A stretch of 41,870 nt of DNA, taken from the NCBI GenBank assembly GCA_018304025.1, contig JAGVXA010000010.1, positions 1 to 41,870 on the forward strand, read 5' to 3'. Of this stretch, positions 1-41,870 are shown piece by piece. Position numbers and translations under genes: made by a program. The stretch is from Candidatus Pacearchaeota archaeon. GTDB lineage: Archaea; Nanobdellota; Nanobdellia; Pacearchaeales; GW2011-AR1. Each line of letters opens with the position of its first letter. Within the stretch, counting starts at the first letter, position 1. The notes below the pieces were generated by a model. That model worked only from the letters and a program-made list of their open reading frames with translations, ran no database searches and was not told where the DNA came from.

Positions 1-19
1 TCCTTCGGCTTTCAGCCGT

Positions 20-43
20 AGAGTCTCCAAGAGACTCTTTTTT
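20..43 (+). terminator. Hairpin followed by T-run, terminator-like
   Basis: AGAGTCTC-CAA-GAGACTCT followed by TTTTT; preceded by a second hairpin CGGCT-TTC-AGCCG. Confidence 0.4.
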
Positions 44-149
44 GTGAATTTCATAGGCTGATATAAATCAGCGTTGAGAACTAATTTTCGGATACCACAA
101 TTAATTTCTTATTACAAACGTTTATAAACGCACATTTTGATAGACAAAC

Positions 150-578
150 ATGGGAAACTTTAAATCAAACAATCGGGGCGGATTTGGAAACAGATCCGGC
201 GGCAGAAGTTTTGGCGGAAGCTCTCGGGGACGCGGCGGATTCGGCGGAGGATTCGGGGGCGGGAGAGATTTCGGAAGAAGAAATACTGAAATGCACGACG
301 CTGTCTGTGCTAAATGCGGAAAGCAATGCCAAATTCCATTCAGGCCAACTGGAGACAAGCCTGTTTTTTGCAGCGATTGTTTCAGACAAAACGAAGGCTC
401 GAGAAATAACTCTTCGCAATCAGGAGCTTCTTCAGAGCAGATGAAACAGATTAACGCAAAACTTGACAAGATACTTTTGATTTTACAAGATTTAGAACTT
501 GATACGGATGATGATTTTGACGAAGAGGAAGAAGATTTGGATGAAGAGGATGAAGACGATTCTGAAGCGGATTTGTAA
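150..578 (+). CDS. Small zinc-ribbon protein (CxxC-x17-CxxC type) with Gly/Arg-rich N-terminus and acidic C-terminus
   Basis: CAKCGKQCQIPFRPTGDKPVFCSDCF; RGG-like N-terminus; D/E-rich tail. Confidence 0.75.
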   Translation: MGNFKSNNRGGFGNRSGGRSFGGSSRGRGGFGGGFGGGRDFGRRNTEMHDAVCAKCGKQCQIPFRPTGDKPVFCSDCFRQNEGSRNNSSQSGASSEQMKQINAKLDKILLILQDLELDTDDDFDEEEEDLDEEDEDDSEADL

Positions 579-655
579 TTCTGTTTGCTGAAATAGATTA
601 TGGGTTTTTATAATACTAAAATACGCGAAAAGCTTTTAATTGTAAATATTTAGGG

Positions 656-1552
656 TTGGGCATGGCAAAATTAAGTGATGTGATTTTTGGAAACCCTTAT
701 CTTAATATTACTACAAAAATTGTGATTATTTTATCTGCTGCGCTAGTTTTAACTATAATCGCAAAGATATTTTTTTTGAGACTTTCCAGGAAAGCGTCTA
801 ATGAAATTTCTGTAGAAGAAAAGAAGCTGAAGCAGACGCGAATTAATTTTTTGAGAGTGCTTATTATTTTTATGATTTATCTTTCTGCTGTTGTGTTTAT
901 TCTTTTTTTGATTCCGGGGTTCAAGGCGTTTTCGGTTTCTTTGCTGGCGGGGGCAGGAATATTGGCGATTGTCGTCGGACTTGCTGCGCAGAAAACTCTG
1001 ACAAATATAATTTCCGGAATTTCAATTGCAGTTTCTGTTCCTTTTAGGATAGGGGACAAGGTAAAAATAGGGGAAGAATATGGAGATGTCGAGGAGCTTA
1101 CTCTGACGCATACTGTTATGAAGACTTGGGATAACAGAAGAGTTATCATTCCGAATTCGCTGGTTTCTGACAAAGAGGTGATTAATTACAGCATTAAGGA
1201 CGAAAAGCTGATGTGGACGATTAACATTGGAATTGGATACGATTCTGACATTGACAAGGCGAGGAAAATTATGCTGGACAAGGCGAAGAAACATCCTGAT
1301 GTTATTGTTCCGGATGTTGTTGATGCGAAGGGAGAAATTGAAAAGGGCGAGCCGTACGTGACTGTTACAGAATGCGCAGATTATTCTGTTAAACTGAGAT
1401 TATATTTTTGGGTTGCTGCGCCGAACAAAGCGTGGAAAACGAGTTTTGAATTGATAGAGCAGATTAAGAAAGAATTTGACAAGCAGGGAATTGAGTTTCC
1501 TTATTTGCAGAGAACGATTGTGAGGAAGAAGAGAATTAGGAGGGGGAAATAG
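656..1552 (+). CDS. mscS: Mechanosensitive ion channel, MscS family
   Basis: N-terminal TM helices, AGAGILAIVVGLAAQKTLTNIISGISI pore-helix pattern, IPNSLV beta domain. Confidence 0.85.
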   Translation: MGMAKLSDVIFGNPYLNITTKIVIILSAALVLTIIAKIFFLRLSRKASNEISVEEKKLKQTRINFLRVLIIFMIYLSAVVFILFLIPGFKAFSVSLLAGAGILAIVVGLAAQKTLTNIISGISIAVSVPFRIGDKVKIGEEYGDVEELTLTHTVMKTWDNRRVIIPNSLVSDKEVINYSIKDEKLMWTINIGIGYDSDIDKARKIMLDKAKKHPDVIVPDVVDAKGEIEKGEPYVTVTECADYSVKLRLYFWVAAPNKAWKTSFELIEQIKKEFDKQGIEFPYLQRTIVRKKRIRRGK

Positions 1553-1578
1553 TTTTTAGTTTATATAAAATATATTCG

Positions 1579-1667
1579 TTTCGGCACGCAATTGGACGCA
1601 CAATTTTGTTCGGCTGTGCGTCTTATCTCTATGAAAATTTACTTCGTAAATTTTCTGCGTGCTGAAA
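1579..1667 (+). repeat. Three-stem structured repeat, copy 1
   Basis: Outer stem TTTCGGCACGC/GCGTGCTGAAA; inner stem GACGCACA/TGTGCGTC; hairpin AAAATTTAC-TTC-GTAAATTTT. Confidence 0.8.
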
Positions 1668-1737
1668 TCTATAATCGAGGACATAGGAAACTTTAAAAAC
1701 CGAATTTTGCTGGAAATATTAACCCCTTGGAGTTAAA

Positions 1738-2340
1738 ATGTTTTATCTGTTAAAAGTTGAAGAATATGTAAGAGTCGAGCCGAAGCACTTTGGTTTGCCG
1801 ACGCACGAAGCTATAGAAAAGCAGCTGAATGAAGATTTTGTAGATAGCATCACGAAAGAATACGGCTACGTTATTTCAGTTATTTCCGTCGACAAAATTG
1901 AAGAGGGAGTGATTATTCCCGGAGACGGCTCCGCGTTTTATAATTCTATATTTAATCTGCTGGTTTGGAAACCTGAATTGCACGAGCTAGTTTACGGAAC
2001 AATAACAGAGATTACTAATTTTGGAGCTTTTATTCAAATTGGGCCTGCGCAGGGAATGATTCATATTTCGCAAACAATGGAAGATTACGTTTCTCTTTCA
2101 AAGTCGGGAACGTTGTCTGGAAAGAGTTCAAAAAGAAATTTGGCTAAGGGAGATGACTGTGCTGCGAGAATTGTTGCGATTTCGTATAAAGCAGATACTC
2201 CGAAGATTGGATTGACAATGAGACAGCCGGGTTTGGGAAAATTGCAATGGCTGGACGAAGACAGGCAAAAGAAAGAATCTGCTTCGAAGAAATCTTCGAA
2301 TAAAGAAGATAGGAAGGGGAAGAAGGGGGGGAAGAAATAA
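1738..2340 (+). CDS. rpo7: DNA-directed RNA polymerase subunit Rpo7 (E')
   Basis: MFYLLKVEEYVRVEP... N-terminus, S1 domain GTITEITNFGAFIQIGPAQGMIHISQ; followed by spt4. Confidence 0.93.
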   Translation: MFYLLKVEEYVRVEPKHFGLPTHEAIEKQLNEDFVDSITKEYGYVISVISVDKIEEGVIIPGDGSAFYNSIFNLLVWKPELHELVYGTITEITNFGAFIQIGPAQGMIHISQTMEDYVSLSKSGTLSGKSSKRNLAKGDDCAARIVAISYKADTPKIGLTMRQPGLGKLQWLDEDRQKKESASKKSSNKEDRKGKKGGKK

Positions 2341-2525
2341 TGGCAAAGGAAAAAGCGTGCAGGAATTGCAAGACGATTCACACATTAGCGAAATGCCCGC
2401 AATGCGGGAGCGAGGAATTTAGCGAGGGGTTCAAGGGAAAAGTTACGGTGTTTAATCCAGATGAATCAGAAATCGCGAAGAGGTTGAAGATAACGCAAAA
2501 AGGAGTTTACGCGATTAAATTATAA
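2340..2525 (+). CDS. spt4: Transcription elongation factor Spt4 (RpoE'')
   Basis: Zinc ribbon CRNCKTIHTLAKCPQCGS; adjacent to rpo7. Confidence 0.9.
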   Translation: MAKEKACRNCKTIHTLAKCPQCGSEEFSEGFKGKVTVFNPDESEIAKRLKITQKGVYAIKL

Positions 2526-2526
2526 T

Positions 2527-2799
2527 ATGGAGATCTTAAATCAAACTCGGAATGAATTATTGAAGAGAAATGAAGTCAAGGGAATTGTTAGCTCTGTCGG
2601 GAATTTTGGTGTTGGAAATGCGATGAAAACAGTTGTTGAGCAAATGAAAGCTGCCGAGGAAAATGTTGTTATCAAGAATGTCAAGAGCAAATTCGGGAGA
2701 GACACTTTTTTGATTGAGGCGTTGATTTATGATTCTGTCGAGGACAAAATGAAGATTGAGCCGAAGGTTAAAGAGAAGAAAAAGGCGGGGGCGCAATAA
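2527..2799 (+). CDS. rps24e: 30S ribosomal protein S24e
   Basis: [17 protein letters not shown]...; conserved archaeal gene order. Confidence 0.85.
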
Positions 2800-2801
2800 A
2801 A

Positions 2802-3011
2802 ATGGGAACACAAAAAGGCGGCTCTAAAACAGACAGCCAAGGCAAGAAGCCGCACAAGAACAAGCTGACTTCCAAGAAATATTCTCTTTATGTCGACGGG
2901 AAGAAGAAAAACAAAACCTGCCCGAGATGCGGACCGGGAAATTTTTTGGCTAATCACAAAAATAGGGTGTATTGCGGGAAGTGCCATTATACTGAATTTG
3001 TTAAGAAGTGA
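2802..3011 (+). CDS. rps27ae: 30S ribosomal protein S27ae
   Basis: [27 protein letters not shown] zinc ribbon; gene order. Confidence 0.9.
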
Positions 3012-3069
3012 TTGAAAGGATATATTTAATTCTAATAAAGAATAAATACTCTCAAACTATTTTTTGTTT

Positions 3070-3354
3070 ATGGTTAAAACGATTGAAAGACTGCCGACGG
3101 AAAAAGAGGAAATGGCGAGAGTCGGGAGAGCGGTTAAAATAGCGAAAAGAGTTTGTAATGGGCGGGAAATTTATTCTCCTGAAGGCGGCACATGGCTTGC
3201 TATTCATAATAATTCTCACAGAGATGTAGGCATATATGTTTATCCTTTAGATCGACGTATTGAATACGAATGGGGTCATAAAGAAAAAGCCAAGTCTTTG
3301 GGAAGGGCTCTTGAAAAGAAAAGAGAAGGCGAATATAGAGTTTTGAGAAGATGA
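3070..3354 (+). CDS. Hypothetical small protein
   Basis: Intact ORF in intergenic space; no family recognised. Confidence 0.5.
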   Translation: MVKTIERLPTEKEEMARVGRAVKIAKRVCNGREIYSPEGGTWLAIHNNSHRDVGIYVYPLDRRIEYEWGHKEKAKSLGRALEKKREGEYRVLRR

Positions 3355-3442
3355 TTAGAAATTAAATGTTTGAGAATTCTCCTTTTTTAGACTAAGCGTT
3401 GTCGAAGGAAAGACTTAAAATATCTGGTTTCTTGTATAAATC

Positions 3443-6400
3443 ATGCGAAAAAGAGGCGCAATATTCCTAATTCTGTTATTTTCTCTAGCTCTGGTCAGCG
3501 CATCTGAAATTGACGAGCAGATTCAGAAGCTAACTTACTCTGCCGAAGAATATGAAACAGGCAATATAAATTATGTTCAGCTGCTGGTTTATATCTCTGC
3601 TGTTCGCGAAGGATTGAATGAAATGTTTGGAGCGAGCAGCAAAGAGATGGGTGGAATTATCAAAGAAGAGCAGCTAAAAAATGTTTTGGGCGAGCCTGCT
3701 GAACTCACTGGATGGGTGTGGGTTGAAGAAAGCCAGCATGAAAAAAAATTAGACGAGGATATTCCTGTTTGGAAAAAAATTGTTTTCGACGGGAAAAAAA
3801 TTCAGATAAGACTTGCTGCATTTCCTTCTTTATACAAAAACGAAATAATTTACAGGCTGAATTTTGAGACAGAGTTCAAGAAACCAGAAGAGCAAATGGA
3901 CGTCAAGGGAAGAATAGACGACATTAAAGCTTTGGCGGAGGAATTTAACGCGGATTCTTCTTCGGGGAATGCAGAAGAATTAGCAAAAGAATCTGTGAAC
4001 GCTGAAAGAGCTTTTGAATCTTACTTCAGAATGAACGGGGGAAAGTGCGAGAATTTGATGGCTGAGCTTTTTGGCGCTGAAAATAAAAGAGAGGCGCAGC
4101 ATATGCTTGTTTATGAAATTCAATTTTCAGAGGGAGATAATTTTGAAGCTATTTTGAGATTGGAGTTGTGCGACGAATGCGAATGGAATTGGGTAAATAT
4201 GAATTTGAATCTTGAAAGCAGAGGAAGAATGCCTCGAGAAAAGGAAGGTTCTGGGGGAGCATCGAAAGAAGAATTTATGAGCATGGAGACGGGCGCATTT
4301 GAGTCTGAAACAAAAAGTTTGATCGAGAATATAAAGAGTTCCTTGGAGAAAGAAGATTTTGGAGCTGCCATGTCTTACTCTGAAGAATTAAATATGCTGA
4401 CTCAGGCGTGGAATGAAAAATCCAACGACGTATGGAAACAAATAGATAAAGATTTTAGCAGGGAAAAAACTTTTTCGAGTCCGGAGGAAGAAAGGGAATT
4501 TAATGAAAATTACGGCTGGATTAAAGAAGAACAAGAAAGAAGAAGCAGGGAGAAAGAATTAAGGAATTTGAATTACCAGGAAAGAAAGGCATTTTATCTG
4601 GATTTGTTTGCGGATTACGAGAAAAAAGAATTTTATTTTGAGCAGACTGAATATCAGAAAAGATTAGTTGAAGAGTTCAAGGAGAGAGGAGAAGAAATTT
4701 GCGACAACGGAAAAGATGACAATGAAAATGGGCAGATAGATTGTGCTGACGCGCAATGCGGCGGGAAGATTTGCGGAAAGTCAACTCGCTCGGTTGTTTC
4801 CGAAGGAAATGGAAGTTCTTCTGAAGAAGTCGAGTTATACTGCATTTCAAATGAGTGCACTGAAAAAGAGTGGATTAAAGAAGCGGGTCTTTTGTCTGTC
4901 TGCGGGAATAATATTTGCGAAGAAGGAGAAAAAGAAGAAGGATTGAATTTTGACGGGAACGGAACATTGGGCGGTTGTCCGGGAGATTGCATCTTATGCG
5001 AGAGTTACGATTCAATAAATTGTTCGGGAAGAGTTATTTTCTCTGGGAAAAATGAGATGGGATGCCCGCTTGCTCCGGTTTGTGTTGAAGAGAATCTTTG
5101 CGAGAATGACGAGGACTGTGAATTTTTATGCGGCAAGGGAGTTTGCACTGAAGGAAAATGCGAAGTTGCTGAGCTGACAGAATGCGGCGAGTCAGAGTGC
5201 ACTGAAGGGCAGGAAAAAGTTATGAAATGCGGGGAGCAGGAAATTGTCCAGGCAATTTGCAGCGGGGGCTTGTGGGAAAATCTTGAAATAGAATGCGGAG
5301 CTGGCGAAATGACTGAAGAGGTAACTGAGGAGATAGCTGTTGTCGGAGAAGAGTGTTCTGTTAAATCTGATTGCGGCGGAGAAGATGACGTTTGCAGTAA
5401 CGGGAAATGCGTTACTCTTCCTGAAAATTCTGAAGAAGGAGAAGAGGGAGAAGTAGTTGCCGCTTCTTCTGAGGGTGGAGAGGAAGAAACTGAAGATGGC
5501 GAGGAAGAAACTGAAGATGGCGAAGAAGAAACTGAAGATAGCGAGGAAGGAGTTCAAGAAAGTCCGGCAGAGAGTGAATCTGATGGGGTTGAGGAACCTG
5601 AACAATCTGCTGAAGAATCTTCTGAACCTGAATCTGCGCCTGAAGTTTCTGAGCCAGAGAGTTCTGAGTCCAGCGAAGAATCTTCTGAGCCGGAGATAAC
5701 AGGAAATGTTATTCTTGGTTTCTTTTTGACGCTCGGACAAAGATTGGGAATTACTGGATTCTCTGTTGAGGACGGAGGAGACACGAGCAGTGATAGTGAT
5801 AGCAGTGATTCAAGCAGTGACAGCAGTGATTCAACTGGAGATGAAAGCGTGACAGTTGATAATTATGTTGCAGAAAGCGAGCCAGATTCAGAGGACGGCG
5901 AAGATTTTTCTGAAAGACAAGATGGCGAGTTTGTTGATGGCGGCGGTGAAATAATGATGGAAGGTTCAGGGGGAAATTATGAAGATGATAATCGGGAAGA
6001 ATACAGAGATGACAGGCGCGAAGAAGATAACCAGCAAAGATGCGGGGAAGAATGCAAAAGAATTTGTTTTGAAAACGAGATAAGGCCTTGCGTTGAGAAA
6101 TGCCTGAGAGAAGAATGCGGGAATGAGTTTGACTGCAATGTCGAAGAAGTGCAGAAAAGCTGCGAAGGAAGCTGCAAGGGAGACACTAGCGGATGCGAAG
6201 GCGACTGCGTGCCAAAATGCACGTCTGGAGGAGAGGACTGGTGGAAAGAATTTCAGAGAGAGCCTGAAGAAGAGCAATGGAAAGAAGAGAAGGGAGTTTT
6301 CCAAGCTGGCGGCGGATGCAGACAGGCGCAAGGAAAAACAGAGGGATTTATTTGGTTTGGGGGATGGGGAGAGCCGTTTGGAGAGATAGAGAAATTAAAA

Positions 6401-7462
6401 CAAAAATATTACCGCGGAGGACATGCGGACTGGTGCAAATGGGAAATGGAAAATTTGGCAAGACAAAGAAAAGAATTTGAAGAAGGATTTAATCAGGAAT
6501 TTGTGACGTGGTTCTTCGAGCAATACCTGGCGGATTCTGCTGAGGACTGGGAGAAACATGTTTCTGGAATTTTTGAACTTTACTGGAAAGATGTTGAAAT
6601 GTCGAAGCAAATGGCTGAAAGAATGCAGTGCTTGGGAACTGATAAATTTCCGGAAACTAATTTAATCAATGTCAAGTACGAAACGGAATACGGAATGATA
6701 GAGTTTTGGGAAGAAAAGAAAACTGTGAAATTTGATGGAATGGAAAAAGAAGTTGAACTTGTTTCTCCTTATATGAAAGTTTGGATTTTCCCGTCGAAAG
6801 AAGTGTTTAAGACGGAAATGAAAAGTGCTATGAAAAAACATATCTTTCCGGGTTCAGAGGGAGGGCAGGGAAGCCCGAGTGCTGAAGAAAAAGAGGAGAT
6901 GAAAAAAGACAAACAGTTCATGGAGTGGCTAGCGCAAATTTCTGAAAAATACGGCGGGAGTTTTGATGTTGCTCTTCAGTTCAAAGATTATGAAAAAGAT
7001 GAAGTTGTGTTTAATTTGTACATAAAAATGGACGAGCAGAATTTGGTAGAGGTTGAGCCGATGCCTTACGACGAGGTTCCTGCTGAAGACGGGCGCGTTG
7101 AACTTGATTTCAATAAAATTTACGAGCTCGTAACGATAGGCGAGAAAGACATGCAGCAAATACGAACTGAAAGTCCGCCATGGGACAAGAGAAAATTTGA
7201 GCCTGTTAGGAAAATAAAAGAGGTTAGCGGCGGAGCTAGAATGTGGATGAAGCAAAGAGACTTGATTAATTCGGCAAAATATTATCCTGAATCTGGAGAG
7301 GAAGATATGAAAATGTTTACAAAAGAAATGCTCGGCGGAATGTTTGGCGGACCTCGCAGCGAGCCTTCTGAAGAGGAAAGAAAGGAAGGCGACGACAAAA
7401 GCGGAGAGATTTGGGAAGAAAAAGAATTTGTTACCGGGGAAATTATTTTAGAGCCGGATTAA
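3443..7462 (+). CDS. Very large acidic, cysteine-rich secreted or surface protein
   Basis: N-terminal signal peptide; CDNGKDDNENGQIDCADAQC motif; Cys-rich clusters; Glu/Ser-rich low-complexity region. Confidence 0.85.
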   Translation: MRKRGAIFLILLFSLALVSASEIDEQIQKLTYSAEEYETGNINYVQLLVYISAVREGLNEMFGASSKEMGGIIKEEQLKNVLGEPAELTGWVWVEESQHEKKLDEDIPVWKKIVFDGKKIQIRLAAFPSLYKNEIIYRLNFETEFKKPEEQMDVKGRIDDIKALAEEFNADSSSGNAEELAKESVNAERAFESYFRMNGGKCENLMAELFGAENKREAQHMLVYEIQFSEGDNFEAILRLELCDECEWNWVNMNLNLESRGRMPREKEGSGGASKEEFMSMETGAFESETKSLIENIKSSLEKEDFGAAMSYSEELNMLTQAWNEKSNDVWKQIDKDFSREKTFSSPEEEREFNENYGWIKEEQERRSREKELRNLNYQERKAFYLDLFADYEKKEFYFEQTEYQKRLVEEFKERGEEICDNGKDDNENGQIDCADAQCGGKICGKSTRSVVSEGNGSSSEEVELYCISNECTEKEWIKEAGLLSVCGNNICEEGEKEEGLNFDGNGTLGGCPGDCILCESYDSINCSGRVIFSGKNEMGCPLAPVCVEENLCENDEDCEFLCGKGVCTEGKCEVAELTECGESECTEGQEKVMKCGEQEIVQAICSGGLWENLEIECGAGEMTEEVTEEIAVVGEECSVKSDCGGEDDVCSNGKCVTLPENSEEGEEGEVVAASSEGGEEETEDGEEETEDGEEETEDSEEGVQESPAESESDGVEEPEQSAEESSEPESAPEVSEPESSESSEESSEPEITGNVILGFFLTLGQRLGITGFSVEDGGDTSSDSDSSDSSSDSSDSTGDESVTVDNYVAESEPDSEDGEDFSERQDGEFVDGGGEIMMEGSGGNYEDDNREEYRDDRREEDNQQRCGEECKRICFENEIRPCVEKCLREECGNEFDCNVEEVQKSCEGSCKGDTSGCEGDCVPKCTSGGEDWWKEFQREPEEEQWKEEKGVFQAGGGCRQAQGKTEGFIWFGGWGEPFGEIEKLKQKYYRGGHADWCKWEMENLARQRKEFEEGFNQEFVTWFFEQYLADSAEDWEKHVSGIFELYWKDVEMSKQMAERMQCLGTDKFPETNLINVKYETEYGMIEFWEEKKTVKFDGMEKEVELVSPYMKVWIFPSKEVFKTEMKSAMKKHIFPGSEGGQGSPSAEEKEEMKKDKQFMEWLAQISEKYGGSFDVALQFKDYEKDEVVFNLYIKMDEQNLVEVEPMPYDEVPAEDGRVELDFNKIYELVTIGEKDMQQIRTESPPWDKRKFEPVRKIKEVSGGARMWMKQRDLINSAKYYPESGEEDMKMFTKEMLGGMFGGPRSEPSEEERKEGDDKSGEIWEEKEFVTGEIILEPD
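5478..5544 (+). repeat. Tandem in-frame repeat (GEEETED)
   Basis: gaggaagaaactgaagatggc repeated three times with minor variation. Confidence 0.8.
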
Positions 7463-7492
7463 TTTTGTTAGGGAAAGACTTAAATTCAATTC

Positions 7493-8020
7493 TTGTTTGA
7501 TTATGAGATGGTGCGCGGACAAAGAGAAAATATTCCTCTGCGGGAAGCTGAAAGACTTGCGGGAAGAATTCTTAAAGAAATAAAGAAACTGCCCGGAGTT
7601 GACAAAGCGCTTGCTGCGGGTTCTGTTCGACGGAGAATTAAATTAGTTAGAAATATTAATTTGGTTGTTGAAAGTTCTGATTCAAAAAGAATTATAGACG
7701 AATTTGTCAAGATGAAATTTGTCAAGACGGTTTTGTCGAGGGATAATTTCAGAGCGAGCATTCTTACGAATAAAGGAATTGAGGTAGACTTGAGTATTTT
7801 CGAGCATTCAAGCTTTGGTTCTGGGCTGTTGTATTTGACAGGAAGCAAAGAACATAATATTTGGATGAAAAAAATTGCTGCGCAAGACGGACTTTTACTG
7901 AATGAATTCGGATTGTTTCAAGGAAAGACGAAGATTGGGGGGAAAACTGAAAAAGGAATTTACGCTTTGCTGGGATTTAAATTTGTCAAGCCGGAAAATA
8001 GATTTGGCGAGGACGAATAA
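7493..8020 (+). CDS. Family X DNA polymerase-like / PolX-type nucleotidyltransferase domain protein
   Basis: LPGVDKALAAGSVRRRI...GIEVDLSIFE...GSGLLYLTGSKEHNIWMKKIAAQDGLLLNEFGLF. Confidence 0.75.
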   Translation: MFDYEMVRGQRENIPLREAERLAGRILKEIKKLPGVDKALAAGSVRRRIKLVRNINLVVESSDSKRIIDEFVKMKFVKTVLSRDNFRASILTNKGIEVDLSIFEHSSFGSGLLYLTGSKEHNIWMKKIAAQDGLLLNEFGLFQGKTKIGGKTEKGIYALLGFKFVKPENRFGEDE

Positions 8021-8373
8021 TGGATTATCTGCAGATTTTTAGGGTTATTGTTGTTTTGGTGATTTTTGTATTTTCTGCGCTGCCTTTGCATAGGGCTGTT
8101 CGGATTTTCAAGCCGAAGACAACTTACTGGAAAACTTTTCTGGTTGTTTTAATTTCTGGTTTTTTTGTTTCGCTGATTAATTCCTTTTTTACATTTTGGG
8201 GAGGGTTTGTTGCGTTTGTTTTTTTGATTTTTGTTTACAGCAAAGCGTTTGGATTAAAGAAACGCAAGGCATTTTTAGTTTGGGTGCTGCAGTTGGTATT
8301 TGTCGTCGTATCTTCTTTGATTTTTGAACTGGCTGTTAGACTGATTTCTGATTTTTCTTTTTTTGGCGGTTAG
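8020..8373 (+). CDS. Small integral membrane protein, unknown
   Basis: Multiple hydrophobic segments; overlaps preceding stop by a few nt. Confidence 0.6.
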   Translation: MDYLQIFRVIVVLVIFVFSALPLHRAVRIFKPKTTYWKTFLVVLISGFFVSLINSFFTFWGGFVAFVFLIFVYSKAFGLKKRKAFLVWVLQLVFVVVSSLIFELAVRLISDFSFFGG

Positions 8374-8407
8374 GAAATTATAAAAAGGAAGAATTACTGG
8401 CAGTTGA

Positions 8408-9052
8408 ATGAAATATAAAAAGGGGTTGAGTTTGTTGTTTTTTGTTTTTTTGGCTACGGCGATATTTGTAGTGATTCTTTTTTTATTTTATTTTAATGGA
8501 GAAAACGGCGGGGCGGAACCTGAAAGCGCAGTTACAGAAAAAAATGAAAGTACAGATGTTGGCGAGCCGGTTTCTTTGCCGACGCTAAACGAAACGCATT
8601 TGGCTTGTTCAAATAATTCCTGTGTCGCTGTTGACGGAGCCGGGAGTGATGAATGCAATGACTCTGCTGATTGCCAGCCTGTTGTGGCTTTTCCGGATTT
8701 GATAATTAAAAATATAACCATGGCGGTAACGAAGAGTTCCAAGAATTCGACAACAAATATAACTTGGCATACTGTGAAGGTTTCTGTAACTGTCAAAAAT
8801 ATTGGAACTGCGAGCGCGAATCAGTCTGTGACTCAAATAACTTTTGCTGGAGATTTATTGCCGATGAGTTCTGCGAAGGTTTTTACGTCTGTGCTAGAGC
8901 CGGATAAAGAGACAACTTTGGAGTCGAGTTATGAGGAACTGCTCAAAGGGGATTATGACGCGACAGCCAGCGTGGATATTTTGCGAAAGATTGAGGAGTT
9001 GGACGAGACGAATAATGGGTTTTCTGTGGCGAGATTGACTGTTAAGGATTAG
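8408..9052 (+). CDS. Secreted or anchored CARDB-like domain protein
   Basis: N-terminal TM; FPDLIIKNITM...VSVTVKNIGTASANQS...LDETNNGFSVARL. Confidence 0.7.
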   Translation: MKYKKGLSLLFFVFLATAIFVVILFLFYFNGENGGAEPESAVTEKNESTDVGEPVSLPTLNETHLACSNNSCVAVDGAGSDECNDSADCQPVVAFPDLIIKNITMAVTKSSKNSTTNITWHTVKVSVTVKNIGTASANQSVTQITFAGDLLPMSSAKVFTSVLEPDKETTLESSYEELLKGDYDATASVDILRKIEELDETNNGFSVARLTVKD

Positions 9053-9252
9053 AATTTGAAAAAGAAACAACCGTGCCTGATTTTAGACAGGATCTTGTTT
9101 CTTTTTGAGGAGTATAAGGAGAGAATCTAGTAGTAATTCGGATATACTTTACTGCCTTGTTAAAGGACTTTGTTGTAAAGTCTTGAAGAATTACTTTTCT
9201 TCTCTCTTTTCCGTAGGAATATACTCTTTCTATAATTTGTCTATAATTATAA

Positions 9253-9324
9253 ACAAAATTTAACCCTTGAACTTCACTGCGTTCATTCAAGGCTTAAAAT
9301 TCTTTCAGAATTTTAACCCTTGAA
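9253..9324 (+). repeat. 72-nt direct repeat unit, copy A, containing an imperfect hairpin
   Basis: acaaaatttaacccttgaacttcactgcgttcattcaaggcttaaaattctttcagaattttaacccttgaa, also at 9377-9448. Confidence 0.9.
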
Positions 9325-9376
9325 AATCCTACGCTCATTTCATTCGCTTCGTCAATTCAAGTGTTAAATTTTGGGT

Positions 9377-9448
9377 ACAAAATTTAACCCTTGAACTTCA
9401 CTGCGTTCATTCAAGGCTTAAAATTCTTTCAGAATTTTAACCCTTGAA
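9377..9448 (+). repeat. 72-nt direct repeat unit, copy B
   Basis: Same sequence as 9253-9324, offset 124 nt. Confidence 0.9.
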
Positions 9449-9673
9449 GAGGAGGTTTAATCCAAGCTAAAATAGATGAACTAAACGTCCTCTCCCGGGC
9501 AAAAAGAGGTGATAGTATATCGATGTACTTTTGGTATTTAAACTTTTCGGTATGTTGTAACTTCTTAATGAGAACAGCAGTTAGTTGTAACTAAAAGTGG
9601 TTTGGAAAAGTGCGGGTTAAGTTAAAAGGATTGTGAAGGTAAGTTCTATAAATAAGAGATTCTTGGGGAAGAG

Positions 9674-10654
9674 ATGGAAACCTTAAAAAATCGCTCTGTT
9701 TCACGACGCTCAAATCAAGAATTAAATTCGAGTACGAATTTAATTCTTGAAGGGGAAAACACTCATAAAATCGGGCAGGAGCAAGTTCACGGATTACTGT
9801 TCGGCGAGCAAGTCAGCTGGCAGGCAATTATTTACGATTTGATAAATTCTGAGCAGCTTGATCCGTGGGATGTTGACATTACTATTTTGAGCAACAAATA
9901 TCTTGAGAGAGTTCGGGAGATAGAAGAGGCGGATTTTTTTGTCTCGTCAAAAGTTCTTTTGGCTGCTTCTCTTTTACTGAGAATCAAATCTGAAATTTTA
10001 TTGAACAGGGACATTCCTTCATTAGATGATATTTTGTTTGGGCGAGAAGAAAAGAAAACTTACACGCAGGAAAGAATTGAGCTTGACGAGGAAATGCCTG
10101 ATTTGATTCCTAGGACGCCGCTGGCGCGGGCGCGAAAAGTTAGTTTGCAGGAGCTGATGACTGCTTTAGGAAAGGCGATTCATACTGAAAACAGGAGAAT
10201 CAAAAAAGTTGTGACTGCGCATCAGCAGGAAATCGAGACTGCGTTGTCTTTGCCGACGAGGAGATTCAATCTGAAAGATGAAATTACGAGAGTATACTCT
10301 AAGTTGAAAGAGCTTTTTTCAGGGGAGAAAGAAAAAATATCGTTTAATGAAATTTCGGGAAAAACGAAGGAAGAGAGAGTGGGGACTTTTGTTCCCCTAT
10401 TACACTTGGATAATCAGCAGAAAGTTTTTCTGGAGCAAGAGGGGCATTTCCAGGAAATTTGGGTTTGGATGAAAAAAATTTATGAGGAGAAGAATGCGGC
10501 TTTATTGGAGATTTGGCGACGAGAAGCGGAAGAGGCAATGGCTGCTGAAGAATTAGAGGAGATGGAAGAGGATGAAGGAGAGGAGAGGAAAATTTTTAGG
10601 AAGGAATCTGTGGATGAGAATTATCTTGGTTTGAAGAAGTTGTTTGGGGAATAA
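9674..10654 (+). CDS. scpA: Segregation and condensation protein A (ScpA, kleisin)
   Basis: LINSEQLDPWDVDITILSNKYLERVREIEEADFFVSSKVLLAASLLLRIKSEILL. Confidence 0.9.
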   Translation: METLKNRSVSRRSNQELNSSTNLILEGENTHKIGQEQVHGLLFGEQVSWQAIIYDLINSEQLDPWDVDITILSNKYLERVREIEEADFFVSSKVLLAASLLLRIKSEILLNRDIPSLDDILFGREEKKTYTQERIELDEEMPDLIPRTPLARARKVSLQELMTALGKAIHTENRRIKKVVTAHQQEIETALSLPTRRFNLKDEITRVYSKLKELFSGEKEKISFNEISGKTKEERVGTFVPLLHLDNQQKVFLEQEGHFQEIWVWMKKIYEEKNAALLEIWRREAEEAMAAEELEEMEEDEGEERKIFRKESVDENYLGLKKLFGE

Positions 10655-10712
10655 ATTTGTTTTATTTTCAGCGTTTTGAGGGAAGATTTATTAATTAAGA
10701 TTTCTTTGGGAT

Positions 10713-12650
10713 GTGATGGTGAAAAAAGGCGTGTTAATTCCTTTTGGACTTTTTATTTTTATTTTTTTAGGGGGAGGAGTTTCTGCCACTGAGCAGATGA
10801 CAACAGCTTCGAGAACTAGCTGTGTTGCTCCGTGCGCTGTGTTTTTCGATGCCGTTGATACAACAACAATCCAAGTTTGGACTTCTGGAGTCGTGCAACC
10901 TGGCGACGGAGATTTTGCCTCTTTTTTTTATCAGTGGGATTTTGGAGACCCAAATTCTGGAAATTGGAAATATGGGAGGCAAAATTCAGATGGAAGTTAT
11001 CCTTCTAAGAACAAAGCAACAGGATATGTCGCAGGTCATGTTTATGAGATGCCTGGAGATTATACAATAAAATTAAATGTAACTGATACGAACGGAGTTG
11101 TGCATGAGTATACCCAGAATATAACAGTTTCCGATTTTGATTTAGATAACACCTACTGCTTTTCTACAATAGGAGATTTTTCTGAATGTCCGTCTGGAAC
11201 ACCTGAACAAAATAAAATAAATACAAGTTCATTTAGCACAATCACGAGCTATGTTGCAACAGGCAGGAGATTGTTATTGAGAAGAGGAGACAGCTGGATA
11301 GTTGACAGACAATTTACTACCCTTGTCAATGGTCCGGTTATGATCGGAGAATTTGGATCAGGAGATAAACCGCAACTTACTGCTTCAGTTGGTTGGGGAG
11401 ACAGCATGTTAAGAATTACAAAAAATGATTGGAGGTTTGTGAATCTTAAACTTGTACATAATTGGGATAGGGTGCAGAATAGCGCCAATGCTATTATACA
11501 AACACAAGGTTCGCTACATACTCTTATCTCTGGAGTGGATGCGACTCGTTGGGGAGCAACTGCTTACGGATTGTCCGCTGCAGATTATACGTTTTTATAT
11601 GAGTCAAGTGCGACTGACGGAGTTTTGACGGGCGTGTATTCAGAATGGACTAAGCATATTGCAATTTTAGGCAGCTACATTCATGACACAACAGGAAATG
11701 GGGGAAATTTGCCGGGCTCCCATAATATGTATACAATCAGTAATTTTAAAGGGGTGTTTTCTCATAATCTCTTGGAAAACCCTGGAAATTTTAGGGTAAG
11801 CTTGAGGGTTAGTGGTACTACAACAACTGGTGACACATATTTATTTGGATCAGATTACGTCGTGATTAGTGATAACAATTTAAATATTGGTCCAACTGGA
11901 ATGATGGGTTTTGATATTTCTCCTAATGCAGATACTGATCAAGAAATACATCACATTCTAATAGAGCGCAATCGCGTTTATGGCTTTGGTGGTTCTCATG
12001 CGATACATATAGGCGGACCAAAGACTTCCCACATTGCAGTTTTCAATAATATTATTGATTCTTCTCGTATTTGGATTAATAAAGATACTCCTCTGCCTGG
12101 AGACGGACCTAAAGATATAAAAATTTTCAATAATCTTTTCAGTTCTGAATTAAGCTATCCTCTAATAGATTTTACAGATCAATTTAATAATGTGGAAATA
12201 AGAAATAATATCTTTCATTCTACTCAAAGCGCTCCTATTGAAGGTTGGTGGGCTCGTGGAATCAAGTTCCCTACTTCCGCCGATGTTAATAGATCAGTTC
12301 TTAGCAATAATCTTTATTACCATACAATTTTTTCTCCCGGTTGGAATAGAACTATAAAAATAGGTAATGACGCAGACATAGGATACACGCTTGACAAATT
12401 TAAATCAGCGTATCCAAATCAAGAGATTGGCAGCATGGAGGATGATCCTAAATTTATTTCTCCTAGCGATTTTCATCTTGAATCAACTTCTTCTGCAATT
12501 AACAACGGAACACAGATTGCAGGTTTGTTTGAAGATTTCGACGGTAACTTGCGAACTGATGGGATGCCGGATATCGGAGCGTATGAATATATTTCTGAAT
12601 CTCCTTCTGCGCAGTGCGAGATAAAGAAAGCTTATTGGAGAGTTGTGTAG
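10713..12650 (+). CDS. Secreted PKD-domain + right-handed parallel beta-helix protein with CEIKKAYWRVV C-terminus
   Basis: Signal peptide; YQWDFGD...GHVYEMPGDYTIKLNVTDTNG (PKD); beta-helix repeats; terminal tag shared with three other ORFs. Confidence 0.8.
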   Translation: MMVKKGVLIPFGLFIFIFLGGGVSATEQMTTASRTSCVAPCAVFFDAVDTTTIQVWTSGVVQPGDGDFASFFYQWDFGDPNSGNWKYGRQNSDGSYPSKNKATGYVAGHVYEMPGDYTIKLNVTDTNGVVHEYTQNITVSDFDLDNTYCFSTIGDFSECPSGTPEQNKINTSSFSTITSYVATGRRLLLRRGDSWIVDRQFTTLVNGPVMIGEFGSGDKPQLTASVGWGDSMLRITKNDWRFVNLKLVHNWDRVQNSANAIIQTQGSLHTLISGVDATRWGATAYGLSAADYTFLYESSATDGVLTGVYSEWTKHIAILGSYIHDTTGNGGNLPGSHNMYTISNFKGVFSHNLLENPGNFRVSLRVSGTTTTGDTYLFGSDYVVISDNNLNIGPTGMMGFDISPNADTDQEIHHILIERNRVYGFGGSHAIHIGGPKTSHIAVFNNIIDSSRIWINKDTPLPGDGPKDIKIFNNLFSSELSYPLIDFTDQFNNVEIRNNIFHSTQSAPIEGWWARGIKFPTSADVNRSVLSNNLYYHTIFSPGWNRTIKIGNDADIGYTLDKFKSAYPNQEIGSMEDDPKFISPSDFHLESTSSAINNGTQIAGLFEDFDGNLRTDGMPDIGAYEYISESPSAQCEIKKAYWRVV

Positions 12651-12666
12651 AGATTAATGAAATTAA

Positions 12667-13899
12667 TTATTTCCCGAGAAATTTAATCAATTGTTTTTCG
12701 CCCATTAATTTTTCCTCGCCGGAAGTCATATCTTTTAATTTGAACATTTTCTTTTCAATTTCTTCTGTGCCGACGAAAATGACATAAGGAATTTTCTGGG
12801 CATTTGCGTATTCCATTGCCTTGCTTGGCTTGTCAAATGAAGTCATGCAGGAAATTTCTTCTTTCCTCAGTTTTTTTGCCAGTGCAATTGTTGATTTTTC
12901 CTGAGAGATGGATATCAAAATTGTCTTCGGTATTTGCTCTAATTTTAACTGGGAAATTTCTTCTTCGCACAAACCCATTAATGCTTCAAGACTGAATGAA
13001 ATTCCGACTGCGGGAATTTTCTTGTTGATATATTCTCCGACTGAATTGTCAAATCTTCCTCCGCCGACTAAAGAATTCTTTTTACTTAGCAAAGAAAATT
13101 CAAAAATATTTCCGGTGTAGTACCCCAGGCCCCGAACTAGAGTGGGATTTATTTTTACGTTGAGCCCGTAAAATGCGCAGGTTTCTTCCAACTCCTGGAG
13201 CTCTTCTGCTCCGGCGAAAGCATTTTTGATAAAGAATTTTATGTCTTTTTCGAGGAGCTTGAACAAAGTTATAATTTGATTTGCCGACGCGTATTTTCTT
13301 AAATTTGCCTTTACCATGTCTTCCCCGATTTTTTCCAGCTTGTCGAGTTCTCTCATTGTGTTTTTGATGTCTTCGATTTCAACGCTTTTTATCATTGCTT
13401 CGAGCAGGGCGCGATTATTTATTCTGATTTCAAAATCTTTAATTTTTAATTCGTCAAGAATGTCTGCGACGAGGGCGAGGCATTCGGCGTCTGCGTTTAC
13501 TGATTCGTCTCCTACGATATCTGCGTCGCATTGAGTGAATTGTCTTGTTCTGCCTACTCTTAATGGCTCGTCTCTGAAAACTTCGCCGATTTGGTAGCGC
13601 TTGAATGGGAGTTTGATAGTTGGATTTTTTTTGAGAATTCTTGCTAATTGGAAAGTGAATTCGTATCTTAATCCTAGCTCTCTGTTTCCTTTGTCTTTTA
13701 ATCTGAATCTGTCTGAGACGGCTTCGTCCTCGGTGTTGGACTGCATTAATTCGTCGAATTCTATGATTGGAGTTTCAACTGGGGAAAAACCGTAAAGCTT
13801 GAACCATTTCTCGACGATTTTTTTTATTGCTTCTCGTTTCAGGGATTCTGGGGGGAGGTAGTCCTGAAATCCTTTTACAGTGTCTATTTCTGTTTTCAT
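12667..13899 (-). CDS. hisS: Histidyl-tRNA synthetase
   Basis: MKTEIDTVKGFQDYLPPE...; RYEFTFQLAR; RYQIGEVFRDEPLRVGRTRQFTQCDADIVG; LVRGLGYYTG. Confidence 0.93.
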   Translation of the reverse strand: MKTEIDTVKGFQDYLPPESLKREAIKKIVEKWFKLYGFSPVETPIIEFDELMQSNTEDEAVSDRFRLKDKGNRELGLRYEFTFQLARILKKNPTIKLPFKRYQIGEVFRDEPLRVGRTRQFTQCDADIVGDESVNADAECLALVADILDELKIKDFEIRINNRALLEAMIKSVEIEDIKNTMRELDKLEKIGEDMVKANLRKYASANQIITLFKLLEKDIKFFIKNAFAGAEELQELEETCAFYGLNVKINPTLVRGLGYYTGNIFEFSLLSKKNSLVGGGRFDNSVGEYINKKIPAVGISFSLEALMGLCEEEISQLKLEQIPKTILISISQEKSTIALAKKLRKEEISCMTSFDKPSKAMEYANAQKIPYVIFVGTEEIEKKMFKLKDMTSGEEKLMGEKQLIKFLGK

Positions 13900-13942
13900 G
13901 ATTAAGAGAATTAGAGGAGGTATAAAAAGTTTTGGCATAAAA

Positions 13943-14040
13943 AGCAAAGAAGTGGAAGCCACATTTCGACTACGAAGAAGAAGGGAATCTTCGATTCGCT
14001 CTTGCTCGAGTACTCGCTACGGCGAGCAAAGAAGTGGAAG
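13943..14040 (-). repeat. Related short element at the 3' end of tRNA-His
   Basis: 16-nt duplicate agcaaagaagtggaag at 13943-13958 and 14025-14040 flanking gaagggaatcttcgattcgctcttgctcgagtactcgctacggcg. Confidence 0.8.
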
Positions 14041-14103
14041 GTGGGAGTCGAACCCACTCCAACAGCGCCACAAGCTGTTATGCTACCGTTACACAACATC
14101 CAC
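14034..14103 (-). tRNA. tRNA-His (GTG)
   Basis: Minus strand GTGGATGTTGTGTAACGGTAGCATAACAGCTTGTGGCGCTGTTGGAGTGGGTTCGACTCCCACCTTCCAC; anticodon stem-loop ACAGC-TTGTGGC-GCTGT; T arm GTGGG-TTCGACT-CCCAC. Confidence 0.9.
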
Positions 14104-14597
14104 CATAGAGATAAAGAGAAAAATGGGTATAAAAGGGTTTCTTATTCGCGATTGTGACATGAGAATTTATTTAATATTCTGCAGAGATTTTTGATAAATA
14201 ATTAAATTTTCAGTTATATAGATAACTAATTTTTTCAATTTTTTCGACAAAGCATTATTCACAGGCACGCTGTTGTATTTTTTCAGCGCGTCTTTTTTTG
14301 TATTTTATTCTTTGTCTTTTCTTTTTTTGTTTTCTTTCAAAGAGATATCCAATTAATTCTGTGCGGAGAATTGGGTTTGCTTCGAAACTTCTGCAGCCGC
14401 GCAAATATGGATGATTGTCGTCGGATAAGTGGACTTCGCTAATTCCATACGCACAATTGGCAAGTCCGGCTGAATTACGTTTGCAAACTTGGCTTTTGTA
14501 TCCTTTATGCCCTCTATAAGTGCAGAAATTTTCTGACAATTCCATAGCGCTTGAAAAGAGCAAGGTTATTAAAATATTGTTGTCTTGTTTTATCTAT

Positions 14598-15221
14598 ATG
14601 GCTGGGAAATTTCAATTTTACGCGTTTAAACTCGCAGGGATTATAATCCTGATTTTTCTGGCTCAGCTTTTGATTCCAGGATTTACTGAATTGTTTTTAT
14701 TAGATAAAGAAGTTTATTTTCAAATCTGGAGATTTTTCACTGCGATTTTTTTGCACGCTGACTTGACGCATTTGATTTTTAATTTGTTTGGATTGGTTTT
14801 GTTCGGGAGCATTTTGGAAAGTTTTATCGGCGGAAAGAGATTTCTTTTTGTATTTATATCGACGGGAATTTTGGCTAATGTCTTGTCAGTTAATTTTTAT
14901 GCGAGTTCTTTGGGCGCGTCGGGCGCGATATTCGGAGTTATCGGCGCGCTGATATTTTTGAAGCCGATGTTGGTTGTTTGGACTTACGGTTTGCCGATGC
15001 CTCTTTTTATCGCCGGTGTTTTGTGGGCTGCTGCGGATATTCTGGGGGTTTTTGGTTTTGGACAAACTGGAATCGGGAACATAGCGCATTTGTCTGGCTT
15101 GGTTTTTGGTTTGCTGTTTGGATTTTATTTTAGGGGATTGATTGTTCGTGAGAAAAGAAGATTGAGATTTGATATTGACGAGAGAGCTGTTAGGAATTGG
15201 GAAGAGGAGTATATGCGGTAA
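14598..15221 (+). CDS. Rhomboid-family intramembrane serine protease
   Basis: Multi-TM, FFTAIFLHADLTHLIFNLFGL, GASGAIFG active-site motif, GNIAHLSGLVFGL. Confidence 0.88.
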   Translation: MAGKFQFYAFKLAGIIILIFLAQLLIPGFTELFLLDKEVYFQIWRFFTAIFLHADLTHLIFNLFGLVLFGSILESFIGGKRFLFVFISTGILANVLSVNFYASSLGASGAIFGVIGALIFLKPMLVVWTYGLPMPLFIAGVLWAAADILGVFGFGQTGIGNIAHLSGLVFGLLFGFYFRGLIVREKRRLRFDIDERAVRNWEEEYMR

Positions 15222-15245
15222 GAAGATTTATCTGGCTGGATTTAA

Positions 15246-17198
15246 TTAAATTCTTCTATACGGCTGTATCAGCGACATCGGCCTGCTGATTTGTCCTGGC
15301 ATTGCTGGGGGAGGGCTTGGCCTGTTCATTTGCCCTGGCGGGGAAAACTTTGGCGGCGGACTTGGACGCGTTAGAACAGTTACATTTGGTTCAGAAGAAC
15401 CTTTTTTTCTTAAAATTAAAAGAGCAATTATTGCGCCAATTAATATCACAACTAAAATTATAATTACTACTAGAATCATCATGGTTGAACTTGTCTCTGA
15501 TTCGCAGTCTTGCATCAATGATTGTCTTCCTGCTGTTGTGCCGCAGTTCATCGTGTCTGTTGCTGTTCTCGTTTGCTTTCCGTTTTTAGGACATTCTTCC
15601 GGAGTCCATTCGCTGTAAGTCCAACTTGGCGTGCAAACTTGGGGCGCAACATAAGTGCAAGTTTGTGTTATTGCCTGTCTTCCTGTTGTTGTTCCGCAGC
15701 TTCTTGCGTCTGTGGCTGTTCTTGTTTGATGTCCTGTTGCATCACAAGCGCTCCAAGCGCCGTAGGTCCAAATTGGCGTGCAGTATGTTATTGCTGGAGC
15801 AGAACCAAGAAATTCTTTTACTCCTGAATGATCCAAGCCAGAAACTTTGAAATAGCTTCCTTCAATTTCGCAGTCTATATCTCCTTCGCTGCCAGGGCAA
15901 CTAACGATTTCTTCAGAACCCTGATCGCAGTCGTTGGAAATATCATTTTCGCTGTCTGTGCTTTCGCTGTCTTCAACGCAGATTAGAGAGCTTGTGGAAT
16001 TTTTTTTGTTGACGTAAATTGTTTTTTCCGCGTCTATTCCTTCGACTATCAAGTAGCCGTATTTTTTGGTAGAAGACTGCCTTTGGAATTTAATTTCGTA
16101 GAAGTTTAATGGCTCGTCTTCGAAATCCCATCCAAATTCTGTTATTAATTCGTCGTCGTAATAGATTTCTACTGTTTCTTCTTCGTAGTCATTTACCCAA
16201 TCTTCTTCTTCGTCTCCGTCTATGAAGACTTCAAAATTTTCGCCGGCTTCGTCGAAATTTGATTCTTGGATTTTGTTTGGGGTTCCAATTCTTTTGTTGT
16301 TTCCATAATCGCAGTAACCTGTTACATTTACTGGTGTGAGAGAATTAAGTCCGCATTTGTTAGTGTCTTTGTAGTAGGTTGTGCTTTTTTCGGTTGTTGA
16401 ATTGCAGGGGGTTTGATAGGCTGTCCAATTTGGAAGGCAGGTTATGTCTGTTACTTTTGTCTGGGTTCCGTTGTATGTGAAACTGTATGCTTCAATTGGT
16501 TCGTTTAGGGCGTTATAAACAACTATATTTATTGGAACAGCTGTTGGAAGGATTGACTCTTGAGGGATTCTAAAATAGTTTCCTTCGCCGTCGAAGACTG
16601 TGTTGAAATTTGTGTTTGGACCTGCTGTAATGCTTATCAGCGCTTCTCCGCCTGAAGTGTAATTAATGTCAGTCACATTGAAATTCACGCTGCCGATTCT
16701 GCAAGTGTTGCTTCCTGCGGCTTCTGTTAAACCACAGACCTGGGGGGCTCCGGGTGCGTTAGTTATTTCCTGAATACTTGTTATGTTCATTCCTCCGCTT
16801 ACAAGAACTTGCGCTTTTAGAAGATAAGATTCTGAATTTGAAGAGTCGTTATAAGATGCAATAAAATATTTGTGATAATACTCTCCTGTTTTGTCTTTTT
16901 CTATAACTGTCAGGTTTTGGATTGCAGAAGTTGCTAATCTTTCACTTGGAGATTTTCCGATAATTGTGAATTGGTTTGTTGCGTCGTCGGCGTATAAGAT
17001 GTTAAAATTTAAACTTTCGTCACCGATGGTTGCAACGGATTTTATGCTGAAATTTCCGTCTCTTGTGAAAATAAAATTGCTTTCTCCTGGGGCAAAGGCA
17101 ATTTTTTTTTCTTGAATTGGGGATAATAAAAGCGCGAAAATCAAAATTGCCGCGATAAATAAAGTTATAAGCGCACTCTTTTTTATTTGAATTTTCAT
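15246..17198 (-). CDS. Cell-surface protein with two WTY..W..C (TSP1-like) repeats and C-terminal TM with Pro-rich tail
   Basis: Start reassigned to MKIQIKKSALITLFIAAILIF; CTPIWTYGAWSAC / CTPSWTYSEWTPEEC repeats; MMILVVIIILVVILIGAIIALLIL. Confidence 0.75.
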   Translation of the reverse strand: MKIQIKKSALITLFIAAILIFALLLSPIQEKKIAFAPGESNFIFTRDGNFSIKSVATIGDESLNFNILYADDATNQFTIIGKSPSERLATSAIQNLTVIEKDKTGEYYHKYFIASYNDSSNSESYLLKAQVLVSGGMNITSIQEITNAPGAPQVCGLTEAAGSNTCRIGSVNFNVTDINYTSGGEALISITAGPNTNFNTVFDGEGNYFRIPQESILPTAVPINIVVYNALNEPIEAYSFTYNGTQTKVTDITCLPNWTAYQTPCNSTTEKSTTYYKDTNKCGLNSLTPVNVTGYCDYGNNKRIGTPNKIQESNFDEAGENFEVFIDGDEEEDWVNDYEEETVEIYYDDELITEFGWDFEDEPLNFYEIKFQRQSSTKKYGYLIVEGIDAEKTIYVNKKNSTSSLICVEDSESTDSENDISNDCDQGSEEIVSCPGSEGDIDCEIEGSYFKVSGLDHSGVKEFLGSAPAITYCTPIWTYGAWSACDATGHQTRTATDARSCGTTTGRQAITQTCTYVAPQVCTPSWTYSEWTPEECPKNGKQTRTATDTMNCGTTAGRQSLMQDCESETSSTMMILVVIIILVVILIGAIIALLILRKKGSSEPNVTVLTRPSPPPKFSPPGQMNRPSPPPAMPGQISRPMSLIQPYRRI

Positions 17199-17250
17199 CG
17201 TCTCTTTTATGGTTTGTTTTAGTTGACGGATGTTATAAATATTTCTACTA

Positions 17251-17522
17251 TTGGGGAAGAATGGGAATTTTTGATTTGCTCTTGCTAATTCTGTTTGATT
17301 TGCTCTTGCTGCGGGCATCCTCGTCTGGCTAACGCCGACTGCGGTGCTCCTCGCTGCGGCAAACAAACATGCTCCGACCGGGACCCGAAATACAAACTCT
17401 TTAGAAAAGAGTTTCTATGAGTTCAGAAACTATAATTGCTTTGCTTCGCAAAGTTGTTTGCCGTCGGCACAAAACGGTAGGATTGAAGCAGTCTTTCAGA
17501 CTGCTAAATGCTCCGACCGGGA
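17251..17522 (-). repeat. Diverged element at the 3' end of tRNA-Glu
   Basis: ttggggaagaatgggaatttttgatttgctcttgct resembles the tRNA-Ile element; atgctccgaccggga duplicated at 17369-17383 and 17508-17522. Confidence 0.65.
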
Positions 17523-17581
17523 TTCGAACCCGGGTTTCGGCCGCGAAAGGGCCGCGTCCTTGACCACTAGACTATAGGAGC
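17510..17581 (-). tRNA. tRNA-Glu (TTC)
   Basis: Minus strand GCTCCTATAGTCTAGTGGTCAAGGACGCGGCCCTTTCGCGGCCGAAACCCGGGTTCGAATCCCGGTCGGAGC; CGGCC-CTTTCGC-GGCCG. Confidence 0.93.
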
Positions 17582-17766
17582 GTTTATTTGTTAAGGAGAT
17601 GAGAAAAAAATTGCTTTTAAAACTTGCTATCCCAGGAAATTCTTTAGAAGAATTAGTCAGTGCAATAATTAGCGCATTAGAGTCGAGAAATTAGCTGAAA
17701 CTGGAGAATATAAAATCTACAAAGAATTTTAAGAATTAATTTAAAAAATAAAATAAATTTGAATTA

Positions 17767-18069
17767 TCAGGACTTGATTAATTGAACTCCTGTGACTATG
17801 CCCCATATCCAAGCAATTGCCCAGAGGATGCAAAAGACTATCCATCCTGGAATGAATATCGCCGCTATTAACGCGAGCGCTATTAAGACGAGCTGATAAA
17901 TTCCGGTTTTTATTCTGCCTGCAATTATGCTTCCGAGTCCGGGAAGGAGAATGTTTAACACTAAGGCGCTAATTGTCAAAACTAAATGCCAGAACTGAAA
18001 TTTGTTTCGCAGATTTTTTTCCTGAGAGGATTTTCTCTTGATAGTTTTTCTTTTAGTTTTTCTTGCCAT
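17767..18069 (-). CDS. Small membrane protein with basic N-terminus
   Basis: Two or three hydrophobic segments, LLPGLGSIIAGRIKTGIYQL. Confidence 0.6.
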   Translation of the reverse strand: MARKTKRKTIKRKSSQEKNLRNKFQFWHLVLTISALVLNILLPGLGSIIAGRIKTGIYQLVLIALALIAAIFIPGWIVFCILWAIAWIWGIVTGVQLIKS

Positions 18070-18225
18070 TTTACCTCCTTTTTGCAATTAATATAATTTA
18101 ACATACTTTTTTCTTTATATAGGTTTTGGTTTTCAGGATTTTGTTGATAGATAAACAAATTGCGATTGCGCGCGAATTGGACGCCAATTGAAAAAATATA
18201 AAAAGGGTGAATGGGTGGTTTTTTC

Positions 18226-19218
18226 ATGGAACAAAAAGAAAAAACTAAGAATTTTAAGAAGCAAATTGTGCCGGAAGGAAAAGTAAATGACTTGATTTTC
18301 AAGGAATTGATTAAGAGAGGATATTCTTTGAGGGGGAACACGAGAGTTTGGAATATCGCTGACTCTAAACTTTGGTATTTGACTCCGGCGCAGGCGCAGG
18401 CGTTTTTAGACTTGGAGAAGTCTACAGACTATCAGAAAGAGGTTATTCAAAAAGAAATTGATTTAATTAATAAAAATATGGGGGAAGTTGTAAAAAAAGT
18501 GGAGGGAGAAAATATTAATATTGTAGATATTGGCTGCGGCGACGGTAAAAAGGCGGTTTTATTTATTGAAAAGTTTGGCTTGGAGCACGTGAAAATTCGG
18601 TACTGCCCGATTGATATAAGCAACTATATGGTTACCAAGGCAATTAACAGAATAAAGAAATTGAATATCGAAGAGATAATTGAGTTTCAATGGAATATTT
18701 CTGATTTTGAGAATTTGGAAAATGTTGCGAATCTGATTAAATCTCAAAAATCTGGTAAGAATTTATTTTTGCTATTAGGAAACACTTTGGGAAATTTTGA
18801 AATTAATGAGCTGCTTTATGAAATAAGGAGCAGCATGGAATGCGGGGAAGTTTTGCTGATTGGAAATGGCTTGAATAATGCTAATGTCGAGGATATAGTA
18901 AAGTCCTATAACAGTTCTGACGTTTACAATTTTCTTATACATCTTTTGACGCAGTTAGGATTTGAAGCGGGCGATTTGGATTTTGGAGTAAGATTTGAAA
19001 ATTCGCGGGTTGAATTATTTTATACTGTGAAAGACAATGTTAAAATAAGTTTTCTTGGCAAGAATGTTTATTTTAATAAAGGGGATCAGATAATTGTTTC
19101 TGTTTCTTACAAATATGACAAGGACGAATTCAAAAGCTTGCTAAACTTGTATTTTGACGACGTTGATGTTTTTACTTCTAAGGATGAGTCGTATGCGCTG
19201 GCGCTTTGCAAGAAATAA
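18226..19218 (+). CDS. SAM-dependent methyltransferase, EgtD/histidine-specific methyltransferase-like
   Basis: NIVDIGCGDGKKAVLF, YCPIDIS, LLLGNTLGNFE, GEVLLIGNGL. Confidence 0.7.
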   Translation: MEQKEKTKNFKKQIVPEGKVNDLIFKELIKRGYSLRGNTRVWNIADSKLWYLTPAQAQAFLDLEKSTDYQKEVIQKEIDLINKNMGEVVKKVEGENINIVDIGCGDGKKAVLFIEKFGLEHVKIRYCPIDISNYMVTKAINRIKKLNIEEIIEFQWNISDFENLENVANLIKSQKSGKNLFLLLGNTLGNFEINELLYEIRSSMECGEVLLIGNGLNNANVEDIVKSYNSSDVYNFLIHLLTQLGFEAGDLDFGVRFENSRVELFYTVKDNVKISFLGKNVYFNKGDQIIVSVSYKYDKDEFKSLLNLYFDDVDVFTSKDESYALALCKK

Positions 19219-19382
19219 CGATACTTTTGAAAATAATCCGTTTGGAAAAAATAATTAGCGTGGTAGAATCGAGAAATTAATCGAAGATTAATTTCCGAGT
19301 ATTTGATGATTAATTGAAGTTGATATTTTTACGGTTTAGAGAAACGAAACTTTAAATAACTTACAAATTCTGTTATCTGTGA

Positions 19383-19407
19383 GATCCTGTAGCTCAGCCT
19401 GGTTTAG
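19383..19407 (+). pseudogene. tRNA-Ile 5' fragment (25 nt exact duplicate)
   Basis: GATCCTGTAGCTCAGCCTGGTTTAG identical to 19464-19488. Confidence 0.9.
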
Positions 19408-19463
19408 GTCCGCCTTGACTGGCGCCTTGGAAAACCACGCTGAGCAGTAGGAAGGAAACAGAA

Positions 19464-19588
19464 GATCCTGTAGCTCAGCCTGGTTTAGAGCACCGCTCTT
19501 ATATGAGTTTGGTTCGTTAGAACTGAATTTTCTCGCTTGAGAAAGCTAAGAAAGGCGGGGGTCCTGGGTTCAAATCCCAGCAGGATCA
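19464..19588 (+). tRNA. tRNA-Ile (UAU) with 49-nt intron at 37/38 (intron 19504-19552)
   Basis: Acceptor GATCCTG/CAGGATC; anticodon stem CCGCT/GGCGG; T arm CTGGG-TTCAAAT-CCCAG; archaeal BHB: 3' bulge AAA, 4-bp helix CTTA/TAAG, 5' bulge TAT. Confidence 0.85.
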
Positions 19589-19670
19589 TTGGGGAAGGGA
19601 ATCTTCGATTCGCTCTTGCTCGAGTACTCGCGTCGGCGAACGAAGAGGTTCAAATCCCAGCAGGATCATT
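19567..19670 (+). repeat. tRNA-3'-end-flanked short element at tRNA-Ile
   Basis: 24-nt duplicate GGTTCAAATCCCAGCAGGATCATT at 19567-19590 and 19647-19670 flanking ggggaagggaatcttcgattcgctcttgctcgagtactcgcgtcggcgaacgaaga. Confidence 0.85.
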
Positions 19671-19678
19671 TATTAAAA

Positions 19679-19843
19679 ATGGAAATTACATACGACAAAC
19701 AAGCAAATGCAATATACATTGAATTTCGCAAAGGTAGTTTTGCTAAGAATAAAAAGATAGATGATTTTACGATAATTGATTTTGATAACGAAGGAAATAT
19801 TTTAGGAATTGAGCTGCTTGATTTTCGTAAAAAAGTTGTATAG
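19679..19843 (+). CDS. DUF2283-like small protein
   Basis: MEITYDKQANAIYIEFRKG...IIDFDNEGNILGIELLDF. Confidence 0.75.
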   Translation: MEITYDKQANAIYIEFRKGSFAKNKKIDDFTIIDFDNEGNILGIELLDFRKKVV

Positions 19844-19879
19844 GATTAATTTTATTAACTCTGGTTCTTGAAGATTAAT

Positions 19880-21064
19880 ATGCTAGTGGGATTAGTAGGC
19901 AGGCCGAATTCAGGGAAGAGCACGTTTTTCAAAGCAGCGACTCTCGCTGATATTTTAATTGCGGATTATCCTTTTGCGACGATAAAACCGAATCACGGGA
20001 TGGGTTATGTCAAGATTGAAGATTTGGCTCCTGAGTTCGGGAAGATTTCAAATCCGCGGGAGGGTTTTGTGAAAGGCGAGAAAGGAAAGTGGAGATTTGT
20101 GCCGTTTGATTTGATGGATGTTGCGGGCTTGGTTGCGGGGGCTTCAGAGGGGAAGGGATTGGGAAATGAATTTCTCAGCGACTTGGCGGGGGCTGACGCG
20201 TTTATTCATGTTGTTGACATGTCGGGAGAATTTGACGGCGAGGGAAAACCAACTAAAAATTATTATCCTGGACAGGATATTAAGATTATCGAGAATGAGC
20301 TTGACTTGTGGTACGCTGGAATTTTGAAAAAAGTTTGGAAGACGTTTGCGAGGACTGTCGAGATGCAGAAGAAAAAAATTTCAGAGGAAGTTGCGCGGCA
20401 GTTTTCTGGACTGAAGGTTAAAGAGGAAGATGTTAAATATGTTATTCGCAAAATTGGATTAAATCCAGACAGGCCTGCGGTTTGGGGCGACGAAGATGTG
20501 ATGAAATTTGCGCGAGAGCTGCGCCGCGCGAGCAAGCCGATGATTATTGCGGCAAATAAAATGGATAGGCCTGCTTCTGCTGAGAATTTTAAAAAAGTTA
20601 AATCTGAATTTGATTATCCGATTGTTCCGTGTTTTGCCGAGGGAGAATTGGCTTTGCGCGAGGCAGACAAGCACGGGCTTATTTCTTATATTCCTGGAGA
20701 GGATAGATTTGAAATAATTAAAGAGCTGAATGAGAAACAGAAGACAGCGCTTGAAGGAATCAAGAAAGAGATTAAAGATTTTGGCTCGACGGGAGTTCAG
20801 GAAGTTTTGAATAAAGTTGTTTTTGAGATTTTGAAAATGATTTGCGTTTTTCCGGCTGGGGACAAGATGACTGATTCGAAAGGAAATGTTCTGCCTGATT
20901 GCTATTTGATGCCTTTCGGAAGCACTGCTTTGGATTTTGCTTTTAGATTGCATTCTGATATTGGAAATAATTTTGTCAAGGCGATTTTGCTGAAGACGAA
21001 GAGGGCTGTTGGGAAGGATTATGAGTTGAAGCATAGGGACGGATTGGAAATTATGGTGAAGTAG
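19880..21064 (+). CDS. YchF/OLA1-type GTP-binding protein (archaeal branch)
   Basis: MLVGLVGRPNSGKSTFFKAATL, DVAGLVAGASEGKGLGNEFL, NKMDRP, C-terminal TGS-like domain. Confidence 0.92.
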   Translation: MLVGLVGRPNSGKSTFFKAATLADILIADYPFATIKPNHGMGYVKIEDLAPEFGKISNPREGFVKGEKGKWRFVPFDLMDVAGLVAGASEGKGLGNEFLSDLAGADAFIHVVDMSGEFDGEGKPTKNYYPGQDIKIIENELDLWYAGILKKVWKTFARTVEMQKKKISEEVARQFSGLKVKEEDVKYVIRKIGLNPDRPAVWGDEDVMKFARELRRASKPMIIAANKMDRPASAENFKKVKSEFDYPIVPCFAEGELALREADKHGLISYIPGEDRFEIIKELNEKQKTALEGIKKEIKDFGSTGVQEVLNKVVFEILKMICVFPAGDKMTDSKGNVLPDCYLMPFGSTALDFAFRLHSDIGNNFVKAILLKTKRAVGKDYELKHRDGLEIMVK

Positions 21065-21149
21065 CGAAAAGCTTTTATACAGAATCAGCATTTAATTAGG
21101 ATAATCTTCCCCGCTGATCAATAAACCGAACAGCGGGTTTTATCTTCAA

Positions 21150-21683
21150 ATGGAGAATGCAGTTATTCTTATTGATGGCGGATATTTCAATAGGATTCTA
21201 AAAAATAATTTTGGCGATTTAAATCTTGATTATCTTAAATTTTGTGAGTTAATCTGTGAAATGTTGAAAGTAAAAAGACTTCGAACTTATTATTATAATT
21301 GTCTCCCCTTTGTAAGGGTCGGAAATGAACTGGATAAAAAAAGATTGAGTAATGTACAAAAATTTTTAGGAAATCTTAAACGCCTCCCAAGATTTGAAGT
21401 GAAAATTGGAAAATTACAGTTTATTGGGGGAAAGTTCAGACAAAAAATGGTTGATGTTTTAATGTCGCTCGATATCGTTAAAAAATCTATTGGCAGCAGT
21501 GTTGGACATATTATATTGATTGCAGGCGACGCGGATTTTGTTCCCGCTATAAAGATAGCCAAAGATTCTAATATAATCGCTCATTTGTTTTATCATCCTT
21601 CTTCTGTCCATAATGAATTATTGGACGAGATAGATGAACTTCATGTTTTAGATAAAGATCTGATTGATAAATGCAGGATTTAA
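21150..21683 (+). CDS. NYN domain (LabA/PIN-like) protein
   Basis: AVILIDGGYFNRIL, KMVDVLMSLDIV, IILIAGDADFVPAIKIAKD. Confidence 0.85.
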   Translation: MENAVILIDGGYFNRILKNNFGDLNLDYLKFCELICEMLKVKRLRTYYYNCLPFVRVGNELDKKRLSNVQKFLGNLKRLPRFEVKIGKLQFIGGKFRQKMVDVLMSLDIVKKSIGSSVGHIILIAGDADFVPAIKIAKDSNIIAHLFYHPSSVHNELLDEIDELHVLDKDLIDKCRI

Positions 21684-21743
21684 TTGGAAATTATGGTGAA
21701 ATAGAACGCTAAATTTTAAATATCTCTTTTGTTTTTATTTTTC

Positions 21744-21956
21744 ATGGACATTCAAGTAAGAGTGAAGTTCGGAAGTTTCAAACAAGATGTTGAGAAATTT
21801 GCTGATAGAAGATATTTTGTGAGGATACTTTCCAAAGAGGAAGAACCTGATGCGATGGATGAATTAGTTGGGTTATTATCGAAGAAATTAGGAGTTCCTC
21901 TTGACGGAATTCAGCTGAAGCAGGATAAGGGACAGGATAAGGTTTTTGTTATTTGA
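21744..21956 (+). CDS. Small conserved-looking hypothetical protein
   Basis: MDIQVRVKFGSFKQDVEKFADRRYFVRI... Confidence 0.5.
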   Translation: MDIQVRVKFGSFKQDVEKFADRRYFVRILSKEEEPDAMDELVGLLSKKLGVPLDGIQLKQDKGQDKVFVI

Positions 21957-21981
21957 ATTCGTGTATATAAATTTTAATTGT

Positions 21982-22060
21982 TTTGTCGCGCATTTGGACG
22001 CCATTTTTTGTCGTCGGCGTCTTGTCTGAAAAATTTGCTCCGTAAATTTAGCGCGGCAAA
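21982..22060 (+). repeat. Three-stem structured repeat, copy 2
   Basis: Outer stem TTTGTCGCGC/GCGCGGCAAA (one G.U); inner GACGCC/GGCGTC; AAATTTgctccgtAAATTT. Confidence 0.75.
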
Positions 22061-22392
22061 CTAAAAAATTAAAAATTTTTGTGCGGTTGTTTGAACGGAA
22101 AAAATAGCCACAATAAATTTGTACGGCGCGAAGCGCCGGACGTCGCCGATTTTTAGAGTTTTGTCGACGGAAAACGGCGGTTAATGTCGATTGTGCGAAT
22201 GTGAAAATAATTTGAAGAGGGGAATAATTAATGAGAAGAAAATTAAATGGGGACGGGAGGATAGTTAATTGGAAGAAAAATTCTCGAGAGGCTGTGAGAC
22301 TAATGAACTGATTGAGGAGATGACGAGTGAAAATTAAAGATGCGAAGAATATAAAAACTCTTTTTTGTTTATTCGAACAAGAGTGTGATAAA

Positions 22393-23241
22393 ATGATAAA
22401 AGTAACTGCGCCTGTTCGCATTGATATTTCTGCCGGCTGGAGCGACGCTGATCCTTTTCGAGGGCAATTCGGCGGGGCTGTCTTGAATGCAGCGATTACT
22501 CTGCGAGTGAGCGGGATACTGGATAACAACAAATTGACGACGAGCTTAGAAAAAGTTCCGGCTGCTTCTGGGCTGGGAACTTCGGGGGCGCTGAGAACAG
22601 CTTATCTTGTGATTGCAAACCCTTCTTTGATTGAAAATAAAATGGAACTTGTGAAAAGAGTTAATACTTTTGAGAACGCTATCGTCGGGCAGAGAGCTGG
22701 ATTTCAGGATCAGTGCGCTGCTATATTCGGAGGAGTTAATTATTGGGATTTTTACAAAGACGGTTCGATACGCAGAATTAGTATTCCTGAAAGCAAGGCA
22801 ACGCATTTGTTTGACAGGTTGGTTTTAGTTTATACCGGCGACAGGCATCAATCTTCCGATGTTCATTCTGATGTTTTTGTAGGGAAGACTTACATGAAAC
22901 ATATTTTTGCGATTCAGAGAATGAAAGAAATCGCTAGGGAAATGAAGACGCATATTACTAATGAGAAAATGATGGCTGTTTTAATTAATGAAACTTGGGA
23001 GCTGCAAAAATCTTTGCATCTCGGGATGGAGACTTTTGCCATGAAAAAAATTCAGAAATTTGCCGAGGGAGATTATCTGGCGTGCAGAGCTACTGGGGCT
23101 GGCGGTGGAGGATGCATGATTTTTTATACTGACAAGAAACAAAAACTGATTAGCAAATTGAAGAAAGCAGACGGACAATTGCACAAAATGAGAGTTATTC
23201 CGTTTAAGTTTGATTACGGCGGGATAAGATTCGAGAAATAG
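22393..23241 (+). CDS. GHMP-family sugar kinase (heptose/fucose kinase-like)
   Basis: TAPVRIDISAGWSDADPF, PAASGLGTSGALRTA, RATGAGGGGCMIFY. Confidence 0.85.
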   Translation: MIKVTAPVRIDISAGWSDADPFRGQFGGAVLNAAITLRVSGILDNNKLTTSLEKVPAASGLGTSGALRTAYLVIANPSLIENKMELVKRVNTFENAIVGQRAGFQDQCAAIFGGVNYWDFYKDGSIRRISIPESKATHLFDRLVLVYTGDRHQSSDVHSDVFVGKTYMKHIFAIQRMKEIAREMKTHITNEKMMAVLINETWELQKSLHLGMETFAMKKIQKFAEGDYLACRATGAGGGGCMIFYTDKKQKLISKLKKADGQLHKMRVIPFKFDYGGIRFEK

Positions 23242-23386
23242 TCTGCTTTTGAAATTACTCTCGCTTCGCTCGAATTTCTTTGCTCAATCGACTCCTTGCG
23301 TTCGCTGATTTCGCTAATTTAATAATTATTTGGAAGAATATTTATATACCAAGACTGCTATTTACATAATAACTTTGTCTTACAAA

Positions 23387-23614
23387 ATGATAATTAAATT
23401 AAAAGTTATTCCGAATGCAAAAGAAGAGAGGATTGAAAAACTTTCAGTCGGCGAATATAAAATCAAAGTTAAGGAAAAGGCAGTTAGAGGAAAGGCGAAT
23501 AGGCGAGTTGCAGAGATTTTAGCGAAATATTTTGACGTACCTGTGAGAAATATTAAAATCAAAGGATTAAAAACGCAGAAGAAAATTGTTGAGATTACAG
23601 GGTTTAATTTTTAG
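23387..23614 (+). CDS. DUF167 / YggU family protein
   Basis: KLKVIPNAKEERIEKL...KVKEKAVRGKANRRVAEILAKYFDVP. Confidence 0.88.
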   Translation: MIIKLKVIPNAKEERIEKLSVGEYKIKVKEKAVRGKANRRVAEILAKYFDVPVRNIKIKGLKTQKKIVEITGFNF

Positions 23615-23701
23615 ATTGCAGATAATTTTGAAACTAATTAGAAGGTAAATTTATTTTGTAATTCTCTTGCGCACCGAAATCAATTATATAAAATATATTT
23701 G

Positions 23702-23784
23702 TTTGTCGCGCAATTGGACTTGCCTATTTTTATCGCTGGCAAGTCTTATCTGTAAAATTCGCTTCGCGAATTTGGCGCGACAAA
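23702..23784 (+). repeat. Three-stem structured repeat, copy 3
   Basis: Outer stem TTTGTCGCGC/GCGCGACAAA; inner GACTTGCC/GGCAAGTC; AAATTCGC-TTC-GCGAATTT. Confidence 0.85.
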
Positions 23785-23823
23785 ATTATCCAAATAATTA
23801 AAGCTACATAAGATAGATGTATC

Positions 23824-23908
23824 TCGGTGCGCAATTGGACGCACAATTTATTTTGCTGTGCGTCTTATCTATATGAAAATTCGCTTCGCGAATTTTCTGG
23901 CGCACCGA
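23824..23908 (+). repeat. Three-stem structured repeat, copy 4
   Basis: Outer stem TCGGTGCGC/GCGCACCGA; inner GACGCACA/TGTGCGTC; AAAATTCGC-TTC-GCGAATTTT. Confidence 0.85.
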
Positions 23909-23941
23909 AATCAATATAAACTTTGACTTCGGTTTTTAGCG

Positions 23942-24343
23942 ATGTTCAGAAAAAAAGGCGGCGGGAAATTAAAATACGAGGATGCTTTTGATTTGCAGGC
24001 GAGGATGGAGGAGATTATTCGGGTTTTGGGGATGAATCATATTGATACCACGAGAGTTAAATGCCTTCGGAGTTTTGGCTCGAGTTCATACCGTACGATT
24101 GCGCGATGTCATGCTTTGGGCAAGGTTATGCAGTTAGCTATGAGTTCTGGGGCGTGGTATGCGATTGAATTCTTGGAAAGGTTTGACAAGATGGACAGAA
24201 AAGAACAAGACAAAGTTATAATTCACGAACTTTTGCATATTCCGAAAACTTTTGGGGGCGGATTCAGGCACCATGATTTTGTCTGCGATGGAAATGTTGA
24301 ACTATTGCATGAGAGGTTTGAAAATTTGAGAGGAGTTTTGTAG
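23942..24343 (+). CDS. Putative metallopeptidase
   Basis: VIIHELLHIPKTFGGGFRHHDFVC: HExxH-like helix (HELLH) plus downstream His. Confidence 0.8.
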   Translation: MFRKKGGGKLKYEDAFDLQARMEEIIRVLGMNHIDTTRVKCLRSFGSSSYRTIARCHALGKVMQLAMSSGAWYAIEFLERFDKMDRKEQDKVIIHELLHIPKTFGGGFRHHDFVCDGNVELLHERFENLRGVL

Positions 24344-24376
24344 GAGAAGAAAAGTTTAAATAGCTTTTTAACAATA

Positions 24377-24934
24377 ATGTTACATATGGAACAAAAAGAT
24401 TACAAAATGGAAATTGTTCTTTGGCTTTTGAATAAAAGAGGGCATATAAGAGCGATTGCCGAAGAGATGGGCATTAATCATATGATGATTGTTCGAAAAT
24501 TGAAAGAGCTTCAGAAAGAGAATGTTGTTGATTATGTTCAGGAGGGGAAAAATAAGACATATTTTCTTAAAAAAAATATTGAAGCCAAGAGCCATGTTTT
24601 TTCTGCAGAGGCATATAAATTGAAAAAGATTGTTGAAAAATATCCACAATTAAGAAATGTTATAGAAAAAATTCAGAACGATAGACGAATAAAGATAGCT
24701 CTGCTTTTTGGCTCATATGCGAAGAGAATTGCAAAACAAGACAGCGATATTGATGTTTATATTGAAACAGCCGATAAAAAAATTAAACAGGAAATTAGTT
24801 TAATTGATTCTAAGTTAAATATTAAAATAGGAAAGTATAATAATTCAAATCTTTTAATAAAAGAGATAGAAAAAAACCATGTAGTAATAAAAGGGATAGA
24901 GAACTATTATGAAAAAAATAAATTTTTTGAGTAA
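24377..24934 (+). CDS. HTH + minimal nucleotidyltransferase (MNT antitoxin-like)
   Basis: N-terminal winged-HTH-like; LLFGSYAKRIAKQDSDIDVYIET (GSYARG...D.D motif). Confidence 0.82.
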   Translation: MLHMEQKDYKMEIVLWLLNKRGHIRAIAEEMGINHMMIVRKLKELQKENVVDYVQEGKNKTYFLKKNIEAKSHVFSAEAYKLKKIVEKYPQLRNVIEKIQNDRRIKIALLFGSYAKRIAKQDSDIDVYIETADKKIKQEISLIDSKLNIKIGKYNNSNLLIKEIEKNHVVIKGIENYYEKNKFFE

Positions 24935-25253
24935 GTTAAGGCGGGAAGGAAAACTTGAAATTGTTGAACCAAGCGAAGAGATGAAGAAGTCTTATATTCT
25001 CAAATCCGAAAGCAATCTAACTTCTGCAAAAATTCTTTTGAATAACAACCGATTAGAGGAATCTGTTAGTTTGGCTTATTACAGTATGTATCATTTGCTT
25101 ATTGCCTTGCTTTTTAAAATCGGAATAAAATCAGAAAATCATTCTGGCTCAATTAATCCTGTTGGTGTTGCAGTTGGCGCATTGTCTTGCCAGACCCAGA
25201 TTACTCCGGCGGGAAATTGCGAGATAAAGAAAGCGTATTGGAGAATTATTTGA
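24909..25253 (+). CDS. Truncated HEPN-domain protein fused to a CEIKKAYWRII tail
   Basis: SYILKSESNLTSAKILLNNNRLEESVSLAYYSMYHLLIALLFKIGIKSE (HEPN N-half), then unrelated tail. Confidence 0.7.
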   Translation: MKKINFLSKLRREGKLEIVEPSEEMKKSYILKSESNLTSAKILLNNNRLEESVSLAYYSMYHLLIALLFKIGIKSENHSGSINPVGVAVGALSCQTQITPAGNCEIKKAYWRII

Positions 25254-25343
25254 GGGAAATTATTATACAAAGACTTATTATAAAATAATACATTACTAAT
25301 AGAAAGCTTTATATAGATGTTTAATATTACTGATGCCGATTAA

Positions 25344-26606
25344 ATGGACATAAAAAGTATAATTAAAGAGCAAAGAGAAGAACTTGAAAAAATAGAAAAA
25401 GAAGAGAGAATTATAGCGAGAGAAAGGCTCAAGGAAGCTAAGACATATCTTGCTCATCCGAATATATTAGTTATAACGGGCATAAGAAGGTGCGGAAAAT
25501 CAATTTTTTCTTATTTGCTGGAAAAGGAGAGCAAGTTTGCTTACATAAATTTTGATGACGAAAGACTTTCAGAATTGAAAGGCGAAGATCTTAACAAAGT
25601 GCTCGAATCTTTTTATGAACTATACGGAGATGTAGATTATATTATTCTTGATGAAATACAGAATATTCCGAAATGGGAACTTTTTGCGAATAGGCTAAGA
25701 AGAACAAAAAAAGTAATTTTAACCGGAAGCAATTCTAATTTATTATCTGGGGAATTAGCAACTCATCTTACTGGAAGATATATCGACATAAAACTTTTTC
25801 CGTTTTCATTTAAGGAATTTTTATCTTACAAGGGAGTTGACATTTCAAATGCATATACTACAAGAGAAAAAGCAAGAATTTTTAATTATCTTAATGAATA
25901 TCTTGTAAATGGGGGCATTCCTGAATCTTACAAATTTGGGAAATCTATAATAACAAGGATTTATGAAAATATTCTTACAAAAGATATTATTTTGAGATAC
26001 AAAATAAAGAAGATTGAAGACATAAAAAAATTAGCTAAATATCTCATAACGAATTCTTCAGAAGAGATTACATATAGTAAATTATCAAAACTTCTTGGAG
26101 TAAAACATGTGTCTACCATTTCAAATTGGGTTTCTTACTTAGAAAATTCTTTTTTGATTTTTAAGATAGGAAGATTTGACTTTAAGCTCAAACAACAGTT
26201 TATTGCTCCAAAAAAAGTTTATTGCATTGATCCGGGGATTGTGGACTCGATTGGTTTTAAGTTTTCAGAGAACAAAGGAAAAATTATTGAGAATGTTGTT
26301 GCTATTGAATTGCAAAGGAGAAAAGAACTGGAAGATAATCTTGAGGTTTATTATTGGAAAGACTATCAGCAAAATGAAGTGGATTTCGTTGTTAAGAACA
26401 GAAACAAAATTAGAGAATTAATTCAAGTAACTTTTGCGAACAGCAAGGAAGAAATAAAAGAAAGAGAATTAAAATCTTTGATTAAGGCAAGCAGAGAATT
26501 AAAATGCGTTGATTTAAAGATAATTACTTGGGATTATGAAGTTGAGAGCAAATTTGGCGGCAATAAAGTTAAATTTATTCCGTTGTGGAAATGGCTTCTT
26601 GGGTAA
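25344..26606 (+). CDS. AAA-family ATPase with DUF4143 domain
   Basis: VITGIRRCGKSIFSYLL Walker A; YIILDEIQNIPKWE; C-terminal nuclease-like YYWKDYQQNEVDFVV. Confidence 0.9.
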   Translation: MDIKSIIKEQREELEKIEKEERIIARERLKEAKTYLAHPNILVITGIRRCGKSIFSYLLEKESKFAYINFDDERLSELKGEDLNKVLESFYELYGDVDYIILDEIQNIPKWELFANRLRRTKKVILTGSNSNLLSGELATHLTGRYIDIKLFPFSFKEFLSYKGVDISNAYTTREKARIFNYLNEYLVNGGIPESYKFGKSIITRIYENILTKDIILRYKIKKIEDIKKLAKYLITNSSEEITYSKLSKLLGVKHVSTISNWVSYLENSFLIFKIGRFDFKLKQQFIAPKKVYCIDPGIVDSIGFKFSENKGKIIENVVAIELQRRKELEDNLEVYYWKDYQQNEVDFVVKNRNKIRELIQVTFANSKEEIKERELKSLIKASRELKCVDLKIITWDYEVESKFGGNKVKFIPLWKWLLG

Positions 26607-26642
26607 GGGAAGATTTAATAATATCGGAGAGTTGAGGAAGAG

Positions 26643-28559
26643 ATGAGAAAAGAGGCGAGAATTGATAAAAAGATATTGGTGATTTTTGGGATTTTTATTT
26701 TTTTGATTGGGGGAATTGTTTTGATTTGTTTGGGTGGGGGAGTTTCTGCTGAATGTATTGGCGGAGTTACCGTCGAAAATAATATTTCACAATATGGAAT
26801 AACTTGGTTTTTTGACAAGCCGTATCAATGCGGAACTTTTGTGAATGGGGATTTTTGGGTGAAGACGGATGATTCGACGGGGGTTGTCAATGTGATAAGG
26901 ATGACGCCGGATATGGAGTATGATATTTTAGTAACTACTGATGCTTGTACTTATACTACTGCCACGACAGATTGTGCTGCTCACAATAATGAAAAATATC
27001 ATTTTGATTTAACAAATGATTATATGAGTTCGTGTGTTCTTTATCAAGGGCATAATGGATATTGCACCTATAAGAAAGTAAAGCACGGGTTTATGGTGAA
27101 TCCCAGCAATCCAAGTCAACAAGGGTTTGATGCTAGAGTATCTTCGTCATCATTTAATGAGAGTGTTATCCCTAATATTCCTTATATTGCCAATGGAAAT
27201 GATTCTATTATAAAAGTAATTTCATTTATACCTTGGCAAAGACCCAGATTAAAATCTGCGGCGGTGTTGACAGTGTTAGATAAAATTCCCACAGACAATG
27301 GATCTACAATATTTAGACCACCTTATTTTGGAAATGACAAAAAATTATATTCTTTTAATGATGTAGGTTTTAATAATTTGCCTTCGTATGAACCAGTTAT
27401 TGTGCCACCACCACTTTCTTATTTTTATAATCCGGGTATAGAGCATAAGTTCACGGGTGTTCAGATAGATTACTTTAATGGGGCAGAGATAGACTATATT
27501 CACCCGCATGATAACATGCCAAATGACGGGGGGGCTTTAGCATTCAGAAACGCAAACATCGCTTTACGCTTGATGCTGAATGATACTTTTGATGATAAGA
27601 GAGAACTTGCGATAAACTATATTCAGCATGGAATTGATTTGTACTATGCGGGAATCGGCGGGACAAAATGGCATCCTGATGGTCAGATATTCCTCGGAAG
27701 AAAATTGCCTATAACATTTGCTGCAGTGATGTTGAATGATTCTTCAATGAAAGAATTTGTTAGGACAGCAGATGATATGCAGTTTCAGGAAAATGGCGTG
27801 TTTCATTATACTAAAGAATCAAATAATGTTTTATGGTCATTGAACAAGAGCACATATTGGAATTATTGGAGATATTGGTCCGAGCTTGTTAATCTTCCAG
27901 ACAGCGGGGGGAAAGTCGGTCCTGACCCGCATAACTATATTGATGGCAGCAGTATCCCTGGTATAACTTATCTTGATGGAGGCAATGCAATGCAGGCAAA
28001 GTATACAGCGCTCGCGATTTATCTTATGCTCCCACTGCGTGATGTTTGGAACGATGAAGAATTACTAATATTTGCAGATAGGTGGACGTATCATGGAGTT
28101 ATAACGCAGCCAGATCCGTGCGCTCCGCCGACGGGAATTTGCAAAGCAGGAACGAATAGGGCTGGACAAACCTGTACTCTTGCTAATTCATATCGTTGCA
28201 ATCTCGATTCTCCACCTAGCACGTATGATTATTCTGTTCTTTCATTATGCGATTATCCTTCTTTGTATGCTTTAGATTATGGTGTCAAGTATGGACTAAA
28301 TAGCACAACTAACGAGTGTATTCATGATACAGATACTTCCGATGGTATAGGCAGGCTTCCGTGGGTTGACGGAATGCGTACGAATAGCGGTGTTAGCAGT
28401 AATAGTTGGAAAGAGAGTTTATGGGATACATACCGCAACTGTACAAATGAAATAAAAGATGGAACAGAAACAGGAGTTGATTGCGGAGGGATTTGTCCTG
28501 ATGCGTGCGCTTCGATTGGGAATTGCGAGATAAAGAAAGCGTATTGGAGAATTGTGTAA
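26643..28559 (+). CDS. Secreted paralogous-family protein A with CEIKKAYWRIV C-terminus
   Basis: Signal peptide; ENNISQYGITWFFDKPYQCGTFVNGDFWVKTDDSTGVVNVIR; NEIKDGTETGVDCGGICPDAC; terminal tag. Confidence 0.8.
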   Translation: MRKEARIDKKILVIFGIFIFLIGGIVLICLGGGVSAECIGGVTVENNISQYGITWFFDKPYQCGTFVNGDFWVKTDDSTGVVNVIRMTPDMEYDILVTTDACTYTTATTDCAAHNNEKYHFDLTNDYMSSCVLYQGHNGYCTYKKVKHGFMVNPSNPSQQGFDARVSSSSFNESVIPNIPYIANGNDSIIKVISFIPWQRPRLKSAAVLTVLDKIPTDNGSTIFRPPYFGNDKKLYSFNDVGFNNLPSYEPVIVPPPLSYFYNPGIEHKFTGVQIDYFNGAEIDYIHPHDNMPNDGGALAFRNANIALRLMLNDTFDDKRELAINYIQHGIDLYYAGIGGTKWHPDGQIFLGRKLPITFAAVMLNDSSMKEFVRTADDMQFQENGVFHYTKESNNVLWSLNKSTYWNYWRYWSELVNLPDSGGKVGPDPHNYIDGSSIPGITYLDGGNAMQAKYTALAIYLMLPLRDVWNDEELLIFADRWTYHGVITQPDPCAPPTGICKAGTNRAGQTCTLANSYRCNLDSPPSTYDYSVLSLCDYPSLYALDYGVKYGLNSTTNECIHDTDTSDGIGRLPWVDGMRTNSGVSSNSWKESLWDTYRNCTNEIKDGTETGVDCGGICPDACASIGNCEIKKAYWRIV

Positions 28560-28605
28560 AAATAAAAAAGAAAAGTTTAAATATATAATTAAACAATGTT
28601 TAAAC

Positions 28606-29373
28606 ATGGAGAGCATTATAAGAAATGTCGGCAAATGGGGAAACAGCGCCGGAGTTTTATTGCCAAAAGAATGGGCTGGAAACCAGGTAAATATAATTTT
28701 AATAGAGAGAACAGAAGAAATAAAAAAAGAAGTTTTTGATATCCTCGCCGATAAACTTGAGGAAATTATGGGAATATATCTTGTTGGGAGCTATGCCCGC
28801 GCTGAAATGCGGGAGGATTCTGATATAGACATTGTAGCTATTTCCAGCAATCTTAGAGAAGAAATTGTTTCTGGCAAATATCACATTTCAGTTATTCCGA
28901 TAGACATTGCCAGGCGGAATATTAAAAAAAATCCTCTGATGCTCCTGCCGAGGCTGATAGAAGCAAAAGTTTTGCTAAACAGACATTTACTGAGCGAGCT
29001 TAAGAAAATAAAGTTTGAAAAAGGATTTATTAAAAGATATATAGACGAGACGAAGGACATAATGAAGATTAATTCAGGATTATTGGAGCTAAACAAAATT
29101 GAGAAATATACAGATAATGAAATTTTATATTCTTTGGTTTTGAGAATAAGAGGAATTTTTATTTTGAACTGCCTATTGAACAAGAAATCTTATTCTAATA
29201 AACTATTCTTTAAAAATTTGGAGAAGGGTGTTGGAAAAAACGAATCTAAAGAGATTTATAGAATCTATAAATCTTACAGGGCAGACAAAAAAATTGACCG
29301 AAAAATTAAACTTGAAACTGGAAGGAAACTTTTGGAAATTCTAAGAAAAGATATTACGGCTGCAAGATGGTAA
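28606..29373 (+). CDS. SpoVT/AbrB-like N-terminus fused to nucleotidyltransferase domain
   Basis: IIRNVGKWGNSAGVLLPKEWAGNQV then YLVGSYARAEMREDSDIDIVAIS. Confidence 0.75.
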   Translation: MESIIRNVGKWGNSAGVLLPKEWAGNQVNIILIERTEEIKKEVFDILADKLEEIMGIYLVGSYARAEMREDSDIDIVAISSNLREEIVSGKYHISVIPIDIARRNIKKNPLMLLPRLIEAKVLLNRHLLSELKKIKFEKGFIKRYIDETKDIMKINSGLLELNKIEKYTDNEILYSLVLRIRGIFILNCLLNKKSYSNKLFFKNLEKGVGKNESKEIYRIYKSYRADKKIDRKIKLETGRKLLEILRKDITAARW

Positions 29374-29549
29374 AGCGAATAAAGAGACTGAAAAAAGGGA
29401 TTGAATCTTTGGAAAAACAAATAAAATTCCATGAAGAAAAATTAGATAAGGCGATTGAAGAGAAAGATATTGATTTGGAAGGATATTATAGAAAAGAAAT
29501 TGCAGGACTTAGAAAAAGCAAGTCGCGGAAAGAGAGATTTTTGCCGTAG
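29367..29549 (+). CDS. Small charged coiled-coil protein
   Basis: Overlaps upstream nucleotidyltransferase stop; K/E-rich. Confidence 0.45.
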   Translation: MVKRIKRLKKGIESLEKQIKFHEEKLDKAIEEKDIDLEGYYRKEIAGLRKSKSRKERFLP

Positions 29550-29589
29550 TTTTGCGAAGATTTATTAATTTGTTTTTATTTGTGATGGG

Positions 29590-31380
29590 ATGAAAAAAAA
29601 GGCGATTTTGATTTTTGGGGTTTTGATTTTTTTAATTGGCAATGTGCGCGCAGATTGCGTCGAAGGAATTACTGCTGGAAATAATATTTCACAATATGGA
29701 ATAACTTGGTTTTTTGACAAGCCGTATCAATGCGGAACTTTTGTTAATGGAGATTATTGGGTGAAGACTGATGATTCGACTGGGGTAGTGAATGTTATTA
29801 GAATAACTCCTGATTTTCAACAGTTTAATTTTAATAGCTATTTAAAATGGATAAATGGTTGGGAAGTGAATCCAACTTATAGTAATAAACACGGATTTGA
29901 TGAGAGAGCACAACTTTATGATGCTATTCTTGTTCCGAGCCTACCATATAATGCTCATGCTGATGAGTCTTTGATTAAAGCTGATAGTTGGGAAGAAGCA
30001 GGATTTACTACAGGTTATAGAAGATGCGAGGGAGGTGATACGCCAACTTGTTTATATGCTGTATCTGTCCTTACTGTTGTTGGAGCAATTCCTGAAAATA
30101 ATGGTGAAACTGTTTTTAGACCTTCGTATTTCGGAGCAAACAAAGTTTATTATTCTTCAAATAATTTAAGAACTGACTTATTGCCTTCATTGAATCCTGT
30201 GACAAATGCTCCGACTTTGCAGTGGGCTGTCAATAGATTTAAACCAGTCCAGTTAGATTACATTGCAGTTGCTGACCTTGCGGATTATCTTCATCCTAGA
30301 ATGAGTTGGCCAAATTACTATCCTGCATCAATGGCAAGAGATGTTGGGAACGGTGTACTAAGATTAATGTTGAATGATAGTGTCAGTGCTAAAATGCCAG
30401 CAGTAATTGCTATGACTCAAGCAGGAATTGATTATTATGGTATTTTTAAAGGAGGAATATCGTGGAGTCCTGGAGCTGGAGAAGCAATTGGAAGAAAGAT
30501 GCCTATAATATTTGCTTCTGTAATGCTTGATAATGCAGAAATGAAAAATGCAGTAAGGCCATCAAGAAGCGGCATTCTGGACGATAAGGGATTAGGATTT
30601 ACTGCCTTTGGTGAAGACCAACCTTATCAAGGAAAGAATACAGTGTTATGGGGAGATCCTTTAGGTTCTGCCAAATATTGCCCAGATGAAGATTTTTATT
30701 GGGAAGATATTATTGCTGATTCAACTAGAACATGCAGAGATCCATATGGGTATATAGACGGAGGTAGAATACCGGGCGGAGGATATCAGTTGTGCTGTAC
30801 CTCAGATGCATGGCTTGGGGAAACCTTGGCATTATGTTTGATGCCTTCATTGAGAGACCCCTGGAATGTGACTTATTATCAATATTTACTAGATTATACT
30901 GCAAGATGGAAAGATTCTGGAGCATATACTCAGCCTGATCCGTGTGCTCCTGTAGAGGGTGTGTGTGTTGGAGGAACAAGAAATGGACAGAAATGCACTA
31001 CTGCTTGGTTTGTCTCAGCCGAGTGGGCAGGAACAACAGATACATTCTGCACTGGGGGAGGAATATGTCAATTATCATTAGATAAGTTTAAGGTCACATA
31101 TGGACCAGATCCAAACAAACCTGGAGACTGTATAATGGATAATGACACAAGTGATGGTATTGGAAGATTTCCATTATTGCATGAAAAAAATCAAGGTATA
31201 TGGACAGGATATTCAAGTGAGTTTGCCCATTCAATGTGGGCCAAGTATAAGAATTGCTCAAACGGAGTAATGGACGGAACAGAAACAGGAAAGGATTGCG
31301 GGGGGATTTGTCCGGAGGAATGTGTTACGCCAGTGCAAGGGAATTGCGAGATAAAGAAAGCGTATTGGAGAATTTTGTAA
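29590..31380 (+). CDS. Secreted paralogous-family protein B with CEIKKAYWRIL C-terminus
   Basis: Paralog of 26643-28559: same N-terminal block, NGVMDGTETGKDCGGICPEEC, terminal tag. Confidence 0.8.
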   Translation: MKKKAILIFGVLIFLIGNVRADCVEGITAGNNISQYGITWFFDKPYQCGTFVNGDYWVKTDDSTGVVNVIRITPDFQQFNFNSYLKWINGWEVNPTYSNKHGFDERAQLYDAILVPSLPYNAHADESLIKADSWEEAGFTTGYRRCEGGDTPTCLYAVSVLTVVGAIPENNGETVFRPSYFGANKVYYSSNNLRTDLLPSLNPVTNAPTLQWAVNRFKPVQLDYIAVADLADYLHPRMSWPNYYPASMARDVGNGVLRLMLNDSVSAKMPAVIAMTQAGIDYYGIFKGGISWSPGAGEAIGRKMPIIFASVMLDNAEMKNAVRPSRSGILDDKGLGFTAFGEDQPYQGKNTVLWGDPLGSAKYCPDEDFYWEDIIADSTRTCRDPYGYIDGGRIPGGGYQLCCTSDAWLGETLALCLMPSLRDPWNVTYYQYLLDYTARWKDSGAYTQPDPCAPVEGVCVGGTRNGQKCTTAWFVSAEWAGTTDTFCTGGGICQLSLDKFKVTYGPDPNKPGDCIMDNDTSDGIGRFPLLHEKNQGIWTGYSSEFAHSMWAKYKNCSNGVMDGTETGKDCGGICPEECVTPVQGNCEIKKAYWRIL

Positions 31381-31547
31381 AGATTTTTTGTAGGAGAAAA
31401 GGGATTTTCTCTTTATGGCTGAAAAAAAGGGCGCGTTTTGTTGAAAAATTTAGACAATTAGGAAAATAGCAGCGGGAAGAGAATTAAAAACAAAAAATTT
31501 CAGAAAAAGTGCGTAGGAGAAATACTTATATAGTATAAATTTCTAAT

Positions 31548-34403
31548 TTGGATGTTAGAAAAGAGGGTTATCCTACATTGGTTCATCAGAAATATACTTA
31601 TAAGAATGGCAAGACGTATGGGCCTTATTTATACGAGAATAAACGCATCGATGGCAGGGTTGTTACGCGCTATCTTGGGCAGAAAGAAAAGCCGAATATC
31701 ACGACGACAAATGCGATTTATATCCTTCTGATATCACTGATTGCGATTGGCGCGATTGTTTTGATGTATCATTTCTTTTCTCCTACAGCAAATGTTGCGT
31801 TTGAAGTTGATTTTGTCTACAAACCCGGCGAGCCGTTAGAGGGTTTAATGAGATTTAGAATTAAGGAGGGAGAATTAGTTCCTAAAGATTCTATTATCAG
31901 AATTAATTATGGTTCGCAGTCAAAAAATTTTGCTTTGTCTGAATTAATCAGCGATCCAACTATTTCCGGGGAGTTTTATGCCGAAGGAAAAAGCCTTTCA
32001 GGGAGCGGAGAAGGATATGGTGTTGAAGGTTCCCGAATTGTTTATCCAACTATTGATTTTGATTTGTTGATTTCTTCTAAGGAGAAATCTGAAGAAGAAT
32101 CTGACAGCGATGAAGGGAGTGAAATAGTTGTCGAGGAAGCGACTGAAGGGAGTGAAATAGTTATCGAAGAAGCTACTGATGCAGGAATTGCTACTGATGA
32201 AGAAACTGCCGGCGAAGAAACGGCGGAGGAAGGCGCTGTTGAAGAAAGTTCTGAGACAAGCAGCGAATCGACAAGCGAGACGAGCAGCGAGAGCAGTTCA
32301 GAAAGTTCTGACTCTGGTTCTTCTGATTCCGGAGATTCAAGCTCGTCGGATTCCGGAGAGAGCAGCGACGCAGGAATAACTGGAGCGGCGATTCTTGAGA
32401 GCGAATCTATTATCAGCGGGCAAGTCAGCGAGGATGAAGAATTCACTTATATTCTCGAGAAAGGACAGAAAGCGAGAATTGCTCCAGGAAGCGTGAAAGT
32501 TGATGGAGAAGAAATAAGCGAGAGCAGTATTTCCCTAAAGGTTTTTGGCGACGAAGCTGAAGTAACAACAGATTATTTTATTAATGAAAGAGGATTTGGC
32601 GAGGATTTTCTCGGTGATTTTGGGCTGACTTTGTATGTCGACGTCAAGGAATTGGATTTAATTGCAGAACCGGGATTGATAACTGTTGAATTAGTTTCTG
32701 GAGACGACGTGATTGCCGTGCACGAGGAAGACATTACTGTTTTTGGCAAGGCGGAAAACAAGACAGAGGAGGAAACAAAAGAAAAGAATAAGACAAAAGA
32801 GGAGAAAGAGGGCGGCTTGAGTTTTGCCGGCGAGATTGAAACGATTATAATTCCTAAAGACGGTTCTGCTGTTGTTGATTTGAGCGAGTATTTTTCCGGA
32901 GCTGAAAGTTATGATTTTGACGCTGCAAACATTACTGCTTTATTCGACGGGGATTTAATGACTTTGAATGCTGAGCCAGGATTTAGCGGTTCTCGCAGCG
33001 GAAAAGTTACAGGTTATTTTGACGACGAGAATGTTGAAAGCAACTTGTTTAATATTTTAGTATCGTCGGGCGCGGTGAGAATGACGACTTCAAGAGAGAG
33101 AATAAAGGTTGGAGAAAAAGTCAGGTGGGTAAAAAATATCAGCTTTGATACTGCAGAAAACACGACTGTCGAGATTCCCGCAATTGCCGAAAACGTGAAC
33201 ATCAAACAAAATGTTGAAGGGGAGATTGTCAGCGTCGAGCCTAGTTTGCTGACGGGGGAAGTTATAATTGAAATGGACCTGGAGAAACAGCCGAGAATTA
33301 TTCAATGGATTAAAAAGTTAATAAGAATGATAACCGGACGAATAACTGGACGCGCTGTGACTGACTTGAACGACACGGGTGTTGAAGTTGTTTTGGAAAA
33401 TTCTGACAATTACGTGATAGAATATGAAACCTCTGCGCCGACTGCTGTCGAGTCGGAGATTTCCGGCGGGAAAAAAATTGTTATTTCAGGACCGGATGAA
33501 GTTGAATATACCGACGTTATCGCGTTTACTGAATTAAATAATTCTGTTTCTGTCTTGGATTCGGGGCAGATAAAAATTTACTGGCATAATTACGACGCTG
33601 CGCCTGAAGAAGTCAAGAGAGTTAGCGAAGTCGAGGAGAAAGATGTTGTCGAGGATATTATTATCGACGAGAATGGGGAAGTAAGCGATGCTAGCGAAGA
33701 GAATTTGAATTTGATTAGCGGAAATGTGATTCAAAATAGTTATGAAGAAAATAAAAAGAAAGAGGCTTTTGATGTGGCCTCAAAGGTACAGCATATCTCG
33801 ACGGACTATAATAATTATGACGACTATAACTATATAAATATTTCTGTTTACAATGATTCGGCGGAGAAAGCCCCAGTGGCTCAACGGTTACAGCACCGAA
33901 CTGATACTTCGGGTCCTGACGGACTTCCGGGTTCGACTCCCGGCTGGGGCGACTCCGCTTTTAATTCCGGCGCAGCAATTACTGGAAATGCTGTTTCAGA
34001 AATTCCGACGGAGAATTATGCCAGGCAATTAATTCCTTTCGATGCTTATGACTTGGATGACGACGGGAATGTTGATTATATTGAGTGGGTTGTACCTCAT
34101 CTTTCTAATCAAACATTTGAGATAATTATTGAAATTTCGAAGGCAGAGCATTTGGATGCAAACAGGACTTTTGTCGAGGATGTTTATGATTCAGTCAAGG
34201 CGAGAGACGGGAACTGGACGACGATTCCCGACGGAGATTATCTCCGCGTGACTTTTGAGGAGAATTTGACTTCTGAGAAAGATATTACGATTTATGCTAG
34301 AGCGGGATGCAATGAAACTATTTTGATTAATGGCGTTGAAGTTCCGTGCGAGATTTTTGAGAAGAAGACGAGGATTGACGAGATAAGGGGGGAATTGGGA
34401 TGA
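31548..34403 (+). CDS. Membrane-anchored surface protein with Ser/Asp/Glu-rich linker; tRNA-like sequence embedded in frame
   Basis: TTG start; TM AIYILLISLIAIGAIVLMYHFF; low-complexity linker; long open frame. Confidence 0.8.
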   Translation: MDVRKEGYPTLVHQKYTYKNGKTYGPYLYENKRIDGRVVTRYLGQKEKPNITTTNAIYILLISLIAIGAIVLMYHFFSPTANVAFEVDFVYKPGEPLEGLMRFRIKEGELVPKDSIIRINYGSQSKNFALSELISDPTISGEFYAEGKSLSGSGEGYGVEGSRIVYPTIDFDLLISSKEKSEEESDSDEGSEIVVEEATEGSEIVIEEATDAGIATDEETAGEETAEEGAVEESSETSSESTSETSSESSSESSDSGSSDSGDSSSSDSGESSDAGITGAAILESESIISGQVSEDEEFTYILEKGQKARIAPGSVKVDGEEISESSISLKVFGDEAEVTTDYFINERGFGEDFLGDFGLTLYVDVKELDLIAEPGLITVELVSGDDVIAVHEEDITVFGKAENKTEEETKEKNKTKEEKEGGLSFAGEIETIIIPKDGSAVVDLSEYFSGAESYDFDAANITALFDGDLMTLNAEPGFSGSRSGKVTGYFDDENVESNLFNILVSSGAVRMTTSRERIKVGEKVRWVKNISFDTAENTTVEIPAIAENVNIKQNVEGEIVSVEPSLLTGEVIIEMDLEKQPRIIQWIKKLIRMITGRITGRAVTDLNDTGVEVVLENSDNYVIEYETSAPTAVESEISGGKKIVISGPDEVEYTDVIAFTELNNSVSVLDSGQIKIYWHNYDAAPEEVKRVSEVEEKDVVEDIIIDENGEVSDASEENLNLISGNVIQNSYEENKKKEAFDVASKVQHISTDYNNYDDYNYINISVYNDSAEKAPVAQRLQHRTDTSGPDGLPGSTPGWGDSAFNSGAAITGNAVSEIPTENYARQLIPFDAYDLDDDGNVDYIEWVVPHLSNQTFEIIIEISKAEHLDANRTFVEDVYDSVKARDGNWTTIPDGDYLRVTFEENLTSEKDITIYARAGCNETILINGVEVPCEIFEKKTRIDEIRGELG
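33870..33950 (+). tRNA. tRNA-like gene inside an ORF; positional anticodon GAT (Ile), 14-nt variable arm
   Basis: Acceptor GCCCCAG/CTGGGGC; anticodon CCGAA-CTGATAC-TTCGG; variable GTCC-TGAC-GGAC-TT; T arm CCGGG-TTCGACT-CCCGG. Confidence 0.75.
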
Positions 34404-34912
34404 TGAACCGAGAAGAAAATAAAACGGGAGAAAAATTTAGAATGAAAAGAAAAGAGTTTGACTATTATATTTTTATCGACTACTCTGAAAGTTTGATAGG
34501 ATATACTATTATTGAAAAGTCGAAAATTAGAGATTTGCTTCCGAAAATTTCTAAATTAGCCCACTATAAAGAAATAGTGCATAAAAAACCGTATCTTGCC
34601 GCAATAAGAAAGAGATTTGAAAGAGAGGAAATTACAAAATTTTTAATGAAGTGGAAAATAAGGAATATGAAGGAGAATATTGAGATTTTCTCGGATGTTT
34701 TGGAGTTTGTAAAACGCAACGATAATTGTGCAATTTTTGTTTCAGTTGATAATAATCAGTATAAATCTTTTTTGAAATTGTTTGAAGTATTTCCCCATAA
34801 GGAGAACGTTGAAGTTTCTCAGGAAAGTTGTTTGAGGAAAGGTTCAATTGAGTGCAGATTGAGTTATATTATTGATAATCTATTAAATATAAAGAGGACG
34901 AAAAATGCTTAA
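34400..34912 (+). CDS. Hypothetical protein
   Basis: Intact ORF overlapping the previous stop; no family recognised. Confidence 0.5.
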   Translation: MMNREENKTGEKFRMKRKEFDYYIFIDYSESLIGYTIIEKSKIRDLLPKISKLAHYKEIVHKKPYLAAIRKRFEREEITKFLMKWKIRNMKENIEIFSDVLEFVKRNDNCAIFVSVDNNQYKSFLKLFEVFPHKENVEVSQESCLRKGSIECRLSYIIDNLLNIKRTKNA

Positions 34913-35090
34913 GCAAAAATCAAAGATTTTGTATAATTTATTTTCAGAGAAAAAATATAGAGTAGTAGACCCCTCAATCCTACTAATCGGACAAGCCGAG
35001 GTTCGTCAGGGTCTGTTCCTCTACGAATTAGATATATGTTCAAAGTATATAAAATTTTCGGTTGAAGATGGCAAAAGGAGATTAAAATGA
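34905..35090 (+). CDS. Hypothetical short ORF
   Basis: Overlaps both neighbouring ORFs by a few nt. Confidence 0.3.
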   Translation: MLKQKSKILYNLFSEKKYRVVDPSILLIGQAEVRQGLFLYELDICSKYIKFSVEDGKRRLK

Positions 35091-37894
35091 AGAATAAAAA
35101 AAGAGTGGATAAAAAAAGAAGATTGATTTGGGTAGTTTTATCAGTTGTTATTTTAATTGGTTTTGGTTTTGCGGAGCAAAATCAATCTTTAGAAGATGAA
35201 TTAAATAACTTGACTGCAGAATTATCTTCTTCGGGATATTCCTGGTTAGTTGATTATTCTGTGAGTTATCCGTCGGTAGAAGTTTACGAGAAAGACGGGA
35301 GCGAGAAGATTGCTGATTTTGGAGAGATTAGCGAAGACGGGAAATATAAGATTTATTTGACTTCATTAGTTGGAGAGCAGGATACATTTGATTTGAAGAT
35401 TCTTGGAGCGAGTGTGGATTTTGATTATGTTGTGGACCCGTTCGCAGATAATGGTTCGCTGATTCAGACTATTGCTGACTGCGGCGATTTAATCACGGAA
35501 AATGCAACTTATGTTTTGAATCAGAGTGTCAACACGACAAATACTTGCTTCAATATAATGGCAAATAATGTTACGCTGGACTGCCAGGGCTTTGATATTA
35601 ATTACTCTCAGTCGGGGTTTGGCTACGGGGTAAATATTACAGGATATAATTACTCGACGATTAAGGAATGCAATATTTATGAGGGAAGCACAGCGAGTTC
35701 AGCAAAGCATGGGATTTATTTGAACAATGCGAAAAATAATACTATTGAGAATAATAATGTGACAGTGATAGATTCTTACGGGGGTCTTTCTGCGGTTTAT
35801 TTAGCTGGGTCTTCAGACCAGAATTTATTGAAAGGAAACACACTTTTTGCTTCGGGCGCTGCTGTATCTGGAATTTATCTGTCCAATATGCCGAGATATA
35901 ACTCAATAGATAATAATACGATAGTCACAAAAGGATTAGAAGATGGCTGCGGCATTAGACTTCATATAGCTCCTCTGAATAATCTTACAAATAACAAAAT
36001 TAATACGAGCAGGGAGAGGGCATTTATTATTTACTTTCTTACTTATGCGAATAGCAATCTATCTATAGACTCTTCTAACTTAGCAGAAGGCAAGCCTGTG
36101 AATTATACCTTTGACGCAGAGAATCTTGTTTTTGACGGAGTTGATTTCACACAATACGGCTCTGTGATTTTTGTTTACTCGAACAATATAACAATAAGAA
36201 ACTCTAATTTTTCCGACGATTCGCTTTATCTTTTAGAAACGCATAACAGCACAATAGAAAATAATCTTTTTAACACGACAAATAGTTATGGGCTAGCCAA
36301 TTCTTATTCAAACAACAATTTAATAAATAACAATACAATTATTTCCTATTCGAATCCTGGATTTTATGGCTATTATTACGCTTATAACTCCAATATTACC
36401 AATAACACAATAGAAACATATAACAGCTCATCTTCTGGTTTGTGGTTTTTTTATGTAAATTCAACAAATGTAAAAAACAACAAGATAATAACGAGTGGCG
36501 GAAATTCATACGCGGTATATTTGAACTCTTATTCATCTTTGAACTATTTTTCAGGCAATGTAATTAATACATCAACAGGCACAAATACCATTGGGATTTA
36601 TTTACAGAGCGGCTCAAATAGTAATGTTTTTGTGAATAACAGCATTAATACAAATTCCTCTTCAGGTTATGGAATTTATTTCTATATTGGCACGGATAAT
36701 AACACTTTTTCAAGAATGAATATAAATACAACAGCGCATAGCATCTATGTTGCAGACATAAACCAAAATTTCACAATTACTGATTCTATTGTCAAAACTT
36801 CTTCAGCAACGAATTTTGGATTTTATATTTACAACCGCGTTAATGGTGGTATGTGGAATTTCACGAATGTAACTCAGGCAGGCGGAGTGCCGATAAATAT
36901 TTCCTGGGTCGCTGGCGGGAATGGGACTTTGAACATGCATTGGTATTTGGATGTGAATGTTACTGATAATTCAACTGGCGGAGCTCTTGTGTCGGCGAAT
37001 GTTTTGAGCTGGAATTCTTCTGGCGGGCTTAACGGGAATTCTACTACTGGCGCTTCTGGATTAACTCGACAGACTTTATTGGAGTACACTCGAAATGCTT
37101 CGACGACAACTTACTTTTCGCCTTACATGGTTAATGTTTCTCTCAACGGGTATTCTAACTTTACAAATGATTCGTTGAATTTGTCGGGGAATGTTTGGTG
37201 GGATGCTAAGTTGAGAGATATTACTCTTCCGAATATTACTTCTATTTCTCCGACGAATGAGACGTTTACTTCTAACCAGACAATTAACTTTACTGCTAAT
37301 TTAACTGATGTGGGAAGTGGATTGAGTAATGCTACTTTGTATATTTACAACCAAAGCGGATTGTATAACTCTACTTTCTATAATATTGTTGGCGCGCCTT
37401 TGACTGCTTCTGTCGGGATTGTTGTTTATATGATTGAAGGAGTTTATACTTGGTTCTGGGAAGTGTTTGACGTCGCTGCTAATTTCATTACTTCACAGAA
37501 TGAGACGACTGGCGTCGGAGGGAATTATACTCTTACCGTCGATATTTCTACTCCGAATATTTCGTTTGTTGCTCCGACTCCTTCGGATGGTTCGACAACT
37601 GCGGGGAATTCGATTTATGTGAATGTTTCTGCTGACGGGAGCGCTGGGCTTGGTACTAACATATCGACGTTCGTTGATTTTGATAATTCTTTGGTTGGTT
37701 GGTGGAGGATGGATGATTTGAATTCTTCTGGGGATGTGGTGGATTATATGGGGTGCTATGATAATGAGACGGAGATTTTGACTGAAGAGGGATGGAAGTA
37801 TTTTGCTGAACTGAATGATGATGAAAGAGTTATGACGCTAAATCAGGAAACAGGAGAGAAAGAATTACAATTGCCGACGGAGAGACAGATTTGA
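35087..37894 (+). CDS. Surface protein (NosD-like beta-helix, then LamG) whose frame enters a Hint/intein-like domain and ends at a frameshift
   Basis: Signal peptide; beta-helix repeats; SLVGWWRMDDLNSSGDVVDYMG then CYDNETEILTEEGWKYFAELNDDERVMTLN. Confidence 0.8.
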   Translation: MKNKKRVDKKRRLIWVVLSVVILIGFGFAEQNQSLEDELNNLTAELSSSGYSWLVDYSVSYPSVEVYEKDGSEKIADFGEISEDGKYKIYLTSLVGEQDTFDLKILGASVDFDYVVDPFADNGSLIQTIADCGDLITENATYVLNQSVNTTNTCFNIMANNVTLDCQGFDINYSQSGFGYGVNITGYNYSTIKECNIYEGSTASSAKHGIYLNNAKNNTIENNNVTVIDSYGGLSAVYLAGSSDQNLLKGNTLFASGAAVSGIYLSNMPRYNSIDNNTIVTKGLEDGCGIRLHIAPLNNLTNNKINTSRERAFIIYFLTYANSNLSIDSSNLAEGKPVNYTFDAENLVFDGVDFTQYGSVIFVYSNNITIRNSNFSDDSLYLLETHNSTIENNLFNTTNSYGLANSYSNNNLINNNTIISYSNPGFYGYYYAYNSNITNNTIETYNSSSSGLWFFYVNSTNVKNNKIITSGGNSYAVYLNSYSSLNYFSGNVINTSTGTNTIGIYLQSGSNSNVFVNNSINTNSSSGYGIYFYIGTDNNTFSRMNINTTAHSIYVADINQNFTITDSIVKTSSATNFGFYIYNRVNGGMWNFTNVTQAGGVPINISWVAGGNGTLNMHWYLDVNVTDNSTGGALVSANVLSWNSSGGLNGNSTTGASGLTRQTLLEYTRNASTTTYFSPYMVNVSLNGYSNFTNDSLNLSGNVWWDAKLRDITLPNITSISPTNETFTSNQTINFTANLTDVGSGLSNATLYIYNQSGLYNSTFYNIVGAPLTASVGIVVYMIEGVYTWFWEVFDVAANFITSQNETTGVGGNYTLTVDISTPNISFVAPTPSDGSTTAGNSIYVNVSADGSAGLGTNISTFVDFDNSLVGWWRMDDLNSSGDVVDYMGCYDNETEILTEEGWKYFAELNDDERVMTLNQETGEKELQLPTERQI

Positions 37895-40800
37895 GACAGA
37901 AGAAGGAGAATTAGTTGTAAGTGGGGAGCATAAAGTTTACGCTTCTTCAGAAGAAAGAGGGGAAATTTCAAATCTATCTTCGTATAGTGTAATTAAATTG
38001 CCTTCGAAATCTTCTGGCTTTGTTTCATTAACTAATTTAAGGAAAGCTTGTTTTGAAGATTCTATTCTGCGCTGTGAAATTCTTAACCAAACAATTGAGA
38101 ATATTGTTTCCTCGTTATATGATAATCTATCTGTAAAATCAGAGTCATTGGTTACGAATATTCTTTTTTCTGATTTAGAGAACTCTGATAACTTGCCGTT
38201 AGAGAGTTGTTTAGATTTGCGAATGATGTCTAATCCTTGCTGTTTAAGAAATATTTCTAATCTTCTGTCTACGTTTTCGTCAAAAAGAAATTTAGGCTTT
38301 GACAGCTGTTCTGAATCTGGCATTATTTTCACCTCTTGTCAACTCAGTTGCATATTGCAAAGCTGCTCCGATATGAGCTTTAGTCAAGGATGGGAAAGCT
38401 TCAATTATTTCTTGGAGGGGAGCTCCGTCTCTAAGCATTTCCAAAACTTGCCAGACCATAATTCTGGTGCCCTTGAAAGTAGGCTTGCCATGACAAATCT
38501 CACTGTCGGCAACAATGTAATCGTTGATTTCAATTCTCATGAAAATAAAAATATTAATGAAGTATATAAAGATTATGGATTAGAGTTAATTACAGACGTT
38601 TATTCTGATTATTTGAATGGGGAGGAGATTTATTTCTTAGATTCTGAGGGGAGAGAAGTTAAAGTGAATTCGATAACTAAGATTGATAATTATTTCGGGA
38701 AGATTTATGATGTTGATGTTGAGAATGATGTTGTTTTGGTTCGACGATGGAGCAGTCCGGAAGAGAGAGAAAGATATTATAATTATTTGGAAGAAAATAA
38801 TTTGATTGATAATGAACTCAATGAAGAAAATAAAAAAGATGCTACAAATATAGCATCAATGGCAACGCATATCTTAGCAGATTATGATAATTTTAATTAC
38901 AACAGATATATAAACTTTTCTGTTGATAACAACTCTGCAGAGGATGCCTCAGTAGCATCAATGGTAATGCACCAGTCTCAAAAACTGGGTCTTAGCAGAC
39001 TTCCGGGTTCAAATCCCTCTTCGAGTCCTGACTTCTTGATTAATAGCGAAGATACTAAAGTCAAAACTCTCAGCTGGGGCGCCTCTGCATTAAATTCTGA
39101 TAATTTAGAAATACCTGTGCCTCCGACGGCGTTTTGGTCAGGGAATTCGAATAATGGTTCTGTCGTCGGTGCGACGCAGGTTAGTAATGGGAAGATGGGG
39201 AAGGGGATGGGGTTTGATGGGGATGGGGATTATATTAAAACAGCATCTACAACAGATTTTAGTTTAGCAAACATTACAGTTTCAGTGTGGGTTTATGCGA
39301 ATGAAGTAGGGTATGGTGGAACACACGAATCTGATACAGTTGTTCAACGTTACAGCGCCTTTCCAAAATATGGTTGGAAAATAGGTATAGATAATAACGG
39401 GAAACCAGTTTGGGTTTATTATAATAGTAGTAGTTGCACTTCAGATGTAATAACAAGCTCAGGAGCCTCAGTTGTTGGTGGTTGGCATCATTTAGTTGGC
39501 GCAAGGAATTCCACTAATTTGACATTATACGTGGATGGAGTCCAAAGAGGAATGATTAAAACAACCTGCGCAGACCAAACTATAAGTGAAACACTTTTGA
39601 TTGGTAAATGGAAAGTTGGACAACTTGAAGGAGACGTCAATGGCACAATCGACGACGTAATGATATTTAATCGTTCGTTGTCTGCGACGGAGATACAAGC
39701 GCTTTACGCTAATACTTCAATCAAATATTTGGAGAAAAACTTTACTTCTTTAGCAGAAGGCGCGCACACGATGAAAGCGTATGTTCAGGATTTGGCGGGG
39801 AATGTGAATACGACGGAGTTGAGGACAGTCGCGGTTGACTTCACGCCGATGAATAATTGGAATTGTACTGGGACTGCGATAAAAGATTGGACGAATACTT
39901 CGTGCTGGAGTCGGGGAGTTGTGCCTGTGTTGAATGATTCTGTTGTTTTCAATGCTACTGGAGTTGCGCCTTGCAACATTACAAATAATTCTGTTGTTCA
40001 GGATTTGAATTCGTTTACCGTCGAATCGGGTTATACTGGTTCGATTCATTTCGGTCCGATGTTCGCTGTTGGTTCGTGGGGAGCTAATGCTGTTGGGACG
40101 CAAGAGTGGAATGTAACTAATGACATAAATATTTCCGGCGGGACGATGTATATTTATGGGGATTATCTTCTTCCTGTTAATGCTACTAATCTGATTTATG
40201 GATTGTACAATTTGACTGATGAAGGACATGGACAAATTTGGCATTCGTTGAATGGGAATATTACTGTCGGAAGTTCGGGGAAATTGGATGGGGTGGGTCT
40301 GGGCTTTCCGAAAACTGTCGGTCCAGGTTATTCTTTTGGTGGTAGCTATGGTGCTTCATATGGAGGATTAGGCGGGAATACTGTTTCAAATTATATTTAT
40401 GGAAATGCAACTGCTCCTGTAAGTTTAGGTTCTGGAGGTTTTGTTGATAATGCGGGTTCTGGAATCAAGCTGAAATCAGATTATCTTGCTATCTATGGAG
40501 TAATTAATGTTAGCGGGCTAGGTGCCTCTGCGGGGAATAACGGTGCTTCTGGGGGGAGTATTTGGCTAGACGCATTAAATGTTTATATTTCTGGCTCCAT
40601 ATCTGCAGATGGCGGGCCTGGCGGAAGTACAACTTATAGTGGTGGCGGTGGCGGAAGAATAAGATTAAGTTATTCAATTTTGAATTATACTGGAATCATC
40701 AGCATTTCGGGCGGGAGATATTCGGGTCGGGACGGAACTTTAACATTTACAAATAATACTTGGCCAGCTGATTGGAATTTAACTGGAAATATTGGATTAC

Positions 40801-41870
40801 TTGGAGGGGATTTCGGGGAGGGAGAAGTTGTGAATGTCTTAGGTAATTTTAATACTAATGGATATAACCTTAGTATTTATGGAGACTGTTTTGGTAATGG
40901 GGGAGGGTATAAGGCATTTGTATGCTATAACACTACTCCAGATGGCAAGGGAGTGTGGATTAATGCTTCTGGAAATATCACTGTTAGTTCTAGCTCTATT
41001 ATTGATGGCTCTGGATTAGGATTCGATGTTCAAACTGGTCCTGGCTATTACGACTCTTCTTATGGCACTTCATATGGAGGACTTGGAGAAGGATCTAATT
41101 CAAATTATATTTATGGAAACGAAACTTCTCCTGAATCATTAGGCAGCGGAGGTTATACTTTGGATGATTATGGTGGCTCTGCTATTAGATTAGAGTCATC
41201 GGGATTTATTTTATTAGACGGAGTGATTAATGTTAGCGGGCTAGGTGCCTCTACTGGGAATATCGGTGCTTCAGGAGGAAGTATAAATCTTATTGCAGAG
41301 GAAATATTTGGGCAAGGCCAATTACTTGCAGATGGCGGGCCTGGCGGAAGTACAACTTATGGCGGCGGCGGCGGCGGAAGAATAGCATTAGTTTCACATT
41401 CCTCTACTTACTTTAATGGAACTATCTTAAATAAAGGGGGCTTATATCAAGCTTCCGGTGGCACTATCTATATCAACGCAACGAACTCAATAACTTTAAC
41501 TGGCGCAAACATTTCTGTCGTCGGATTTAATGGAACAGCTACTGGTTCAAGCGAGGATTGGGGACAGAGAATAAATATTACTGCACCTTTGCTGACGTTA
41601 TCTGGAATAATAAATGCCTCCGCGATAAATCAATCTGCTGCTGGAACATCGAATGGAACAATCACATTTAATTTCACGAATTGCGATTCTTCATTTGTTG
41701 GGATGACAACTAATCCAAATGCGATTTTCTTGACGCAATGCACTCCGAATGTTACAATTATTTCTCCACTTAATGATACATTTACAGGAAATGCGACGGT
41801 AAACTTCACTGCGAACGTGACTTCTGTCAGCGGAATTAGGAATGTTACTTTGAGCATTTACAATACGACG
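37890..41870 (+). CDS. Continuation of the surface protein in the other frame (Hint remainder, LamG, Gly-rich repeat region); runs off window
   Basis: Frame starting at 37890 read manually: no stop through the antisense pair; LamG and downstream domain sequence continue in the same frame. Confidence 0.7.
37937..38332 (-). CDS. DUF5615 PIN-like protein (toxin candidate)
   Basis: KFLFDENVDRRLEIFLKQQGLDII...RIFVTNDSDFTD. Confidence 0.82.
   Translation of the reverse strand: MKIMPDSEQLSKPKFLFDENVDRRLEIFLKQQGLDIIRKSKQLSNGKLSEFSKSEKRIFVTNDSDFTDRLSYNEETIFSIVWLRISQRRIESSKQAFLKLVNETKPEDFEGNLITLYEDRFEISPLSSEEA
38292..38540 (-). CDS. DUF433 family protein (antitoxin candidate)
   Basis: ICHGKPTFKGTRIMVWQVLEMLRDGAPLQEIIEAFPSLTKAHIGAALQYATE. 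Confidence 0.88.
   Translation of the reverse strand: MRIEINDYIVADSEICHGKPTFKGTRIMVWQVLEMLRDGAPLQEIIEAFPSLTKAHIGAALQYATELTRGENNARFRTAVKA
38563..38570 (-). promoter_or_regulatory. Candidate TATA box for the antisense DUF433-DUF5615 pair
   Basis: Minus strand TTTATATA about 25 nt upstream of the ATG at 38540, consistent with a leaderless archaeal transcript. Confidence 0.5.
38946..39080 (+). pseudogene. tRNA-like sequence (positional anticodon CAA) interrupted in its T arm, embedded in coding frame
   Basis: GCCTCAG...CCAGT-CTCAAAA-ACTGG; variable GTCT-TAGC-AGAC-TT; CCGGGTTCAAATCCC; matching acceptor strand CTGGGGC displaced to 39074-39080. Confidence 0.6.

Follow-up and report, generated by a model that had tools for sequence, protein, structure and literature searches.

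Why do tRNA genes in a Candidatus Pacearchaeota genome stand beside second copies of their own ends? tRNA genes are classic landing sites of integrating DNA, and the elements known to use them are kilobase-sized and bring their own integrase. The window analysed here, a contig stretch of 41,870 nucleotides, holds three genes with duplicated ends (tRNA-His, tRNA-Glu and tRNA-Ile) between positions 13943 and 19670. An earlier note on this DNA had proposed a minimal non-autonomous tRNA-targeting element or else a retro-type or recombination product. We did not find the arrangement described in the open-licence literature.

Three tRNA genes with duplicated ends

The three sites share a core, which defines family 1. 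It is exact over 22 nt at tRNA-His and tRNA-Ile (GAAGGGAATCTTCGATTCGCTC, at 13980-14001 and 19594-19615, where chance predicts none) and diverged at tRNA-Glu, as the earlier note had claimed. The tRNA-His and tRNA-Ile sites are 91% identical over an ungapped match of 56 nt, and their unit spacings of 82 and 80 nt agree with the approximately 80 nt reported. Each site is indeed bounded by a copy of the tRNA's own 3' end. The length given for the tRNA-Ile copy, 24 nt, was right, while the copies at tRNA-His and tRNA-Glu measure 15 and 14 nt rather than 16 and 15 nt (Table 1).

The tRNA-Glu site is compound. The diverged core does lie near this tRNA, but beyond the copy; the interval between tRNA and copy is filled by a separate hairpin family. 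Upstream of tRNA-Ile, the gene's 5' end is likewise duplicated over 25 nt, a copy that had been overlooked. The leader starting with this copy (19383-19463) folds with -34.3 kcal/mol (z -4.0) and has a complement match score of 11. The tRNA gene itself contains an intron and was found by ARAGORN, under the label Ser, once introns were allowed. Judged by its sequence and by a homologous tRNA-Ile(TAT) in another genome of the genus (G002), it is tRNA-Ile(TAT).

Table 1. Features at the three tRNA sites of the window.
Feature	Position	Strand	Basis
Distal 15-nt copy of tRNA-His 3' end (10 nt tRNA + 5 nt trailer)	13944..13958	-	Direct reading; own-end match score 10
Insert at tRNA-His with family-1 palindrome (profile match 13986-14032)	13959..14025	+	Exact core, site-to-site match, profile
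tRNA-His(GTG)	14031..14104	-	ARAGORN, Rfam
Diverged family 1 beyond tRNA-Glu copy: truncated piece and hairpin, arms TGTTTG-A-TTTGC / GCAAACAAACA	17255..17369	+	Weak profile matches 17266-17286, 17350-17367; direct reading; arm covariation
Distal 14-nt copy of tRNA-Glu 3' end	17370..17383	-	Own-end comparison, direct reading
Family-2 hairpin insert separating tRNA-Glu from its copy; relatives at tRNA-Tyr and tRNA-Ile of G002	17384..17508	-	Sequence reading
tRNA-Glu(TTC)	17509..17581	-	ARAGORN, Rfam
TATA-like box, ~30 nt upstream of outermost tRNA-Ile 5' copy	19351..19358	+	Reading; position profile
25-nt copy of tRNA-Ile 5' end	19383..19407	+	Own-end comparison
tRNA-Ile 5' insert; pairs with copy to give leader hairpin; variant without AAUC/UCAA loop	19408..19463	+	Fold, complement match
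tRNA-Ile(TAT) with intron	19464..19588	+	ARAGORN with introns, Rfam, G002 homology
tRNA-Ile 3' insert with family-1 palindrome (profile match 19600-19646)	19589..19646	+	Exact core, fold, profile
Distal 24-nt copy of tRNA-Ile 3' end (22 nt tRNA + 2 nt)	19647..19670	+	Direct reading; own-end comparison

Hairpin families in the genome and its relatives

Overall, about half of the tRNA genes in this genome have one of their own ends duplicated nearby, with a short hairpin-forming sequence between gene and copy. With the threshold set where shuffled flanks gave no copies, 14 of 42 tRNAs had a downstream copy of their own 3' end, and an upstream copy of the own 5' end was likewise present at 14 of 42. 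By contrast, control comparisons with the ends of other tRNAs gave 0.6 (5') and 1.5 (3') of 42. G002 has downstream copies at 18 of 41 tRNAs and upstream copies at 19 of 41, and most of its units belong to other hairpin families. In two genomes of one genus, about half of the tRNA genes are occupied by hairpins tens of nucleotides long and remain unbroken. The earlier note had recognised the family but neither the other hairpin families, several in number and unrelated, nor the second class, which lies at tRNA 5' ends.

Neither of the outcomes that the earlier note had named as refuting occurred. The core is not found mostly away from tRNAs: in a genome-wide profile search, 22 of 24 family-1 matches adjoin tRNA genes, and the reversed genome gives one weak match. 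The same core occurs at about 15 different tRNA loci in both orientations, with a nested copy at tRNA-Gly. tRNA-end copies flank most, not all, of the other family-1 sites; several tRNA-associated family-1 copies have no recognisable duplication, and none was seen at family-1 copies outside tRNA genes, two points that count against insertion. Two copies lie inside apparent protein genes, in frame-like positions, and no other Rfam RNA stands beside these two. At gathering scores, an Rfam scan of selected stretches returned just tRNAs and one group I intron.

Family 1 is a dispersed, imperfect palindrome with arms of 11 pairs and an unpaired A. The arms covary (21 double-change cells versus 6.5 after shuffling). 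The tRNA-end copies are 9-25 nt long and lack the CCA, and the inserts span about 40-130 nt, which leaves no room for a gene. The variable copy length, unlike that of most target-site duplications, was counted against insertion.

The sets of units are lineage-specific. With up to 3 mismatches allowed, the core is absent from 92 relatives. In G002, several tRNAs carry families particular to that genome, tandem arrays occur, and the same tRNAs as here are served by different families. Occupancy differs tRNA by tRNA between species of the genus. The earlier note had suggested comparing empty sites in relatives. In the six nearest relatives that have the gene, tRNA-His stands without a copy, a comparison at species rather than strain level (HisRS identity just 60-65%); a clean empty site at strain level was not available, which counts against insertion.

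We favour, with a probability of roughly 0.55, the reading that the units are short, protein-free, non-autonomous palindromic elements of several families, which insert into tRNA arms, duplicate the terminus and leave the tRNA intact. The minimal element proposed in the earlier note is the best-supported of its suggestions, given the 15 or so loci, both orientations, the nested copy, the species-specific amplification and the absence of a copy at tRNA-His in the closest relatives. The 3' class would insert into the T-arm and the 5' class into the D-arm, leaving a duplicate of the terminal 9-25 nt, so that one complete tRNA gene would survive. The distal copy would be the original terminus, with the element and a regenerated terminus in between. 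Spread would occur by insertion rather than gene conversion, through a putative enzyme acting in trans.

Leader hairpins at tRNA 5' ends

Upstream of the tRNAs, the units fold into a covarying hairpin composed of the 5' copy, AAUC, a helix, UCAA and the complement of the copy. This motif at tRNA 5' ends was named by none of the Rfam scans run. Its covariation and its recurrence at the same tRNAs (Cys, Ser and Gln), as for a selected RNA, were counted against insertion.

The strongest competitor of the insertion reading holds that the units function as leaders and trailers in tRNA precursor RNAs, that selection maintains them and that gene conversion carried them from one tRNA gene to another. 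They might serve as a processing signal, as a protein-binding AAUC/UCAA hairpin, or as a folding switch, with the complement pairing to either tRNA or copy. Besides the strong covariation, the loop is nearly invariant, and of the 22 strong matches to the motif across the genus, every one falls either at the 5' end of a tRNA or within a tRNA-Val repeat array located at the end of a contig. The recurrence at Cys, Ser and Gln extends over several species, the differences between copy and tRNA at Gln(TTG) and Ser(GCT) preserve G-U pairs, and the leaders fold with a mean z of -3.3 versus -0.6 in controls. Nevertheless, we consider this explanation rather unlikely: most tRNAs function without units, the sets vary within one genus with other families at the same tRNAs in G002, and family-1 copies also lie inside apparent protein genes. 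Lack of RNase P as the cause of the odd leaders was ruled out, since RNase P RNA is present in the genome.

Measured from the outermost copy, a TATA-like box lies at about -30, the same position as in tRNAs without a copy, and therefore the gene originally began at that copy. Under the insertion reading, the old promoter would still drive the gene, with the transcript running through the hairpin, and leader and trailer would be trimmed by RNase P or 3' processing. Elements of the 5' class also pair with the distal copy, and this pairing would stop the copy from rivalling the real tRNA end in folding.

Slippage, integrases and known mobile elements

Could the duplications have arisen without any mobile element? 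Replication slippage and template switching at the palindromic tRNA arms, which also makes inverted stretches, might have duplicated the termini before tandem expansion. This would suit the order copy, inverted copy, copy, seen at tRNA-Arg(CCT) and in several 5' units, and the tandem arrays of G002. It leaves one core at some 15 different tRNAs and the shared AAUC/UCAA loop unexplained and is weakened by the recurring, unlinked, identical inserts, which makes it improbable.

Tyrosine integrases acting at tRNAs restore the gene and displace a copy of its end (PMC4383910, PMC8371274); archaeal ones target the 3' part of the tRNA, and the pTN3-like type the 5' half (PMC8371274). Our units resemble elements of the SSV, pNOB8 and pTN3 types, and genomic islands, in that the same tRNA parts are entered, the gene is restored and its end displaced; here the promoter stays with the outer copy. 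However, SSV, pNOB8 and pTN3 are kilobase-sized, with their own integrase and one att each, whereas the present units are geneless, tens of nucleotides long, and have duplications that match every host tRNA. A plain tyrosine-integrase element does not fit, because the end copies beside family 1 match many different host tRNAs instead of a single att sequence, copy lengths vary, and G002, although rich in units, has a single tyrosine recombinase, of a kind present in every genome. Scars of kilobase elements, in which internal deletion left the ends and a displaced tRNA fragment, are a quite improbable source: a 418-aa tyrosine recombinase directly after tRNA-Asp would suit them, as would the integrase behaviour above, but no second tRNA-Asp terminus was found as the far end of an element, the G002 count speaks against them, and one and the same hairpin would have to persist at some 15 tRNAs with differing att sequences.

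No transposase or integrase common to the unit-rich genomes was found. Cas1 is lacking in this genome and G002 and occurs once, in G004 only. The Y1 (HUH) transposase PF01797 has no match in this assembly (88% complete) and one in G002. The single reverse transcriptase found here is part of a diversity-generating retroelement, and the G002 match has a stop codon. All three were dropped as the shared enzyme. A retro-type product is not supported by this reverse transcriptase or by the copies, which lack CCA; for the latter reason an origin from mature tRNA was dropped. A viral or plasmid carrier was rejected: the full core has no match in viral contigs, phages or plasmids, and a 16-mer gives 79 viral matches but no full-length element. 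The family-2 pattern has six viral matches.

Casposase insertion at tRNA 3' ends creates duplications of about 14-15 bp, similar in length to those here. Casposons, however, are large and encode Cas1 and a polymerase, and the idea that Cas1 or a casposase integrated short DNA in the manner of spacers is hardly credible in genomes without Cas1 and with inserts that recur as families instead of being unique.

Like REP, RPE and MITEs, the units are short, dispersed, hairpin-forming and geneless, and family 1 shares the frame-like positions within apparent protein genes. Unlike them, they are nearly confined to tRNA genes and duplicate the terminus, and this genome has no RAYT-type Y1 transposase. 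In Caldiarchaeum subterraneum, mobile-element insertion at tRNA-Thr left a 5' tRNA fragment upstream of the intact gene (PMC3293823), as in our 5' class; that case involves a 1.8-kb recombinase-encoding sequence at one tRNA, whereas our hairpins measure 40-130 nt and stand at about half of the tRNA genes. A duplicated tRNA end is not necessarily the mark of a genomic island.

More tentatively, the units may be mobile nucleic acids of a new class, which target the folded D-, T- or anticodon arms of tRNA genes, copy the terminus, keep the gene whole and, in the 5' class, gain a complementary strand. If so, they would keep supplying these archaea with tRNA leaders, trailers and perhaps introns. 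One family-1 copy lies in a tRNA intron of G002. With it, the occupied tRNA genes of the two genomes offer a concrete system for testing where tRNA leaders, fragments and introns come from.

The core at tRNA genes of the window and the genome

The genome of the window (G000) is 88% complete, with 992 kb in 29 contigs, of which the window is contig 19. The near-identical core that the earlier note had placed at tRNA-His and tRNA-Ile was confirmed: the two copies are identical over 22 nt (0 expected by chance), and the sites have 56 nt in common at 91%. Direct reading of the sequence also bore out that tRNA-His, tRNA-Ile and tRNA-Glu are each bounded by a copy of their own 3' end. The length claimed for Ile (24 nt) stood, but the His and Glu copies are 15 and 14 nt rather than 16 and 15 nt. 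A diverged core does lie near tRNA-Glu, but beyond the copy; the insert between gene and copy belongs to a second hairpin family.

A profile of the core, a hairpin-forming palindrome (family 1), gave 24 matches at E <1 in G000 and one weak match in the reversed genome used as control. As 22 of the 24 have a tRNA gene no more than about 225 nt away, the proposed association with tRNAs extends to the genome, and copies are not mostly elsewhere. All tRNA-adjacent matches but one, upstream of tRNA-Lys, are on the 3' side of the gene (21 matches). Both orientations relative to the tRNA were found, and tRNA-Gly(TCC) has a copy nested within another. Family-1 palindromes without flanking duplication also occur in two apparent protein genes, recalling palindromic elements in coding sequence; one lies close to the beginning of a reading frame that we take to resemble ribosomal protein S11. 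The arms (left TCTTCG, unpaired A, TTCGC; right GCGAA CGAAGA) were aligned for 15 copies, with the loops taken out by hand. They covary, with 21 double-change cells versus 6.5 when shuffled, and 95% pairing versus at most 49% with slid partners.

Coordinates of features in the window, in G000 and in the same-genus relative G002 (C, contig; L, locus)
Feature	Location
Family-1 palindromes in apparent protein genes	G000:C11:81972-82016; G000:C8:18757-18818
Family-1 palindrome in tRNA-Gly(GCC) intron	G002:C22:37841-37898
Two-hairpin element within 3'-end copies	G002 C12:20392-20422, C17:103692-103722 and others
tRNA-Asn with group I intron	L008:1157-1384 (G000:C13:57883-58215)
tRNA-Gly(GCC) with 56-nt repeat	G000:C21:25896-26160
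tRNA-like sequences in long reading frames	window 33870-33951; G000:C24:679-761
418-aa tyrosine recombinase frame	G000:C12:9470-10811 (L029)
Diversity-generating retroelement with reverse transcriptase	L050:8040-10800 (G000:C11 about 28040-30800)
Template repeat	L050:8773-8879
Variable repeats, at ends of two genes	L050:9165-9271, 10052-10158
CEIKKAYWR(V/I)(V/I/L) tails	window 12609-12654, 25212-25257, 28518-28563, 31339-31384
Direct repeat	window 9253-9448

Duplicated tRNA ends and upstream units

ARAGORN, with introns allowed and the whole genome joined from pieces, gave 42 usable tRNA genes; two of them, embedded in long reading frames, may not be genuine. Tested against its own flanks independently of the core (terminal 26 nt, score at least 11), the 5' end was copied upstream in 14/42 tRNAs and the 3' end downstream in 14/42, with one or both copies at 22. 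Shuffled flanks gave 0, and the ends of other tRNAs 0.6 (5') and 1.5 (3'). Two or three of the scored matches are probably no true duplicates; doubtful ones are tRNA-Val(GAC), matching the T-arm of the adjoining tRNA-Ala, and a tRNA-like sequence within a reading frame on contig 24. Such sequences occur in long, mutually similar frames there and in the window.

Among tRNA genes that lack an upstream copy, a TATA-like box peaks at -30/-31. Where a copy is present, the box peaks at -30 to -32 when positions are counted from the outermost copy, but not when they are counted from the tRNA. The outermost 5' copy therefore marks the former gene start; the insert separates this old terminus from a second one, which is complete.

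The 5' units are distinct in sequence from the family-1 core. Each starts with tRNA nucleotides 1 to 13-25; then come, in order, AATC, a helix that varies, TCAA, the complement of the copy, a short linker and the tRNA. In an alignment of 16 units (11 from different G000 tRNA genes, plus Cys from five species), the AAUC/UCAA internal loop is nearly invariant and the helices covary; 59 helix cells changed on both sides versus 18.8 in shuffles, and 88% of all cells were paired versus 32-41% with slid partners. A covariance model found 13 copies in G000 and nine in four other genus members, all upstream of a tRNA on the same strand bar two that lie terminally on contig 25 and repeat the tRNA-Val unit; outside the genus it gave few weak matches, none at tRNAs. 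Against dinucleotide shuffles, the 5' units folded with a mean z of -3.3, and 30/32 fell below -2 (control leaders 11/49), as did 18/31 of the 3' units (controls 5/40). Covariation of the hairpins, the fixed loop and copy-versus-tRNA differences that preserve wobble pairs favor some function as RNA. The strongest rival reading takes the hairpins of leaders and trailers as RNAs under selection. G000 has an RNase P RNA, so that long leaders could in principle be cut off, a step that we infer.

Two tRNAs of G000 carry further repeats. tRNA-Asn has a group I intron and two more copies of its 3' end downstream. In tRNA-Gly(GCC), a 56-nt part of the intron is repeated directly 3' of the tRNA and includes a segment with complementarity to the 5' end of the tRNA.

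Relatives and the probable mobility of the units

A search with the G000 histidyl-tRNA synthetase gave other Candidatus Pacearchaeota as relatives (60-65% identity). The core, at up to three mismatches, was not found in 92 related genomes; diverged family-1 copies are present in G002. In G002, analyzed over nearly its whole sequence, 5' copies were found at 19/41 and 3' copies at 18/41 tRNAs. Most go with other hairpin families, which are shared among several tRNAs of that genome, and there are tandem arrays at tRNAs Asp, Gln and Ser. The two species differ in which tRNAs are occupied: tRNA-Tyr is empty in G000 and has both copies in G002; tRNA-His is occupied in G000 and below threshold in G002. 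The comparison of empty sites suggested earlier was made at species level; the end of tRNA-His is not copied in the six closest relatives where the gene was seen (L123-L126, L128, L129). More distant Nanoarchaeota (L133, L136, L137, L138, L146) have end copies with other hairpins. Among 41 tRNAs sampled from 29 further genomes of the phylum there was one genuine case, three further matches being neighboring tRNAs, and sampled bacterial tRNAs gave none (0/17).

We read the palindromes as probably mobile and non-autonomous: a single sequence reappears at many tRNAs, in both orientations and in nested form, there are tandem arrays, the sets are specific to species, and some tRNAs have no copy in relatives. 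The minimal element proposed in the earlier note is the best-supported reading; an integrase as its agent is not supported. The duplicated segment is exactly the terminal part of the tRNA, and the promoter keeps its distance from the outer copy, which indicates that an opening in the D- or T-arm was followed by restoration of the gene. Either a staggered cut and fill-in or a switch of template at the conserved arms could account for the restoring copy and for the complementary strand of the 5' class. Mobile palindromes and selected RNAs may each be partly true.

In G002, a family-1 palindrome makes up much of the tRNA-Gly(GCC) intron, which suggests that such elements can turn into tRNA introns. 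At several G002 tRNAs, a two-hairpin element lies inside the second copies of 3' ends, just past the T-loop half; by eye, it is also at tRNAs Lys and Ile of G000.

Archaeal integrative elements enter the same parts of tRNA genes as the hairpin units here, pTN3-like integrases using the 5' half (PMC8371274), and leave displaced tRNA fragments (PMC4383910; PMC9897764). In Caldiarchaeum, where a 1.8-kb element has inserted, a 5' tRNA fragment is described upstream of a tRNA gene (PMC3293823). In the open-licence literature, we found no account of hairpins only tens of nucleotides long that act in this way at a large proportion of the tRNA genes in one genome.

Candidate enzymes and other window features

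None of the enzymes considered fits as a common agent, although absences from an 88% complete assembly are not final. Cas1 was not found in G000 or G002, nor a Y1 transposase in G000. The search for a tyrosine integrase in trans gave two tyrosine recombinases in G000, neither fitting as the common agent. One, which we take to be XerA-like, is strongly conserved in every genome examined and is the only one in G002. The second of G000 is a 418-aa frame starting shortly after tRNA-Asp, which has a short 5' hairpin of its own; a second tRNA-Asp terminus was not found. The reverse transcriptase of G000 belongs to a diversity-generating retroelement that has one template repeat and two variable repeats.

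In the window, four otherwise different proteins end in a nearly common C-terminal tail, possibly a sorting or processing signal. Away from tRNAs, a perfect 72-nt direct repeat made up of small hairpins has its copies 124 nt apart.
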